DNA of 64,000 nt, taken from contig NZ_MKKX01000017.1 of assembly GCF_002091985.1 (NCBI RefSeq), positions 248,001 to 312,000 on the forward strand. Direction: 5' to 3'. Position numbers and translations under genes: made by a program. Each line of letters opens with the position of its first letter. Within the stretch, counting starts at the first letter, position 1. Below the pieces are notes generated by a model. That model was given only the letters and a program-made list of their open reading frames with translations. It was not told the origin of the DNA and searched no databases. This document shows positions 1 through 64,000 of the stretch, piece by piece. This DNA comes from Rhodococcus sp. 1163 (GTDB lineage Bacteria; Actinomycetota; Actinomycetes; Mycobacteriales; Mycobacteriaceae).

Positions 1-2
1 CC

Positions 3-95
3 GCTGTCATACCAGCGCACCATCCGCAGCCCGTCGAGGACGACGACACCTACTTCCAAAATCTCGAGCAGGATCCACTCGGCCGGAATCGATGA
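3..95 (+). CDS. C-terminal end of a protein, probably the DEAD/DEAH helicase next to the tad locus (partial)
   Basis: An open frame enters from the left edge and ends at TGA 93-95, giving about 30 residues that end DPLGRNR and include an acidic VEDDDTYFQNLEQ stretch. In M. tuberculosis a DEAD/DEAH helicase (Rv3649) lies in this orientation just before the tad-like genes, and this pairing is often called the helicase/secretion neighbourhood. The identity is inferred from position only; the visible residues carry no diagnostic helicase motif. It converges on the tad operon. Confidence 0.45.
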   Translation, partial: AVIPAHHPQPVEDDDTYFQNLEQDPLGRNR

Positions 96-182
96 CCTTC
101 GACTCAGTTCGGTAGAGCCCACATTTCACGATTCGCTTCCTCTGCTCGTCGGGCTGCCTTCTCGGCCACGTCCGGCTGGGCT

Positions 183-262
183 CCGACCGCGGTGCACAAC
201 ACCGTCCACACTCCACGTGGACGCCATCTGCACACGACCGGAATCATCGGGACCCTCCGACC
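183..262 (-). pseudogene. Remnant duplicate of the tadA 3' end
   Basis: On the minus strand this stretch reads PDDSGRVQMASTWSVDG followed by VHRGR. It closely matches the C-terminus of TadA, PDDSGRVQMVSAWSVDG, encoded at about 2632-2702. The nucleotide match spans roughly 70-80 bases and fades on both sides. It has no start codon and sits directly after the last tad gene. The simplest reading is a leftover of a duplication or ectopic recombination within the tad locus. Confidence 0.6.
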
Positions 263-273
263 CCATCGACACT

Positions 274-621
274 TCACGCCGGCCCCGCCCGCGCCGACGC
301 GACCGCGTCGGCGATCCCGAATCGCCCGAGCGGCAGAGTGATCGTCACGGTGACCACGACGTCCCAACCCTCTACGACGCACTCCGTCACCTCACCCTTC
401 GAGCGGCTTACGATCTCCCGCGCCGTCGCACACGCATCCCCGACGCCTCGGTTCAATTCCCCGGCGGCCGCGAGAGCCGACAGGTCCGCAGCCGACTGGG
501 CCTGATGCCGGGCACCGACCGCCGAGCCGACGTGAACGATCGCCACCACGACCACCAGCAATGCGGCCAGTGCAGCTGCAGCAAGAACCGTCACACTGCC
601 TTCCTCACTGGACACCGTCAT
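274..621 (-). CDS. TadE-like pilus-assembly / secretion protein (Rv3654c type)
   Basis: 115 aa. A short N-terminus (MTVSSEEGSVTVL) runs into one hydrophobic segment at about residues 10-32 (LAAAALAALLVVVVAIVHVG). An RHQAQSAADLSALAAA motif follows, typical of the Rv3654c group of TadE/TadG-like minor pilins that follow tadABC in actinobacteria. It is probably a membrane-anchored minor pilin of the Flp/Tad apparatus with its C-terminus outside. Its start overlaps the upstream TadE stop by four bases, so the pair is translationally coupled. It is the last intact gene of the operon. Confidence 0.75.
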   Translation of the reverse strand: MTVSSEEGSVTVLAAAALAALLVVVVAIVHVGSAVGARHQAQSAADLSALAAAGELNRGVGDACATAREIVSRSKGEVTECVVEGWDVVVTVTITLPLGRFGIADAVASARAGPA

Positions 622-920
622 TCCGCAGTGTCCGGTTCGATCGCGGCGACAGCTTCGGCACTGACAGTCAAACCCGGCAACGGCGTGTCGGACTGCACGC
701 GGGCTGTCACGAACCCATCGTGCTCGGTGACGGTGATCTGCGCCCCACTCGGCGCCACCGACTGGGCAACCGATACCGCATCACCCCTGGCCGCCAATCG
801 CGCTGCTTCCCGCGCCGCATCCACACACCGGACATACATCGACACAGCAAGTATCGCCCCGATGCATGTCACGACGACCGCAACGATGGACGCGATGGCG
901 ATAGCCGCCTCCACCGTCAC
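618..920 (-). CDS. TadE family pilus-assembly protein
   Basis: About 100 aa. The N-terminal GAVTVEAAIAIAS motif leads into a hydrophobic helix (IVAVVVTCIGAILAVSM), then the REAARLAARGD stretch found in TadE-like proteins (Rv3655c group). The start is uncertain. The frame stays open far upstream without a good start. I chose GTG at 920, at the head of the TVEAAIA motif, although related proteins usually keep a few more residues (an ADDGAVTVE-like start). The gene begins just after the pilin gene at 935 and belongs to the same minus-strand operon. Confidence 0.75.
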   Translation of the reverse strand: MTVEAAIAIASIVAVVVTCIGAILAVSMYVRCVDAAREAARLAARGDAVSVAQSVAPSGAQITVTEHDGFVTARVQSDTPLPGLTVSAEAVAAIEPDTAE

Positions 921-934
921 GGCGCCGTCGTCGG

Positions 935-1138
935 CTACACAGCTGTCTTGAGGGCTCGGTCGATGATTCCGGTCAACGAACTCACGATCGAATCGCCGGT
1001 CACCACTGTGTAGAGAATCGCCCCGAACGCCGCAGCGGCGATCGTGCCGATTGCGTACTCGGCTGTCGACATTCCATCGTCGTCCGCCGCGGCCAAGATC
1101 AATCTCACCTGAAGCTCTCGAACCATCCTGTGCACCAT
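935..1138 (-). CDS. Flp-like pilin, DUF4244 family (Rv3656c type)
   Basis: 67 aa. A positively charged leader (MVHRMVRELQVRLIL) and an acidic ADDDGMSTAEYAIGT site precede a hydrophobic helix (IAAAAFGAILYTVV). The G-M-STAEYA arrangement resembles a prepilin peptidase processing site with the conserved glutamate at position 5 of the mature pilin. It is probably the major structural subunit of the Tad pilus. It lies between tadC (81 bp away) and tadE in the minus-strand operon. The small size and composition match the DUF4244 proteins of mycobacterial and rhodococcal tad loci. Confidence 0.8.
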   Translation of the reverse strand: MVHRMVRELQVRLILAAADDDGMSTAEYAIGTIAAAAFGAILYTVVTGDSIVSSLTGIIDRALKTAV

Positions 1139-1218
1139 GCCTATTCCCTCCCTCGACCTCCGAGACGGCGGTTCCGCCTCGGAATCCTCTGTGTCTCGTC
1201 ACAGCGACCCTCGTGTGC

Positions 1219-1791
1219 TCACAGCAGTCCCCCACCCAGTACGTTCCCGGCGAGTCCGATGACGACGGGAACGATCCCGAGGCACACGAACGCCGGCAGA
1301 AAGCACAGGCCGAGCGGCCCACTGATCAACACCCCTGCGCGCTCGGCTGCGGCTGCCGACGAGTCCTCGGTCTGTGCACGCCGCGCCTCGGCGAGCTCGG
1401 AAATCCCCTGTGCCAACGAGGCTCCCGATCTTGCCGATCGCCGCGCCATTCGCGCGAGGGATTCGATGTCGGGCCTGGCGGCTACGGGCTCCCACGCGGC
1501 AGCGGGGTCCGCGCCCAGCGCGAGTAAGTCTGCGGTGGTGCGCAATGCCTCGGCGAAGGGCTCGTTCGTCGACTCGGAAACCGCAGCGGCTGCGATGCCC
1601 ACCGGAAGTCCGCCGCGCAAACATGCAGCCAGCAGATCGAACGTGGTCGCAACCGAATGTGGATCGGCAATGTCGGCGTCGTCTCCGCTCTTCTCGTCGA
1701 AAGGATCCTTGGGCGCGATACGAGAGACGTACGAGGGAGCTGTTGGGATCACGGCGAGTGACGCCGCCGCGCACACCGCCGCCACCCACAT
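1219..1791 (-). CDS. tadC: Type II secretion system F family protein, TadC-like
   Basis: 190 aa membrane protein. It has an N-terminal hydrophobic helix (WVAAVCAAASLAVI), a central cytoplasmic helical region (LLAACLRGGLPVGIAAAAV) and a C-terminal hydrophobic hairpin (LISGPLGLCFLPAFVCLGIV and onward). This is the GspF/TadC pattern, matching the Rv3657c position. ATG 1791 overlaps the tadB stop as ATGA; an upstream in-frame extension was rejected because it would run back into tadB. With TadB it forms the inner-membrane platform that TadA drives. Confidence 0.85.
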   Translation of the reverse strand: MWVAAVCAAASLAVIPTAPSYVSRIAPKDPFDEKSGDDADIADPHSVATTFDLLAACLRGGLPVGIAAAAVSESTNEPFAEALRTTADLLALGADPAAAWEPVAARPDIESLARMARRSARSGASLAQGISELAEARRAQTEDSSAAAAERAGVLISGPLGLCFLPAFVCLGIVPVVIGLAGNVLGGGLL

Positions 1792-2588
1792 CAACGGCAC
1801 ACCTTTTCGGTGATCGCATCGGTCCACATCAGCCCGGCGCACGCCAACATCGAGCCGAGCACCAGAAGGACTCCGCCCAGGCCGCCGCCGAACAGCACAC
1901 CGATCGGGGACGCCCCCATGAATTGACCAAGGATGACCCCGAGGACCGGCAAACCCGACAACACTGTTCCCGTCGCCCGGGCACCGGCCAGGCTCGCCTC
2001 GGTTCGATCGCGAAACCGACTCCTACCCAACAGGTCCTGCCGCGCTGCCCCGAGCAGGTCGGCAAGCCCCAATCCGCGGGTGTCCGCGATGTGCCAGGCT
2101 GCGGACAATCGCGAGAGTTCCACGTGCACCGGCGAATCCGCGACGAGCAAGCCCGCACACGCATCACCACCCAGCCGCGCACGCCCCGCCGCGGTGCCGA
2201 ACGCGACAGCCACGCTTCCACTGCAATCGGCAGCAGCACTCGCGCAGGCCAACGCCGGATGCGAGCCGACTCGGAGCTCACCGATGACGACGTCGAGTCC
2301 AGCGATGAGCGAGTCGAGCTCACCGCGATGCGATCTCCGCCGCTGAGCTTTCTTTCTCCGACGGACCACCGTTGCACCGACGATGATGGCGGCACAGAGC
2401 GCATGCAGGCCACCCGCCACCACGGCAAGGGCCAACCCCACCACTACCACCGACGTGAGACCCAGTGCCCGAGAGCGCGTTCGATCGGCACGAGCGACTT
2501 TGCCACGCAGCAACGACGGCACTCGCACACGTGGACGCGGTAGCACCAGAAGTGCCGCGGCACAAGATAGAACACCCAGCGCGGTCAC
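1791..2588 (-). CDS. tadB: Type II secretion system F family protein, TadB-like
   Basis: 265 aa integral membrane protein. Hydrophobic segments lie at about 2-18, 46-70, 205-225 and 230-252, and a cytoplasmic helical domain between them contains HVELSRLSAAWHIADTRGLG and LLGRSRFRDRTEASLAGARA. This is the usual TadB/GspF layout (Rv3658c equivalent). It starts at GTG 2588, overlapping the tadA stop as GTGA, and ends overlapping tadC. Inferred role: platform protein of the Flp pilus secretion machine. Confidence 0.85.
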   Translation of the reverse strand: MTALGVLSCAAALLVLPRPRVRVPSLLRGKVARADRTRSRALGLTSVVVVGLALAVVAGGLHALCAAIIVGATVVRRRKKAQRRRSHRGELDSLIAGLDVVIGELRVGSHPALACASAAADCSGSVAVAFGTAAGRARLGGDACAGLLVADSPVHVELSRLSAAWHIADTRGLGLADLLGAARQDLLGRSRFRDRTEASLAGARATGTVLSGLPVLGVILGQFMGASPIGVLFGGGLGGVLLVLGSMLACAGLMWTDAITEKVCR

Positions 2589-3766
2589 AACCGCGCCAAC
2601 CGTTGCTCAAGGAGTGCATCCAGCCGTTCTCGGCCGCGGTGTACATCGCCGTCCACACTCCACGCGGACACCATCTGCACGCGACCGGAATCATCGGGAA
2701 CGACCACGGCAATTTCACGCAACCGACGCCGGCCATCGAACGAGCGATGCACATGCAAGACCACCTGTACCGCGGCCGCGAGTTGACTGTGCAAAGCCGC
2801 ACGATCCAAACCACCCAGTGCGGCAAGAGCTTCCAGGCGTGCGGGCACCTCGGCGGGAGAGTTGGCGTGAATCGTGCCCGCTCCGCCGTCGTGACCGGTG
2901 TTGAGCGCGGTGAGCAGGTCGACGACTTCTGCGCCGCGAACCTCTCCCACAACGAGCCGGTCCGGCCGCATCCGTAGCGCTTGACGAACAAGCTGCCGAA
3001 CGGTGACCTCGCCGACGCCCTCGACGTTGGGCGCCCGAGCAACCATTCGAACGACGTGCGGATGCGACGGCGCCAACTCGGCAGCATCCTCGACGCACAC
3101 GATGCGCTCGCTGCGCGCGACCTCGCCCAGCATGGCGGCCAACAACGTAGTCTTTCCTGCGCCGGTTCCGCCGATGACCAGAAATGCCAAGCGCGCCTCG
3201 ATGATCCGCTTCACCAGAGCGAGAGCACTCGGCTCGAGCGCTCCACGGTCCGCCAAGGCTCCGAGCCCCTGGGTGGTCGGGCGCAACACGCGCAGCGACA
3301 GACAGGTACCGCCTCGCGCGACGGGCGACAGCACCGCATGCAGTCGGACGCCGAAAGTGCCGTCGCCCACTCCGGGTAGCTGCCCGTCGACCCACGGTTG
3401 AGCGTCGTCGAGCCGTCGGCCCGCGGACAGTGCCAGTCGCTGCGCGAGGCGTCGTACCGCGGCCTCGTCGGCGAAACGGATGTCGGTGCGCTCGAGTCCC
3501 GCGCCGCGGTCGACCCATACTTCGTCCGGTGCCGTGACCAGAACGTCGGCGACCCTGGAATCGAGTAGCAGCGTCTCCAGCGGGCCTGCACCGGTCAGCT
3601 CGGTCTGCAGGACACGGAGCGCCGCCAAGAGATCGGTATCGCTCAATACCCCGCCCGCTTCGATTCTGATGGCTGCAGCGACCAACGCGGGCGTCGGTTC
3701 ACCCGTCGTGTGGACGAGCCTGTCGCGAACGCGGTCCAACAACTCCGGCGTGACGACGGCGCTCAT
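2585..3766 (-). CDS. tadA: Type II/IV secretion ATPase, TadA/CpaF family
   Basis: 393 aa cytoplasmic hexameric ATPase that powers Flp pilus assembly. The N-terminal domain runs from MSAVVTPELLDRVRDRLVH to a DVLVTAPDEVWVDRG core. Walker A is VIGGTGAGKTTLL. An Asp box/Walker B region reads RMRPDRLVVGEVRGAEVVDL, and the conserved GHDGGAGTIHANS histidine motif follows. Length matches the family. ATG 3766 overlaps the ssd stop (ATGA). A much longer upstream reading is the wrong frame of ssd. Its last codons reappear as a remnant near position 200. Confidence 0.95.
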   Translation of the reverse strand: MSAVVTPELLDRVRDRLVHTTGEPTPALVAAAIRIEAGGVLSDTDLLAALRVLQTELTGAGPLETLLLDSRVADVLVTAPDEVWVDRGAGLERTDIRFADEAAVRRLAQRLALSAGRRLDDAQPWVDGQLPGVGDGTFGVRLHAVLSPVARGGTCLSLRVLRPTTQGLGALADRGALEPSALALVKRIIEARLAFLVIGGTGAGKTTLLAAMLGEVARSERIVCVEDAAELAPSHPHVVRMVARAPNVEGVGEVTVRQLVRQALRMRPDRLVVGEVRGAEVVDLLTALNTGHDGGAGTIHANSPAEVPARLEALAALGGLDRAALHSQLAAAVQVVLHVHRSFDGRRRLREIAVVVPDDSGRVQMVSAWSVDGDVHRGRERLDALLEQRLARL

Positions 3767-4890
3767 GCCGCCCACCGCCTCGGCGCCGGCTTGCGCGCGA
3801 ACGTCGCGAGAATCGACTCCGCGGCATCGGTCAGAGGCGATCGACGTCCGAGCCCTAGCCCCCCGCGTTCGATACGCTGCGCCAAGCCTGGCTCGGGTCG
3901 CATCGTAGCCAGCAGGGGCAATCGGAGGGCGTCGGCGATGTCGGTGCCGCGCAATCCCCCGGGCGCGGGCCCCCGCACGACGAGTCCGACGTTCGAATTG
4001 CGGCCGCGGAGGTAGCCGAGGAGATTCTCGGCGCCAGCGACGGCTCCGATCTCGGCGGGGACGACCAACACCACCAGGTCCGCGGCGTCGTGGAAGACGT
4101 CGGTGTGTGGGCCTGGGTGACGGGGAACGTCGCACACGACCAGATCTCCGGATCGGCGTCCGGCGTCGACCACCGCGGCACATGCCGTCACATCCAGGCC
4201 CGAAGATCCCGAGTCCGCGCGGCCGGCCGAGAGGACGGCCAACGAGCCGCTCGACGGCAACGCACTGTGTAGGGCATCGCCGGAAATCCGGCCTGCCTCG
4301 ACGACGAGTCCGGGCCATCGCAGGCCCGGCTGATCCTCCCAGCCGAGCATGAGATCGAGTCCTGGACCGTAGCTGTCGCCGTCGACCAACAGCGTTCGCG
4401 CTCCTGCCGCGGAGGCCGACAGGGCCAACGCCACGGCGAGCGTCGACGTTCCAGCACCGCCCCGGCCGCCGACAACGGTGATGACCCCGCCGCCGCCCTC
4501 GGTCCGGTCGTGTTCCCGTCCGAGGAGCCCGATCAACGTCGCTTCGTCTTGCGGAAGTCCCAGGACGTGTGATGCTCCGACGGCAGTGGCAGCACGCCAT
4601 TGGTCGACGCCGGGTTCTCCTCGGCCCAGCACGAAGATCGCGTCGCGACGGGGCAGTCTTCGGGAGGACGCCTCGCGAGCGTGGGCGACGTCGAGGAGTA
4701 TTGCGTCGGCTTCATCCCACTCGATCCTGCTCGGCGGAGTGACTGTCGCGGCAATACCGACTGGTAAGTTCCTTTCCAGCACAGTGCATTCGGCCGCCGC
4801 GGCGATCCTGAGTACTTCGTCGCGCAGTACGGGATCGCCGGTGGACAACACGATCGGGCGCCGAGTCGGCGACATGTCCTGGAATTCCAT
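3763..4890 (-). CDS. ssd: Septum-site-determining protein Ssd (CpaE/MinD-like)
   Basis: 375 aa, equivalent of Rv3660c. The N-terminal half is receiver-like (PIVLSTGDPVLRDEVLRIAA). The C-terminal half is a ParA/MinD ATPase fold starting ITVVGGRGGAGTSTLAVALA, a deviant Walker A. An LLVDGDSYGPGLD motif and a DLVVCDVPRHPG segment follow. CpaE-type proteins localise tad machinery; mycobacterial Ssd has also been linked to septum placement. The P-loop departs from the MinD consensus KGGxGKT: the usual lysine position is threonine (GAGTST), so ATP hydrolysis may be weak. First gene of the tad operon, followed by three four-base overlaps. Confidence 0.88.
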   Translation of the reverse strand: MEFQDMSPTRRPIVLSTGDPVLRDEVLRIAAAAECTVLERNLPVGIAATVTPPSRIEWDEADAILLDVAHAREASSRRLPRRDAIFVLGRGEPGVDQWRAATAVGASHVLGLPQDEATLIGLLGREHDRTEGGGGVITVVGGRGGAGTSTLAVALALSASAAGARTLLVDGDSYGPGLDLMLGWEDQPGLRWPGLVVEAGRISGDALHSALPSSGSLAVLSAGRADSGSSGLDVTACAAVVDAGRRSGDLVVCDVPRHPGPHTDVFHDAADLVVLVVPAEIGAVAGAENLLGYLRGRNSNVGLVVRGPAPGGLRGTDIADALRLPLLATMRPEPGLAQRIERGGLGLGRRSPLTDAAESILATFARKPAPRRWAA

Positions 4891-5203
4891 GGGTGCGAGC
4901 CTGCAGTGAATTGCGCTCGGAGAAAACAGCGTTCATGCCGAATGGGGATAACTCGCAACGTGTGGACGAGATCGTGTACATCCGTACCAAATTCACGCAT
5001 TCCCCTACAACGAGGACGACCCTCGCCAGGGGGGAGGAGGCGAGGGTCGTCGAGTTCAGCCCCGGGGGGTCGGGCTGAACTTGCCCGGACGAATCCGGAC
5101 AGGTCGATACTACACCTGGCGATGACGGTGTTTGCAAGTTCAACATTCACTCTTACTCAGTGAGACAAACCGGGAAATAGCCGAAAAAAACGAACACTCT
5201 ATT
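4891..5203. ncRNA. Structured intergenic region; candidate Ms1/MTS2823-like 6S-type RNA
   Basis: The gap between divergent ssd and the HAD gene is about 313 bases. In mycobacteria this position encodes Ms1 (MTS2823, ncRv13661), about 300 nt, which binds core RNA polymerase. Hairpins seen: 5015-5027 with 5039-5051 (13 perfect pairs), 5054-5062 with 5072-5080 (9 pairs), 5085-5089 with 5094-5098, and a long-range 8-base pairing of 5077-5084 with 5134-5141. Strand is unsettled. Synteny predicts plus. On the minus strand TTGCAA (5137-5132) and TAGTAT (5112-5107) form a promoter-like pair, though with a long 19-nt spacer, so part could instead be the tad operon leader. Confidence 0.45.
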
Positions 5204-6046
5204 GTGAAAGCTGTGACCACCACCACCGGCAAAGTCAACGCCGAATCCCCTCGTCCGGGCGGAAATATCGCCGCATTCTTCGACCTGGACAAGACGATCA
5301 TCGCCAAGTCGAGCACCCTCGCTTTCAGCAAACCATTTTTCGATCAGGGGCTGATAAACAGACGGGCCGTACTCAAAAGCAGCTATGCACAGTTCTTGTT
5401 TCTGCTATCCGGCGCCGATCACGACCAAATGGAGCGAATGCGAGCGCATATCGCTGCAATGTCCGCCGGATGGGACGTCGAACAAATTCGGTCGATCGTT
5501 GCAGAAACGTTGCACGACATAGTAGATCCGTTGGTATTCGCCGAAGCAGCGGACTTGATCGCAGATCACAAACTCCGCGGACACGACGTCGTGATCGTCT
5601 CGGCATCCGGTGAGGAAATCGTCGGTCCGATCGCCGAAGCGCTCGGCGCAGACTTCAGCACCGCCACTCAGATGGAGGTCGAGGACGGCCGATACAACGG
5701 AACCGTCGCCTTCTACTGCTACGGTGAGGGCAAGGTCGAAGCGATGAACGCACTCGCCGAGTCCCGAAATTACGACCTGTCAAGGTGTTTCGCGTATTCG
5801 GACTCGATCACAGACCTTCCCATGCTTCATGCCGTCGGCAATCCGACTGCCGTCAATCCCGACCGTGCGCTCCGCAAGGAGGCCGCGTCGCTTGGTTGGC
5901 CGATTCTGACTTTTTCCAATCCGGTCTCACTTCGATCACGTATCCAAGCACCATCGGGTACAACCGTGGCGGCAAGTGCCGCAGTCTTTTTCAGTGCGCT
6001 GCTGGCCGGAGCGGTTACCTACGGGTTGCTGAGAAGAAAACCGTGA
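5204..6046 (+). CDS. HAD superfamily hydrolase, subfamily IB (SerB-like, Rv3661 type)
   Basis: 280 aa phosphatase-fold protein. HAD motif I is FFDLDKTI, with nucleophile Asp and DxDxT-like spacing. Motif II is VIVSASGEEIV and motif III/IV is YSDSITDLPML, an acidic Mg-binding site. A C-terminal hydrophobic helix (AAVFFSALLAGAVTYGLLRR) suggests a membrane anchor. IB enzymes resemble phosphoserine phosphatase; the substrate is not evident. The start is uncertain: GTG 5204 fits family length, GTG 5213 is possible, and a TTG at 5132 would add an atypical leader. It diverges from ssd across the candidate RNA region. Confidence 0.85.
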   Translation: MKAVTTTTGKVNAESPRPGGNIAAFFDLDKTIIAKSSTLAFSKPFFDQGLINRRAVLKSSYAQFLFLLSGADHDQMERMRAHIAAMSAGWDVEQIRSIVAETLHDIVDPLVFAEAADLIADHKLRGHDVVIVSASGEEIVGPIAEALGADFSTATQMEVEDGRYNGTVAFYCYGEGKVEAMNALAESRNYDLSRCFAYSDSITDLPMLHAVGNPTAVNPDRALRKEAASLGWPILTFSNPVSLRSRIQAPSGTTVAASAAVFFSALLAGAVTYGLLRRKP

Positions 6047-6423
6047 CGCACCCCTTGCTGTGAGCGCCGTCACGGGGTACAAAGGACTTACGGAAGAACG
6101 GAAGGCCAAGATCGAACCGGAAGAGAAGGTTCCCTCTCCCAACCGTGATTCCCAGCACGGACACCAGGCACCCACGCTGAGCTCGCCGCTGACATGGCAA
6201 AAGCGCTGTGGGTCTGCGAGATTCGGGATGTAGCAGCAAGAACCCTGCACCGGTTGCAGGGATGACCTCCTACCTCACCGGACCATCGCCGAGGCCATGC
6301 GATCCTAGCGATCGTGACAGCCCACCAATGCACGCTTGGTAACCCGGCAGTCCGTGCTAACGGGCGGCGAAGTCGACTCAGTCGGCGGCGCCGCCCTTTT
6401 GATGTACCGACACAGCCAGGTGG
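6047..6423. other. Intergenic stretch with no recognisable gene
   Basis: About 377 bases between the HAD gene and the convergent Fic-like gene. Short inverted repeats are visible: GTGACG near 6042 with CGTCAC near 6068 just after the HAD stop, and CCCTGCA with TTGCAGGG near 6242-6260. Either could act in termination. Open frames here have no start signal or family resemblance, and I see no tRNA or insertion sequence. Confidence 0.5.
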
Positions 6424-7179
6424 TTACTTGTCGGAGCCTGCAGCCTCGGCGATCGACGTCGCTTCCATCGCCCCGGCCTCGAGTGCGCCGCAGCAGAGGA
6501 TGACCCAGCTGCCGACACCGGTGGCAGTACCGGAAGCGAACCCTGCCGCTCCGTCTCGGTAGGCCTGCGATCGGCGCAGCCAACTCACTTCGGGTACTCC
6601 GAGATTGTGCGGATCCAAACCCGAAGACGCGGCCACGAGCCGAGACGCCGCCCGGGCGACGACACCATCGGCCGACTCGAACGGCTTCAACGTCAACAGC
6701 TCACCGTGCACGATCGCCGCAATGACCGGCGCCGGCGCGGAGGATCCACCGGTGACCAGCTGGGCCAGAAAGTCCAGACGCTCACCGATCCCGCCGTCCG
6801 AACGTGGTCGCCCGAGTGCTGACTGGTCCTCGACCAGGTCCGCCGCAGCAAGTAGATGGAGTCGAGCGAGGGCCTGAAGCGGCGCGCTCTTCCATGTCGA
6901 GAGCATGATCGACAGCGCATCCCCGTCGAGAGCTGCACCTACCCGCAAGGCGCCTGCCAGAATCGGGTCGCCGTCTTCACCTTCGCGTGGGAAGTCCATC
7001 GATCCGCCTTCGAGGGCGGACGAAGATCGAGCTGCACGTACTGCGGCTTCGGCCGCCGTGGCAGGCCAGCCTCGACGGTTCGTCTTGTGCCGATGCACTG
7101 CTCCGAGTGCGTCGCGGGCACGTTCGGCGGCGTCGATGACGCCGGGGAGTTCGAGCAGCGGGGCGAGAGGGTCCGTCAC
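6424..7179 (-). CDS. Fic-like fold protein with degenerate active site (Rv3662c type)
   Basis: 251 aa. Residues near 50-56 read SSALEGG, matching the [S/T]xxxE[G/N] inhibitory-helix motif of Fic proteins. Around residues 155-175, HGELLTLKPFESADGVVARA sits where active Fic enzymes have HPFxDGNGRxGR. The catalytic His is Lys and the NGR is lost, so AMP transfer is unlikely. GTG 7179 is chosen because it begins the conserved DPLAPLLELPGV start; further upstream the frame enters the dpp gene. The downstream role is unknown. It follows dppD after 61 bp and may share its transcript. The Fic assignment is my reading of motifs. Confidence 0.6.
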   Translation of the reverse strand: MTDPLAPLLELPGVIDAAERARDALGAVHRHKTNRRGWPATAAEAAVRAARSSSALEGGSMDFPREGEDGDPILAGALRVGAALDGDALSIMLSTWKSAPLQALARLHLLAAADLVEDQSALGRPRSDGGIGERLDFLAQLVTGGSSAPAPVIAAIVHGELLTLKPFESADGVVARAASRLVAASSGLDPHNLGVPEVSWLRRSQAYRDGAAGFASGTATGVGSWVILCCGALEAGAMEATSIAEAAGSDK

Positions 7180-7240
7180 GATAGGCGACGGTACCCCCTC
7201 GCAGGCTGGAGCAGACTCGCCGGACTGCCCCAGCCGATCG

Positions 7241-8941
7241 CTATACGCCGAGCTGAACCGATCCGCCGGGAATGGCGGCCAGCAGTCGCTGTGTGTACTC
7301 CTGCTGCGGGTTGTCGAACACCTCGTCGGTCGTGGCCGCCTCGACGATCTCTCCTGATCGCATGACCAGCACGTCATCGGCGATCTGCCGCACCACGGCA
7401 AGATCGTGCGTGATGAAGAGGTAGGTCAGACCGAGCTCTGCCTGCAGATCGTTCAGCAAGGACAGAATCTGCGCCTGCACGAGAACGTCGAGAGCCGAGA
7501 CTGCCTCGTCGCAGATCACCATCTCCGGCGAGAGAGCCAGAGCGCGCGCAATGGCTACGCGTTGACGCTGGCCGCCGGAAAGCTCGTTCGGGAATCGGCG
7601 CATGACCGAAGTCGGCAACGCCACCTTGTCCAACAGGTCACGGACCCGAGCCTCACGTTCCTTCTTGCTGCCGACCTTGTGGGTCCGCAGCGGCTCCTCG
7701 ATAGTGCGGTAGATCGAGTACATCGGATCCAGCGACCCATAGGGGTTCTGGAAGATCGGCTGTACACGACGCCGGAACGCGAAGGCATCCTTGCGATCCA
7801 GCGCCCCTACGTCCTGCCCGTCGAACTTGACTGTGCCAGTTGTCGGTTCGAGGAGACCCAGCACCATTTGCGCAACAGTCGACTTGCCCGAACCCGACTC
7901 ACCGACTATCGCAGTGGTCGTTCCGCGCTGCACTTCGAACGAAACATCTTTCACTGCAATGAAGTCCGTCGACTTCCACGGTGCTCCGCCGCGGATCTTG
8001 AATGCTTTCGTGAGCCCTTCAGCCACCACCACATTTTCGGTGACGTTTTCGGTATGCGAATCGTCCTGCTGCTCAGCCAACTCGAAGGCGTGTTCGGTCG
8101 CACTGTCCTTGACCTTTGCACGTGCCTTCACCGATTCGAGCCGGCGCGATGCCAGAGACGGCGCTGACGCCACCAGACGTTGCGTGTACTCGTGCTGCGG
8201 ATTTTGCAGAATCTGCCGTGCGGGACCGGATTCGACAACGTTGCCCCGATACATCACGACGAGATGCTCGGCACGCTCGGCGGCCAACCCCAGGTCATGG
8301 GTGATGAGCAGAACCGCAGTGCCGAGTTCCTTCGTCAGCCCCTCGAGATGATCCAGGATCTGACGCTGCACGGTCACATCCAATGCCGATGTCGGCTCGT
8401 CCGCTATCAGTAGTTTCGGTCGACAAGAAAGCCCGATCGCGATAAGCGCACGCTGACGCATGCCACCGGAGAACTCGTGTGGATACTGATTCACACGCTT
8501 GTCGGACTCCGTCATCCCGGCCTCGTCGAGCAGTTCGATCGCCCGCTTCTTTGCCGCCTTACCTTTGGCTATACCATTGGCCGCCAAAGTTTCTTCGATC
8601 TGAAAGCCGATCTTCCACAGCGGGTTCAGGTTCGACATCGGGTCCTGCGGGATCAGTCCGATCTGATCGCCGCGAAGCGCTACGATCTCCTTTTTCGACG
8701 CCTTGGTGACGTCGAGACCGTCGAACAGAATCTCGCCGCCGGTCACGCGACCGGTGCCTGGCAGGAGGTCGATGATGGCATGAGCCGTCGTGGACTTTCC
8801 GGAGCCGGATTCACCTACGATTGCGACAGTCTGTCCGGGGTACACAGCCAGACTCACGCCCTTGACAGCGGGAACCATCCCGAACTTGGATTTGAATCCG
8901 ACCTGCAGATTCTTGATTTCGAGCAGCGGCTCTTCGGTCAT
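7241..8941 (-). CDS. dppD: Dipeptide ABC transporter, fused double ATP-binding protein DppD
   Basis: 566 aa with two complete nucleotide-binding domains. The N-terminal half has Walker A GESGSGKSTTAHAI, signature FSGGMRQRALIAIGL and Walker B LLIADEPTSALD. The C-terminal half has [29 protein letters not shown] and VICDEAVSALD. This is the fusion of DppD and DppF seen in mycobacteria (Rv3663c). It energises import through DppB and DppC at the cytoplasmic face. The first base run overlaps the dppC stop (ATGA). Both domains keep catalytic residues; the second has DEAVSALD rather than DEPTSALD, common in such fusions. Confidence 0.95.
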   Translation of the reverse strand: MTEEPLLEIKNLQVGFKSKFGMVPAVKGVSLAVYPGQTVAIVGESGSGKSTTAHAIIDLLPGTGRVTGGEILFDGLDVTKASKKEIVALRGDQIGLIPQDPMSNLNPLWKIGFQIEETLAANGIAKGKAAKKRAIELLDEAGMTESDKRVNQYPHEFSGGMRQRALIAIGLSCRPKLLIADEPTSALDVTVQRQILDHLEGLTKELGTAVLLITHDLGLAAERAEHLVVMYRGNVVESGPARQILQNPQHEYTQRLVASAPSLASRRLESVKARAKVKDSATEHAFELAEQQDDSHTENVTENVVVAEGLTKAFKIRGGAPWKSTDFIAVKDVSFEVQRGTTTAIVGESGSGKSTVAQMVLGLLEPTTGTVKFDGQDVGALDRKDAFAFRRRVQPIFQNPYGSLDPMYSIYRTIEEPLRTHKVGSKKEREARVRDLLDKVALPTSVMRRFPNELSGGQRQRVAIARALALSPEMVICDEAVSALDVLVQAQILSLLNDLQAELGLTYLFITHDLAVVRQIADDVLVMRSGEIVEAATTDEVFDNPQQEYTQRLLAAIPGGSVQLGV

Positions 8942-9912
8942 CGTTTCCTCGCCTTCGGGTCGAGGGCATCACGTAGGGCATCGCCCATCATCATGAACGC
9001 CAGAACCGTAATCGCCAATGCCGTTGCGGGATAGAACAAAATCGGGGAACCGGAACGCAGCCGCGACTGTCCGGTGCTGATGTCGGCACCCCACGAGACG
9101 ACCGTGCCGGGCAGACCGACGCCTAGATACGACAACGTTGCTTCGAGTGTCACGAATACACCGAGCGTAATCGTCGTGGTGACGACGATCGGACCCAAAG
9201 CGTTCGGAATGACGTGCCGTAGCAAGGTTTTGAATCGACTGACGCCGAGAGCCTTCGCAGCCATCACGAAATCGTTGCCACTGATCGAGAGCACCGAACC
9301 GCGGGTAATGCGCGCGATCTGAGGCCAGCCGAATATGGCAATGATGCCGATGACGACCCAGACGTTGCGATCACGCAGGACCTGCAGCAGCACGATCGCT
9401 CCCAGGATGAGAGGGATTCCGAAGAAGATGTCCGTGACTCGCGACAGCAACGAATCGAGCCAGCCACCGTAGAAGCCGGCCAGCGCGCCGAGGGTGCCGC
9501 CGAAGAGCAACACGGCAAACGTTGCTCCAACACCCACCAAGACCGATGCACGAGCGCCGTACACGGTGCGCGCGTAGATATCGCAGCCCTGCAGATCGAA
9601 CCCGAACGGGTGCCCGCCGCTACGCGCGGCCATGCTGAAATCACCGTTGCAGTAGCGCGGATCTTGACTGGTGAACCAACCAGGGAAGACCACGACGACG
9701 AGAATGAACAGGATGAGCAAGCCCGAGATGATGAACAGTGGACTCTTGCGCAGGTTGACCCACGCGTCACGCCAGAAACCAGAAGGCGCCTCGGAGTCGT
9801 CGACGGAATCGACCACGGCGACCTCGACCTCAGTGGGTCCGGCAACGAAAGAGCCTTGCGCCGGGCGTCGAGGGCGCACGAGGTCGCCCGATGCGTCTCG
9901 CAGATCAGACAT
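8938..9912 (-). CDS. dppC: Dipeptide ABC transporter permease DppC
   Basis: 324 aa permease with a long cytoplasmic N-terminus (about 55 residues), a first helix (SPLFIISGLLILFILVVVVF) and five further membrane segments. The EAA loop reads MAAKALGVSRFKTLLRHVIPNALGP, which contacts the ATPase. The C-terminal ALRDALDPKARKR tail is typical of OppC/DppC. It overlaps dppB at the start by eight bases and dppD at the end by four, so the three are co-translated. It corresponds to Rv3664c. Confidence 0.95.
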   Translation of the reverse strand: MSDLRDASGDLVRPRRPAQGSFVAGPTEVEVAVVDSVDDSEAPSGFWRDAWVNLRKSPLFIISGLLILFILVVVVFPGWFTSQDPRYCNGDFSMAARSGGHPFGFDLQGCDIYARTVYGARASVLVGVGATFAVLLFGGTLGALAGFYGGWLDSLLSRVTDIFFGIPLILGAIVLLQVLRDRNVWVVIGIIAIFGWPQIARITRGSVLSISGNDFVMAAKALGVSRFKTLLRHVIPNALGPIVVTTTITLGVFVTLEATLSYLGVGLPGTVVSWGADISTGQSRLRSGSPILFYPATALAITVLAFMMMGDALRDALDPKARKR

Positions 9913-10831
9913 AACGAATCCTAGGGTCGAGAACGGCGTACAGAAGGTCGACGACGAGGTTCGCGACGATGTAGATGACGATCAACACCGTCACGAAGGA
10001 TACGACCGTGGGTGCCTCCTGACGAACGATGGCCTGATACAACGTGCCACCTACGCCTGGGATGTTGAAGATTCCCTCGGTAACGATTGCGCCACCCATC
10101 AGCGCACCTAGATCGGCACCGAGAAACGTGACGACCGGAATGAGCGAATTGCGTAGGACGTGAACGGTGATCACGCGGTTGCGTCCCAGCCCCTTGGCCG
10201 TAGCGGTACGAACGTGGTCAGCGGTGAGATTCTCGGCGACAGAGGAGCGCGTGAGGCGCAATGCGTACGCGAAAGAGACCAGACCGAGAACGAAAGCGGG
10301 GAGCAGGAGCTTGCCGAACGTCGCATCGCCACCGACAGTCACCGGAGCGATTCCCCATTTGATTCCGAGGAAGAACTGACCGAGAAAACCGAGGACGAAG
10401 ATCGGCACCGCAATGATGACGAGACTGACGACGAGGATGGAACCGTCGAATAAACCGCCCTTGCGAATACCGGTGATCACACCGAAGCCGATGCCGAACA
10501 CCGCCTCGACGACCAACGCCATCAATGCGAGCTTGATGGTGACCGGAAACGCTTGCGCCATGACCTCGGACACCGGTCGTCCGGAGAACGAGGTTCCGAA
10601 ATCAAGCGTGAAAATGCCCTTGAGGTACTCGAGGTACTGCACGAAGAATGGCTCGTCGAGATGATAGCGCGCGCGCAACGCGGACTCGACAGCAGGGGTG
10701 AGCGGTTTGTCACCGCCGAGAGCTGCGATGGGATCTCCAGGGAGCAGAAACAGCATCGCGTAGATGAGCAGGGTCGCTCCGATGAACACCGGGATCATCT
10801 GGAGTATCCGTCGCCCGATGTACCAGATCAT
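9905..10831 (-). CDS. dppB: Dipeptide ABC transporter permease DppB
   Basis: 308 aa. It starts MIWYIGRRILQMIPVFIGAT, the classic DppB N-terminal helix, followed by a periplasmic-side loop (PGDPIAALGGDKPLTP) and the EAA motif TATAKGLGRNRVITVHVLRNSLIPV. Six membrane helices are expected. An upstream in-frame extension was rejected since it would cross the intergenic hairpin and lacks homology. The gene follows dppA after 95 bp containing a strong hairpin. Equivalent to Rv3665c. Confidence 0.95.
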   Translation of the reverse strand: MIWYIGRRILQMIPVFIGATLLIYAMLFLLPGDPIAALGGDKPLTPAVESALRARYHLDEPFFVQYLEYLKGIFTLDFGTSFSGRPVSEVMAQAFPVTIKLALMALVVEAVFGIGFGVITGIRKGGLFDGSILVVSLVIIAVPIFVLGFLGQFFLGIKWGIAPVTVGGDATFGKLLLPAFVLGLVSFAYALRLTRSSVAENLTADHVRTATAKGLGRNRVITVHVLRNSLIPVVTFLGADLGALMGGAIVTEGIFNIPGVGGTLYQAIVRQEAPTVVSFVTVLIVIYIVANLVVDLLYAVLDPRIRYV

Positions 10832-10864
10832 CAGGTTACTTTCCGTGGGGTGCGAATGTGAAAA

Positions 10865-10906
10865 TGCGAGGTCTACCTGCTCATGGATGAGCAGGTAGAC
10901 CTCGCA
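10865..10906 (-). terminator. Long hairpin between dppA and dppB
   Basis: 20-base perfect inverted repeat (10865-10884 with 10887-10906) around a two-base centre, located in the dppA-dppB gap of the minus-strand operon. No T-tract follows. Such hairpins commonly lower readthrough or stabilise the upstream mRNA, giving more solute-binding protein than permease. That role is inferred. Confidence 0.75.
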
Positions 10907-10926
10907 TGTCAGACATGTTGGGCTAC

Positions 10927-12543
10927 TCAGCCCTTGGTGATGTTCTCGTAGTCCGGCAAGCCGTTCCACGTGATCGCTGCGTCGGACACTGCCGTCGAGT
11001 GACCGGCAGCGGCGATGTAGTCCCACATCGGGATGACCGGCAGATCGCGGAGCAACATTTCTTGCGCCTCGTTTGTCAGCTTGTAGGACTCATCCACGTC
11101 CGTTGCGGCCTCGGCAGCACGCAGGGCGGCGTCGAACTCGGGATTCGCGTAGTCGGTGTCGTTCGCACCTGCACCCGTGACGAAGATCGGCTCGAGGAAC
11201 TCGAGCAGCGATGGGTAGTCACCCTGCCAGCCGGTCCGGAATGCGGTGGTGATGGTCCGGTCGGTGATCTGTGTACGGATCTGGGCGAACGTCGGCTGCG
11301 GTGCGCCGATGGCGTCGATGCCGAGGGTGTTGCGGATGCTGTTGGTCACCGCGTCGATCCACTCCTGGTGGCCGCCGTCCGAGTTGTAGGCGATGGCAAA
11401 CTGACCGCTCCACGGGGCGATGGCATCGGCCTTCGCCCACAACTGCTTTGCCTTTTCCTGGTTGTAGCTCAAGACGTCGTTCCCGGGGATCGAAGAGTCA
11501 TAGCCCGGCAGGGAGCTCGCCGTGAAGTCCTTCAGTGGTTCGCGGGTTCCCTGGAAAATCTGCTCGGTGATCTGATCGCGGTTGACGGCCATCGAGATCG
11601 CCTGGCGGCGCAGAACACCTTCCTCGCCACCGAAGTGAGCCAGCCTGAGGGGGATCGCGACGGTCTGGTTCTGCGCAGTCGGTGCATTGATCGCCCGATC
11701 GCCCAGATCCTGCTCGTACGTGGGCAATGCACTCGACGGGATGGTGTCGAGAACGTCGAGGTTGTCGCCCTGCAGATCTGCATAGGCGGTGTCCAGCGAA
11801 CTGTAGAAGACAATGCCGAGTCCATCGTTCTTCGGCACCCGGTTGCCGTCGTAGTCGGTGTTCGGAACGAGGTCGAGCCGGACGTTGTGCTGCCACGCAC
11901 CGTCGCTGGCGAACTTGTACGGTCCGTTGCCGATGGGGTTCTCGCCGAATGCCTTCATGTCGGCGAACGCTGCCTCGGGCAGCGGGTAGAACGGGGTGAA
12001 CGCCAGACGCGTCTCGAAATCGATGGTCGGTGCCTTGAGCTGGACCGTGAATTCACTGTCGCTGACAACCTTCAGACCCGACATGGTCTGTGCAGACGGG
12101 TTCTCGACGGAAACCTCGTCGTAGCCCAGGATCGGCTCGAAGAACGAACCCTGCAACTGAGCATTACTTGACAGTGCGCCGTAGTTCCACGCATCGACGA
12201 ACGACTTTGCCGTAACCGGCGTGCCGTCCGTGAACGTCCAGTCGGGCTTGATCTTGATGTCGTAATTGAGGTTGTCCGTCGTATCGATGGACTCGGCAAC
12301 CTCGTTCGTCGACTTGCCTTCGGCGTCGTACGACTTCAGCCCGGCGAACAGACGATCGACGATTCGGCCGCCGCCGTTCTCGTTCGTGTTGGTCGGAATC
12401 AGCGGGTTCTGCGGCTCCGAGCCGTTCACCGTGACGACACTGTCAGAACCACCGCCGCCGTCGGATCCGCTACTGCACGCAGTGATCATGGACAACCCGA
12501 GAACCGACGCTACAGCGACGGTTGCTATGCGTTTGACACGCAA
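10927..12543 (-). CDS. dppA: Dipeptide-binding lipoprotein DppA (ABC solute-binding family 5)
   Basis: 538 aa. A lipoprotein signal peptide (VKRIATVAVASVLGLSMITAC) ends in lipobox ITAC with the lipidated Cys near residue 24. A Ser/Gly-rich linker leads into a family 5 binding domain (GGRIVDRLFAGLKSYDAEG, TDDNLNYDIKIKPDWTFTDG). I chose TTG 12543 because an AGGAGGG ribosome site lies 5 bases upstream and the signal peptide begins there. Longer readings lack both. It binds short peptides, and possibly haem by analogy with mycobacterial Dpp, at the outer membrane face. Divergent from acs. Confidence 0.92.
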   Translation of the reverse strand: MRVKRIATVAVASVLGLSMITACSSGSDGGGGSDSVVTVNGSEPQNPLIPTNTNENGGGRIVDRLFAGLKSYDAEGKSTNEVAESIDTTDNLNYDIKIKPDWTFTDGTPVTAKSFVDAWNYGALSSNAQLQGSFFEPILGYDEVSVENPSAQTMSGLKVVSDSEFTVQLKAPTIDFETRLAFTPFYPLPEAAFADMKAFGENPIGNGPYKFASDGAWQHNVRLDLVPNTDYDGNRVPKNDGLGIVFYSSLDTAYADLQGDNLDVLDTIPSSALPTYEQDLGDRAINAPTAQNQTVAIPLRLAHFGGEEGVLRRQAISMAVNRDQITEQIFQGTREPLKDFTASSLPGYDSSIPGNDVLSYNQEKAKQLWAKADAIAPWSGQFAIAYNSDGGHQEWIDAVTNSIRNTLGIDAIGAPQPTFAQIRTQITDRTITTAFRTGWQGDYPSLLEFLEPIFVTGAGANDTDYANPEFDAALRAAEAATDVDESYKLTNEAQEMLLRDLPVIPMWDYIAAAGHSTAVSDAAITWNGLPDYENITKG

Positions 12544-12816
12544 GATAACCCTCCATCTAGGTGTGACCACAGGTTTACTGTGGTCCGTCCTCCGGGCGCA
12601 ACGCCCCGGGGGATTCATGGGCGGCGACCGCAAGCCGCGACATTGTGCGCCGAGGCAACGATCTCAATAACGAGGACTCTAGACACACCCTGAAACGAAC
12701 CTGTGAACTCCCCCAGAAAAAGCAGACGCTCGACTGCGTGTGCAACATGTTCGAAACGATTCGGCAACTGAATTCCCACGAGGTGAGAGCGATCTCCCGC
12801 CAACCACTCCGATCAT

Positions 12817-12840
12817 GCGGTGGGCGGTACCGCCCACCGC
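12817..12840. promoter_or_regulatory. 24-bp perfect palindrome in the dppA-acs divergent region
   Basis: Two 12-base arms meet without a spacer, each GCGGTGGGCGGT on its own strand. It lies in the 483-base gap between divergent dppA and acs, about 190 bases before acs. It could be an operator for an unknown regulator or a hairpin in the dppA leader. The rest of the gap shows no gene. Confidence 0.5.
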
Positions 12841-12907
12841 TCGAAACCTACCGATCACCGCAGATCAGAGGGTTGCAGGTGGATGCAACGATGCGACAGC
12901 GCTCACA

Positions 12908-12923
12908 TGTGACTACCCTCACA
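12908..12923. promoter_or_regulatory. GlxR/CRP binding site upstream of acs
   Basis: TGTGA-CTACCC-TCACA is a perfect match to the actinobacterial CRP/GlxR consensus TGTGA-N6-TCACA. It is centred about 111 bases before the acs start. A weak promoter-like pair, TTGAGC near 12953 and TAAGTA near 12974, lies downstream. GlxR control of acetate genes is known in corynebacteria, and the regulator itself is encoded at 22058-22732. Confidence 0.8.
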
Positions 12924-13026
12924 GGGGCTCGCGCGGAGGCTGCAGAGCGACTGTTGAGCTCGTTCGTGATGGCATAAGTAGCTGCCCGAGCGCGAAGAGA
13001 ACCACGACGAAAGAGAGCCATTCGAG

Positions 13027-14973
13027 ATGACGATCAGTACCTCCGGTGACCACGACACTGCCGCCGAGGAGACCTACCCGCCGTCTGCAGAATTCGCCGC
13101 GCAGGCGAACGCCACAGCAGATCTCTACGACGCCGCCGCCAAGGACCGCCTCGCATTTTGGGCCGAGCAGGCACGTCGACTGCACTGGCACACCCCGTTC
13201 ACCGAGGTGCTCGACTGGTCCGACGCGCCCGTCGCCAAATGGTTCGCCGACGGAGAGCTCAACGTCGCCTACAACTGCGTCGACCGCCACGTCCTCGACG
13301 GCCACGGCGAGCAGGTTGCGATTCACTGGGAGGGCGAACCCGGTGACAGCCGCGACCTCACCTACGCCGACCTTCTCGCGGAGGTCAGTCAGGCGGCCAA
13401 CACCCTGACCGACCTCGGACTGGTCTCCGGCGACCGCGTCGCCATCTACATGCCGATGGTCCCCGAAGCCATCATCTCGATCCTCGCCTGCGCACGCCTG
13501 GGCCTGATGCATTCCGTCGTCTTCGCCGGCTACTCCGCCACGGCACTGCGTTCACGCATCGACGACGCCGAAGCCAAACTCGTCATCACCACGGACGGGC
13601 AGTGGCGACGCGGTAAGCCCGCGCCGATCAAGGACACCGTCGACACCGCCGTCGACGGCGCGAAATCAGTCGAACACGTATTGGTCGTCAAGCGAACCGA
13701 CTCCGAGGTCGCCTGGACCGAAGGACGCGACATCTGGTGGCACGAGAGCGTCGCTGAGGCATCGAAAGAGCATGAGGCTCAGCCGTTCCCGGCCGAGCAC
13801 CCACTGTTCATTCTCTACACCTCCGGCACGACCGGTAAGCCGAAGGGCATCGTGCACACTTCCGGCGGCTACCTGACTCAGACCTCGTACACGCACCACA
13901 ATGTGTTCGACCACAAGCCAGGCAAGGATGTCTATTGGTGCACCGCCGACGTCGGTTGGGTCACCGGCCACTCGTACATCGTCTACGGTCCGCTCTCGAA
14001 CCGCGCGACGCAGGTCGTGTACGAGGGAACACCGAATTCCCCTGACGAGCACCGGCATTGGAACGTCATCGAGAAGTACAAGGTGTCGATCTATTACACC
14101 TCGCCCACCCTCGTGCGCACATTCATGAAGTGGGGCAAGGAGATTCCCGAGGCCCACGATCTGACGTCGATCCGGCTGCTCGGCTCCGTCGGCGAACCGA
14201 TCAACCCGGAGGCGTGGCGTTGGTTCCGCGACGTCGTCGGTGGTGGAACGGCACCCATCGTCGACACCTGGTGGCAGACCGAAACCGGCGCGATCATGAT
14301 TTCGCCGTTGCCCGGCGTGACGTCGACCAAGCCCGGTTCGGCGATGGCTCCGCTTCCGGGGATCTCCGCCAAGATCGTCGACGACGACGCAAAGCCACTG
14401 GGCAAGGGCGGAAACGGATATCTGATCCTCGACGAGCCGTGGCCGGCGATGCTCCGCGGCATCTGGGGTGACATGGAGCGATACAAGGACACGTACTGGT
14501 CCCGTTACGCCGAAGAAGGTTGGTACTTCGCGGGCGACGGCGCCAAGTACGACGAGGACGGCGCACTATGGGTCCTCGGACGCGTCGACGACGTCATGAA
14601 CGTCTCCGGCCACCGGATCTCCACCTCCGAGGTGGAATCAGCGCTCGTGAGCCATCACGGTGTCGCCGAGGCTGCAGTCGTCGGTGCCGCCGACGAGACC
14701 ACAGGTCAAGGCATCGTCGCGTTCGTGATCCTACGCGCAGGAATCGAGAATACCGGTGACGAACTGATCGCGGAGCTCAAAGCTCAGGTGTCGAAAGAGA
14801 TTTCACCGATAGCTCGCCCTCGCGAGATCTCGATCGTTCCCGAACTCCCGAAGACTCGCTCCGGCAAGATCATGCGACGCCTGCTGCGTGATGTCGCCGA
14901 GGGCCGCGAACTCGGTGACGTATCGACTCTCGTCGATCCGAAGGTCTTCGATTCGATCAAGAAGGGTCGCTAG
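13027..14973 (+). CDS. acs: Acetyl-CoA synthetase
   Basis: 648 aa AMP-forming ligase making acetyl-CoA from acetate, ATP and CoA. The adenylate-forming core is YTSGTTGKPKGIVHTSGG. VDTWWQTETGAIM is the A5 motif, and YFAGDGAKYDEDG leads into the hinge. The C-terminal RSGKIMRRLLRD carries the Lys that lysine acetylases modify to switch off Acs. Length equals the bacterial norm. The ATG is preceded by GAGAGCCATTCGAG. A GlxR box upstream implies cAMP-dependent control, and an MFS carboxylate-type symporter gene converges from the other side. Confidence 0.97.
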   Translation: MTISTSGDHDTAAEETYPPSAEFAAQANATADLYDAAAKDRLAFWAEQARRLHWHTPFTEVLDWSDAPVAKWFADGELNVAYNCVDRHVLDGHGEQVAIHWEGEPGDSRDLTYADLLAEVSQAANTLTDLGLVSGDRVAIYMPMVPEAIISILACARLGLMHSVVFAGYSATALRSRIDDAEAKLVITTDGQWRRGKPAPIKDTVDTAVDGAKSVEHVLVVKRTDSEVAWTEGRDIWWHESVAEASKEHEAQPFPAEHPLFILYTSGTTGKPKGIVHTSGGYLTQTSYTHHNVFDHKPGKDVYWCTADVGWVTGHSYIVYGPLSNRATQVVYEGTPNSPDEHRHWNVIEKYKVSIYYTSPTLVRTFMKWGKEIPEAHDLTSIRLLGSVGEPINPEAWRWFRDVVGGGTAPIVDTWWQTETGAIMISPLPGVTSTKPGSAMAPLPGISAKIVDDDAKPLGKGGNGYLILDEPWPAMLRGIWGDMERYKDTYWSRYAEEGWYFAGDGAKYDEDGALWVLGRVDDVMNVSGHRISTSEVESALVSHHGVAEAAVVGAADETTGQGIVAFVILRAGIENTGDELIAELKAQVSKEISPIARPREISIVPELPKTRSGKIMRRLLRDVAEGRELGDVSTLVDPKVFDSIKKGR

Positions 14974-14979
14974 CGACCG

Positions 14980-15020
14980 GTGAGTGGGCATTCATCCCTC
15001 TAAGGATGATGCCCACTCAC
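14980..15020. terminator. Bidirectional terminator between acs and the MFS gene
   Basis: An 11-base stem (14980-14990 with 15010-15020) is extended by a TCATCC/GGATGA inner stem around CTCTAA. It lies between the convergent acs and MFS genes, so it can serve both. Confidence 0.75.
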
Positions 15021-15022
15021 GT

Positions 15023-16390
15023 CTAGTCCGTCAGTGACTGATCGCGGGTTTCCTTCATGAGGATCAACGCGATCAACGTCAGAACCGCGGCGACCGCCAG
15101 GTAGACCCCGACCCATCCGACGCCGTAGCTGCTCACCAGCCAGGTCGCGATGAACGGCGCCACTGCCGCACCGAGGATCGACGCCGTGTTGTACGAGATT
15201 CCCGATCCCGTGTATCGCACGTTGGTCGGGAAGAGTTCGGGCAGAACGGCACTCATCGGACCGAAGGTAAGACCCATCAAACCGAGTCCGATGCACATGA
15301 ACACGAGCATCCGACCGGCCGTCGCGCTTTCCGGTGCGGCGAACCAGTGGAATGACAGACCGAACAGAATGATCGCGGCCGTGATGACGATGAGGGTCGG
15401 GCGTCGACCGTATTTGTCGGCGAGCAAACCTGCCACCGGAATCAGTGCGGCGAAGAAGAGCACTGCGATCAGCTGAAGCTCGAGGAAGTCGGTGTACGCG
15501 ATGGTGATCTTCGGGCCACCGGCGTCGGAGACCTTGCCGGTGCCGTAGCTGACCACCCACGTCGTCATGATGTAGAAGAGCGTGTAGGTGGCGAGCATGA
15601 CGAACGTGCCGAGGATCAGCTGGCGCCAGCTCGTACGGAAGACCTGTGCGAGCGGAGTCTTCACCTTCTGCCCACGCGCGACAGCCAGCTTGAACACCGG
15701 CGTCTCTTCCAATTTGAGTCGCACGTACAGACCGATGATGACGATGACGGCGCTCAGCAGGAACGGCACACGCCATCCCCACGTGAGGAACGCGTGATCC
15801 GTTGCAGAGTTGGCGGAGTCGTAGCCGGTGATGACGACCAACAGCAGGAAGATCCCGTTGGCGAAGAAGAAACCGATGGGTGCACCCAACTGCGGATACA
15901 TCGCGGCCCAGGCGCGCTTGCCCGGCTTGGCTGTTTCGGTCGCGAGCAGCGCTGCGCCGCTCCACTCGCCGCCGAGTCCGACACCCTGCGTGAACCGCAT
16001 GATCGCGAGCAGTGCGGGCGCCCACAGTCCTGCTGCCGCATAGGTGGGCAGCAATCCGATCGCGAAGGTCGCCACCCCCATCGTCAGCAGTGAACCGACG
16101 AGCGTCGCTTTGCGCCCGATGCGGTCGCCGAAATGGCCGAACAAAACGGAGCCGATGGGGCGTGCAACGAAAGCGAGTCCGAACGTCGCGAACGACGCCA
16201 GCAGCGCCGTCGTCTCGTTCCCCGCGGGGAAGAACAGCTTGGGGAAGACCAATACTGCGGCAGTCGCGTAGATGTAGAAGTCGAAGAATTCGATCGACGT
16301 GCCGACCATGGATGCGACGACGATGCGAGACCGTGGTACCTCCGGGGCAGCAGCGGTGCCGTCACTTGGGACGGCCGAGGTAGTGCTCAC
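15023..16390 (-). CDS. MFS transporter, metabolite:H+ symporter (MHS) family
   Basis: 455 aa with about 12 membrane helices. The RIVVASMVGTSIEFFDFYIY opening is characteristic of the MHS group (ProP, ShiA, KgtP types). The inter-domain GHFGDRIGRKATL and GLLADKYGRRPTLIV loops are the paired A-like motifs. A GLGGEWSGAALLATE segment marks helix 5. Substrates of this group are organic acids or betaines; proximity to acs makes a carboxylate plausible but unproven. Upstream 16391-16643 holds only promoters. Confidence 0.88.
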   Translation of the reverse strand: MSTTSAVPSDGTAAAPEVPRSRIVVASMVGTSIEFFDFYIYATAAVLVFPKLFFPAGNETTALLASFATFGLAFVARPIGSVLFGHFGDRIGRKATLVGSLLTMGVATFAIGLLPTYAAAGLWAPALLAIMRFTQGVGLGGEWSGAALLATETAKPGKRAWAAMYPQLGAPIGFFFANGIFLLLVVITGYDSANSATDHAFLTWGWRVPFLLSAVIVIIGLYVRLKLEETPVFKLAVARGQKVKTPLAQVFRTSWRQLILGTFVMLATYTLFYIMTTWVVSYGTGKVSDAGGPKITIAYTDFLELQLIAVLFFAALIPVAGLLADKYGRRPTLIVITAAIILFGLSFHWFAAPESATAGRMLVFMCIGLGLMGLTFGPMSAVLPELFPTNVRYTGSGISYNTASILGAAVAPFIATWLVSSYGVGWVGVYLAVAAVLTLIALILMKETRDQSLTD

Positions 16391-16643
16391 GGTTAGGACT
16401 CCTGAAGAGGTGGGTATGTAGAACGCAAATTACCTGATGAAAACCTGAGAATTACAGGCGATGCCCGGATGCACCGCCGAAGCATTCACCGTTAATCTGA
16501 GAGCGCCATCACAGGGCTCGCTGCGACTGTGAGGCAGAGTGCGTCGGGTCGGCACTAGTGTTATCCGAAGAAAGCAGTCGAGACGGCGTCGCAAGACGAC
16601 ATCTTGGAACCAATCAGCACCAGCAAGTGGAGGGGTCGAGAAG

Positions 16644-17147
16644 TTGAGCGTGACCAATCGCGGTAATGGCAATGCTTATCCGGACGGGGTGCCGAACACG
16701 ATTTCGTCCATTCCACTGACGGAGGTAGACCACCGCGCACCGGGTACCGGCAGCATCGGGAACCTTGTCAAGGATGCGACGACGCAGGTGTCGACGCTGG
16801 TCCGCGCCGAGGTCGCACTGGCAAAGGCCGAGGTCACGGGCGAGATCAAGAAGGGGCTACAAGGCAGCCTCTTTTTCATCCTGGCTCTCGCGGTCGTCGT
16901 CTTCAGCGCATTTTTCTTCTTCTTCTTCTTGGCCGAGACGCTCGACATCTGGTTGCCGCGATGGGCCGCCTTCCTCATCGTCTTCGTTTTCATGCTGCTC
17001 GTGGCCGCCCTGCTCGGGTTCCTCGGGTATCGGCGCGTCAAGAAGCTCCGTAAGCCGGAGAAGACGATCGAGTCGCTCAAGCAGGCCTCGACCGTCCTGC
17101 CGCACCAGCACGAGTCGACACCGGCAATTCCCGGGTACAAGCAATAG
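16644..17147 (+). CDS. Phage-holin-superfamily / DUF1469-like membrane protein (Rv3669 type)
   Basis: 167 aa. A cytosolic N-terminus (GSIGNLVKDATTQVSTLVRAE) is followed by two membrane helices (LFFILALAVVVFSAFFFFFF and AAFLIVFVFMLLVAALLGFL) and a basic tail. The VSTLVRAEVALAKAE helix is the hallmark of this family (often called Acyl-CoA-ligase-associated or phage holin 3_6). TTG 16644 is preferred over GTG 16650 because GGAGGGG lies about 9 bases before it. An in-frame run of TTC codons encodes the polyPhe patch. It is 25 bp ahead of the EphE-like gene. Confidence 0.75.
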   Translation: MSVTNRGNGNAYPDGVPNTISSIPLTEVDHRAPGTGSIGNLVKDATTQVSTLVRAEVALAKAEVTGEIKKGLQGSLFFILALAVVVFSAFFFFFFLAETLDIWLPRWAAFLIVFVFMLLVAALLGFLGYRRVKKLRKPEKTIESLKQASTVLPHQHESTPAIPGYKQ

Positions 17148-17172
17148 CGACGTCGGTAGCGGGGCAAGAAGA

Positions 17173-18102
17173 ATGAACCGGCCTGATCCGTCCACTGTTC
17201 GTTTCGCCGGTCCGTGGACACACCGCGACATTCATGCCAATGGCATCCGGTTCCACGTCGTCGAGACCGACGACGCGCCAGCCGATGCCCCGCTGGTAGT
17301 TCTACTGCACGGCTTCGCAGATTTCTGGTGGTCGTGGCGTCACCAATTGACCTCGCTGACCGAGGCGGGTTTCCGCGCTGTCGCTGTCGACCTCCGTGGA
17401 TACGGAGACACCGACAAGCCACCGCGTGGATACGACGGGTGGACGCTGGCCGGCGACGTCGTCGGCTTGATCCGAGCGCTGGGGTACGGCGAAGCAACTC
17501 TCGTCGGGCACGCCGATGGCGGTCTGGTGTGCTGGGCCACTGCCGCGCTGCATCCACGAATGGTCCGATCGATCGGTTTGGTCGGGTCGCCGCACCCCAT
17601 CGCGTTGCGCCAGGCAGTCCTGCGCAACAAGGCCCAACGAGCTGCACTGCTCCCGCAGTTCTTGCGATACCAGGTGCCGCTGGTGCCCGAACGCACGCTG
17701 ACCAAACACAATGGCGCCGCCGTCGAGCAACTCCTCCGAGCGCGGGCGGGGGCCGGCTGGCGGGACTCGGACGAGTTCGTCGACACAGCGAAGCAGATGC
17801 GCTCGGCGATGCGCATTCCAGGCGCGGCACATTGCGCCTTGGAGTACCAACGGTGGGCATTTCGAAGTCAGTTTCGTTCCGACGGTCGAAAGTTCATGCA
17901 GGCCATGGACACCCGGTTGCGCATTCCGGTACTCCAGATCAGAGGCGAACTCGATCCGTACGTGCTACCTCGATCGGTAGCCACCGAGGGTCGCTGGGCC
18001 CCAGATCAGCGCTTACATACTGTGCTCGGGGCCGGTCATTACGCGCACCAGGAAGCTCCTGCCGAAGTCACCGCACACTTGCTGGCCTTGTTGGCGCTCT
18101 AG
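17173..18102 (+). CDS. ephE: EphE-like alpha/beta hydrolase, nucleophile missing
   Basis: 309 aa. It shows the epoxide hydrolase signatures LLHGFADFWWSWRHQL (oxyanion HGx) and DLRGYGDTDKP, an acid GELDPY and a His in GAGHYAHQEAP. The nucleophile elbow reads GHADGG, whereas active epoxide hydrolases read GHDWGG. The nucleophile position is therefore Ala and an Asp stands one residue later. Rv3670 is, as I recall, annotated EphE. Either chemistry is altered or the protein is a non-catalytic relative. It follows the membrane protein gene and converges on marP. Confidence 0.8.
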   Translation: MNRPDPSTVRFAGPWTHRDIHANGIRFHVVETDDAPADAPLVVLLHGFADFWWSWRHQLTSLTEAGFRAVAVDLRGYGDTDKPPRGYDGWTLAGDVVGLIRALGYGEATLVGHADGGLVCWATAALHPRMVRSIGLVGSPHPIALRQAVLRNKAQRAALLPQFLRYQVPLVPERTLTKHNGAAVEQLLRARAGAGWRDSDEFVDTAKQMRSAMRIPGAAHCALEYQRWAFRSQFRSDGRKFMQAMDTRLRIPVLQIRGELDPYVLPRSVATEGRWAPDQRLHTVLGAGHYAHQEAPAEVTAHLLALLAL

Positions 18103-18128
18103 GTTCGACGCGTCTCCCGCACCCGAAC

Positions 18129-19319
18129 CTAGAGAATGCAGTTGCCAGTTCCGACTGCGACCGGGCTCACGAGGCTCTGCTCGAGCTCGTCGGATACTTC
18201 GGGTGCGGTGAGTACGAATCCGGTGTCGGGATCGTCGACGGCGGCACCGAAGACCAGACCTAGAACCTGCCCGTCTTCCGCGACGAGCGGGCCACCCGAA
18301 TTGCCCTGCCGCACGCTGCCTCGCACGGTGTAGACCTGGCGTTGAACCGTTCCGGTTCGGTAGATGTCCGGGCCCTTCAAGTTCAGGGTTTCTCGGATGC
18401 GGGCGGGACTTGCCGTGTACGGTCCGCCGCCCGGATATCCCAGAACCAGTGCACTGTCTCCGGTGACGGCCGGGTCGGGCGCGAAGTTCAATACCGGAGC
18501 ACGAAGACCGGGTACCCGCAGGATCGCCACATCTTCCTGGGGATCGAAGAGCACGACCTCGGCGTCGAACACCGTGCCCACCGAGTCGACGGTGACGCCT
18601 TCGGTGCCGGCGACAACATGCGCATTGGTCATCACGAGCTCGGGGGCTACGACGAATCCGGAGCCCTCCAATGCCTTCTGGCAACTTGGGGCCAGGCCGC
18701 TGATCTTGAGAACGCTGGCATGCAGTTGGTTCGCCAGAGGGTTCGCCAACAGCGCTTGATCCGGCTCGGCAACTTCCGCTACCGGGGTCTGCCCGAATGG
18801 GCCGATGACATCGGGAAGTCCCGAGGTGTCGAGCAGTGCCGAGAATTCCTTGGGTACTTCACGAAGCCACTGTGGGGCCACTTCGTCGACCTTGCCCAGC
18901 ACCTTCGAGCCGCGAACCGCCCCGGCAACCTCGGGCTGCGAAGACGACGTCAACGGAATAGCGAGCAACCACGCTGCAGCGAGGACGGCCATGGCTTGCA
19001 GGCCGGCGCCGACGACACTGTCGATCGATCGAGCGCCACGTGAATGTATTCCGCTGCGCAGCGCTCGGCCGAGCACCATGCCCGACACTTCGCCGACGAT
19101 CACCAACACGACGATCAGCGCGATTCCGACGAATACTCGCATCCGAGCGCCGTCGACGTGCAACAGAACATGCGGCGCGATCAGAATTCCCGCGACGGCA
19201 CCGAGTACGACACCGAGAAATGCCAACGCCGACGCCACTGCACCCTGTCGCCATCCCGACATCGCTGCCAGCAACGCCACCGCGAGAACGACGAGGTCTA
19301 CCCAGCCGGACCCGCTCAC
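18129..19319 (-). CDS. marP: Membrane-anchored serine protease MarP
   Basis: 396 aa. Four N-terminal membrane helices (CvpA-like; WVDLVVLAVALLAAMSGW, then AFLGVVLGAVAGILI and two more) lead to a periplasmic trypsin-like domain. The triad is His in VMTNAHVVAG, Asp in QEDVAILRV and Ser in RQGNSGGPL. Paired Cys (PSCQKALEGSG and the terminal GNCIL) may form the stabilising disulfide. In M. tuberculosis MarP (Rv3671c) is needed for acid resistance by cleaving periplasmic RipA. Its start overlaps the nudix stop by four bases. Confidence 0.93.
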   Translation of the reverse strand: MSGSGWVDLVVLAVALLAAMSGWRQGAVASALAFLGVVLGAVAGILIAPHVLLHVDGARMRVFVGIALIVVLVIVGEVSGMVLGRALRSGIHSRGARSIDSVVGAGLQAMAVLAAAWLLAIPLTSSSQPEVAGAVRGSKVLGKVDEVAPQWLREVPKEFSALLDTSGLPDVIGPFGQTPVAEVAEPDQALLANPLANQLHASVLKISGLAPSCQKALEGSGFVVAPELVMTNAHVVAGTEGVTVDSVGTVFDAEVVLFDPQEDVAILRVPGLRAPVLNFAPDPAVTGDSALVLGYPGGGPYTASPARIRETLNLKGPDIYRTGTVQRQVYTVRGSVRQGNSGGPLVAEDGQVLGLVFGAAVDDPDTGFVLTAPEVSDELEQSLVSPVAVGTGNCIL

Positions 19320-20029
19320 TGATCGAGCCCCGCCCCTACAGCTGCCAAGCTGGCCTCCAGATCACGAATGTCGCCGGTGTCCCACTCGGTCTCCCAGCCG
19401 GACACTGCGAGCAGGCCCGCCAGAATACCGCCTGTGAATCCCCACACCAGCATTCCGTCGACGGCGAAGGCCGGACCCTGATAGCCCGCCGGGTGCCGGA
19501 CCTGGAAACGGTTGTCTGGATCCAGTAGTGCTCGGATCGGCACCCGAACGACTCGGGCGGACTCGCCGGTGTCGACAACTCGGACGTCGCTGGGCCTTCG
19601 CCAGTACGCAAGGACTGGGACTACGTCGAATCTCGACGGCGGCACATAGATGCCCGGCATCGTCGCGAGCGGTTGCACACCTGCAGGATCCAAACCGGTC
19701 TCTTCCTCGGCTTCACGCAGAGCTGTTGCGACCGGAGATACGTCCCCGGGGTCCGTGGCGCCACCGGGGAACGCGATCTGTCCGCTGTGCTGGCGCAGCG
19801 TCGACGCTCGCTGGGTCAGCAGCACATCGGCGTCGGCGGGAAGTCCGCCTCGCGCGGTGTGGTCCGGCTCGGGCGAGCCACCGAACAGTACGAGGACCGA
19901 TGCCGGACGCGTCGACTCACCGGCGGCGGCAGTGCGCTGCAGTACCGGGTTGATGCCTGTCGTATCCAGCAAGCCTCGTTCACCGCCGACCGCCTCGACG
20001 ACACTGCGAAGCCAGGACGGGGCGCTCAT
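19316..20029 (-). CDS. NUDIX hydrolase, CoA-pyrophosphatase-like (Rv3672c type)
   Basis: 237 aa. The Nudix box is GGATDPGDVSPVATALREAEE followed by ETGL, matching GX5EX7REUXEEXGU apart from its N-terminal spacing. The LLTQRASTLRQHSGQIAFPGG segment is typical of the CoA pyrophosphatase (NudL/YeaB) group, which cleaves CoA to phosphopantetheine and 3',5'-ADP. ATG 20029 overlaps the thioredoxin-like gene as ATGA. It is the third gene of a tight four-gene operon ending in marP. Confidence 0.85.
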   Translation of the reverse strand: MSAPSWLRSVVEAVGGERGLLDTTGINPVLQRTAAAGESTRPASVLVLFGGSPEPDHTARGGLPADADVLLTQRASTLRQHSGQIAFPGGATDPGDVSPVATALREAEEETGLDPAGVQPLATMPGIYVPPSRFDVVPVLAYWRRPSDVRVVDTGESARVVRVPIRALLDPDNRFQVRHPAGYQGPAFAVDGMLVWGFTGGILAGLLAVSGWETEWDTGDIRDLEASLAAVGAGLDQ

Positions 20030-20700
20030 CGTGCGAGTCCGAGATCGTTCTCGACTGCATCTGCTATCTCTTCGACACTTCGAAACGGTTGCGGCAGCAC
20101 CTTGGCGACATTGCCATCCGCGTCGATCAGAATCGATACCGGGAGGACGGGCTGCGCGCCGACGGCGGCTGCTATGCGGCCGGCTTCGTCCTGGACACCG
20201 GGCAGCGATACACCGTAGTCGGCGAGCTTGGCGAGGCCGTTGCCTTCGTTGCGGTCCTGGTGAACGGTGAGGACGGTCAGTCGGTCGGCCACAGTGTCTG
20301 CGTACTGCTGAAGATAAGGGAGTTCCTCCGCGCACGGTCCACACCAGTACGCCCACAGATTGATCAAGACGGGCTTACCTGCCAGTGCCTGGCCTACGTC
20401 GATACTGCTGCCGTCGGTGACACACCCGAGCACGATCCCCGTCAACGGGCCGGCCGGTGCGGGAGCTCCTGGAGCGGGGGTCGGGCACGGCGCCAGCTGC
20501 GCCCGCTCCCGTAACGCGGCGAGCCCTTCGACGGAAGCGACAGAACCGCCCGGGGAGCCCGCGGTAGGCCCTTGGCCGGTCGCGAGGCCACCGACCGGCG
20601 GCTGCAGACCGGGGTTCGTATCGCGCGGCCACAGGGCATAGATCATCCCGACGACGACGATCAGTGCTACCAGTGACCAGCGCAGTGCGGATTTGTTCAC
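20026..20700 (-). CDS. TlpA-like membrane-anchored thioredoxin (Rv3673c type)
   Basis: 224 aa. An N-terminal signal-anchor helix ([15 protein letters not shown]) is followed by a Pro/Gly-rich linker and a thioredoxin fold with the active site [17 protein letters not shown] cis-Pro region reads [12 protein letters not shown]. Two extra Cys (APCPT, VLGCVT) flank the linker. It is likely a periplasmic disulfide reductase. GTG 20700 overlaps the nth stop; the frame further upstream is antisense to nth. Co-translation with marP, itself disulfide-stabilised, is a possible functional link. Confidence 0.85.
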
Positions 20701-21464
20701 GGTGTGATTCCGGCGAGCGCGAGGAGATGTTCGGTCTCCGGCCCCTTGACCAGAGCGGCCGCCTGCGTCTTGTCCACCGGACCGATTCCGTAGGACGGGC
20801 AGTCCTTGGCCAGAATGCACACCCCGCACGCAGGCTTCCGGGCGTGACATACGCGGCGTCCATGAAAGATCACGCGGTGTGAGAGCAGTGTCCATTCCTT
20901 GCGCTCGATGAGCTCGCCGACGGCGTGTTCGATCTTGACCGGGTCTTCCAAGTCGGTCCATTGCCAGCGTCGAACGAGTCGAGCGAAGTGGGTATCGACG
21001 GTGATGCCGGGCACATCGAATGCATTTCCGAGGACCACATTGGCCGTCTTACGACCGATGCCGGGCAGCGTCACCAGGTCCTTCAGGTTTGCTGGAACTT
21101 CCCCGTCGAACCGCTCGAGAAGAGCCGCGCCGAGACCGATCAGTGAGTTCGTCTTGTTGCGGTAGAAACCGGTTGTGCGGATGTACTCCTCCAGTTCCGT
21201 TCTGTCCGCTTCGGCGTAGTCCCGCGCAGTGCGATATCTCACGAATAAAGCAGGCGTGACGAGATTGACGCGCTTGTCGGTGCACTGGGCCGACAAGATC
21301 GTAGCGACGGCCAGTTCGAGGGGGGTGGTGAAGTCGAGTTCGCAGTAGACATGCGGGAACGCCCTCCCCAGCTCCCGATTCATGCGGCGGGCGCGTCTGA
21401 CGAGCCCAAGTCTTGTCTCTTCGCGTTTACGCACGTCGAAGGCCTTCGAGGCTGTCGAATCCAC
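20697..21464 (-). CDS. nth: Endonuclease III
   Basis: 255 aa DNA glycosylase/AP lyase removing oxidised pyrimidines. The helix-hairpin-helix is [20 protein letters not shown], the catalytic Lys lies in [10 protein letters not shown], and the catalytic Asp in [14 protein letters not shown]. The C-terminal Fe-S loop is C-x6-C-x2-C-x5-C ([17 protein letters not shown]). ATG 21464 gives an N-terminal extension of about 30 residues like mycobacterial Nth. First gene of the nth-tlpA-nudix-marP operon. Confidence 0.95.
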
Positions 21465-21544
21465 TCCACAACTGTACGGACAAGAATCGGCATCTAATCC
21501 GCACTGTGTTCTTATCGAGACTTTTTCGGTGTTAACTTCCCCGT

Positions 21545-21805
21545 ATGCAAGGACTCGCCGTGGTGCTTTTTCCAGTACTCCTGATGCTCTTCTCGCTCGC
21601 TATGGAGCGAGTCGAAGGCAAACTGAGCAAGCTGGCGGTTCGTGAGCACGACGTCGAGGAGTTTCTCGATCAGGCCAGTAGTTCCGAGGTGGCAACGCTC
21701 GCCAACGACGGCTTCCCCAACGCTCTCGCGAAGCTCAACAACCGCAAGAGCCGCCCCCATGTTGCGAAGGACTCCGAGGCACTGCTGGACCAGCGCGCCA
21801 GTTGA
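21545..21805 (+). CDS. Small membrane protein of unknown function (Rv3675 position)
   Basis: 86 aa. A hydrophobic N-terminus ([19 protein letters not shown]) is followed by a charged soluble part ([24 protein letters not shown]). The start ATG 21545 has a CTTCCCCGT leader with no clear ribosome site. The placement between nth and crp matches a small conserved membrane protein in mycobacteria. No function is assigned. The 252 bases to crp hold no other gene. Confidence 0.65.
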
Positions 21806-22057
21806 GCGGTCCGTAACGCCCGACATGCCCGTTTCGAGATGAAGATCCGGTGAACTACCCCGGGTCCGTAGATTCTCCTCGACGGTTCCGTGGCGCCGAT
21901 CACTCGATATCGGACTCGGCGAAGTAGACTTCACCGAGATTCTTGTCATGTTCGATTATTGGTGTGGCGTTGCCGGCCTTCGGGTAGGCAACCCGCGCCG
22001 TTTGAAACGCTTGTCGATCCGGGAAACTGAATCGACGACATCCCAAAAGGAGCGCAA

Positions 22058-22732
22058 GTGGACGACGTCCTGGCACGGGCCGGCATCTTCCAAGGAGTCG
22101 AGCCCTCTGCGGTAGCAGCGCTGACCAAGCAGCTGCAGCCGGTCGATTTCCCCCGAGGACATGTGGTCTTCAACGAGGGTGAGCCGGGTGATCGGCTGTA
22201 CATCATCGTTTCCGGCAAGATCAAGCTCGGCCGCCGCTCCCCCGACGGTCGCGAAAACCTGCTGACCATCATGGGTCCGTCGGACATGTTCGGTGAGCTC
22301 TCGATCTTCGACCCGGGCCCACGTACGTCCACGGCAACCACGGTCACCGAAGTTCGTGCCGTCAGCATGGACCGCGACGCCCTGAAAGCGTGGATCGATC
22401 AGCGTCCGGAGATTGCCGAGCAGCTTCTTCGCGTGCTGGCCCGCCGACTCCGCCGCACCAACAACAACCTCGCGGACCTCATCTTCACCGATGTGCCCGG
22501 ACGCGTCGCCAAAGCACTGCTGCAGCTCGCTCAGCGATTCGGAACCCAGGAGGCCGGGTCACTCCGCGTCACCCACGACCTGACGCAGGAAGAGATCGCC
22601 CAGCTCGTCGGCGCCTCACGTGAGACCGTCAACAAGGCACTGGCCGATTTCGCGCACCGCGGATGGCTGCGCCTCGAAGGCAAGAGCGTGCTGATCTCGG
22701 ACTCCGAGCGCCTCGCTCGCCGGGCACGCTAG
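22058..22732 (+). CDS. crp: cAMP-responsive regulator Crp/GlxR
   Basis: 224 aa. The N-terminal cyclic-nucleotide domain contains the phosphate-binding cassette [19 protein letters not shown], whose Arg and Thr-Ala contact cAMP. The C-helix ([20 protein letters not shown]) dimerises, and the C-terminal helix-turn-helix is [20 protein letters not shown]. Length and sequence match the Rv3676/GlxR type. It starts at GTG 22058, with AAAGGAG 6-7 bases upstream. Target sites of the form TGTGA-N6-TCACA occur here before acs. It is convergent with the MBL gene, separated by only 10 bases. Confidence 0.97.
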
Positions 22733-22742
22733 AAATTCAGAG

Positions 22743-23525
22743 CTAGTTCTCGCGTAGGTACGCCAGCTGTGTTTTGACCGACATGCGGGCGGCAGGCCAC
22801 AGCTTTTTGTCCACGTCCGAGTAGACGTGCTTGACCACCTGCATCGGCTTCGCATCGGCACCAAGTTCGTGCAGTGCTGCACGAACTTGGGCCAGCCGAT
22901 CGAGTCGGTGCTTTCGGTAGAACCGCACTACCTCGGGGAAGTCGGCGATCTCGGCGCCGTGCCCTGGCAGCGCGACCTTGCCCTCGCCTATTTCTTCGAG
23001 GCGGTCGAGCGAGTCCAGGTAGTCGGCGAGGGTGCCGTCTTTCGGATCCAGCACCGTAGTTCCGCGTCCCAGAATGGTGTCACCGGTCAGGACGGCGTCA
23101 TCGAGGACGAAGCACAACGAATCGGCTGTGTGCCCCGGCGTCGCCAGTACCGAGATGGACAGGCCGGCCGCGACGATCACCTCTCCGTCGGTCAACGGTG
23201 AGGTGTCGCCATGGACGTACTTGGACTCGAAGGCTCGGATCGGCGCGCCACTCTTGCGGTGAAACCTCTTCAGCCCTGCGGTGTGGTCCCGATGCCGATG
23301 CGTGACAAGCGCGAGAACCACGTTGCCCACCCCGGCAACCGCGTCGAGATGCTCGGAGTCCTTCGGACCGGGGTCGACGACGACGCAGTCCTGGCTGCCA
23401 GGGGCGCGGAGGATCCACGTATTGGTGCCATCGAGCGTCATCTTGCCCGGATTGTCGGCGAGTAACACAGCAGCTGTGTCGGTCACCTGTCGTAGCTTTC
23501 CGTAGGCAGGGTGAGCAAGGGTCAT
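22743..23525 (-). CDS. MBL-fold metallo-hydrolase (Rv3677c type)
   Basis: 260 aa. The metal-binding motif is THRHRDHTAG (HxHxDH). A further His lies in LATPGHTADSLC, an Asp in VLTGDTILG and a His in VALPGHGAEI. The C-terminal helical region resembles the LACTB2/endoribonuclease-like group. The substrate could be a thioester or RNA; sequence alone does not decide. It converges on crp. Upstream is the RidA gene in the same direction, 55 bases away. Confidence 0.85.
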   Translation of the reverse strand: MTLAHPAYGKLRQVTDTAAVLLADNPGKMTLDGTNTWILRAPGSQDCVVVDPGPKDSEHLDAVAGVGNVVLALVTHRHRDHTAGLKRFHRKSGAPIRAFESKYVHGDTSPLTDGEVIVAAGLSISVLATPGHTADSLCFVLDDAVLTGDTILGRGTTVLDPKDGTLADYLDSLDRLEEIGEGKVALPGHGAEIADFPEVVRFYRKHRLDRLAQVRAALHELGADAKPMQVVKHVYSDVDKKLWPAARMSVKTQLAYLREN

Positions 23526-23580
23526 AGACGTACCTTAGGACGAAGAGAGAAATGGCACGAGGATCTTTACCTCGCGGCGC

Positions 23581-24048
23581 TCAGGCCTCGGGGGTGAGTT
23601 CCACGATGAGCTCGACCTCGACTGCTGCACCCAAAGGCAATTCGGCTACACCGACCGCGGAGCGCGCATGCACGCCTGCATCTCCGAATATTTCACCGAG
23701 CAGATTCGACGCCCCGTTCATCACCGGAGGTTGACCGGTGAAACCGGTAGCCGACGCAACGAAGCCGACAACTTTGACTATGCGCTCGATGCGATCGATC
23801 CCGACGAGCGAGTGGATCGCGGCCAGCGCGTTGAGTGCGCACGTCCGCGCTGCTGCTGCGGCTTCCTCCGGAGAGACCTCCGCACCGACCTTGCCGGTGC
23901 AGGTCAACTTGCCGTCGACCATCGGCAACTGGCCGGAGGTGTAGACGTACATTCCCGTCCGAACCGCCGGCGTGTATGCCGCCAACGGCGGGACGACGGC
24001 GGGCAGTTCGATGCCCAGTTCGGCCAGTCGCGCGGACCAGTCGGCCAT
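23581..24048 (-). CDS. RidA family protein (enamine/imine deaminase-like)
   Basis: 155 aa. YVYTSGQLPMVDGKLTCTGKV is the family core, and NLLGEIFGDAGVHARSAVGV carries the conserved Arg (HARSAVGVAELPLGA) that binds the substrate carboxylate. This is the longer, YjgH/TdcF-like actinobacterial subgroup (Rv3678c). ATG 24048 begins MADWSARLAELG, a common start; the upstream frame is in the DUF4177 gene. It lies 4 bp after that gene and is likely co-transcribed. Confidence 0.88.
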   Translation of the reverse strand: MADWSARLAELGIELPAVVPPLAAYTPAVRTGMYVYTSGQLPMVDGKLTCTGKVGAEVSPEEAAAAARTCALNALAAIHSLVGIDRIERIVKVVGFVASATGFTGQPPVMNGASNLLGEIFGDAGVHARSAVGVAELPLGAAVEVELIVELTPEA

Positions 24049-24052
24049 ACCG

Positions 24053-24220
24053 TCAGGCCTTCGGGCGCTTGAAGTAGGCCACGAGCGAGTCCCCGCCATT
24101 GGGGCCCGACATGATGGTCACGAGCTCCCAGCCCTCGGAACCGTAGTTGTCCAGAATCTGCTTCGTGGCGTGAATCAGAACCGGTGCGGTGAAGTACTCC
24201 CAGATAATCTTTTCGCTCAT
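24053..24220 (-). CDS. DUF4177-like small protein (Rv3678A type)
   Basis: 55 aa: MSEKIIWEYFTAPVLIHATK followed by QILDNYGSEGWELVTIMSG. The WEY...NxxGxEGWELV pattern is typical of DUF4177 proteins. ATG 24220 starts the conserved part and has a CGGTATGAGC leader with weak ribosome site. It diverges from the ArsA-like gene across about 137 bases. Function unknown. Confidence 0.8.
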   Translation of the reverse strand: MSEKIIWEYFTAPVLIHATKQILDNYGSEGWELVTIMSGPNGGDSLVAYFKRPKA

Positions 24221-24357
24221 ACCGACAAGCCTAGTCGGCATCGAGGATGCACCGGCGTCCCATCCGTCCTGGATCACGGACCAGATCAAGACCGGAGATG
24301 GTGAGCTCGTGCCGTGTTCCCGGGAGGCAATGGGCGATTCGTCTATATGGTCGTGAT

Positions 24358-25365
24358 GTGGGTACCTCTAGTTTGTCAGTTTGGCCGGACAAGGCCGCAG
24401 CCGCTCGCTTGCATTTCGTGTCCGGCAAAGGCGGAACCGGTAAGTCGACGGTGGCCGCCGCTCTCGCACTTTCGCTCGCAGCGGGCGGTCGACGCGTACT
24501 GCTGGTGGAGGTCGAGGGCAGGCAGGGCATCGCGCAACTCTTCGACGTGCCGCCGCTGCCGCCCGTCGAGACCCGCGTGGCTTCGGCAGAGGGTGGCGGT
24601 GAGGTCTTCGCGCTCGCTATCGACATCGAAACTGCATTTCTCGAATACCTCGATATGTTCTACAACCTCGGCTTCGCCGGCCGAGCGATGCGCAAGATCG
24701 GTGCCATAGAGTTCGCGACGACCATCGCACCCGGCCTACGTGACGTTCTCCTCACCGGCAAGGTGAAGGAGTGCGTCGTCAGAACGGACAGGGCCGGAAA
24801 CCGCGCGTACGACGAGGTCGTCGTCGACTCACCGCCGACCGGGCGCATCGGCAATTTTCTCGACGTGACCAAGGCGATGGCGGATTTGGCCAAGGGTGGG
24901 CCGGTCCGTTCGCAGAGCGAAGGTGTTGTCCGCCTGCTGCATTCGTCAGAGACCGTCGTCCATCTCGTGACACTGCTCGAGGCTCTTCCGGTGCAGGAAA
25001 CTGCCGACGCAGTCCGGGAACTCGAGGCCGCAGATCTGAGACTGGGAACCGTCATCGTCAACCGTACGGAGCCGACCTTTCTTCCTTCGGACGCACTCGC
25101 GGACGCAGCCGAGGGCGTCATCGACGCCGAGCTGATCCAGCAGGGACTCAAACGGGCTGCAATAGCATTGTCCGACAGTGACTTTGCCGGTCTTCTCACG
25201 GAAACGATCGAACATGCTTCGACGCTTGCTGCGCAGGTGGAGAGCGGAAGCCAACTCGACGAGCTGGACACGGCGCGAATGCATCTGCCGATGCTCGGCG
25301 GGGGAATCGACCTCGGCGGACTGTACGAACTAGCAGCCAAGCTCACAGAACAGGGTGTCAAATGA
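24358..25365 (+). CDS. ArsA-like anion-transporting ATPase, first of a pair (Rv3679 type)
   Basis: 335 aa. An N-terminal deviant Walker A reads [19 protein letters not shown] with the signature Lys. A switch region is [17 protein letters not shown]. The C-terminal [10 protein letters not shown] closes it. The metal-binding Cys of arsenite ArsA are absent. The Rv3679/Rv3680 pair of M. tuberculosis is known as a BagAB complex linked to glycerol and nitric-oxide tolerance. GTG 24358 has no ribosome site but a TATATG box about 10 bases before it, so the mRNA may be leaderless. It overlaps the next gene as ATGA. Confidence 0.88.
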
Positions 25366-26492
25366 GTTCTTCCGCAACGGATGTCCTCGACGTCTCCAGA
25401 ATTCTCCTCGAGGACTCCTCACGCATCGTGGTGGTGTGTGGCGCCGGCGGTGTGGGCAAGACGACCACGGCAGCAGCGATGGCCCTTCGCGCGGCCGAGC
25501 AGGGCAGGAAGGTCGTGGTACTCACCATCGATCCAGCCAAAAGACTCGCACAGGCTCTCGGTGTCGGCGAACTGGACAACACCCCGCAGCCGGTGAAACT
25601 CGCGGCGGGCGCCACGGGCGAACTGCACGCGATGATGCTGAATATGCGTCGAACGTTCGACGAGATGGTCATCGAGCACTCGACTCCGGAAAAAGCGGAA
25701 CAAGTGTTGGCCAACCCCTTCTATCAAACTGTCGCATCCTCGTTCTCCGGCACGCAGGAGTACATGGCGATGGAGAAACTGGGGCAGCTCGCGGCCGATT
25801 CGACGTGGGATCTCATCGTCGTCGACACTCCGCCGTCACGTAACGCTCTCGACTTCCTCGACGCCCCACAGCGCCTCGGATCATTCTTGGACGGTCGATT
25901 CATCCGCCTACTGATGGCACCCGGTCGAGGTTTGACGAGGATCGTCACCAGTGCGATGGGTTTGGCGTTGAGAGGAGTCTCGACAGTCATCGGGAGCCAG
26001 ATGCTCAACGATGCGTCGGCATTCGTTCAATCACTGGATTCGATGTTCGGCGGGTTCAGGGAACGCGCGACTCTCACTTACCAACTATTGCGGGAGAGCG
26101 GGACGAGCTTCGTCGTCGTCGCCGTGGCCGAGCCCGACGCGTTGCGTGAGGCTGCGTTCTTCGTGGATCGCCTCAGTAGCGAGGGCATGCCGTTGGCGGG
26201 GCTGATCCTCAACCGAACCCATCCGACCCTGTCGGCGTTGCCTGCCGACCATGCCGCCACGGCCGCTGATCAGCTGGACGAAGACGACGATGCCTCGGCC
26301 GTTCTGACCGCTGCAGTGCTACGGATCCACGCGGCTCGCGCGGTGACTGCCACGCGCGAGCTTCGTCTGCTGCGCCGCTTCACAGCGGCTCATCCCCGGG
26401 TCCCTATCGTCGGGGTCCCGTCACTGCCCTTCGAAGTCTCGGACTTACATGCCCTACGCGCTGTGGCCGACCAACTCACCGGCACCGCATAG
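25362..26492 (+). CDS. ArsA-like ATPase, second of the pair (Rv3680 type)
   Basis: 376 aa. Walker A is [20 protein letters not shown], followed by [17 protein letters not shown] and the switch [21 protein letters not shown] hydrophobic central segment ([20 protein letters not shown]) may contact membrane or the partner. It is translationally coupled to the first ATPase (ATGA at 25362) and presumably forms a heterodimer with it, as known for the mycobacterial pair. It converges on whiB4. Confidence 0.9.
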
Positions 26493-26515
26493 CGCAGAAC
26501 ACGACGTCAGCCGCT

Positions 26516-26839
26516 TCAGATGGCTGCTTGTGTCTGTCGTTGACTTTCGAAGAACTCGGACCACGAGTCGACCTCGGGATGCTGCTTGAGCAGCGCGCGT
26601 CGTTGACGCTCCGTCATTCCACCCCACACCCCGAACTCGACGCGGTTGTCCAGCGCATCTGCGCCGCACTGCATCAGCACAGGGCAGTGCCTGCAGATCG
26701 TTGCGGCCTTGCGCTGCGCTGCACCCCTCACGAAGAGCTGGTCCGGGTCCATGCCCGAGCACCTTGCCTGCGCCACCCACGCAATACGCGCTTCGGCTTC
26801 TTCCACATCGAGCCGCGTCGGCGCTGCTGTCATGTTCAT
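26516..26839 (-). CDS. whiB4: WhiB-family redox transcription factor, WhiB4 type
   Basis: 107 aa. Four Cys coordinate a 4Fe-4S cluster: ARCSGMD, ICRHC and MQCGAD, in the C-xn-C-x2-C-x5-C pattern. The conserved GVWGGMTERQRRAL turn and basic stretch follow. ATG 26839 has AAGGGGAT 7 bases upstream, which decides it over longer readings. The position between the ArsA pair and ponA2 equals Rv3681c (WhiB4), an oxygen-sensing repressor of antioxidant genes in M. tuberculosis. Confidence 0.93.
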   Translation of the reverse strand: MNMTAAPTRLDVEEAEARIAWVAQARCSGMDPDQLFVRGAAQRKAATICRHCPVLMQCGADALDNRVEFGVWGGMTERQRRALLKQHPEVDSWSEFFESQRQTQAAI

Positions 26840-27162
26840 GTGCGGATCCCCTTTGCAGTTCGAACATCCTTGCTGGACGTTCCACAAGCTCTTTCGACCT
26901 CGAACTTCACCTCGAAGCACATCGACCTAAGAGCTGCCCCACATTCATATACAAGTGTTATGTGAATCACACCGTGCTCATAATTTAGGTAAAACCAGCC
27001 GCGAACGCAAGACGGACAGGGCAACTTTCTGGTACGGCCGTCTCTACCTGCGGCTGAGCAAATTCTCGAGGTACCTCGGCAGGGATCGAAGCTCGAGAAG
27101 GGACGCAAGTCGAGCGCGCAGATCCGTGTCCACTGGGAGAGACGCCGTCGTCCACGTACGCT
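26840..27162. other. Divergent whiB4-ponA2 intergenic region
   Basis: 323 bases with no gene. An AT-richer patch near 26930-27000 (ATTCATATACAAGTGTTATGTGAATCAC region) is the likely promoter zone. TTATGTGAATCACAC resembles half of a CRP-type site, but the second half does not fit. No strong hairpin is visible. Confidence 0.4.
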
Positions 27163-29553
27163 GTGCCTGTGTCAGTTGGAAAAACCGTGGCGAAGCTCGC
27201 CGGATGTTCAGCCCTTGCGGGTGCGTTGTTGGCCGGCGTCATGTTTCCGCTGGCAGGCGGGTTCGGATACGCATCCAACCGCGCGGCCGATACCGTCGAC
27301 AATGTGTCGGCCGAATTAGTCGAGGGATCCGTCCCTGCGGTCTCGACGATGGTCGACAGTGCAGGCAACCCCATTGCGTGGTTGTACGAGCAGCGAAGAT
27401 TCGAAGTGCCGAGCGAGAAGATCTCGAACGAGATGAAGCTCGCCATCGTCTCGATCGAGGACAAGCGGTTCGCCGAACACAAGGGCGTCGACTGGCAGGG
27501 CACGCTCCGCGCGTTTCTGACCAACACCACCAGTGGTCAGGTCGAGCAGGGTGCGTCGACACTGGATCAGCAGTACGTCAAGAACTATCACCTGCTCGTC
27601 GTTGCCAAGACCGACGCCGAGCGTCGGGCAGCTATCGAGACGACGCCTGCCCGCAAGATCCGCGAGATCCGGATGGCGCTCACCCTCGACAAAGAGCTGA
27701 CCAAGGACGAGATCCTCACCCGCTATCTGAACCTCGTCCCGTTCGGTAACTCGTCGTTCGGGATTCAGGACGCCGCACAGACATATTTCGGCATCGACGC
27801 CAGCAAGCTCGACGCCAAGCAGTCGGCCATGCTCGCGGGCATGGTGCAGTCGAGTTCGGCACTCAATCCGTATACCAACGAGCAAGGCGTCCTCGAGCGG
27901 CGCAACACCGTCCTGGACACGATGATCCAGAACATCCCGGAACGCGCCACCGAATTCCAGGCCGCGAGGGCCGAGCCGCTCGGTGTACTCCCCGAACCGC
28001 AAATCCTGCCCCGCGGGTGCATTGCTGCCGGCGACCGCGGGTTCTTCTGCGACTACGCGTTGCAATACCTAGCCAATGCAGGTATCAGCCGAGAGCAGAT
28101 CGACCAGGGTGGATATCTGATCAAGACCACCCTCGATCCCGCCGTCCAGAACTCGACCAAAGCCTCGCTGGTAGCCAATACCAGACCGACACTCGACGGC
28201 GTCGCGACCGTCATGAATGTCATCGCACCCGGCCAGGATGCCCATCGCGTCCTGGCAATGGGCAGCAGCCGTACGTACGGTCTCGATTCCGGCGCGGACG
28301 AGACGGTGCAGCCGCAGCCTTACTCGCTCGTCGGACACGGCGCAGGATCCATTTTCAAGGTGTTCACCACGGCCGCCGCGATGGAGCGCGGCCTCGGTAC
28401 CAGCGCAACCTTGCAGGTCCCCAGACGGGCCGAGGTCCGAGGCATGGGCGACGGCGGCGCAAAGGGTTGCCCTGCCAACACGTATTGCGTGGAGAACGTC
28501 GGCGACTACCCCGCGTCGCTCTCGGTTCCCGATGCACTGGCGAAATCTCCGAACACGGCGTTCGTGAAGTTGATCGAGTCCGTCGGAGTGACGCCGACGG
28601 TGGACATGGCTGTGCGCCTCGGCCTTCGGTCCTACGCTGCACCGAACACTTCCGGTTTCGACGAGCGGAGTATGGCCGACTTCCAGAAGGATCAGAATCT
28701 CGGCTCTTTCACGCTCGGGCCCACCTGGGTCAATCCGCTCGAGTTGTCGAATGTGGCAGCTACCCTCGCGTCTTCGGGCAAGTGGTGCCCGCCGACACCG
28801 ATCGATTCGGTGTTCGACCGTAAGGGCAAGCAAGTACCGGTGACGCAGCAGGCATGCGAGCAGGTTGTCGAGCCTGGCTTGGCCAACACCTTGTCCAATG
28901 CGATGAGCAAGGACGACCAGCCCGGTGGCACGTCCGCATCCGCTGCAGGATCGGTTGGTTGGAACTTGCCGATGTCCGGCAAGACGGGCACGACCGAGTC
29001 GCACATGTCCTCGGGGTTCCTCGGCTACACCAATAATTACGCCGCCGCGGTGTACACCTACGGAGACTCCCCGAGCCCCGGCGAAATCTGCTCGTTCCCG
29101 TTGCGCCCGTGTGGCGACGGCAACTTGTACGGCGGCAACGAGCCGGCTCGTACCTGGTACGAGGCCGTCAATCCAGTCGCCAACAACTTCGGTCCGGTCT
29201 CGCTGCCTGCCGTCGATCAGAAATACGTTCGTGGATCCGCCAATGGTCAGGTTCCTGACGTGACCGGCTCGACCCAGTCGTCCGCGACCGCGACCCTGCA
29301 GGCGGCAGGTTTTCAGGTCACCGTGGTGAGCACGTCCGACGCTGCAGCACGAGGAACGGTCACCGGAATGTCCCCCTCGGGGTCGGCTATCCCCGGTGCG
29401 ATGATCACGATCTACGTGAGCGATGGATCCGTTCGACAGGCACCACCGGCTCCGTCGCTTCCAGCACTACCGGAGCTTCCCAACATCCAGATTCCGGCAA
29501 TACCGCCCAACCTTCCGATTCCGGCCATCCCCGGCGTCACGGTGCCGCGCTAG
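27163..29553 (+). CDS. ponA2: Bifunctional penicillin-binding protein PonA2
   Basis: 796 aa class A PBP building and cross-linking peptidoglycan. It has an N-terminal membrane helix (ALAGALLAGVMFPLAGGFGY), then a GT51 glycosyltransferase with VSIEDKRFAEHKGVDW (catalytic Glu) and GASTLDQQYVKN. The transpeptidase has SxxK at GSIFKVFTTA, SxN at SPNTAF and KTG at SGKTGTTES. A C-terminal PASTA domain (VPDVTGSTQSSATATLQAAG) and a Pro-rich tail follow. GTG 27163 or 27169 are both possible starts. Equivalent to Rv3682. Confidence 0.96.
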   Translation: MPVSVGKTVAKLAGCSALAGALLAGVMFPLAGGFGYASNRAADTVDNVSAELVEGSVPAVSTMVDSAGNPIAWLYEQRRFEVPSEKISNEMKLAIVSIEDKRFAEHKGVDWQGTLRAFLTNTTSGQVEQGASTLDQQYVKNYHLLVVAKTDAERRAAIETTPARKIREIRMALTLDKELTKDEILTRYLNLVPFGNSSFGIQDAAQTYFGIDASKLDAKQSAMLAGMVQSSSALNPYTNEQGVLERRNTVLDTMIQNIPERATEFQAARAEPLGVLPEPQILPRGCIAAGDRGFFCDYALQYLANAGISREQIDQGGYLIKTTLDPAVQNSTKASLVANTRPTLDGVATVMNVIAPGQDAHRVLAMGSSRTYGLDSGADETVQPQPYSLVGHGAGSIFKVFTTAAAMERGLGTSATLQVPRRAEVRGMGDGGAKGCPANTYCVENVGDYPASLSVPDALAKSPNTAFVKLIESVGVTPTVDMAVRLGLRSYAAPNTSGFDERSMADFQKDQNLGSFTLGPTWVNPLELSNVAATLASSGKWCPPTPIDSVFDRKGKQVPVTQQACEQVVEPGLANTLSNAMSKDDQPGGTSASAAGSVGWNLPMSGKTGTTESHMSSGFLGYTNNYAAAVYTYGDSPSPGEICSFPLRPCGDGNLYGGNEPARTWYEAVNPVANNFGPVSLPAVDQKYVRGSANGQVPDVTGSTQSSATATLQAAGFQVTVVSTSDAAARGTVTGMSPSGSAIPGAMITIYVSDGSVRQAPPAPSLPALPELPNIQIPAIPPNLPIPAIPGVTVPR

Positions 29554-29565
29554 GACGCAATCGAT

Positions 29566-29606
29566 CCGCACGAGGTACACCTACGCGGTGGGTGGACCTC
29601 GTGCGG
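29566..29606. terminator. Terminator between convergent ponA2 and the YqeY-like gene
   Basis: A perfect 11-base stem, CCGCACGAGGT at 29566-29576 with its complement at 29596-29606, encloses a 19-base loop. It begins 12 bases after the ponA2 stop and lies just before the convergent gene's end. No T-run is present. Confidence 0.75.
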
Positions 29607-29623
29607 ATTGCCGGAGTTCGAAC

Positions 29624-30088
29624 TTACAAGCGGTCCTTGACAGCCTTGGAGATCCGAGTGCCGTCGGCCTTGCCCTTGGCGAGTTCGGTCGCGACCTTCA
29701 TGACCTGACCCATCTGCCGAATCCCGGGACGCTCACCCAATTGCTCGGCAACCTGGGCAAGTGCGGTATCCGCGATATCGGCCAGTTCGGCGTCGGTCAA
29801 TGGCGTCGGCAGGTATTCGTCGATGATCTGTGCCTCGGCATGTTCGGTAGCCGCTAACTCACCTCGGCCGTTCTGGGTGTAGATCTCTGCGGACTCACCG
29901 CGCTTCTTCGACTCCTTGGCAAGAATCTTGATCACCTGGTCGTCGGTGAGATCGTGGGCTTGCTTGCCGGATACTTCCTCTGTTTGGATCGCGGCGAGGA
30001 GCATGCGGATGGTCGCGGTTCGAAGCTTGTCTCTGGCCTTCATGGAGGTGGTCAGGTCGGTTCGCAGCTGGGACTTCAGTTCGGACAT
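29624..30088 (-). CDS. GatB/YqeY domain protein
   Basis: 154 aa. The sequence MSELKSQLRTDLTTSMKARD and RTATIRMLLAAIQTEEVSGK is diagnostic of YqeY-like proteins, as is IIDEYLPTPLTDAEL followed by a C-terminal tRNA-binding-like helical domain (MGQVMKVATELAKGKADG). The fold is shared with the tail domain of the Asp/Glu-tRNA amidotransferase subunit GatB. The free-standing role is not established; tRNA interaction is inferred. It diverges from the metallophosphoesterase gene. Confidence 0.9.
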   Translation of the reverse strand: MSELKSQLRTDLTTSMKARDKLRTATIRMLLAAIQTEEVSGKQAHDLTDDQVIKILAKESKKRGESAEIYTQNGRGELAATEHAEAQIIDEYLPTPLTDAELADIADTALAQVAEQLGERPGIRQMGQVMKVATELAKGKADGTRISKAVKDRL

Positions 30089-30150
30089 GTATCAGAACGC
30101 TACGCGGGCAGTGCCCTGGCCCGCACGTCGATTGCACCACCTGACGTATC

Positions 30151-31176
30151 GTGGAGGACGTGTCCGTGAAAATCACTACATCGGCCCGACTCCTCGCAGC
30201 AGCAGAACGTACTCGCGCCGCTGCCTCGGAGGCCCCCATCAGAAGCGCAGCGATTGCGACGGCGGGCGCGGCGGCACTGGGTATCGGATATGCGACCCTC
30301 ATCGAACGTAATGCGTTCACTTTGCGGGAAACGTCGATGGCGGTCCTGGAACCTGGTTCGTCTTCGCTTCGGGTGTTGCACATCAGCGATCTACACATGA
30401 TGCCCGGCCAGCGTTCGAAGCAGAATTGGCTCCGCGAACTCGACAGCCTGGAACCGGACCTGGTGGTCAATACCGGTGACAACCTGTCGCATCCACGCTC
30501 GGTTCCTGCCGTCGTTCAAGCTCTCGGTCCCTTGCTGTCTCGGCCGGGACTGTTCGTCTTCGGCAGCAACGACTACTTTGCGCCGAAGCCGAAGAATCCA
30601 CTCCTGTACTTCAAGAAAGATCGCAAGAAGGTACTCGGCGAAGCACTGCCGTGGCGTGATCTGCGGGCGGCCTTCTCCGAACGCGGTTGGCACGACGTGA
30701 CGCATGTGCGCCGAGAACTCGAAGTTGCGGGCGTACGTATCGCCTCGGCCGGTGTCGACGATCCTCATCTCGAGCGAGACAGGTACGACACCATCGCCGG
30801 CCAGCCGAATCCCCTCGCAGACCTTCGGTTGGGAATCACGCACTCCCCCGAGCCACGCGTGCTGGATCGTTTCGCCGACGACGGATACGACTTGATCCTT
30901 GCCGGACACACTCACGGCGGTCAGGTCTGCCTGCCGTTCTACGGTGCTCTCGTCACCAACTGCGAGCTCGATCGCTCTCGCGTGAAGGGTCCGTCGAAGT
31001 GGGGCGCACATACCCAGCTGCATGTCTCGGCGGGCGTCGGCACGTCTCCCTATGCGCCGGCCCGGTTCTGCTGCCGGCCCGAAGCGACACTGTTGACGCT
31101 GACCCCGGCCCCGCGTCAGGGTCCTCGCGAAGGATCGGACGAGGGCGTTTCGCGTTCTGAGGCAGTCGTAAGCTAG
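30151..31176 (+). CDS. Membrane-anchored metallophosphoesterase (Rv3683 type)
   Basis: 341 aa. An N-terminal hydrophobic segment ([20 protein letters not shown]) is followed by calcineurin-like motifs: LHISDLHM (D-x-H), VNTGDN (GDx2), FGSNDY (GN[H/D] with Ser in place of the first variable residue) and [14 protein letters not shown] (GHxH). This is the YkuE-like group. Substrate unknown. Starts at GTG 30151, 30160 or 30166 are all possible; I give the longest. It ends 18 bases before tRNA-Pro. Confidence 0.88.
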
Positions 31177-31194
31177 ACTCTCCGAGGCGGTACA

Positions 31195-31270
<76 letters not shown>

Positions 31271-31284
31271 GATATAACCGCAGG

Positions 31285-32577
31285 TCAAGGCCCTACTCGG
31301 GAAACCGGGTGGGGCCTTTCTTGTGCCCCAGTCCGCAGGGCGTCCGCAGTAGGTTCGTAGAGCTTTCGAACGGCCAGGTCGAGGGCCTCGGATACAGACT
31401 CGAGGTCGTCGGGGAAGAGGTCCGCATAAGTGTCGAGCGTCATTGCCGCCGACTTGTGCCCGAGCATCAGCTGGACGGCTTTCACATTCGCGCCCGCCGA
31501 AATTGCGAGTGACGCCGCAGTGTGCCGCAGGTCGTGCGGGGTGACCCGGGGGAACTCGGGGGTCACAGCCTCGCCCGTCGTCGCACGTTCCCGTTCACGA
31601 TCACCCAGGGCCTGTAGGCCGAGCGTCGCGACCGTGGGGTTGAAAACCCGTGACCGATATGTCGACACCCGCAGGGCATCACCCATCGGAGACGTGAACA
31701 CCAGGTCGCCGCGCTCCTTCCCTACCATCAGCTCTGCCAGTCGATCGGTAAGGAACCTCGGGAACGGCACTGAGCGTCGCTCGTGAGTCTTGGGCGTCGA
31801 CCACACCAGCTGCCCGCGAACCTCCGCAACCGCACGCACAATGTTCACCCGCCGGCGAAGCATGTCGAAGTTCTCGACTCGCAGCGCGGCCATCTCACCC
31901 CAGCGAAGCCCGGTGTACGCGAGAAACAACACGACGATCGAATTCGACGCAACATCGGCGGCCAACTCGTGCACCTGCGCGTGAGTCAAGTAACCACGGT
32001 CAACATGTTCTCTGCGTGGGGCCTTCACACCTGTGCACGGGTTGCGTGCGATCTGTCGGTCCTCGACGGCAAGCTCAAGCGCCATCCGCAACGCGCCGAG
32101 GGCGTTCTCTATAGTCGCAGGTTTTGCCCCACCCTCTACTAGCTCTGCGACCCACGTGCGGACATCGGTGGTCTTGACGTCGCGCACCGCGTACCGGGAC
32201 CACCTCGGTTCGACGTGGCAGTCCCACGCACTCCGCCGTGTCGCGTCGGTCGTGGCCTTTATATGCGCTTGCGACGCAAACCACGCGATACCGAGGTCGC
32301 ATACTGTGCCCCTGCCCGCAGACGGTGCGATGTGTGCTCCTTGCACGATCGAGGACGTGACCCCGTCGAGCCACGCGGACGCGTCAACCTTCCGATCAAA
32401 TCCCCTGGCATGCTCTTTGCCCAGGTCGTCAACGTAGCGGGCTCGCCAGCGTTTGCCTTTGCCGTGGTTGGCACTCTGGACTTTGGATGCCTTCCCGTCT
32501 GGATCTCGCGTGGTCTTCGTCCATCTGTCTTCTACGCCTCCGCGCCGATTGCGGTGACCGCTAGTCATCGGCGTCAT
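31285..32577 (-). CDS. int: Tyrosine-recombinase integrase of the island
   Basis: 430 aa. An N-terminal AP2-like arm-binding region ([20 protein letters not shown]) is followed by a core-binding SAM-like domain and a catalytic domain. The catalytic Arg lies in [13 protein letters not shown], the HxxR in [15 protein letters not shown], a His in [15 protein letters not shown] and the Tyr nucleophile in that same DTY. ATG 32577 or 32568 overlaps the repressor stop, so int is coupled to it. Its C-terminal codons contain one of the two arm-type repeats (31326-31350), and its stop is 14 bases from attL. Confidence 0.95.
31326..31350 (+). repeat. Left arm-type repeat (pairs with 37798-37822)
   Basis: A 25-bp sequence repeated exactly at 37798-37822 in the same orientation. 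Internally it is two GTCCGCAG octamers three bases apart. It lies 55 bases inside attL, within the integrase C-terminal codons. In a circular form the two copies would flank the core, as lambda-type integrase arm sites do. Confidence 0.7.
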
Positions 32578-33103
32578 CCTCACCCGGAATGGATGGGCGG
32601 CTTTCAGTTCGGATGGTGTCGACGGTGAAGTCTTCGGGGAGATTCCCGTACTCAGCTCTGAGAACTTCACGCATCGTCTGGGCTACAACTTGGCTGTAGT
32701 CGGCCTGGAGGTATCCGACAGCGTTGTCCACGGCGAACTGGGCGACATCCTCGCCGGCGACGGCGAGGTCGGTAGCAAGGTTGATAAGTCCGGTTTGAAG
32801 AGTTGAGGCTGCGCGGGTCAGCTCGATTACTAGACCTTGTATCCGGGTGGTGCTGTGACTGATGGATGTTGTTGCATCCGTGTCTTTGATCCCCCTCCAT
32901 AGCACTGCGGGCAGGACGCCTAGCGCCTCAGCGAAGTTCAACGCCTCTGTCAGTTTGAGTGGGCGAGAGCCTTTTTCAACTTTGAGGATGGTCTGTTGTT
33001 GAAAGCTGTCACCTAGTTTCGTCACCGCCTCGGCTAGGTCCGCCTGGGACATCGACTTGGCAACTCGGAGTGCGGCGATGGTCCGTCCTATTTTGGCGTT
33101 CAT
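32561..33103 (-). CDS. XRE-family repressor of the island
   Basis: 180 aa. The N-terminal helix-turn-helix is IGRTIAALRVAKSMSQADLA with recognition helix QQQTILKVEKGSRPLKL. A C-terminal region of about 100 residues has no recognised family and is helical (RIQGLVIELTRAASTLQTGL; SQVVAQTMREVLRAEYGN). ATG 33103 starts the HTH; longer readings cross the operator region. Divergent from the Xis-like gene, with a 24-base inverted repeat between them, and upstream of int: the layout of a lysogeny switch that also sets integrase level. Confidence 0.85.
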   Translation of the reverse strand: MNAKIGRTIAALRVAKSMSQADLAEAVTKLGDSFQQQTILKVEKGSRPLKLTEALNFAEALGVLPAVLWRGIKDTDATTSISHSTTRIQGLVIELTRAASTLQTGLINLATDLAVAGEDVAQFAVDNAVGYLQADYSQVVAQTMREVLRAEYGNLPEDFTVDTIRTESRPSIPGEDDADD

Positions 33104-33145
33104 GTTGTCCACACATTGAGAGTATACGAAACAGTGTGATTGACC

Positions 33146-33169
33146 AACGTTAGTTTGGTGTGTAACGTT
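33146..33169. promoter_or_regulatory. Inverted-repeat operator between repressor and Xis-like gene
   Basis: AACGTTA (33146-33152), a 10-base spacer and TAACGTT (33163-33169) form a perfect inverted repeat in the divergent gap, ending 6 bases before GTG 33176. The same half-sites form the compact TAACGTTA at 36456-36463 before the second HTH gene. Inferred repressor binding site. Confidence 0.65.
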
Positions 33170-33175
33170 TGCGGT

Positions 33176-33406
33176 GTGACCAACCCACAGCAAAACAATG
33201 ACCATGCAGCGGACGTACTGAGCATCACTCAGGCATCGGTGCTGACCGGACTCCCCGTCGCGACGCTCCGTTACTACCGGCACAAGGGGATCGGGCCGGT
33301 TAGCTTCAAGCTTGGGCCGCATCGGATCGCGTATAGGAGGGGTGCTCTCGAAGCGTGGCTTTCGGCGCAAGAATCGGAAACAGCACGTGGTGACCTAGCT
33401 TCATGA
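33176..33406 (+). CDS. Excisionase-like helix-turn-helix protein
   Basis: 76 aa. The winged-helix/MerR-like DNA-binding core is LSITQASVLTGLPVATLRYY followed by RHKGIGPVSFKLGPHRIAYR and GALEAWLSA, the HTH_17/AlpA pattern of excisionases. GTG 33176 is preferred to TTG 33140 because the latter would put the operator inside the gene. It is probably the recombination directionality factor or a switch regulator. Divergent from the repressor. Confidence 0.8.
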   Translation: MTNPQQNNDHAADVLSITQASVLTGLPVATLRYYRHKGIGPVSFKLGPHRIAYRRGALEAWLSAQESETARGDLAS

Positions 33407-33429
33407 CCTCATCGGCCTGCCGGATCACG

Positions 33430-33470
33430 AAAAATAAAAAACCGGGCAAAGCCGCCAGCTTCACCCGGTT
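33430..33470 (-). terminator. Intrinsic terminator facing left, after the Xis-like gene
   Basis: Stem AACCGGG (33440-33446) with CCCGGTT (33464-33470), plus inner AAGC/GCTT pairs, is flanked on the left by the A-tract 33430-33441. On the minus strand this is a hairpin followed by a T-run. No minus-strand gene reads directly into it; it would block antisense transcription coming from under the DUF3631 gene. The plus strand has a hairpin without T-run. Confidence 0.7.
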
Positions 33471-33545
33471 ACGAAGAACTGCCTGCACTCCTCAGAGAGA
33501 AGCGGACACCCCAACACCATCGACTATGTTACATGGCAGGCGACT

Positions 33546-34913
33546 GTGACGACAACCAATCCTGAGCCGCTCCTCGACGCTTTGCTGACGTTCTACCGCA
33601 AGTACGGGGTCTACCCAACCGAGCATCATTACACCGTCCTAATCCTCTGGGCTGCACACACTTACGTGTATGAAGAGTTCGACACATCCCCTCGACTGTT
33701 CCTCGATTCCGCAGTTCCGGGGAGTGGTAAGACCCGCACCCTGGAACTGTTAGACGAGACCGCCCGTAACCCGTTGATGGCGTTTTCTGCATCGCCGGCC
33801 GCATTGATTCGGACTATCGACAAGGGTGGTCGAACCATCCTGATGGACGAGATCGACACGTTGTACAACAAGGGTGGCGGCGCTGGTTCAGAGGACGTCA
33901 CCGCCGTGGTCAATGCCGGTTACAAGAACGGTGCCCGCGTCCCGAGATGCGTCGGACAAGGGATGGACATCGACGTGGTGGAACTCGACGCGTATGCGCC
34001 TATGGCCCTGGCGGGTCTGCACTCGAATGTGCCGGAAGCTGTTCGGTCCCGAGCAATTCACTTCCGCATGAAGAAGCGCAAATCCTCCGAGGTGGTATCG
34101 CCGTTCTATCGTCGGGATGTGACCGAGGAGGCTCAGCCACTTCGTGACGGACTGGCGGAATGGCTCGAGCCGCTCCGTGAGGTAGTTCGGGCTGCGCGGC
34201 CTCGGATGCCCGTGGGCGTCGAAGATCGGGCAGCCGAAGTTTGGGAGCCGCTGTTGGTCATCGCAGACCTTGCACGCGGGGAGTGGCCAAAGCATGCGCG
34301 GGATGCGTGCAAGCACTTCGTATTCGCCAAGTCCGGGTACGCCCCTCCAATCGGCATCGACCTTCTAGTCGACATCAAGACGGTGTTCGACGGGGCCGAG
34401 AAGATGGCATCCGCCGATCTAGTGGCCGCTCTTGTAGCGATCCCTGACGCGCCGTGGAAGAACATCCGAGGATCATTTCTGGATCAGGCAGCCTTGTCCA
34501 AGCTCCTACGACCGTTCGACGTACGCCCGAAGACCATTCGCAAGCCGGACGGCGTCACAGCTAAGGGGTACGTCGTGGCCGGCGAGGGTGGTCTCAGTGA
34601 GGCGTGGGAGAGGAACCTGCGCCCGGAGGACGAGGAAGAGGAAGCCCAATCCGAGCAACTGCCCGCGCCCATACCCTCACAACCCGTAACACCCGTAACA
34701 CCCGTAACACCCCAGGTCAAAGCACTGAAAAGTGTGACGGCACCTGTTACGCCCACGAAGGGAGCAACGGCACCCGTAACGCCACCCGTCACACAAAACG
34801 TGCCTTCTACCAGCACTGTTACGGCTGTTACGGGTGTTACGCCCTCCCAGGGTAGGGGCGGGAAGAAAACGGCCAAGGCATGGCTTCTCGAAGAGGAGGC
34901 GGCAGCGTCATGA
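33546..34913 (+). CDS. Stand-alone DUF3631 AAA+ ATPase
   Basis: 455 aa. Walker A is SAVPGSGKTRTLELLDETAR and Walker B is RTILMDEIDTLYNKGGG; sensor-like residues lie in LAGLHSNVPEAVRSRAIHFR. The DUF3631 C-terminal part (GIDLLVDIKTVFDGAEKMAS; LSKLLRPFDVRPKTIR) follows. A tail of about 70 residues is rich in PVTP repeats and ends KKTAKAWLLEEEAAAS. In other phages and islands this domain is often joined to or beside a prim-pol; none is visible here. GTG 33546 has GGCAGG 5 bases upstream. Likely replication helicase or loader, inferred. Confidence 0.85.
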   Translation: MTTTNPEPLLDALLTFYRKYGVYPTEHHYTVLILWAAHTYVYEEFDTSPRLFLDSAVPGSGKTRTLELLDETARNPLMAFSASPAALIRTIDKGGRTILMDEIDTLYNKGGGAGSEDVTAVVNAGYKNGARVPRCVGQGMDIDVVELDAYAPMALAGLHSNVPEAVRSRAIHFRMKKRKSSEVVSPFYRRDVTEEAQPLRDGLAEWLEPLREVVRAARPRMPVGVEDRAAEVWEPLLVIADLARGEWPKHARDACKHFVFAKSGYAPPIGIDLLVDIKTVFDGAEKMASADLVAALVAIPDAPWKNIRGSFLDQAALSKLLRPFDVRPKTIRKPDGVTAKGYVVAGEGGLSEAWERNLRPEDEEEEAQSEQLPAPIPSQPVTPVTPVTPQVKALKSVTAPVTPTKGATAPVTPPVTQNVPSTSTVTAVTGVTPSQGRGGKKTAKAWLLEEEAAAS

Positions 34914-35191
34914 ACGTGTGCGAGAAATGCGAACTTGATCCGTGCGCCTGCCGATGGGTCGTTCAACTCGGCCGGGGTGGGCGATGGGAGTGGAGACGCG
35001 CCGAGGCGTTGAAGATGTGGGATCAGCCGTTACCTGAGATTGACGACCGACAGACCTACCACTACAGCACCTGCCCGTGCCCGCAGTGTTGGTCTCTCCG
35101 ACAGTCGACCTTTCGCGACTACCCGAACGTAATCCCTCTGCCGCTGCCACCAGACAAACCGCCTGCCGACGATGAACGGACTTCGATGTGA
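34910..35191 (+). CDS. Cys-rich small protein of the island
   Basis: 93 aa. Paired Cys clusters, CEKCELDPCAC near the start and CPCPQC near residue 65, suggest one or two zinc-binding knuckles. Between them lies a Trp/Arg-rich segment (VVQLGRGGRWEWRRAEALKM). ATG 34910 overlaps the DUF3631 stop as ATGA, so the two are co-translated. Not a family I recognise. A nucleic-acid-binding accessory to the ATPase is possible. A hairpin follows immediately. Confidence 0.65.
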   Translation: MNVCEKCELDPCACRWVVQLGRGGRWEWRRAEALKMWDQPLPEIDDRQTYHYSTCPCPQCWSLRQSTFRDYPNVIPLPLPPDKPPADDERTSM

Positions 35192-35200
35192 CACGGAAAA

Positions 35201-35225
35201 GGGGCCGGATTCTCGACCCGGCCCC
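35201..35225. terminator. Bidirectional terminator at the DUF3631 operon end
   Basis: GGGGCCGG (35201-35208) pairs with CCGGCCCC (35218-35225) over a 9-base loop. An AAAA run precedes it, giving TTTT on the minus strand. It sits between the plus-strand Cys-rich gene and the convergent 35253-35618 gene. Confidence 0.75.
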
Positions 35226-35252
35226 TACCCCCGCGGTGTTAACCGGAATGCG

Positions 35253-35618
35253 TCATTCACCCGTCATGTCACGCTCGATTCGCCCGAGAAGGCTTTCCGT
35301 CTCTGCAATCAACTGCGGCAGGTCCGCCGCACTCGCCAGAGCCAGTGCCGCAGTCGCCATGCGGCGCGATGCCTCACACGCCGGCACCGTTGATGCAATC
35401 CCCAGCATGGCCGAAACACGCTGGTGATCGGTCAGCTCCCGAAGCACCTCCCGGGCGAGATTGTCATCGGCTATGTATCCGTCCGGATCCAAGATCGCCC
35501 CGGGCCATGCCGCACTCAACCGCCCGAATCTGTGCGACTGTGCCGGCGTCATCCTCGATACGTGAAGTGGCAGAGGGCCGTCTGCGCTGAAGGCGGACAT
35601 TCTGTAATCGACGGTCAT
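35253..35618 (-). CDS. Hypothetical protein of the island, downstream of the resolvase
   Basis: 121 aa, soluble and helical in its second half (EASRRMATAALALASAADLP, QLIAETESLLGRIERDMTGE). The first half includes PLPLHVSRMTPAQSHRFGRL and AAWPGAILDPDGYIADDNLA. I recognise no family. It starts 47 bases after the resolvase gene on the same strand, so it may share its transcript, and ends at the shared terminator. Confidence 0.6.
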   Translation of the reverse strand: MTVDYRMSAFSADGPLPLHVSRMTPAQSHRFGRLSAAWPGAILDPDGYIADDNLAREVLRELTDHQRVSAMLGIASTVPACEASRRMATAALALASAADLPQLIAETESLLGRIERDMTGE

Positions 35619-35665
35619 TTCGTAGCTCTCCTGTTGGGGTTGGGTCGGGTTGCGTACTGGAGCGT

Positions 35666-36262
35666 CTACGTCGCAGCCGCTTCCGTTTCGGGGGCGCTCA
35701 GGTAGCGGTAGACAGACGCTCGCGAGATGCCGAGAGCCTTGCCGACCTCGCCTGCCGATAGGCCCTGAGCTTTCAGCTCATGTGCTCGGACGGCATCAGA
35801 GGTGGTCAGCTTCCGGGGCCGACCGGTGTGCTGGCCACGTGCTGCGGCAGCCTCACGCGCCGCAGCGGCACGCTCAGCCTTTAGGTCGACCTCCATTTGT
35901 GCCATGACTGCCATGATCGCGACGAGGGCTTCCCCAATCGGGTCGCTTGTGTCGAGCCGTCGCCCAGACTTGTCGATGATCTTGATACCGAGGCCGACAA
36001 GCTCCTTGACGGTGCCAATTACCTCGAGTGTGGAGCGTCCGAGGCGATCGAGTGCGTCGACGGCAAGTGTGTCACCGGGTCGGAGGTACTCACGGCATGA
36101 CTTCCATGCGGGCCGATCCATCGTTCGACCGCTGACCTTGTCGGAGAAAATTTTTACAGCGCCCATTTCGGCAAGCTTGTCCAACTGACGGTCCAGATTC
36201 TGGTGGCTGGTCGAGACGCGGGCGTAGCCGACGATGTGGGCGCGGGGTGCTCCGTTGGTCAT
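35666..36262 (-). CDS. Serine recombinase, resolvase/invertase family
   Basis: 198 aa. The catalytic domain begins HIVGYARVSTSHQNLDRQLD with Ser nucleophile in RVS. It continues LAVDALDRLGRST and GEALVAIMAVMAQMEVDLKA (E-helix). A GRPRKL hinge leads to a helix-turn-helix (AHELKAQGLSAGEVGKALGI and SRASVYRYL). Length is that of Tn3 resolvase or Pin/Hin invertase. It is divergent from the HTH gene at 36468; inverted repeats in the gap look like its res site. It could resolve multimers of a circular form. Confidence 0.92.
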   Translation of the reverse strand: MTNGAPRAHIVGYARVSTSHQNLDRQLDKLAEMGAVKIFSDKVSGRTMDRPAWKSCREYLRPGDTLAVDALDRLGRSTLEVIGTVKELVGLGIKIIDKSGRRLDTSDPIGEALVAIMAVMAQMEVDLKAERAAAAREAAAARGQHTGRPRKLTTSDAVRAHELKAQGLSAGEVGKALGISRASVYRYLSAPETEAAAT

Positions 36263-36269
36263 AAGTGAA

Positions 36270-36405
36270 GCGTCTCATAAGTCGGCACACTCCGCAACTA
36301 TTGAGACGCATTAATGCGACGGACTTCTGAGACAGTGCGACCAGGCGGTTCGCATGGCCTAGATGGCCTAACGACAGCCGTCTCATTGCTTTGGATATGA
36401 GACGG
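36270..36405. promoter_or_regulatory. Candidate res site: inverted GTCTCA/TGAGAC repeats beside the resolvase
   Basis: Two inverted pairs share one core: GCGTCTCA (36270-36277) with TGAGACGC (36302-36309), and CCGTCTCAT (36378-36386) with ATGAGACGG (36397-36405, 10-base spacer). A palindrome GCATTAATGC (36308-36317) and a lone TGAGACA near 36328 lie between. The 28-bp repeat has the size of a resolvase dimer site. These also overlap the resolvase promoter, so autoregulation is likely. Inferred. Confidence 0.6.
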
Positions 36406-36455
36406 AGGTCGATTGAGGTCGAATCTTGAAAACTCACCCAACAGAGAAAAACCTC

Positions 36456-36463
36456 TAACGTTA
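36456..36463. promoter_or_regulatory. Second copy of the repressor half-site palindrome
   Basis: TAACGTTA, the fused form of the AACGTTA/TAACGTT arms found at 33146-33169, lies 4 bases before ATG 36468. A repressor bound here would block the start of the HTH-17-like gene. Chance occurrence of 8 bases cannot be excluded. Confidence 0.4.
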
Positions 36464-36467
36464 TCAC

Positions 36468-36680
36468 ATGAACAAATTAGTCCAACCCCCAGACCCCCTA
36501 CTGAAGCCCGACGAGGCAGCAGCGTTCCTCCGCATCGAAGTCGCCACGCTCGTCTACTGGCGATGCCGCAAGACCGGACCCCGGTTCGTACGCATCGGAG
36601 ACGGACGAGGCGCAATCCGTTACCGCACAAGCGATCTAGTCGCATACCTCGACCAGAACTCGTCCGACAACGCCGCATAG
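36468..36680 (+). CDS. Second excisionase-like HTH protein of the island
   Basis: 70 aa. The core reads LLKPDEAAAFLRIEVATLVY followed by WRCRKTGPRFVRIGDGRGAI and RYRTSDLVAYL, the HTH_17 (AlpA/Xis) pattern. ATG 36468 lacks a ribosome site and sits next to a GTTATC box, so it may be leaderless. It is divergent from the resolvase and upstream of two unknown genes, which it may regulate. Distinct from the Xis-like protein at 33176. Confidence 0.8.
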   Translation: MNKLVQPPDPLLKPDEAAAFLRIEVATLVYWRCRKTGPRFVRIGDGRGAIRYRTSDLVAYLDQNSSDNAA

Positions 36681-36754
36681 TTTGCCGTCGAGGAAACCTT
36701 GACAACTAGACGACGTCCGACACCGAAGAACTCACCGCACAGGAGAACCCCCGA

Positions 36755-37369
36755 ATGAGCACCACTGAGCAGTCCGCAACCGAGTACTACGAATACCTCA
36801 AGGCCCGCATGGTCGACGGCGAAACCGTATCGGTGGCCGAACTGGCCGAAGCCAAAGCGGCAGCCGATCACGAAGCGCTTGTCGATGCCGGCAAGCAGAC
36901 CATCCGCGAACGCCTCGCAGCCCGCAGACTGGCCGGACAGCAGGACGACGCCAAAGCCCGCGCAGCCGATATCGTCACCGCGCACCCAATCGAAAATGTC
37001 TGTGCCGCATACGATTCAGCCCGTGATGCCGTCGACGCACTGATCGGTGCCAGTGACGACTACAACGCCGCACTGGCCGAGGCGACAACAGTCCTGACAG
37101 ACGGACGTGTGGACGAAAAAGCTGCCAGCCGTGAGCCGCTAACGTGGGCCGATCACCCGCATGGCATCCTCCAGGCCGTCTACGTCGACGGTGTCCGGCA
37201 CTCCCCGCAGAGGACCGCGGCTTGGGTCGCCCGACTGTGGGCCGACAGTGGCCGCGATCACAGCCTGACCCTCAACGGCGGTAGCTCCCTCGAAGGACTG
37301 ATCGGTGAGCATGGCCGCGATACCCGCACCCCCGGCGCCCTCCTAGAACACCTCCGAGACGCCGCGTGA
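36755..37369 (+). CDS. Hypothetical protein of the island
   Basis: 204 aa. The N-terminal two thirds is charged and helical (EYYEYLKARMVDGETVSVAE; KQTIRERLAARRLAGQQDDA; a likely coiled coil). The C-terminal part (PLTWADHPHGILQAVYVDGV; TAAWVARLWADSGRDHSLTL) looks globular. No family is recognised. ATG 36755 has AGGAG 11 bases upstream. It overlaps the next gene by four bases. Being next to attR, it is in the cargo position of such islands, so a host-related function is possible but not shown. Confidence 0.65.
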   Translation: MSTTEQSATEYYEYLKARMVDGETVSVAELAEAKAAADHEALVDAGKQTIRERLAARRLAGQQDDAKARAADIVTAHPIENVCAAYDSARDAVDALIGASDDYNAALAEATTVLTDGRVDEKAASREPLTWADHPHGILQAVYVDGVRHSPQRTAAWVARLWADSGRDHSLTLNGGSSLEGLIGEHGRDTRTPGALLEHLRDAA

Positions 37370-37629
37370 ACCCCTTCAACTGCCCGACATGCGGCCGCTT
37401 CATGGGCGATGCCTGCACCTTCTGCCCGACGACCGGGCCAGTGGGACACCGTAGCGAATTGCCGGCGTCCGGGAACATCACACCCGAGCAAGCAATGGAC
37501 GACCTTCTAGAGGGTGTTCTCGCAGCTCAGCCTGACCTTGATGCGATCGTTGCAGCCGCCGACGAAGCAACCGCCGACGTACTCGAATGGGTCGAAGGCT
37601 GGGAATCCCCAGGTCTTTCTGGGACATAG
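37366..37629 (+). CDS. Zinc-ribbon-like small protein of the island
   Basis: 87 aa. The N-terminus carries two Cys pairs: CPTCGRF and CTFC. The rest is acidic and helical (EQAMDDLLEGVLAAQPDLDA; IVAAADEATADVLEWVEGWE). GTG 37366 overlaps the preceding stop (GTGA), so the pair is co-translated. No family is recognised. The Cys pairs suggest metal binding. Confidence 0.65.
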   Translation: MNPFNCPTCGRFMGDACTFCPTTGPVGHRSELPASGNITPEQAMDDLLEGVLAAQPDLDAIVAAADEATADVLEWVEGWESPGLSGT

Positions 37630-37934
37630 AAAAAACGCCGGCCCCATGAACCTGCCCCCGTGAGCTGTGTCCGGGAGTGTTCGCGGCTCACGGTGGCACA
37701 TCAGCACCCCGTAACGCCTTCCGTCAGACAGGGGCCGTTGCGGGGTGTTGTCGTCGGTAGACGGCAATCGAGGTTCGTACCCTTGTTCGATGATGGCCCC
37801 CAGTCCGCAGGGCGTCCGCAGTGTTCTCGACTAGCCTCGTTCTCTGTCAACTCAACCGACAATCGAACCCGCTGGTAGCGGTGGTGTACTCACTCAGCAC
37901 ACGAGTGTCGTCACCAGCAAGTATGCCGTTACCT
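37630..37934. other. Right-end non-coding region of the island
   Basis: 305 bases with no gene. A hairpin at 37706-37716/37736-37746 (11 pairs, one G-T) may end the cargo operon. The right arm-type repeat lies at 37798-37822. The remainder would be one arm of attP in the circular form. Confidence 0.6.
37798..37822 (+). repeat. Right arm-type repeat (pairs with 31326-31350)
   Basis: Exact 25-bp copy of the left repeat, same orientation, with two GTCCGCAG octamers. It lies 112 bases inside attR. Probable integrase arm-binding site, by position and structure. Confidence 0.7.
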
Positions 37935-37982
37935 TTCGTTCGGGACGAAGAGGTCGTGGGTTCGAATCCCGCCACCCCGACA
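37935..37982 (+). repeat. attR, right copy of the 48-bp attachment core
   Basis: Identical to 31223-31270. It contains only the 3' part of tRNA-Pro, from the anticodon stem onward, and has no 5' half, so it is not a functional tRNA. Chromosomal sequence resumes at 37983. Confidence 0.95.
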
Positions 37983-38045
37983 AAGTATCGGTGAATTGCA
38001 AAAGTCCTGGCCTTTCCACAAGGCCAGGACTTTTGCGTTCTCGAC

Positions 38046-39017
38046 TCAGTTCGCAGCGGCGCGCAACTTCTCCAACAGCGGACCTGCGGCCTCGTCGAGG
38101 AATCGTTCCTGGGTTTCGTCGCCTACCTGCACGAGTGCGATGTCGGTGAAACCAGCCTCCCAGTACGGCTTGACGGACTCGACGATCGCATCGAGGTCCG
38201 GTCCACAAGGAATTGTTTCGGCTACATCTTCCTTGCGGACGAATTGCGTCGCTCCAGCGAACCCGGCCGTCGTCGGGAGGTCCGCGTTGACGGCCCAGCC
38301 GCCTGCGAACCAACGAAAGCGGTCGTGCGCGCGGTCGATTGCAGCGTTCTTGTCCGGATCCCAAGAGATCGGGATTTGACCGATGGTGCGCGAGCGCCCG
38401 GAGTGCTTCTCCGTCCATTGCTTCACCAGGTCGCCATTGGGTTCGACGGCAATCAAATGGTCACCGTACGGAGCGAATCTCTCGATGGACTTTTCTCCCG
38501 AAACCGCGATTCCGATCGGGATGCCACCGTCGGGCATATCCCAAATCTTGGCGGAATCGACGCGAAAGTGCTTGCCCTCGTAAGTGATCAGCTCGCCTGT
38601 ATGAAGTTGCGCGATGATCTCCAACGCTTCGACGAACATGTCCTGACGTTTGTCGATCGATGGCCATCCCTCACCGACGACGTGCTCGTTGAGGTTCTCC
38701 CCGCTGCCGAGTCCGAGCGTGAACCTGCCGTCGGCGAGTATCTGCATGGTCGCGGCTTTCTGCGCGACGACGGCAGGGTGGTAACGAATGATCGGGCACG
38801 TCACGTAGGTCATGAGCTCGACGCGCTCGGTCGCGTGCGCGACGGCGCCGAGTGTGGTCCAGACATAAGGCGCGTGCCCCATGGAGGACAGCCAGGGTGA
38901 ATAGTGGTCGCTGGCAACCTCGAAGTCGAAACCGACTTTCTCGGCGCCGACCGCATACTTCACGAGTTCTTTGGGGCCGCTCTGCTCGGTCATCAATGTG
39001 TAGCCGAAGTTGGTCAT
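38046..39017 (-). CDS. LLM-class F420-dependent oxidoreductase
   Basis: 323 aa TIM-barrel flavin/F420 enzyme. FGYTLMTEQSGPKELVKYAV opens the fold, DHYSPWL is near the cofactor site, and RFTLGLGSGENLNEHVVGEG is the TIGR03557 (G6PDH-family) signature. Whether it oxidises a sugar phosphate or another alcohol is not decided by sequence. It uses deazaflavin F420, common in rhodococci. Just outside attR, it reads toward the island; the broken SDR gene is upstream on the same strand with 9 bases between. Confidence 0.88.
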   Translation of the reverse strand: MTNFGYTLMTEQSGPKELVKYAVGAEKVGFDFEVASDHYSPWLSSMGHAPYVWTTLGAVAHATERVELMTYVTCPIIRYHPAVVAQKAATMQILADGRFTLGLGSGENLNEHVVGEGWPSIDKRQDMFVEALEIIAQLHTGELITYEGKHFRVDSAKIWDMPDGGIPIGIAVSGEKSIERFAPYGDHLIAVEPNGDLVKQWTEKHSGRSRTIGQIPISWDPDKNAAIDRAHDRFRWFAGGWAVNADLPTTAGFAGATQFVRKEDVAETIPCGPDLDAIVESVKPYWEAGFTDIALVQVGDETQERFLDEAAGPLLEKLRAAAN

Positions 39018-39026
39018 CGGTTTCTC

Positions 39027-39691
39027 CTAGATGGTTGCGACGGAGCCGGCGTCGACTCGGTAGTTGGATCCATTGACGAAGCTGGCGCGATCGGAGCACA
39101 GGAAGGTGATGACCGACGCGACCTCTTCGGGTTCGCCTCGCCGACCGAGTTCCATGTACGGACGCTCTTCCTGGAGGAAGCTCTCGATGGCGCCTTCACG
39201 ATCGGTGCCTTTTCCCTGGGCACGTTTGTCCATCATCGCGTCGGTCATAGGCGTGTGGATGAAGGCAGGTGAGACGGCATTGACGAGTAGGCCCTCGGAT
39301 GCGTAGCTACGCGAGAGCCCCTTGGCCAACGCGAGAACACCGGCTTTCGCTGAGCAGTAAGGCAATTCGTCGTCGTAGGGTTGCACTGCGTCCTCGGAGG
39401 TAAGCAGGACGATCCGTCCCCAGCCGCCTCGTCGGAGCGCGGGCAGGAATGTTTTCGAGTGTGCGCTGCAAGCTCTTGCACACTCGCGGTATCAGTGACA
39501 TCTGCGGCGAAGGCATGCAGTTGCCCCGGTTCGGCCACGAGTTCGGATGCGGATTTGTCCAAGGCGTCCTGGTCCTTGTCGCTGATCATGACCTTGACAC
39601 CCTCCGCTAGCAACATCTGTGCGGTCTGCCAACCGATTCCGGAGTCCGCACCCGTCACGAGCGCGATTCGGCCGTCTATTCCCAGTTCCAT
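39027..39691 (-). pseudogene. Short-chain dehydrogenase/reductase, frameshifted with internal deletion
   Basis: The N-terminal part (from ATG 39691) has the cofactor motif LVTGADSGIGWQTAQML and VMISDKDQDALD, then ends after VQELAAHTRKH. The other frame resumes with LPALRRGGWGRIVLLTSEDA and keeps the active-site YCSAKAG and the C-terminus VNGSNYRVDAG. Missing between them is the NNAG motif and the first catalytic helix, some 60 residues by comparison with usual SDR length. The join is near 39450. So the gene has both a deletion and a frame change and is very likely inactive. Confidence 0.85.
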
Positions 39692-39703
39692 AGCGCCTGT
39701 CTC

Positions 39704-41488
39704 CTATCGGTTCGTGGTGGCATCGTGCGAGCGTGCGATGGTCAGTGCCGCGTTCACGAGCGCCAGATGACTCAATCCCTGCGGGAAGTTACCCAGAAAG
39801 GAGCCATCCGATGCATCGATCATTTCGCTGTACAGACCGACGTCGTTGGACATGGAAACCAGCTCGTCCATCAGGTCCATCGCTTCGTCGTCTCGCCCGA
39901 CGCAGGACAGGGCGGAGACTCGCCAGAAGGCGCAGGCAACGAACGTCGCTTCTTCTGCTTCGACACCGGTGTAGCGGTAGAGCAGTGGTCCGGCGCCGAG
40001 TTCGGCACCAAGCGCATCGATGGTCGAGGACATACGTTCTCCGCGATCGAAATCCATCTCCGCCGCCAGCAGTACCGAAGCATCCAGCCCGTCCGCGCCT
40101 GGATAGGCAATGTAGGACTGCCGCTCGTCCGACCAACAGTTCTCTTCGATGTACGCCCTGATTCGCTCTCGTTCGGCTCTCCACCTGTCGGGGATGCCGG
40201 GGATCTGGCCGTTCTCGGCAAGGTAGACAGCACAGTCGAGTGCCTGCCAGCATCCGAGCTTCGAACTCGTGAAATGCTGCTCCTCCTCGAGTTCCCAGAT
40301 TCCCGCATCTCGTCGCTGCCAGGAGTCGCACGTCTGGTCTGCGATCGTTGCCAGGAGTCGACCAGTGGAGGCATCGAGCACATTGCCCGCGTCGACGTAC
40401 AACCGAATGATCGAGAAGAGATCTCCGAAGATGCTCAGCTGCAGTTGGTCTGCGGCCCGATTGCCGTTCACGACGGGCCCGATCCCACGCCAACCCGGCA
40501 CGTCGGGTTGTTCGGTCCCGCCAGGCAATTCACCACCGAGGGTGTAGAAGACATTGACCAGAGGATCGTTGGCCCGGATGACTTCCAGTAGCCACGCAAC
40601 GGCTGCGTGCACTTCTTCGCGCAGCCCGAACCGAATCAAGGCTCTGAGTGTGTATGCGGTGTCGCGGACCCACGCGTAGCGGTAATCCCAGTTCTTACCT
40701 CCCGCAGGATTCTCCGGCAGCGACGTCGTCGCTGCGGCGGCAATGGCCCCGGAGGGGCTGTGAAGCAACAACTTCAGCGCGAGTGCACTTCGAGCCACGT
40801 GTGCCGCCCACGGGCCGTCGTACTGGAATTCGTCGGTCCACGCACGCCAATTCGCGATGGTTCTGTCGACGCCTTGGTCGACCTCCCGAGGGTCCGGGAT
40901 GTGCAGTGGTTCGTTTTCGGTGCCGGCCAGGCCTACGAGGTGCCGCGATCCAGCACTGGTGGTGAAGACACCGTGGATGTTCTGTTCTTCGACCGTCAAG
41001 TCGTCGGCCTCGAGGGTTCGCACGGCCAAGGTCACTCCGTCGACACGCAGGACGGTCCCGTGCGAAGTGTCGTAGGCCCACGGCGATGCTTTGCCCAGCA
41101 TCGTTCCCGGCGCAACCCGCCACACCATATCGACTTCACCTTCGAGACCGTCTGTTCGACGGGCCAGTTCCAGCCACGGCAATCGGCCCGCCACTCCGGT
41201 GTTGAGTGAATCGGTGACTCGCACCGAACCGGTGGCGGTTCGGTAGGTGGAGGTCAAAACGTTGGTGCCTTCGACGAATTCACGTTCGACCGTGAACGGT
41301 CCGGCCGGTGACAGTTCGAATCTTCCGCCATTCTTGGCGTCGAGAAGTGCCGCAAACGTCGGCGGCGAGTCGAGATTGGGGATGGGCAGCCAATCGATCC
41401 GGCCGTCCGTTGCGATCAGGGCTACCGTTCGTCCGTCGCCGATGGCGGCATAGTTCTCGATTGCGATGTACCCGTGCTCACGACTCAT
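39704..41488 (-). CDS. Glycoside hydrolase family 15 (glucoamylase/trehalase-like)
   Basis: 594 aa. An N-terminal beta domain (YAAIGDGRTVALIATDGRID) leads to the (alpha/alpha)6 barrel. The GH15 motifs are NWDYRYAWVRDTAYTLRAL, DAGIWELEEEQHFTSSKLGC (general acid Glu) and EEATFVACAFWRVSAL (catalytic base region). Actinobacterial relatives include trehalases and glucoamylases. ATG 41488 overlaps the HAD stop as ATGA. No signal peptide, so cytoplasmic. Co-translation with a sugar-phosphatase-type HAD fits trehalose metabolism, inferred. Confidence 0.92.
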   Translation of the reverse strand: MSREHGYIAIENYAAIGDGRTVALIATDGRIDWLPIPNLDSPPTFAALLDAKNGGRFELSPAGPFTVEREFVEGTNVLTSTYRTATGSVRVTDSLNTGVAGRLPWLELARRTDGLEGEVDMVWRVAPGTMLGKASPWAYDTSHGTVLRVDGVTLAVRTLEADDLTVEEQNIHGVFTTSAGSRHLVGLAGTENEPLHIPDPREVDQGVDRTIANWRAWTDEFQYDGPWAAHVARSALALKLLLHSPSGAIAAAATTSLPENPAGGKNWDYRYAWVRDTAYTLRALIRFGLREEVHAAVAWLLEVIRANDPLVNVFYTLGGELPGGTEQPDVPGWRGIGPVVNGNRAADQLQLSIFGDLFSIIRLYVDAGNVLDASTGRLLATIADQTCDSWQRRDAGIWELEEEQHFTSSKLGCWQALDCAVYLAENGQIPGIPDRWRAERERIRAYIEENCWSDERQSYIAYPGADGLDASVLLAAEMDFDRGERMSSTIDALGAELGAGPLLYRYTGVEAEEATFVACAFWRVSALSCVGRDDEAMDLMDELVSMSNDVGLYSEMIDASDGSFLGNFPQGLSHLALVNAALTIARSHDATTNR

Positions 41489-42177
41489 ACTTCGGTCAAC
41501 CTTGCGATCGCACTGGACTCGAGCCGGCCGAGCAAATCGGCGGGATCCTCGTACACCTCTTCCGCACCGGCAGAGCGTAGTTCGGCATCGGGAACGCCCC
41601 CACACCGAACACCGACGCAGACCACCCCGGCCGTGCTGGAGGCTTTCATGTCCCACACACTGTCACCGACCATGACCGCGCTGCCCGCCGATACGTGGGC
41701 GCGGGCGAGTGCAACCTCCACGATCTCCGGACTCGGCTTCGCCACCTCGGCGTCCTCTGCGGACGTCACGACCGCAACGATGTCCTCGACGTCGAGCAGA
41801 TCGCGTAGCAGAGCAAGCTCGGATTCGGGTGCCGACGTCGCCAACACGACGATCGATCCGCGGTCTTCGAGCCGTTTCAGCAGGTCCCTCGCACCGGGGA
41901 GAATCTGCAGGCGATGACTTGCCTGTCGGTAGTACTCGCTGTGAAGGCTCTTCGCCTCACGTGCGATGTCGCTGTCAGCAGATCCGACCAGCGACTCCAG
42001 CAGTTTGCCACCGTCCATTCCGATGCAGCGATGGATGCGCCAGGCCGGCACGGCAACGCCTGCCTCGAAGAATGCTCTGGACCAGGCATCGACATGGATA
42101 TAGTTCGAGTCGACGAGCGTGCCGTCGATATCGAACAGCACCGCAGTTGAACCTTGGCCACTCGAGGGTTCGCTCAT
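41485..42177 (-). CDS. HAD-superfamily phosphatase, subfamily IA
   Basis: 230 aa. Motif I is VLFDIDGTLVDSNYIHVDAW, motif II VVLATSAPESE, motif III Lys in AEVAKPSPEI, and motif IV VMVGDSVWDMKAS. A helical cap at about 20-80 is typical of phosphoglycolate- or beta-phosphoglucomutase-like members. ATG 42177 begins MSEPSSGQG; a longer frame would overlap the dps terminator. It precedes and overlaps the GH15 gene. Confidence 0.88.
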   Translation of the reverse strand: MSEPSSGQGSTAVLFDIDGTLVDSNYIHVDAWSRAFFEAGVAVPAWRIHRCIGMDGGKLLESLVGSADSDIAREAKSLHSEYYRQASHRLQILPGARDLLKRLEDRGSIVVLATSAPESELALLRDLLDVEDIVAVVTSAEDAEVAKPSPEIVEVALARAHVSAGSAVMVGDSVWDMKASSTAGVVCVGVRCGGVPDAELRSAGAEEVYEDPADLLGRLESSAIARLTEV

Positions 42178-42212
42178 TCCACCGTCGTACCCGACGCCTA
42201 CGGCCACGAAAC

Positions 42213-42250
42213 ACGAAAGAGGGCCCCCGCATGCGGGGGCCCTCTTTCGT
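42213..42250. terminator. Strong hairpin after dps
   Basis: 18-base perfect inverted repeat, 42213-42230 with 42233-42250, around an AT centre. The flanking GAAAGA/TCTTTC arms give an A/T-rich base. It lies just downstream of the minus-strand dps stop and before the HAD gene. Confidence 0.85.
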
Positions 42251-42263
42251 AGCGTTGGGACGA

Positions 42264-42737
42264 TTAACCGACCTGTGCCTGCCACATCCAGTGCAGCTGC
42301 TCGAGTCGTGCGGTGATGGCGATCAGCAGATCCTGGGTGACCGGGTCGGCCGCCTCGGTATCAGCGATGCGGCCGCGTAGGCGATCGATCACAGCGGTGA
42401 GGTTGTCCACCACTGCCGCAATGACCTGCTCGTCCTTCGTCCAGCCGTCACCGATTCCTTTGGTTCCCGCTGACGCCGAAACCGTGGCGGAGCGGCCGTC
42501 CGGGCTGACCCCGATAGCGGTGGCGCGCTCGGCCGACGAATCGGTGAACTCGCGCGCTGCGGCTACGAGCTCGTCCAAAGCGAGGTGGACCGAACGGAAG
42601 TTCTTTCCGATAACGTTCCAGTGCGCCTGCTTGGCGATCAAAGACAGGTCGATCAGGTCCACGACGGTGCCCTGCAGCGCGTCGCCTGCGATCTTCTGCT
42701 GTCCGGCGTCGAGTGAACTGGTGATGGGGTTGTTCAT
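42264..42737 (-). CDS. dps: Dps family DNA-protection / ferritin-like protein
   Basis: 157 aa four-helix bundle. The ferroxidase residues are in AKQAHWNVIGKNFRSVHLAL DELV (His, Asp, Glu of the Dps signature). The C-terminal helix ends LEQLHWMWQAQVG. Dps dodecamers oxidise Fe(II) with peroxide and shield DNA. ATG 42737 is preceded by AGGAGGCAC. Neighbouring katA and furA make this an oxidative stress/iron cluster, separated by 44 bases from katA on the same strand. Confidence 0.93.
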   Translation of the reverse strand: MNNPITSSLDAGQQKIAGDALQGTVVDLIDLSLIAKQAHWNVIGKNFRSVHLALDELVAAAREFTDSSAERATAIGVSPDGRSATVSASAGTKGIGDGWTKDEQVIAAVVDNLTAVIDRLRGRIADTEAADPVTQDLLIAITARLEQLHWMWQAQVG

Positions 42738-42781
42738 GATGTGCCTCCTGATAAGAGTCGGAGAGAAGGAGCGGTGAGCGA

Positions 42782-44296
42782 CTAGACCTCTGCGGCCTCG
42801 TCGCCAGGAGTGGTCGGCGACTGGCTCGTTGTGGGTTCGCTCTCGGACTGACCTGCACGGACGCCTTCTTCGACCTTCTTGCCGAGTTCTGGGTCCACGT
42901 TGGACCAGTACTGGAAGACCCGAATCAGGACATCTTCGGTCACACCGTTGAGAGCGTGCCCGACGATGTTGCCTGCGAGCCTCTCCCGCTGCGCGTCATC
43001 CATGACTTCGCGGTAGAGCGTGCCTGCCTGAACGAAATCACCGTCCTGCGGGTGCTCGATATAACCGGTGCGCACGAATCTCGGCTCGAAGTCCCACGAT
43101 CCGTCGTCGCCGTAGGTCTTCGTGTCTGCCTGCGGACCGCCGTAGGAGTTCGGCGCGTACACCGGGGTGTCGGCGGAGTTGAACGAATACCGCATCGACC
43201 CGTCTTTGGAGTACGAATTGACCGGAGCCTTCGGCGCATTGACGGGCAACTGCGCGTAGTTGGTGCCGATCCGGTAGCGGTGTGCGTCGGCGTACGAAAA
43301 GACGCGGCCCAACAACATTTTGTCCGGGCTGAAGCCAATGCCTGGAACGACGTTCGACGGCTCGAACGAGCTTTGCTCGATCTGGGCGTGAAAGTTCTCC
43401 GGGTTGCGATTGAGGGTCATCTTACCGACCTCGATCAGCGGGTAGTCCTTCTGCGACCAGACCTTGGTGAGGTCGAACGGGTTGAACTTGTAGTCTTCCG
43501 CCTCGTTGTACGGCATGATCTGCACCTTGAGCGTCCAGCTGGGGAAGTCGCCCTTCTTGATGGAGCCGAACAGATCCTGACGGTGATGATCGGGCGAGGT
43601 CCCGGCGAGTTCGTCAGCCTTGGCCTGCGTCAGAAAGTCGATGCCCTGATCGGTCTTGAAGTGGAACTTCACCCAGTTGCGCTCGCCGGCCTCGTTGATC
43701 AGCTGATAGGTGTGCGAACCGAATCCGTCCATGTGGCGGAACGACTTCGGGATGCCGCGGTCTCCCATGAGCCACGTGACCTGGTGTGCGGTCTCGGGAG
43801 AGAGTGTCCAGAAATCCCACTGCATGTTGTGGTCGCGCAATCCGGAGTCAGGCATGCGCTTCTGGCTCCGAATGAAGTCCTGAAACTTGATCGGATCCTT
43901 GACGAAGAAGATCGGGGTGTTGTTGCCTACGAGATCCCAGTTGCCCTCTTCGGTGTAGAACTTGAGCGAGAATCCGCGCGGATCGCGCCAGGTGTCGGGG
44001 CTACCCTGCTCGCCGGCCACCGTGGAGAATCGCGCCAACATCTCGGTCTTCGCACCGGGCTGAAGAACCTTGGCCTTCGTGAATTTGCTTATATCGCCGG
44101 TGATTTCGAGTTCACCGAATGCTCCCGAGCCCTTCGCGTGAACTACGCGCTCCGGGACACGCTCGCGGTTGAACTGCGCCATCTTCTCGATGAGGTAGTG
44201 GTCGTGGAGCAGAATCGGACCCTGCGTACCTGCAGTCAAGGACTGGTCGTCACTGGCTACCGGAATTCCAGCGTTACTGGTGGTCGGCTTGGTCAT
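42782..44296 (-). CDS. katA: Monofunctional haem catalase
   Basis: 504 aa clade-3 type. The catalytic His lies in [18 protein letters not shown], the Asn in [18 protein letters not shown], and the haem Tyr in [20 protein letters not shown]. Length matches small-subunit catalases. ATG 44296, with an AGGAGGCTGC ribosome site. It follows furA by 12 bases, so FurA likely controls it, as the furA-katG pair of mycobacteria does, here with a different catalase class. Confidence 0.97.
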
Positions 44297-44308
44297 ATGC
44301 GCAGCCTC

Positions 44309-44866
44309 CTACGTTGATGGGTGGTCGCCTACCGAGGGGCTGACTCGGAAGGCGTGGTTCGACGCCGCCTGCGTCGGGATGGCGTTTCGAGCGGATGCAG
44401 CCGAAGGTGCCATGTTCGAGTTCAACCGCGAATCGTGTGTCGATGCGCAGTCGGAACAGAGCCCCCAGAACACGATTTCGGCTTCCTCGACGACGAATCC
44501 ATGAGACTCCGACGGGTCGAGGCATGGTGATCGGCCGACGACGCAATCGACGTCGACCACTGTTGTGCATACGCGGCAGACCAGGTGGTGGTGATTGTCG
44601 CCGGTTCTGCTTTCGTACAGCGCAGACGAACCTGCAGGCTCGATCCGTCGGAGAAGTCCGGCACCGACGCAAGCACGAAGTACGTCGTACACCGCTTGCG
44701 TGGACACCGAGCCGAGGTGGGATCGCACCACTGCTGCTACCTCATCTGCATCCGAATGCGGCTGGGCTGCAACCGCAGTCAGAACCGCCACCCGTGGCGC
44801 CGTCACTCGCAAACCCACCGAGCGCAATTGCGCGGTGGGTTCGAGTGTGGCGTCGTTCAGTGGCAT
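44309..44866 (-). CDS. furA: Fur-family regulator FurA
   Basis: 185 aa. A winged helix (RVTAPRVAVLTAVAAQPHSD, SVSTQAVYDVLRACVGAGLL) precedes the metal-binding dimerisation domain: DNHHHLVCRVC and GLCSDCAS, two Cys pairs holding structural zinc, with the HHH regulatory site. The last ~35 residues (AASARNAIPTQAASNH...) extend beyond the usual Fur length. Peroxide/iron-responsive repressor; autoregulation through the palindrome at 44882-44908 is likely. Confidence 0.92.
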   Translation of the reverse strand: MPLNDATLEPTAQLRSVGLRVTAPRVAVLTAVAAQPHSDADEVAAVVRSHLGSVSTQAVYDVLRACVGAGLLRRIEPAGSSALYESRTGDNHHHLVCRVCTTVVDVDCVVGRSPCLDPSESHGFVVEEAEIVFWGLCSDCASTHDSRLNSNMAPSAASARNAIPTQAASNHAFRVSPSVGDHPST

Positions 44867-44881
44867 GCATTCGAGTATGCC

Positions 44882-44908
44882 CCTTTTCTGGAATTAGTCA
44901 AGAAAAGG
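44882..44908. promoter_or_regulatory. Inverted repeat upstream of furA
   Basis: CCTTTTCT (44882-44889) and AGAAAAGG (44901-44908) with an AT-rich 11-base spacer, 15 bases before the furA ATG. It fits an AT-rich FurA operator overlapping the furA promoter. Inferred. Confidence 0.6.
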
Positions 44909-44916
44909 CAGGCTTA

Positions 44917-45588
44917 CTACACCTGTCCACTGCTGAGCAGGGACGATACCCCCGTGGCCATCCGGCCGGAGACAATCTGCAGCCCGAAATGGGTGCCCGG
45001 AGTGATCCACTTGCCCAAGCTCGGACCCGACGCGTCGACCTGGACCCTCGCCAACCGGGCCTTACCCGTCAAACGTGCAGTCGCCAGAAGCGAACCCTCG
45101 TCCGAGGGCTGCGCGAACCCGAGCACACCCTTGATGGGGAAGCTCGGGCCGATACCTTTCGCCTTCGTGCGGACAGACCATCCGTCTCCCGACGCCCCTT
45201 CACCAGACACCGAGGCGTCGGCAAGTACGTCGCCGCCGAAGTCCGCGAGAACTTTGGGCAGATGCCAGTGTGTGCGGCCCCCGTGCACCGAAGTCTCGGA
45301 GTCGACAGCGATGAACGGAACCGATATTCGTGGCATCGGCCCCATTCCACGGCCCGGACGCTGCAAAACCGGACTGGCGAGAACCTCGCGGTACGGCCCG
45401 ACCGGTGAGTTCAGGTAATCGATGACCATCACCATCGTGATCGGAATCGTCCGACCCTTCAGTAGCGCACGCCCGGCGGGCCGAGCCCGGTGCCACCAGA
45501 TGGTGGCCTTCACTTCGGCGGGCCACGGCGGTGGCGGGCTCTCCGGCCACTCGGTTCTCGCCGATTCGGATTCGGTCACGCTCCACAT
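44917..45588 (-). CDS. Acetoacetate decarboxylase family protein
   Basis: 223 aa. The core resembles acetoacetate decarboxylase: VIDYLNSPVGPYREVLASPV, RISVPFIAVDSETSVHGGRT and HWHLPKVLADFGG, with the Lys in LPK at the place of the Schiff-base lysine. Family members decarboxylate acetoacetate or act as aldolase-dehydratases. Its start overlaps the GMC oxidoreductase gene by 13 bases. Last gene of the TetR-BVMO-GMC operon. Function within it is unknown. Confidence 0.8.
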   Translation of the reverse strand: MWSVTESESARTEWPESPPPPWPAEVKATIWWHRARPAGRALLKGRTIPITMVMVIDYLNSPVGPYREVLASPVLQRPGRGMGPMPRISVPFIAVDSETSVHGGRTHWHLPKVLADFGGDVLADASVSGEGASGDGWSVRTKAKGIGPSFPIKGVLGFAQPSDEGSLLATARLTGKARLARVQVDASGPSLGKWITPGTHFGLQIVSGRMATGVSSLLSSGQV

Positions 45589-47294
45589 GTCGTACCTCCG
45601 GGAGCATCGACCGATACGACGGTCAACGGCAGTCGCAGTGCGCCAGAAGCAGCGGTAGGTACTACCGGGCTTCTCGGCGACGTCGGGAGGACCTCGCGAT
45701 AACCGCTTCCCAATTCTGGACGTCGGTCCGGTTCACCCCTGTTCGGCCACAACGCCATAGCGCGCTCGGCCTGGGCAGTAATCGTGAGCGACGGGTTGAC
45801 ACCGAGGTTGGCGCTGACGGCCGACCCGTCCACGACATGGAGACCAACGTGTCCGTAGACGCGGTGATAAGCGTCGACGACGCCCGTATCGGCCGAGTCT
45901 CCGATAGCGCATCCACCGAGGAAGTGAGCAGTCATCGGGATGTTGACGATCTCGGCCATGGACCCGCCAGGGTCGCCACCGATCTTGTCCGCCAGCAGCC
46001 TGATTGCCTCGTGCCCCTGCGGGATCCACTGCGGTGGCGGGTCGCCGGCTCCGGGCCGAGAGGTAAGGCGCCTACCGAAGACACCGGCCTTGGAGCCGAG
46101 CTCGAGTGAGTTGTCGTCGGTCTGCATCACCAGCGCGATCACCGTCCGCTCCGACCAATGACGAACGGACAGACTGCGAAACGCCGCTCCAGGATGCCGC
46201 AATGCCACACCGAGAGTCTTCAGAATGCGAGGCGTTTTGCCACCGCCGTCGCTCAGAACGGTCTGCAAAAGCCCGATTGCATTGCTGCCCTTGCCATATC
46301 GAACCGGCTCGATATGCGTGTGATCATCGGGATGGAACGAGGAGGTGATCGCGACGCCTTCGGTGTAGTCGACCTCGCGGCCACGTGCGGTCGCAGCGAG
46401 CACTGCTTCGGAATTGGTCCGTACCAGTGAGCCGATCCTGTTCGAAAGATTCGGCAGTGCCGCAGTCTCCTTCATAGCCAGCATCAGCTTCTGGGTCCCG
46501 TAGGTACCGGCGGCGAAGACCACTTGGTCGGCCGTCAGCACAGTGACGCTTCGGCGAAGCTTGCCTCCGGTCCTGCGTGTGCAAACCTCGTATCCGCCGC
46601 CTGCCGCGGGCCGCACGGCCGTGACCGTCGTCAACGGAAGCACCTGTGCACCAGCCTTTTCTGCTAGGTACAGATAGTTCTTGACAAGAGTGTTCTTGGC
46701 CCCGATCCGGCATCCCGTCATGCACGATCCGCATTCGGTACACCCGGTGCGCGTTGGTCCGACGCCACCGAAGAACGGATCCGCCGACTCCTGTCCTGGC
46801 GTTCCGAAGAAGACTCCGACCGGAGTGCTGGTGAACGTGTCACCGACTCCCATATCCTCGGCCACTTCCTTCATGACTTTGTCGGAGGGAGTGATGGTCG
46901 GGTTCGTCTCCACGCCCAACATCCGTTTGGCCTGGTCGTAGTACGGCGCGAGTTCCCGATGCCAGTCGGTGATGTGTCCCCATTGCGGATCCTCGAAGAA
47001 TCGGCGCGGGGGTTGGTACAGGGTGTTGGCATAGTTGAGCGAACCGCCGCCCACGCCCGCGCCCGCCATCACGAGGACATCGGGAAGCAAATGGATTCTT
47101 TGCACGCCGTAGCAACCGATAGCGGGCGCCCACAAGTACTTTCGGAGTCGCCAACTGGTCTTCGGTAGTTCGTCGTCGGTGAAGCGTCGGCCGGATTCGA
47201 GCACTCCGACGCGGTATCCTTTCTCCACTGCACGCAAGGCCGCCACGCTACCGCCGAACCCTGATCCGATGACCAAGACGTCGTAATCGCTCAT
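45576..47294 (-). CDS. GMC family oxidoreductase, cholesterol-oxidase-like
   Basis: 572 aa FAD enzyme. The dinucleotide motif is YDVLVIGSGFGGSVAALRAV, then AGAGVGGGSLNYANTLYQPP. A Cys cluster CTECGSCMTGCRIGAKNTL is typical of the ChoD-like bacterial branch, and the C-terminus has HFLGGCAIGDSADTGVVDAY and NLGVNPSLTITAQAERA with the catalytic His region. ATG 47294 overlaps the monooxygenase stop as ATGA. It likely oxidises a secondary alcohol to the ketone used by the neighbouring monooxygenase. Confidence 0.9.
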   Translation of the reverse strand: MSDYDVLVIGSGFGGSVAALRAVEKGYRVGVLESGRRFTDDELPKTSWRLRKYLWAPAIGCYGVQRIHLLPDVLVMAGAGVGGGSLNYANTLYQPPRRFFEDPQWGHITDWHRELAPYYDQAKRMLGVETNPTITPSDKVMKEVAEDMGVGDTFTSTPVGVFFGTPGQESADPFFGGVGPTRTGCTECGSCMTGCRIGAKNTLVKNYLYLAEKAGAQVLPLTTVTAVRPAAGGGYEVCTRRTGGKLRRSVTVLTADQVVFAAGTYGTQKLMLAMKETAALPNLSNRIGSLVRTNSEAVLAATARGREVDYTEGVAITSSFHPDDHTHIEPVRYGKGSNAIGLLQTVLSDGGGKTPRILKTLGVALRHPGAAFRSLSVRHWSERTVIALVMQTDDNSLELGSKAGVFGRRLTSRPGAGDPPPQWIPQGHEAIRLLADKIGGDPGGSMAEIVNIPMTAHFLGGCAIGDSADTGVVDAYHRVYGHVGLHVVDGSAVSANLGVNPSLTITAQAERAMALWPNRGEPDRRPELGSGYREVLPTSPRSPVVPTAASGALRLPLTVVSVDAPGGTTCGA

Positions 47295-48829
47295 ACCCGA
47301 ACACCTTTCCTTGCTACCGCACTCGCATAGTCCGCAAGATCGAAGGTGCGAGTCGAGTTTCGGAAGGTGAAGGTGTACGTCGGCCACATGACCGGATTGC
47401 GGCCTTCGGCATCGAGATACCAACTCGAGCAACCACCCGAATTCCACACCGTCCCCGCCAACGAGTCGTGAATCCACGAATTATATTGCCGCTGAGACGC
47501 TTCGGTTACCTCCACACTGGCTATCCCGCCCTCTCGCATCTTTTCGAGTGCGGAGGCGAGATAGTTCGCCTGCGACTCGAGCATGTACACGATCGAACTG
47601 TGGCCGAGGTTGGTATTGGGCCCGTACATGAGGAACAGGTTGGGGAACCCATGCACGGTGGTGCCGCGGAACGCATTGGGGCTGCCGTCCCAATGCTCGG
47701 CGAGGGTGCGCCCGTCGAGGCCGGTCAGCGCGTGCGATACCGGAGGTTCCGTCGGGGTGAACCCGGTGGCGAAGATGATCGTGTCCACCGGATAGTGATT
47801 TCCCGACGCGTCGAGCACGGAATCGGCGGTGATTTCGGTCAGCCCGCTGGTCACGAGGTCGACGTCGGTCCGATCGAGAGTGGAGAGCCAATCGTTGGAC
47901 AGGAGCATTCTCTTGCAGCCGATCGTGAAGTCCGGAGTCAGCGCGGCTCGCGTTCGAGGATTCTTCACTTGCCTGCGCAGATGAGCCTTGGCGACCACCG
48001 ACACCGCCGGTAGCACCCAGGGGTTGTGCGCAAGCGCGGTGACGTAGAGCTCACGGTAGCTGTATATCGTTCCCCGTACTGCCTTTTGGACAGCCGGAAA
48101 CTTCCGATACAGCGTGCGTTCGACTTTACTGAGCGTGCGGTCCAGCCTAGGCACTACCCAGGCGGGCGTTCGCTGAAATACCGTCAGCCGTTCGGCGCGG
48201 TCGACGATCTCGGGAACGAACTGGACAGCGGATGCACCGGTGCCGATGACCGCTATGCGGCGACCGGTCAGGTCCTGTTCGTGATCCCACGTCGCCGAGT
48301 GAAATACCGTGCCGGTGAACTTCTCCAGTCCGGGTACGTCAGGAAACTTCGGGGTCGACAGTGCCCCCGTGGCGGCAACGAGGACGTCGGCGTGCACGAT
48401 GCCCTTGCTCGTCTCGACGATCCAGAGGTTCTGCGCCGCATCCCATCTCGCCGAATCGAGCGAACAGTCGGTAATGATTCTGTTGCCCAGTCCCGACTTG
48501 TCGACGACCCCGCGCAGGTAGCGGTAGATCTCCGGTTGACGCGCGAAGGTGTGCGACCACTCGGGGCTCGGCGCGAAGGAGAAGGAGTACAGCGAGGTCG
48601 GGACGTCGCATGCGCATCCCGGATACGTGTTGTCACGCCATGTACCGCCGACGTCGTGCGCCCGCTCGATGACGAGAACATCGGCGTCAGGGTCGTCCCG
48701 CAGTATGCGCGACACCGCGGCGATGCCGGCAAACCCAGCTCCCACCACAAGTACGTGTACCGATTTCGGCAACGCGGATTTTTCAGCAGCAGTGGATTCT
48801 TCGGCAAGGACTGATTCGGTACTTGTCAT
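47291..48829 (-). CDS. Flavin monooxygenase, type I Baeyer-Villiger-like
   Basis: 512 aa. FAD site VLVVGAGFAGIAAVSRIL. The BVMO fingerprint FxGxxxHxxxW[P/D] is present as FTGTVFHSATWDH, followed by the NADPH site RRIAVIGTGASAVQFVPEI. These enzymes turn ketones into esters or lactones with NADPH and oxygen. ATG 48829 begins the protein; the upstream frame crosses the tetR gene. It overlaps TetR (ATGA at 48826-48829) and GMC genes. Some members of this clade act as hydroxylating FMOs, so the exact reaction is inferred. Confidence 0.9.
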   Translation of the reverse strand: MTSTESVLAEESTAAEKSALPKSVHVLVVGAGFAGIAAVSRILRDDPDADVLVIERAHDVGGTWRDNTYPGCACDVPTSLYSFSFAPSPEWSHTFARQPEIYRYLRGVVDKSGLGNRIITDCSLDSARWDAAQNLWIVETSKGIVHADVLVAATGALSTPKFPDVPGLEKFTGTVFHSATWDHEQDLTGRRIAVIGTGASAVQFVPEIVDRAERLTVFQRTPAWVVPRLDRTLSKVERTLYRKFPAVQKAVRGTIYSYRELYVTALAHNPWVLPAVSVVAKAHLRRQVKNPRTRAALTPDFTIGCKRMLLSNDWLSTLDRTDVDLVTSGLTEITADSVLDASGNHYPVDTIIFATGFTPTEPPVSHALTGLDGRTLAEHWDGSPNAFRGTTVHGFPNLFLMYGPNTNLGHSSIVYMLESQANYLASALEKMREGGIASVEVTEASQRQYNSWIHDSLAGTVWNSGGCSSWYLDAEGRNPVMWPTYTFTFRNSTRTFDLADYASAVARKGVRV

Positions 48830-49407
48830 GACTGGATCACCTTTGCCTCCCATACCGGGAGAAGTCGGGCCCGCAGCTGGGCGTCGGCGTCGGGGGTGCG
48901 AAATATCGAAGACACCGCCAGTCCGCGAGCGAGTTCCACGCTCAGCTCGATGGATTCGGGCGACATGGTCTTGCCCATGATCTCGGCGGCACCGCCGGCA
49001 ATGGCGTCGGCGACCTTGCGTTCCAACGGGACCATGGCCTCGTGCAATATCGGGTCGGTTCGCGCGGCCACCCACAGCTCGAGGGCGGCGTAGAACAGCG
49101 GTCCGGAGAATGCTTCGCTGAGCAGTTCGACGCCCCGGGTGCCATCGGAGTTGGCCTCGAGGATTTCGGCCAATCGCTTGTCCACCAGATGTCCGACGGC
49201 GGCAGTGACAAGCGATTCTTTGGTCGGGAAGTGGTGTAGTTGCGCTCCGCGGGACACGCCGGCACGCCGTGCGATCTCTTGTGTGCTGGTCTGCGCGAAA
49301 CCCTTCTCAACCAGGCAGTCGATTGCCGCGTCGAGCAATTTCGTCTGAGTACCTGCAGTGCGTTGTGCCTGCGTACGCCGCTCCGGCGGTCGAGTGCTCT
49401 GGGTCAC
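48826..49407 (-). CDS. TetR-family regulator
   Basis: 193 aa. N-terminal helix-turn-helix: FAQTSTQEIARRAGVSRGAQ then LHHFPTKESLVTAAVGHLVD, the standard TetR form. A C-terminal ligand domain contains FYAALELWVAARTDPILHEA. It starts at GTG 49407. First gene of a four-gene operon with overlaps, so it presumably senses the pathway substrate and controls its own promoter through the inverted repeat at 49433-49452. Confidence 0.92.
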   Translation of the reverse strand: MTQSTRPPERRTQAQRTAGTQTKLLDAAIDCLVEKGFAQTSTQEIARRAGVSRGAQLHHFPTKESLVTAAVGHLVDKRLAEILEANSDGTRGVELLSEAFSGPLFYAALELWVAARTDPILHEAMVPLERKVADAIAGGAAEIMGKTMSPESIELSVELARGLAVSSIFRTPDADAQLRARLLPVWEAKVIQS

Positions 49408-49432
49408 ATGAGCGACTGTAGCCCCAAATCAA

Positions 49433-49452
49433 CAAACAGTCCAGACTGATTG
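49433..49452. promoter_or_regulatory. TetR-type operator upstream of tetR
   Basis: CAAACAGTC-CA-GACTGATTG: nine-base arms with one mismatch, 26 bases before the tetR start. Size and position fit an autoregulatory operator. Inferred. Confidence 0.55.
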
Positions 49453-49752
49453 TAAGTTCGGTGAGATCCCGATCATCGTCGAAGGCATCAAGTGCGAATA
49501 TGTCAAGCTCACCCGTTTGATAGACGGACCGACCGCGGCAATACCACCCGCGAAGCCGCCGTGACGCTCTCCTGCTGGGCTGACGCTTACGGCACCGTCG
49601 AATCCACGCACCTGCTCGCCGATGCGGATGCCCACGCTCACCGCTACGCGGGAGTTTTACGTGAGGCACAGAGAGCGCTTCGCGGACACTTCTCGTGAGT
49701 CTCGTCTAACCGTGGACAAAGTGTGAACTGGCTCATATAGTCAGCCAGTAAT

Positions 49753-49770
49753 ACCGAGCGAGCGCTCGGT
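49753..49770. promoter_or_regulatory. TetR-type operator upstream of the hydrolase operon
   Basis: ACCGAGCG-AG-CGCTCGGT: perfect eight-base arms, 17 bases before ATG 49787 and just after a TATAGT box (49736-49741). This GAGCG-type palindrome is common for TetR repressors and differs from the one before tetR, so a different regulator may act. A near-GlxR box, TGTGA-N6-TCATA, lies at 49722-49737. The remaining gap 49453-49721 shows no supported gene. Confidence 0.6.
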
Positions 49771-49786
49771 CGCTTGAGGAGGAAGT

Positions 49787-50536
49787 ATGACCCCATTCGT
49801 GGAAGGTTCTGGCGATATCCGGGTGCTCGTATTGCACGGGTGGGCGCTTGATAGTGCCGTGTGGGCCGCGGTCCGATTGGAGACGAATCTCGACAAATTC
49901 ACTTACGCTTTTGTCGACTTCCCCGGCTATGGCCCGAACCGTTCCGACGCTGACTCGCCTACAGACGGCATCGATGGCATGGCGGCGGCGGCTCTAGCTG
50001 CGGCCGACGACCTTGGCTGGGACAAGTTCGCGATCCTTGGCCACTCGATGGGCGGCGCGACCGCCCTCCGAATAGCAACTGTGGCTTCGGATCGTGTGAG
50101 CTCAGTGGTCGCGCTGACTCCCGTCTCGCCTTTCGGGACCCCGTTCGACAAGGCAACGTACGAGGGATTCGCATCTGCGTACTCCGATCCAGGCCCGACG
50201 TTGGGCGGACTGGCTCCGCACCTCAGTGACGCTCAGCTTCAAAACCTGGTGGCGCGATCGCAAACGGTTCTGGACCGGGAAGTGTGGGAGGCCTACTTGG
50301 CGAACTGGAGCAACGCAAGTTTTGGCAGCGAACTCCCCGGATACCACGGCCGAGTCATATTGGCCTATGGGGAGAGCGACCCATTCGTCAGCAAGGAGTA
50401 CCTGCAAGAAACCGCCGACTCGCTCCCCAACGCTTCGATGGTCGCCATTGAGCACGCCGGCCACTACCCCATGGTCGAGGCGCCGGTCCAGACCGTGCGG
50501 CTCTGGGAAGACGCATTCACCGACAAGCAGGAATGA
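49787..50536 (+). CDS. Alpha/beta hydrolase, BioH/carboxylesterase-like
   Basis: 249 aa. HGW oxyanion motif in VLVLHGWALDSAVW, nucleophile Ser in ILGHSMGGATAL, acid Asp in YGESDPFV and His in HAGHYPMVEAP: a full triad. The lid (SDPGPTLGGLAPHLSDAQLQ) is of BioH/pimeloyl-esterase size. ATG 49787 follows GAGGAGGAAG. It overlaps the next gene as ATGA. It could hydrolyse the ester or lactone made by the divergent operon's BVMO; that is inference. Confidence 0.88.
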   Translation: MTPFVEGSGDIRVLVLHGWALDSAVWAAVRLETNLDKFTYAFVDFPGYGPNRSDADSPTDGIDGMAAAALAAADDLGWDKFAILGHSMGGATALRIATVASDRVSSVVALTPVSPFGTPFDKATYEGFASAYSDPGPTLGGLAPHLSDAQLQNLVARSQTVLDREVWEAYLANWSNASFGSELPGYHGRVILAYGESDPFVSKEYLQETADSLPNASMVAIEHAGHYPMVEAPVQTVRLWEDAFTDKQE

Positions 50537-51321
50537 GATCCATCATGACCAAGGTTCCGTATCGGGGCATGCCCCCCACCGTGTGGGCACCCGAGGCTCC
50601 CCAACTCATCCGCGATGCACGCATGGTGATCGTGGGCTATCAAGCCGACCGCGAAGCGCTACAGGAAATTCTTCCCCCTGGCCTTGTTCCGCACGAAAAC
50701 AACACAGTTCAGATGAATATGTACGACATCGAAGCCGACCAGAGCAGCGGGTTTGGGGGGTTCTCCCTGACGTACCTGACGGTTGAAATCGACGGGCACG
50801 ACAGTCTTGCAGCCGACGGCGCCATGGCGATTCCGGGCCGATACTTCGCGTATTACTGGAACAGCTCCCAGCGAGTCATCTCGTACGCGCGAGAATCCTC
50901 CGGCATCCCAGCAATGCTCGGCACACGAACCGCGGAACTGGAGGGAAGCAAGCTCACCTCCACCCTGAGCATCGAGAACAGCGCAGCCATCACGGTGTCA
51001 GCAAGCGTCACCGACACACACGTCGGCAACCTCGGCGGGCATCTGAATTACTACAGTCACCGCCAGATCCCAGAACCGTCTGGCGGGTACGCGGCGCTGA
51101 GTCAACTCATCGAGCTTCCTCTCCCGTTCACCGTCAAACTCTTCGACGCGTCGGTCGACGACATCACGTTTACGATGCCCGACGGGCATCCCGCGGCGAA
51201 GCTCGCTCCGACCACCCCGTTGAACGTCACCTCACTCCTATACGGCGACGTGACATTCACATATTCAATGGGCCGAGTCCTCCATGACTACCTAGAGGAC
51301 CCTGATCCCGGAAATCTCTAG
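50533..51321 (+). CDS. Acetoacetate-decarboxylase-fold protein, Schiff-base Lys not evident
   Basis: 262 aa. The N-terminal part (VIVGYQADREALQEILPPGL) and PGRYFAYYWNSSQRVISYAR resemble the acetoacetate decarboxylase family. Where the relative at 44917 has LPK, this one has GIPAMLG, so the Schiff-base Lys appears lost. ATG 50533 overlaps the hydrolase stop; ATG 50545 (MTKVPYRG) is a possible alternative. Second ADC-fold gene within 6 kb. The reaction is unknown. Confidence 0.7.
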   Translation: MRSIMTKVPYRGMPPTVWAPEAPQLIRDARMVIVGYQADREALQEILPPGLVPHENNTVQMNMYDIEADQSSGFGGFSLTYLTVEIDGHDSLAADGAMAIPGRYFAYYWNSSQRVISYARESSGIPAMLGTRTAELEGSKLTSTLSIENSAAITVSASVTDTHVGNLGGHLNYYSHRQIPEPSGGYAALSQLIELPLPFTVKLFDASVDDITFTMPDGHPAAKLAPTTPLNVTSLLYGDVTFTYSMGRVLHDYLEDPDPGNL

Positions 51322-51423
51322 TAGAGCCTGTCGCTCCTACTGACAGCAGACCACCTTTTTGCCCGCGTGTGTCGGCTCCAGCCCGATCGAATCCCCTCCT
51401 CACTCGAACCCGGAAGGACCTCG

Positions 51424-52308
51424 ATGACTACGAAAACTATCGATATCCCCCACCTCGGCGGATCCACCATCGGCTACAAGTTCGGACGCGAATACGATGC
51501 GTCCCTGCCAACCATGGTCATGGCCAACTCGTTCACCACGTCCGTGGAGCTGTACCGCCCTCAATTCGCCAACGCAGAGCTCAATGCGGCTATGAACCTG
51601 CTGGCCATCGAGCCCTACGGTCACGGCGCAACCCGCGCCAACTACCGTCAGTTCACCTACTGGGACAGCGCAGTCGCGAACCTGCAGGTCCTCGAAGCGC
51701 TCGGCATCAAAGAATCATTCGCGCTCGGAACCTCCCAAGGAGGATGGATCGCCACGCGAATGGCGATGCTTGCTCCTGATGTCATCCAGGGAATCGTTAT
51801 CTTTGGCACCTCCATGGACTTCGAGAGCCAAGCGAGCATGGACAGAGGTTGCTGGAACGGGTCAGAATTCTGCAGCCCATCCATTGATGCACTATCGACG
51901 CCTGTCAGTGACGACTGGGTGGTAGAAGACGACTTCGTAAACGCAGTCCTCGGCGCCGGCTTGGGCGAAGTAGTCTCCGAGGAAGAACGCGATTTTTGGC
52001 TGAAAACCTACCGATCCAACTACACCGGAGACGAGGGCCGGCGCCGACTCCGGACGAGCACGGTCAATCTCCGCGATCGGGATGGCCTCGAGGCACGCCT
52101 CAACGAAGTGAAGTGCCCAGTGCTGTGGGTACAAGGCACTGCCGATCAGGTTTACTCCGTCGCCAACGCCGAGCATGGAATCTCACAGTTCACGCAATCT
52201 CCTTCAGCCGAACTCCAGATCGTCGACGGGGGACAACACTTCCTGACCGCATCACACCCCGACACCGCGAACACCGCCGTGGGTGCGTTCGTCGAACGGT
52301 GGACGTGA
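51424..52308 (+). CDS. Alpha/beta hydrolase
   Basis: 294 aa. Nucleophile Ser in FALGTSQGGWIATRMAM, acid Asp in WVQGTADQVYS and His in VDGGQHFLTASH. The oxyanion region (MANSFTTSVELYRPQF) departs from HGxG. ATG 51424 has GGAAGGACC upstream; an earlier frame is less likely. 102 bases after the ADC-fold gene, same strand. Substrate unknown; ester or C-C bond hydrolysis are options. Confidence 0.82.
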   Translation: MTTKTIDIPHLGGSTIGYKFGREYDASLPTMVMANSFTTSVELYRPQFANAELNAAMNLLAIEPYGHGATRANYRQFTYWDSAVANLQVLEALGIKESFALGTSQGGWIATRMAMLAPDVIQGIVIFGTSMDFESQASMDRGCWNGSEFCSPSIDALSTPVSDDWVVEDDFVNAVLGAGLGEVVSEEERDFWLKTYRSNYTGDEGRRRLRTSTVNLRDRDGLEARLNEVKCPVLWVQGTADQVYSVANAEHGISQFTQSPSAELQIVDGGQHFLTASHPDTANTAVGAFVERWT

Positions 52309-52677
52309 AGCCTGCATGCGGTCCCGCCGTCGACCCTCCAAAAGTAAAGCTGCCCTTCCAAATCCGGAGTCCGTAGCGCAGGTTGGTTGAAGGCCTGGCG
52401 AGGCGGGAGATGAAGAGGTACTGGGGCGGGTGAAGATGAGTTTTACGCCAACTATCATCCGCCTCGGGGTCTCCGCAGCGGCCATCACCCGTCGGCCCTG
52501 TCGCGGTCCGACGATCACCACCCCGCCCGCAGCTAGTGCGTTGACCAGCGGCTTGTAACTGGCAGGGGCAGGAACTCGGAAGCCGAGAGTAGCTGCCTCA
52601 GCCGCCGCGTAGTCGATAGCAACCGGGTGGGTCGTCTCGGCCTGAGCTTTCCGTATGGCATCGACGCGACTAGGCAC
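52252..52677 (-). CDS. Possible small protein after the multicopper oxidase
   Basis: Up to 141 aa, of which only the first 70 or so look protein-like (AIDYAAAEAATLGFRVPAPA; NALAAGGVVIVGPRQGRRVM). The rest looks random and runs into the hydrolase gene on the other strand. ATG 52677 overlaps the multicopper oxidase stop. It may be a decayed gene. The 52309-52669 gap otherwise holds nothing I can name. Confidence 0.2.
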   Translation of the reverse strand: MPSRVDAIRKAQAETTHPVAIDYAAAEAATLGFRVPAPASYKPLVNALAAGGVVIVGPRQGRRVMAAAETPRRMIVGVKLIFTRPSTSSSPASPGLQPTCATDSGFGRAALLLEGRRRDRMQASRPPFDERTHGGVRGVGV

Positions 52678-54481
52678 GCAGTCGGTAACGCAGCATCATC
52701 TCGTGGTCCTCGTGGTCGAGCATGTGACAGTGCCACATGTAACCCTGCAGCTCGGTCGAGCTCGCCTGCCCACCAGCCTCGTGACCTGAATGGCCGCCTT
52801 CGTGTGCAGGTGCAGGGCCAGCGAAAGTTGCGTCAGGATCGAATCCGAGCTCGTCGGCCGTGGGGAATCGCACCAGAATTCGCGTGACGGTCCCCGGGTA
52901 AGTGTTGACGGTGTCCTTCGCGCCCGACTCCCACGCGGCCGGTGGAGACAGCGGGCCGGTCACATATCTCTCGACGTCGGGCGCCCACTTGACGCCGATA
53001 TCGGGGCGAGGACGCTCGCGCATGTACGCCGTCAGATCCACCGATGCTCGGCCGAGCGTGCGGAAGTGCACCAGATGCAGGTGAATCGGGTGAGGCTCGA
53101 GGGTGGTGTTGACGATGTTCCACTGTTCTACGACGCCCTGCGTCGGCATCTCGATATCCGGGTCGCTGTAGCGAAGGTTGTTCAGCGTCATCATCGGCGG
53201 CGCCAACGACAACCCTGCCGAAGGCTGATTGACAGTGACCGTGCGCTGAACCTGCGCAGCAGGAATAATCGGCAGCAGAGGTGGCTGGCCTTTGCCGCCG
53301 CGATACATCGTCATGACGTCACCGACATATCCTCGGCCCGACGCCACCCTGAACTGACAGAACAACGGCATCGGCACCGCCCCCAACGATGCAGCCTGGG
53401 CCGGTGGCGGCTCGTCGTTACGGAGCTCGACCAGTTCGCCGGGTGCCAGCGAGCCGAAATCGACCAGCACATCGACCCGTTCGGCCGGCGCCAGCCTAAT
53501 ACTGTCGGTCTGCACCGGCGCATCGAGAAGCCCGCCGTCGTTCCCGATCACCCAGAATCGCATCCTGTTGCCGAAGAACAGATTCCACACACTGTAGGAG
53601 CCGGCATTGACGACGCGAAAACGGTACAGCCCACGCGCCACTTCCATCGTCGGCCAGATCTTCCCATTGACGACGCCGACGTCCCCGGTCCCGCCACCTT
53701 CCCATTTCCCCTGGGGAACAGTGATATTGGACCTGATGCTAATGCTGCCGTCAGGATTCATGATCTTTTCCTGCAATACCAACGGCACTTCGAACTCACC
53801 GGACGGCAACCCCAGAGAATTGTCGGCGAGACCCGAATCGAATTGATCCCGAACCAGATTCATTCCGACCAGACCCGCGTAGACATTGATGCGCGTCATC
53901 GACATCGCGTGATCGTGGTACCAAAGCCCTGCGGCCTCATTGAGCCCCGGAAACCTATGAGTGAGAGATTCACCCGGGCGGACGAGCATCTCGGAGTTAC
54001 CGTCGCTGTCCGGCGGAGTGATACTCCCGTGCAGATGCAGCGACGTCGGGGTCATCTGCCGGTCCTGCTCGCTCATCCCGTGCAGCGAGGTATCCACATC
54101 GGCTGCAAGCGGATTCCCCTCGGTGCGATTGGTGTAGTTCAACGTCCACGGCTGTCCCTGCACGGACTCGATGGTCGGGCCCAGATAATCGAGCTCGCCG
54201 TAACCAAACGTCGGACCGGCAGGGAGATCGGCGTGGAAAGAATGCATCGCGCTGCGCGCATCGAGCGACACCTGCGAACCCCCGACCACCGGCAGCCTCG
54301 GCAACTCGTCACGAAACGGAGCAAGCGTGGGCGAATGGAACAGCAAAGGGCTACGGCCGCCGAAGATATCGTCGGCAAAAGCCCGCCGAGCTACCGAACT
54401 CGACGGCAGCGCTGCACCCCCGGCAACAGCAGCAAGCAACGCGAGACTCCGAAAGACCGACCTGCGCGAAATACCGTCCAC
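52670..54481 (-). CDS. Multicopper oxidase with Tat signal
   Basis: 603 aa. Tat-type leader [20 protein letters not shown]. Copper ligands: [34 protein letters not shown] and [15 protein letters not shown], i.e. T1, T2 and T3 sites complete. A Met/His-rich [11 protein letters not shown] loop near 575 may bind Cu. Members include bilirubin/laccase-like and phenoxazinone-type enzymes; substrate uncertain. GTG 54481 has GAAGGG 8 bases before it; the longer frame crosses a tandem repeat. Exported, folded, by the twin-Arg route. Confidence 0.93.
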
Positions 54482-54521
54482 ATCCACACCCTTCGCCCGT
54501 GCCGTGTCATGCCGTGTCATG

Positions 54522-54643
54522 CCGCGGGCTACCCTCCCGCCCACCTGGGTCGTTCCGCGGGCTACCCTCCCGCTTTCCTGGGTCGTTCCGCGGGCTACCC
54601 TCCCGCCTTCCTGGGTCGTTCCGCGGGCTACCCTCCCGCCCCA
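54522..54643. repeat. 33-bp tandem repeat between MCO and the ABC ATPase gene
   Basis: Three full 33-base units (start 54522, 54555, 54588) and a partial fourth (54621-54643), nearly identical apart from a few bases at the CCCA/CTTT/CCTT position. Each contains GCGGG-7-CCCGC able to pair. A separate 10-base GCCGTGTCAT doublet lies at 54501-54520. On the minus strand the units lie just upstream of the MCO start and read as 11-codon repeats, but no start or family supports translation. Confidence 0.9.
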
Positions 54644-54746
54644 CCGATGTGACCGCGCCCATACTATGTTCCTTCGTCGGCACCCGTCGATACCCCACAC
54701 TCGGATCGTCCGGCACGTTCCTGCCGGTGGAGGGATTTCACAGAAC

Positions 54747-55823
54747 ATGGCATCGATTACGTTCGATCGCGCGAGCAGGCTTTTCCCCGGCTCGGATGCG
54801 CCTGCGGTGGACGCACTGGACCTGGAGATAGAGGACGGCGAGTTTCTCGTCCTCGTCGGCCCATCCGGTTGCGGCAAGTCCACCTCGCTCCGGATGCTTG
54901 CCGGTCTCGAAGAAGTGAACAGCGGACGGATCCTCATCGGAGGCAAGGACGTCACCGACGCCGAGCCCAAGGATCGCGACATCGCCATGGTGTTCCAGAA
55001 CTACGCGCTCTATCCGCACATGAGCGTCGCGGAGAACATGGGCTTCGCACTCAAGCTCGCGAAGGCGAGCAAGGAAGAGATCAACACGCGAGTGCTCGAG
55101 GCCGCGAGGCTTCTCGACCTGGAGGACTACCTCGACCGGAAGCCGAAAGCACTCTCCGGTGGTCAGCGGCAGCGAGTTGCGATGGGCCGAGCGATCGTGC
55201 GTCAACCGCAGGTATTTCTCATGGACGAACCACTGTCCAACCTCGACGCCAAGTTGCGGGTACAGACGCGTACCCAGATCGCACAACTGCAACGGCGGTT
55301 GGCCACCACCACCGTGTACGTGACGCACGATCAGGTGGAAGCGATGACGATGGGAGACCGCGTCGCAGTCTTGAAGGGTGGAGTGCTGCAGCAATGCGCT
55401 TCACCGCGCGAGCTGTACCGAACCCCGGTCAACGTGTTCGTCGCGGGTTTCATGGGTTCGCCGTCGATGAATCTGTTCACGCTGCCGATTACCTACGGCG
55501 GGGTGCAGATCGGTGATCAAGTCATTCCGGTTCAGCGCGAGGCCCTTGCGGCGTCGTCAGGGACGGAGGTCGTGTTCGGTATCAGGCCTGAACACGTGCA
55601 GATCGCAGACTCGGGAGTGAAGCTCGAAATCGACATCGTCGAGGAACTCGGCTCGGAAGCTTTCGTGTTCGGTCGCGCTGATATCAACGGCCGGACGCAG
55701 ACGATCGTCGCGCGCGCCGACTGGCGCGATCCACCGCAGAAGGGCCAGGTCGTGCACGTACGGTTCGACGAGGCCCATGCGCATCTTTTCGACGGATCGG
55801 GCGACGGGCAGCGGCTGGGCTGA
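54747..55823 (+). CDS. ugpC: ABC transporter ATP-binding protein, UgpC/MsiK type
   Basis: 358 aa sugar-importer ATPase. Walker [21 protein letters not shown]-loop [18 protein letters not shown], signature [16 protein letters not shown], Walker [14 protein letters not shown]-loop [10 protein letters not shown]. The C-terminal OB-type regulatory domain contains [10 protein letters not shown]. No permease or binding protein is nearby, as in MsiK-like ATPases serving several sugar importers. ATG 54747; upstream frame is antisense to the MCO. Confidence 0.92.
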
Positions 55824-55831
55824 GCCCACCG

Positions 55832-55880
55832 CGATCTGCTCCCCGGTTTGTGCTCGAGCGCGCAACCGGGGAGCAGATCG
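55832..55880. terminator. Bidirectional terminator between the ABC ATPase gene and asd
   Basis: 17-base perfect stem (55832-55848 with 55864-55880) around a 15-base loop, between two converging genes. Confidence 0.85.
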
Positions 55881-55887
55881 GGTAGAT

Positions 55888-58181
<2,294 letters not shown>

Positions 58182-58463
58182 GCGTGTGTACCTCCGGTGC
58201 ATTTCAGTGTGTGTTTGTGGTGCATCTGGCCCCGCCACCTTACCGAGGTATGCCGTCGCCAGCAGCCTTGGGTGTTCCGGGGAGTGCCCGCCGGAGCCCT
58301 CCACCTGCGGCGACGTAGTGCGGGTGGGCTGGTCACTGCACAAGCGGTGACATTCGCGACAAATGGGGCGCACGCACATTTCTACCGAGGAGACCGCACG
58401 GCGGCATATTTCGCATTTGTCATTCGGCGTATCCAGTATTCATCCTCGTAAAAGGCGCGGAGT

Positions 58464-61217
58464 ATGCATAAAGGCGAGCAAACATACCGTTCAGTATCGA
58501 ATAGTGCTTTCATCACCCAAGATCACTTCGAGTGGAATATTATCGACGCGTCCAGCAAACCTCCGTGTGGCCTTTTCGTCGGGAGACGGTCGTATATGAA
58601 TACGCTGCGTTGTGCCGCACCGAGAGTGCGCAGCCGAAAACCACAGAGATCCAGCGCCACGATTCGGCGAGGGCGCCTCTTGACCCTGCTCGAACCGACG
58701 AGTGACCGCAGCCCCATCGCCGTGATCACGGCGCCCGCCGGTTCAGGTAAAACGACCCTGCTCGTCGATTGGGTCCATACGATCGACGCCGAGGACGACA
58801 CCCTTCTCGCATGGATCACCATCGACGAATCCGACAACGATGTAGCGGTGCTCAGAGCGTGCGTCATCTCGGCGCTCGCCCAGTGTGGATCGCCCCAGCT
58901 CGCTTCTGCTGTCGGATCCCTTCCATCCGTGGGCGATCCGTCCTACTCGGAGTTCAGCGCACTGTTGGTCGAGGCCGTCGAAAGTGTCGACGCACAGATC
59001 TGCCTGATATTCGACGACGCCCACCTCTTGCACAACCGTGAAGTACTGGCCCTTCTGGGTACGTTTCTGCGTTGGCCGCCGTGCAATCTCCGGATCATCG
59101 TCGCTGGACGATTCGAACCTCCACTCGCACTGCAGAAACCGCGACTCGACGGACTCGTCCGTGACATCTCCGCAGCAGACTTGGCATTCACCACCGATGA
59201 GGCGTCGGAGATGTTCCAGCGATCCGGAATCGTCCTTGCCCGAGGCGATCTGGTGAAGGTCATGAACCGAACCGAGGGTTGGGCAGCGGGTCTGAGGCTG
59301 GCTGCAATGACACTGGGCGGTGGCGCGAATTCTCCCGAACTCATCGACGGTTTCACCGGAACACAGCACACGGTCGCCGACTATCTCGTGAACGAGATCT
59401 TGGCCGGACTCCCTGACGACGCTCGTACGTTCCTGATCGAGACCTCCGTACCCGAATGGTTCACAACCGATCTCGCCGAAAAGTTGACCGGCCTCGGAGG
59501 TGCGCAGGCCACCATCGATCACCTGCTGACGCAAAACTTTCTCATCGATCAGATCCCCGGATCAGAACCTACCTATCGATATCACCCGCTGATGCGTGGC
59601 TATCTTCGTGCCGAAATCTGTCGCCTCGGCGCCCGGCAGATCAGAAGCCTCGAACGCGTCGCATCCTCCTGGTTCAGCGACTATCGACAGCCACTGCACG
59701 CGTTGCAGCACAGCGTGCACGCTGGTGATTCGAGATCGATTCTCGACATCGTTGGCACATCCGGACTCGGACTCGTGCTGCGCGGCAATGCTTCGGAAGT
59801 TCTGACCGCTATCGACGACAGCCCGGCTCCGGTACGTAGGCACGAGAACGTTCAGTTGATCAGCGCAGCAGCACTATTGGCGATCGGAAGTGTTGCACCG
59901 GCGACCTCGACGCTGACGGCGCTACGGCGCAGACCAGTCGACGAGCTTGCGAGTTTCGATTTCGAGATTTTGCGTCGAACTCTCGAGGTTCACGCGGCAG
60001 TGCACGTCGGCAACGACATCGAGGGCGCTTTATGTCGCTTACGCGAGTTGGAGTTCGGCGAATCCGGTTCGCCCGAACTCGATTCCTACGCGCTGCTGAT
60101 CGCCGGACTCGCCGAGTTGCATCTCGGTCGATCCACCGAGGCGCAGCGCTGTCTCGAGGACGCGGTAGCGAACGGTCGGGCTGGAAATCTCCCGTCGGTT
60201 GTCACGACCTGCCTGGTGACCTCGGCCGGGATCTGCTTCCTCACCGGAAGATTGACCGAGGCCCTTGCTCGTGGCCAACGCTCCGTCACCTACGCACGCC
60301 TACACTCACTGACCGATAGTCCGCTCTTCTCGGTCGCCGAATCGCTCGAACTTCTCGTTGCCCATATCCGTATGACGCCGACGCCAATGGCAGGGGAGGA
60401 AGTGTGGTCGAGCATCGGTCGTTCCGCTGATTCCGCGGTCGCGCAGTACGGAAAGCGCGCGGCTCTCGTTCTGAACGGGACGATCGAGGAGGTGAGCGCC
60501 GCAGGCCGTGAGTGGATCGAGTCGGTTCATCCGGTGGTTCCCGCCTACGAGGCACTCCTGGCACCGATGGTCCAGCGTCGATATCTGACGGCGGGCGAAA
60601 CCCTCTGGGCAACCGAGCTGGTAACCGTCACGAGGCGACGGCTCGGCAAGGTCGGCGAGGTTGCCCTGTTGTCCGCCGAGATCCACCGAGTGCACGGACG
60701 CTTCGACGTCGCGGACTCCGAACTGGCTGCGATCCTGGGCGGTCAGCTTCGATGCGCCGGCTTCACGACCCCCATCCGCGCTGCGATCACCGCCGCAAAG
60801 GTCGCACTGGCACGACGCAATCCGGCACGCGCGTTCGAACTCGTGTGCCGCGCTCTTGCCGAGGCCGAACCCGAGGCGATACTGCTGCCGTTCGCCGAGG
60901 GCGGCGCCACCGTGCGGGACATTCTCACGCACAATCGCGGCCGGTTCGGTCTGCTCGAACCGTTCGCAGATCGTGCCCGCGAAGTAGTACCCCGGCATCC
61001 TGCTGCGGCCGAGTCGAGGATGTCGGGCGCACTGACCCGCCGCGAACTGGAATTGCTCCGGGAGCTGCCGTCCTGGCGTACTGCCGAGCAAATCGCGTCC
61101 GATCACTTCGTGTCCGTCAACACCGTCAAGACGCATTTGCGTGGTATCTACCGCAAGCTCGAGGTCAGATCGCGCCGCGACGCGATTGCCGCCGCGCACG
61201 AGCTCGGTCTGCTGTGA
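58464..61217 (+). CDS. LuxR-family regulator with ATPase domain (LAL/MalT-like)
   Basis: 917 aa. Walker A APAGSGKTTLLVDWV; Walker B-like ICLIFDDAHLLHN; a winged NB-ARC-like linker; a central helical repeat region (TPR-like) of about 450 residues; and a C-terminal LuxR HTH (LTRRELELLRELPSWRTAEQ, SVNTVKTHLRGIYRKLEVRS). ATP and a ligand presumably regulate it. Start uncertain: ATG 58464 or ATG 58596 (MNTLRCAAPRV), the latter closer to the first conserved residues. Divergent from ask. The regulon is unknown. Confidence 0.85.
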   Translation: MHKGEQTYRSVSNSAFITQDHFEWNIIDASSKPPCGLFVGRRSYMNTLRCAAPRVRSRKPQRSSATIRRGRLLTLLEPTSDRSPIAVITAPAGSGKTTLLVDWVHTIDAEDDTLLAWITIDESDNDVAVLRACVISALAQCGSPQLASAVGSLPSVGDPSYSEFSALLVEAVESVDAQICLIFDDAHLLHNREVLALLGTFLRWPPCNLRIIVAGRFEPPLALQKPRLDGLVRDISAADLAFTTDEASEMFQRSGIVLARGDLVKVMNRTEGWAAGLRLAAMTLGGGANSPELIDGFTGTQHTVADYLVNEILAGLPDDARTFLIETSVPEWFTTDLAEKLTGLGGAQATIDHLLTQNFLIDQIPGSEPTYRYHPLMRGYLRAEICRLGARQIRSLERVASSWFSDYRQPLHALQHSVHAGDSRSILDIVGTSGLGLVLRGNASEVLTAIDDSPAPVRRHENVQLISAAALLAIGSVAPATSTLTALRRRPVDELASFDFEILRRTLEVHAAVHVGNDIEGALCRLRELEFGESGSPELDSYALLIAGLAELHLGRSTEAQRCLEDAVANGRAGNLPSVVTTCLVTSAGICFLTGRLTEALARGQRSVTYARLHSLTDSPLFSVAESLELLVAHIRMTPTPMAGEEVWSSIGRSADSAVAQYGKRAALVLNGTIEEVSAAGREWIESVHPVVPAYEALLAPMVQRRYLTAGETLWATELVTVTRRRLGKVGEVALLSAEIHRVHGRFDVADSELAAILGGQLRCAGFTTPIRAAITAAKVALARRNPARAFELVCRALAEAEPEAILLPFAEGGATVRDILTHNRGRFGLLEPFADRAREVVPRHPAAAESRMSGALTRRELELLRELPSWRTAEQIASDHFVSVNTVKTHLRGIYRKLEVRSRRDAIAAAHELGLL

Positions 61218-61325
61218 TGCGCCGATCGAAGATGTGGCGCGGGTTCACCATCTGCGGGTGATGCCGCGGCGGCCGGGGGCGCGGAACCTGGTAGTAACGC
61301 CAGCAGCGGACCGCGAAGGAGCACC

Positions 61326-61559
61326 ATGGCTCAGCCCGCCGATATCAACACCCGCAGAGTTCGGTACGAATTCCTCGTCGAGGGTGAGCTGTCCGAACGT
61401 GCGCAGGCTGCCTTCCCCGATCTCGCCACCACCGAAGTCCCGATGCCGTTCACCCGGTTGTTCGGTCCGGTGGACGACGAGACTGCCTTGCGCGGGATGC
61501 TTGCGCGTTTCGACGCGTTGGGGCTGACCGTCGTGGAGTTGCGAAGACTTCCCGATTGA
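61326..61559 (+). CDS. Small hypothetical protein
   Basis: 77 aa, soluble, acidic middle. Segments VRYEFLVEGELSERAQAAFP and TRLFGPVDDETALRGMLARF (then DALGLTVVELRRLP) suggest an alpha/beta fold seen in small proteins in Rhodococcus and relatives. ATG 61326 has GAAGGAGCACC before it. No function named. It stands between luxR and the leuA leader, on the same strand. Confidence 0.65.
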   Translation: MAQPADINTRRVRYEFLVEGELSERAQAAFPDLATTEVPMPFTRLFGPVDDETALRGMLARFDALGLTVVELRRLPD

Positions 61560-61615
61560 ACTTTCCTTACCGACCCCGGCACGGGGTTTGCGCTCGCGGT
61601 AGTACACTTCTGTTC

Positions 61616-61657
61616 ATGCAGCGTGCGCTCCTCCTCGATCGCCGCGACGGGGTCTGA
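61616..61657 (+). CDS. leuA leader peptide
   Basis: ATG 61616 to TGA 61657 encodes MQRALLLDRRDGV, 13 residues with three adjacent Leu codons (CTC). Such a peptide in front of leuA suggests ribosome-mediated attenuation by charged tRNA-Leu. The peptide overlaps the hairpin below. A TAGTAC box precedes it by 10 bases. Known in Corynebacterium leuA; here inferred from sequence. Confidence 0.7.
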   Translation: MQRALLLDRRDGV

Positions 61658-61680
61658 ATCAGACTGGCTTCCCGTCGCGG
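61642..61680 (+). promoter_or_regulatory. Attenuator-like hairpin of leuA
   Basis: Ten-base stem, CCGCGACGGG (61642-61651) with CCCGTCGCGG (61671-61680). An alternative inner pairing GTCTGA/TCAGAC (61652-61657 with 61659-61664) lies within. The left arm is covered by a ribosome translating the leader, so stalling at Leu codons would change folding. A short TTCTT follows. Confidence 0.65.
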
Positions 61681-61702
61681 GGTTCTTCGCGCCGGTCGAT
61701 AA

Positions 61703-63541
<1,839 letters not shown>

Positions 63542-63546
63542 CCCGC

Positions 63547-63600
63547 TGGAACCACTCGGACCCTTCTCCGCCACAGCGGAGGGGGGCCCGCGTGGTTCCA
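63547..63600. terminator. Terminator between leuA and the SHOCT protein
   Basis: TGGAACCAC (63547-63555) pairs with GTGGTTCCA (63592-63600), with an inner CTCCGC/GCGGAG stem (63566-63580). It lies between two converging genes. Confidence 0.75.
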
Positions 63601-63612
63601 CCACCCCGGGGA

Positions 63613-63903
63613 TCAGGCGAGGAGCTTTGCTTTCGCTGCCGCGAACTCGTTCGCGTCGAGTACGCCTGCATCGCGCAGCGCAGCCAGTTTCTGGATCTTG
63701 CCGACGAGGTCGTCCTCGGCTGGAGGTGCGGCTACTGGTGGCGGTGGTGGCGGTGGCGGTGGCGCCTGTTGTTGCTCCTCGTGCGATTGTCTGCGACGGT
63801 TCATCGCGTTGGACGTCGCATTTGCCGTCCCCGCGACGACCGCGGTGCGGGCTACCGTCCCCAGTAGCCCAGGCCTGCCGACTCGTCCTCGTCCGAATAC
63901 CAT
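63613..63903 (-). CDS. SHOCT-domain protein
   Basis: 96 aa. N-terminal Gly/Arg-rich segment with a hydrophobic stretch (LLGTVARTAVVAGTANATSN), a nine-Pro linker encoded by GGT/GGC repeats on the plus strand, and a C-terminal SHOCT domain (LVGKIQKLAALRDAGVLDAN followed by EFAAAKAKLLA). SHOCT may aid oligomerisation. ATG 63903, with AGGAG before it. Ten bases after the next gene's stop, likely same transcript. Confidence 0.88.
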   Translation of the reverse strand: MVFGRGRVGRPGLLGTVARTAVVAGTANATSNAMNRRRQSHEEQQQAPPPPPPPPPVAAPPAEDDLVGKIQKLAALRDAGVLDANEFAAAKAKLLA

Positions 63904-63912
63904 GTGTTTCTC

Positions 63913-63999
63913 CTAAACCAGCGCTGCAGCGAGCGCAATTTCGACTGTTTCGCGTGGAATTTGAACGTGCAGTGCGACTTCGCCACCTGCCGCGCGTGC
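63913..63999 (-). CDS. C-terminal end of a protein, running off the right edge
   Basis: Open minus-strand frame ending TAG at 63913-63915; visible residues GGEVALHVQIPRETVEIALA and AALV. It is immediately before the SHOCT gene on the same strand. Not enough to name a family. Confidence 0.45.
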   Translation of the reverse strand, partial: ARAAGGEVALHVQIPRETVEIALAAALV

Positions 64000-64000
64000 T

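Follow-up and report, generated by a model that had tools for sequence, protein, structure and literature searches.

The repeat array in the divergent gap beside a small serine resolvase gene is most probably (probability about 0.85) the intact res site of that resolvase, which would split multimers or tandem copies of the surrounding element into single elements. The array consists of six boxes, is conserved among relatives, and is linked to the resolvase gene and often to a gene encoding a RepAM-type replication protein. Judged by its sequence, it appears to be an uninterrupted res site with a layout differing from both plans it was compared with, namely those of Tn3 and Sin. The original prediction had proposed a likely res site, a proposal now supported by the conserved position and layout of the array, its linkage to the resolvase gene across plasmids, and transposon insertions in its spacer.

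Anatomy of the array

The window, i.e. the whole 64-kb stretch of DNA that was analysed, contains a gap that separates the resolvase start (36262) from the HTH gene (36468). Within this gap, 142 bp (36270-36411) hold five exact GTCTCA/TGAGAC boxes, compared with 0.02 expected at the density of the rest of the window. The arrangement GTCTCA-N12-TGAGAC is found at a single place in the window; none of 100 shuffles contained it. There are six half-sites in all. Read on the resolvase strand, they form a dyad (site I) farthest from the gene, a 46-bp spacer, three half-sites a, b and c arranged head-to-tail, and an inverted half-site d, giving the layout →← … →→→← in the direction of the resolvase. 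The features are as follows:

35666-36262, minus strand: small serine resolvase/invertase family recombinase, 198 aa (PF00239, E 1.4e-36; PF02796, E 1.8e-8)
36272-36283, plus strand: half-site d, inverted, outer end 9 bp upstream of the resolvase ATG (composite model fit)
36296-36307, minus strand: half-site c, GTCTCAATAGTT, head-to-tail with b at 13 bp (composite model fit)
36309-36320, minus strand: half-site b, GTCGCATTAATG, head-to-tail with a at 13 bp (composite model fit)
36322-36333, minus strand: half-site a, GTCTCAGAAGTC (composite model fit)
36380-36403, no strand: site I, putative crossover dyad, GTCTCATTGCTTTGGATATGAGAC, with half-sites 36380-36391 and 36392-36403
36391-36392, TT on the plus and AA on the minus strand: central dinucleotide and symmetry centre of site I, presumed crossover point
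36468-36680, plus strand: HTH_17 (excisionase-like) protein, divergent from the resolvase (PF12728, E 2.2e-9)

In the window, the inverted boxes of site I start 18 bp apart, the steps between a, b and c are 13 bp each, and a and d are 56 bp apart. Half-site a contains an exact box at 36328-36333, while b has one deviating base (TGCGAC, 36315-36320). The 10-bp core of site I, TGCTTTGGAT, is asymmetric and identical in a 66% identical relative (L003). Even when up to three mismatches are allowed, the 4.46-Mb genome has only one copy of site I; the window likewise has one. The distance from d to the ATG is 9-16 bp in relatives with the array and a printed distance, with the exception of L033 (0). 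A scan of the gap for promoters and terminators gave no match.

The original prediction described two inverted pairs with a palindrome between them. Their position in the divergent gap (36262 to 36468) was borne out, and both pairs exist: the 28-bp pair with its 10-bp spacer lies at 36378-36405 and has 9-bp arms, and the 40-bp pair lies at 36270-36309 and corresponds to the gene-proximal half-sites c and d. Half-sites a and b were missed in that description of the six. The palindrome CGCATTAATGCG is real (36307-36318), but since it is missing from L003, it is probably incidental and was set aside as a functional part.

A six-half-site model was trained on the upstream regions of 13 relatives, with the window excluded. 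The window scored 77.2 in this model, exactly at the array, and the four best positions on each strand all fall within 36272-36451, i.e. at the array or next to it. Across 100 first-order random 64-kb sequences, the maximum score averaged 8.2 and never exceeded 19.7. The repeats are real and far beyond chance.

Conservation, transposon insertions and alternative readings

Resolvase matches at E ≤ 1e-42 are present in 12 of the 401 genomes of the family, including the genome of origin. All 11 nearest relatives other than this genome carry the array. Ten of them have accessory scores of 39.7 to 60.5 (eight training members scored leave-one-out, L003 and L005 scored in the hold-out run), and the eleventh, L033, reaches 20.3; the largest value among 500 shuffled sequences is 13.7. 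In this relative (L033/L041; L041 7805-7870), the b-c spacer is longer and the c-d spacer shorter, making the accessory part about 10 bp longer in net terms, which is about one helical turn.

As a hold-out set, 12 further plasmid resolvases were drawn from 40 listed; five had been taken earlier, four of which were in the training set. Scoring located the best accessory array first and site I afterwards. The array was found in eight of the 12, with accessory scores of 29.2 to 49.8. Among these positives, site I is weak in L103-L105 (13.4 vs 12.8 as the largest null value), displaced in L098, and none was found in L101. The array is absent from the other four (L097, L099, L107, L108), also when wider stretches of the same records (L109-L111, L114) are considered. 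The array thus follows the resolvase gene across different plasmids and neighbourhoods.

The upstream regions of the array-less records have their own features. In L109, L110 and L111, the resolvase gene overlaps the end of a Fic or AbiEii-like gene by 4 bp, with no array within 2.5 kb. In the fourth, a tniA/B/Q transposon lies directly upstream of the gene. A class-level search for new relatives returned three of 394 genomes (including the genome of origin), all with loci already known. Viral contigs contained neither a resolvase relative (tblastn) nor the exact 24-bp site I. Among the 30 genus-level loci (window included), the upstream regions of 13 remote ones were inspected; several have other, TGYCA-like boxes and were left out of the array scoring.

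Transposons have inserted at the array in some relatives. The array of R. ruber C1 (L055) is uninterrupted. R. aetherivorans pRaL13b (L113) has a 7485-bp insert (6381-13865) between site I and a, with a 9-bp target duplication, and R. ruber pYYL1.2 (L051) has a 4131-bp insert (1756-5886) in the same interval, with a 7-bp target duplication. Counted on the flanks, the insertion points differ, lying 25 (L113) and 43 (L051) bases from site I. Besides an rve/Mu-C transposase gene, the L113 insert carries genes for an AAA protein and a serine recombinase of its own and, by annotation, a cadmium gene and further IS elements. The L051 insert carries like genes by annotation. Because of this gene set, both inserts are classed as probably Tn552-like. 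PMC3276174 describes res sites as hotspots for Tn552 and other transposons.

A second type of trace is a tni-type terminal repeat, which was located with a test string drawn from one of the loci carrying it. In ten of the 30 genus-level loci, window included (L006, L008, L009, L010, L015, L019, L022, L026, L028, L029), its end lies 96-110 bp upstream of the matched resolvase start, always in one orientation. Four more of the 30 have the repeat reversed, at 273-283 bp. A tniA gene lies beside the repeat in L019 and, as a short match, in L029. We take the repeat to resemble the ends of Tn402/Tn5053; it looks as if res-targeting transposons had struck most of the group.

These observations bear on the idea that the array is only an operator, where the resolvase would bind the boxes to regulate its own gene and the divergent HTH operon without any recombination. 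The position of box d, ending 9 bp before the ATG, and the fact that the array fills the divergent gap agree with such a role, and the Tn3 res doubles as an operator (PMC7157771). However, an operator requires neither a dyad such as site I, whose asymmetric core is conserved in L003, nor a fixed distance between site I and the accessory boxes, and the spacer is hit by transposons whose target choice is of the res type. A purely regulatory function is therefore considered very improbable. Autoregulation in addition to resolution is likely, because box d is so close to the ATG.

The protein itself has both the catalytic domain (PF00239) and the HTH domain (PF02796) of a small serine resolvase, and its active-site region aligns with gamma-delta resolvase and Gin. 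Upstream of its gene, the putative dyad crossover site and accessory sites stand in fixed register, as in a gene-adjacent res. The nearest solved chains are Gin (1e-29) and gamma-delta resolvase (1.1e-27), and the best PHROG match is named DNA invertase. This raises the question of an inversion system of the Gin/Hin type, in which site I and a second, inverted crossover site would flank a switchable segment. Such a system is very improbable and was rejected: the single-copy status of site I, in the genome as in the window, leaves it without an inverted partner, and it has four accessory boxes in a fixed register next to it.

The island, its replication protein and a candidate origin

The resolvase and its presumed res site are part of a 6.7-kb island (31223-37982), which is inserted in tRNA-Pro and bounded by an exact 48-bp direct repeat. 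Its further features are:

31223-31270, plus strand: left 48-bp att repeat, exact direct repeat, 3' part of tRNA-Pro (31195-31269)
31285-32670, minus strand: tyrosine integrase (PF00589, E 6.9e-21)
33546-34913, plus strand: RepAM-type (DUF3631) replication protein (PF12307, E 4.1e-53)
34685-34841, no strand: mirror-image CGTAAC/GTTACG repeats in the rep gene, four copies each way, candidate origin
37935-37982, plus strand: right 48-bp att repeat, exact direct repeat

Besides the tyrosine integrase, DUF3631 and the resolvase, Pfam recognises an XRE-like protein and two HTH_17 proteins in the island; of the ten ORFs scanned, four have no Pfam match. Two ORFs of 204 and 87 aa (36755-37629) match nothing in Pfam, PHROG, NCBIfam or PADLOC. 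No transposase was found among the ten ORFs (Pfam, PHROG), i.e. no tnpA stands beside the resolvase as in the Tn3 family, and the reading as a relic of a Tn3 transposon was rejected for this reason.

RepAM corresponds to PF12307 (PMC3218068), and the island combines an integrase (PF00589) with this protein (PF12307), matching the combination of integrase and RepAM/RepSA/Prim-Pol in the definition of AICEs (PMC3218068). A gene for FtsK/SpoIIIE is absent from the island; the five PF01580 matches in the genome all lie on contigs C37 and C38 and none on C17. The island is AICE-like but not an AICE, because it is without an FtsK/SpoIIIE gene. It shares integrase, Xis-like proteins, RepAM and a tRNA attachment site with RepAM-class AICEs such as pMEA300, and differs from them in the missing FtsK/SpoIIIE Tra gene and in carrying a resolvase/res module.

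DUF3631 is encoded in six of the 12 genomes searched, and in five of these six, one copy lies at most 10 kb from the resolvase. The pair is 6 kb apart in G162, and the nearest DUF3631 is about 43 kb from the resolvase in G079. An element of R. yunnanensis (L002) has a 66% identical resolvase, the same array and an adjoining DUF3631 gene; unlike in the island, its rep-res pair travels with a large serine recombinase. The nearest rep relative is found in a sister island of genome G208 (L091), where DUF3631 is 87% identical, the next ORF is 81% identical and the integrase is a different one. DNA similarity between the two islands ends at the end of that ORF (window 35191), and no resolvase is present within the 16 kb fetched. 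The resolvase/res module is thus linked to RepAM elements, but optional, as the G208 island shows.

The integration module has a relative in R. qingshengii. pDJL3 (L032), a circular plasmid record of 15.9 kb, encodes an integrase with 60% identity and contains related regulators, Xis-like genes and a 47/48 match to the att repeat of the island. It also has phage-like genes (terminase, tape-measure, DnaB-N; by annotation or Pfam), with no annotated resolvase and no array, and looks like an excised phage-related relative. The earlier hint of autonomous replication gains support from the RepAM/DUF3631 gene and from this circular record of a related integration module. That the boxes bind another protein, i.e. 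the Xis-like HTH proteins, the integrase or RepAM, is barely credible although the array adjoins an Xis-like HTH gene: the same array precedes resolvase genes on plasmids with other neighbours and is absent from pDJL3 and the G208 island despite their related integrase and Xis-like genes and 87% identical RepAM, respectively, and Int/Xis sites and rep iterons were rejected because the boxes follow the resolvase through other neighbourhoods.

At its 3' end, the rep gene contains CGTAAC at 34685, 34694, 34703 and 34775, and GTTACG at 34746, 34818, 34827 and 34836. All eight copies encode Val-Thr, with GTA-ACx codons giving one orientation and GTT-ACG the other, so that synonymous codons reverse the DNA motif with the peptide unchanged. 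Motif and mirror order recur in G208 and G162. Other rep relatives have different 7-base motifs at the 3' end, with mirror-image repeats in L062, L063, L066, L067, L072, L078 and L079. In the 800 bp at the 3' end of rep, the commonest 7-mer has a mean of 5.7 copies (29 loci, one duplicate left out). The corresponding means, each from 27 loci, are 3.4 for the upstream flanks and 3.8 for the initial part of the gene; the 3' end differs from the flanks with p = 1e-7 (Mann-Whitney). Exactly one orientation switch occurs in eight of the 14 loci with at least six copies. The repeat array looks like a candidate origin. Alternatively, the repeats may merely encode a repetitive peptide, but the codon choice argues against this.

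For the presumed res site, we infer binding and strand exchange, the direction in which the reaction runs, and replication of the circle, in the following scheme. A resolvase dimer would bind site I, and further subunits would fill a to d. Two directly repeated res copies on one supercoiled molecule would then form an interwound synapse via a-d, and the enzyme would cut the central dinucleotide of site I (36391-36392), splitting the molecule in two. The substrates may be integrated copies in tandem or multimers formed by the replicating circle after excision, and the products would be single elements. The original prediction held that a res site in an island only makes sense if the circular form multimerises. 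This is too strong, because the SGI1 res system also clears tandem chromosomal copies, as has been demonstrated (PMC12217951). A multimerising, replicating circle is favoured by the presence of RepAM.

In weighing the res reading, the RepAM gene of the island and the proximity of DUF3631 to the resolvase in five of six DUF3631-bearing genomes were counted in its favour. The four array-less resolvases of the 12 held out, the G208 island, the layout outside both published plans and the invertase Gin as nearest solved relative were counted against it. The presence of an intact resolution system next to a RepAM gene that contains an origin-like array points to the chromosomal "island" being a plasmid that integrates, which would explain why the resolution module is kept.

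Geometry and comparison with known res systems

Among relatives, site I occurs in two sizes, its boxes being spaced at either 18 or 21 bp. Most distances between site I and a are either 51-52 bp or 60-61 bp, a difference of about one helical turn; L039, L054 and L055 fitted less cleanly in this analysis. According to PMC12217951, phasing matters in Tn3-type sites, with site I to site II spanning 4 to 7 turns, and cleavage at the central 2 bp of site I is general for these enzymes.

Structural comparisons, in the parts of the literature available, consider two res plans. The Tn3 plan has three sites, all of them inverted pairs (PMC9943657, PMC2428073, PMC12217951), and in the Sin plan an inverted site is combined with a single head-to-tail site and a bending protein (PMC9943657, PMC2428073). 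The layout predicted in the window matches neither plan as published. No description of →← … →→→← was found in the literature searched, which consisted mostly of papers outside subscription, and it may be described elsewhere. The layout may represent a third res class, an idea to which we give slightly less than even odds. This class would extend across a clade of resolvases from actinobacterial plasmids and islands, would combine a Sin-like head-to-tail pair with a Tn3-like wide inverted pair and would be expected to form a different synaptosome; in the window, it would serve a plasmid hidden in the island, with an origin embedded in the rep gene in the form of mirror-image repeats made from synonymous codons. 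The way in which accessory-site order sets recombination topology is a matter of ongoing work. It would become testable with a third plan that is widely conserved and comes with natural spacing variants of about one helical turn and natural transposon-disrupted versions.

The system resembles Tn3/gamma-delta, with its 114-bp res, in having a small serine resolvase, a gene-adjacent res, a distal dyad site I and two accessory regions. Tn3 sites II and III are inverted pairs, whereas the accessory boxes of the window run →→→←, with a, b and c sharing one orientation, and the 46 bp from site I to a contrast with a 22-bp spacer (a figure for SGI1, PMC12217951). Sin of staphylococcal plasmids likewise has head-to-tail accessory half-sites (here a and b), a role in plasmid maintenance and Tn552 insertions in res. 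Unlike Sin, where a single head-to-tail site II and a bending protein accompany site I, the window has two more half-sites, c and d. SGI1 (PMC12217951) differs in its Tn3-like res with three boxes, its host and its replication module. It offers a parallel in location, as a resolvase and res are carried on a chromosomally integrated island, where the SGI1 system removes multimers.
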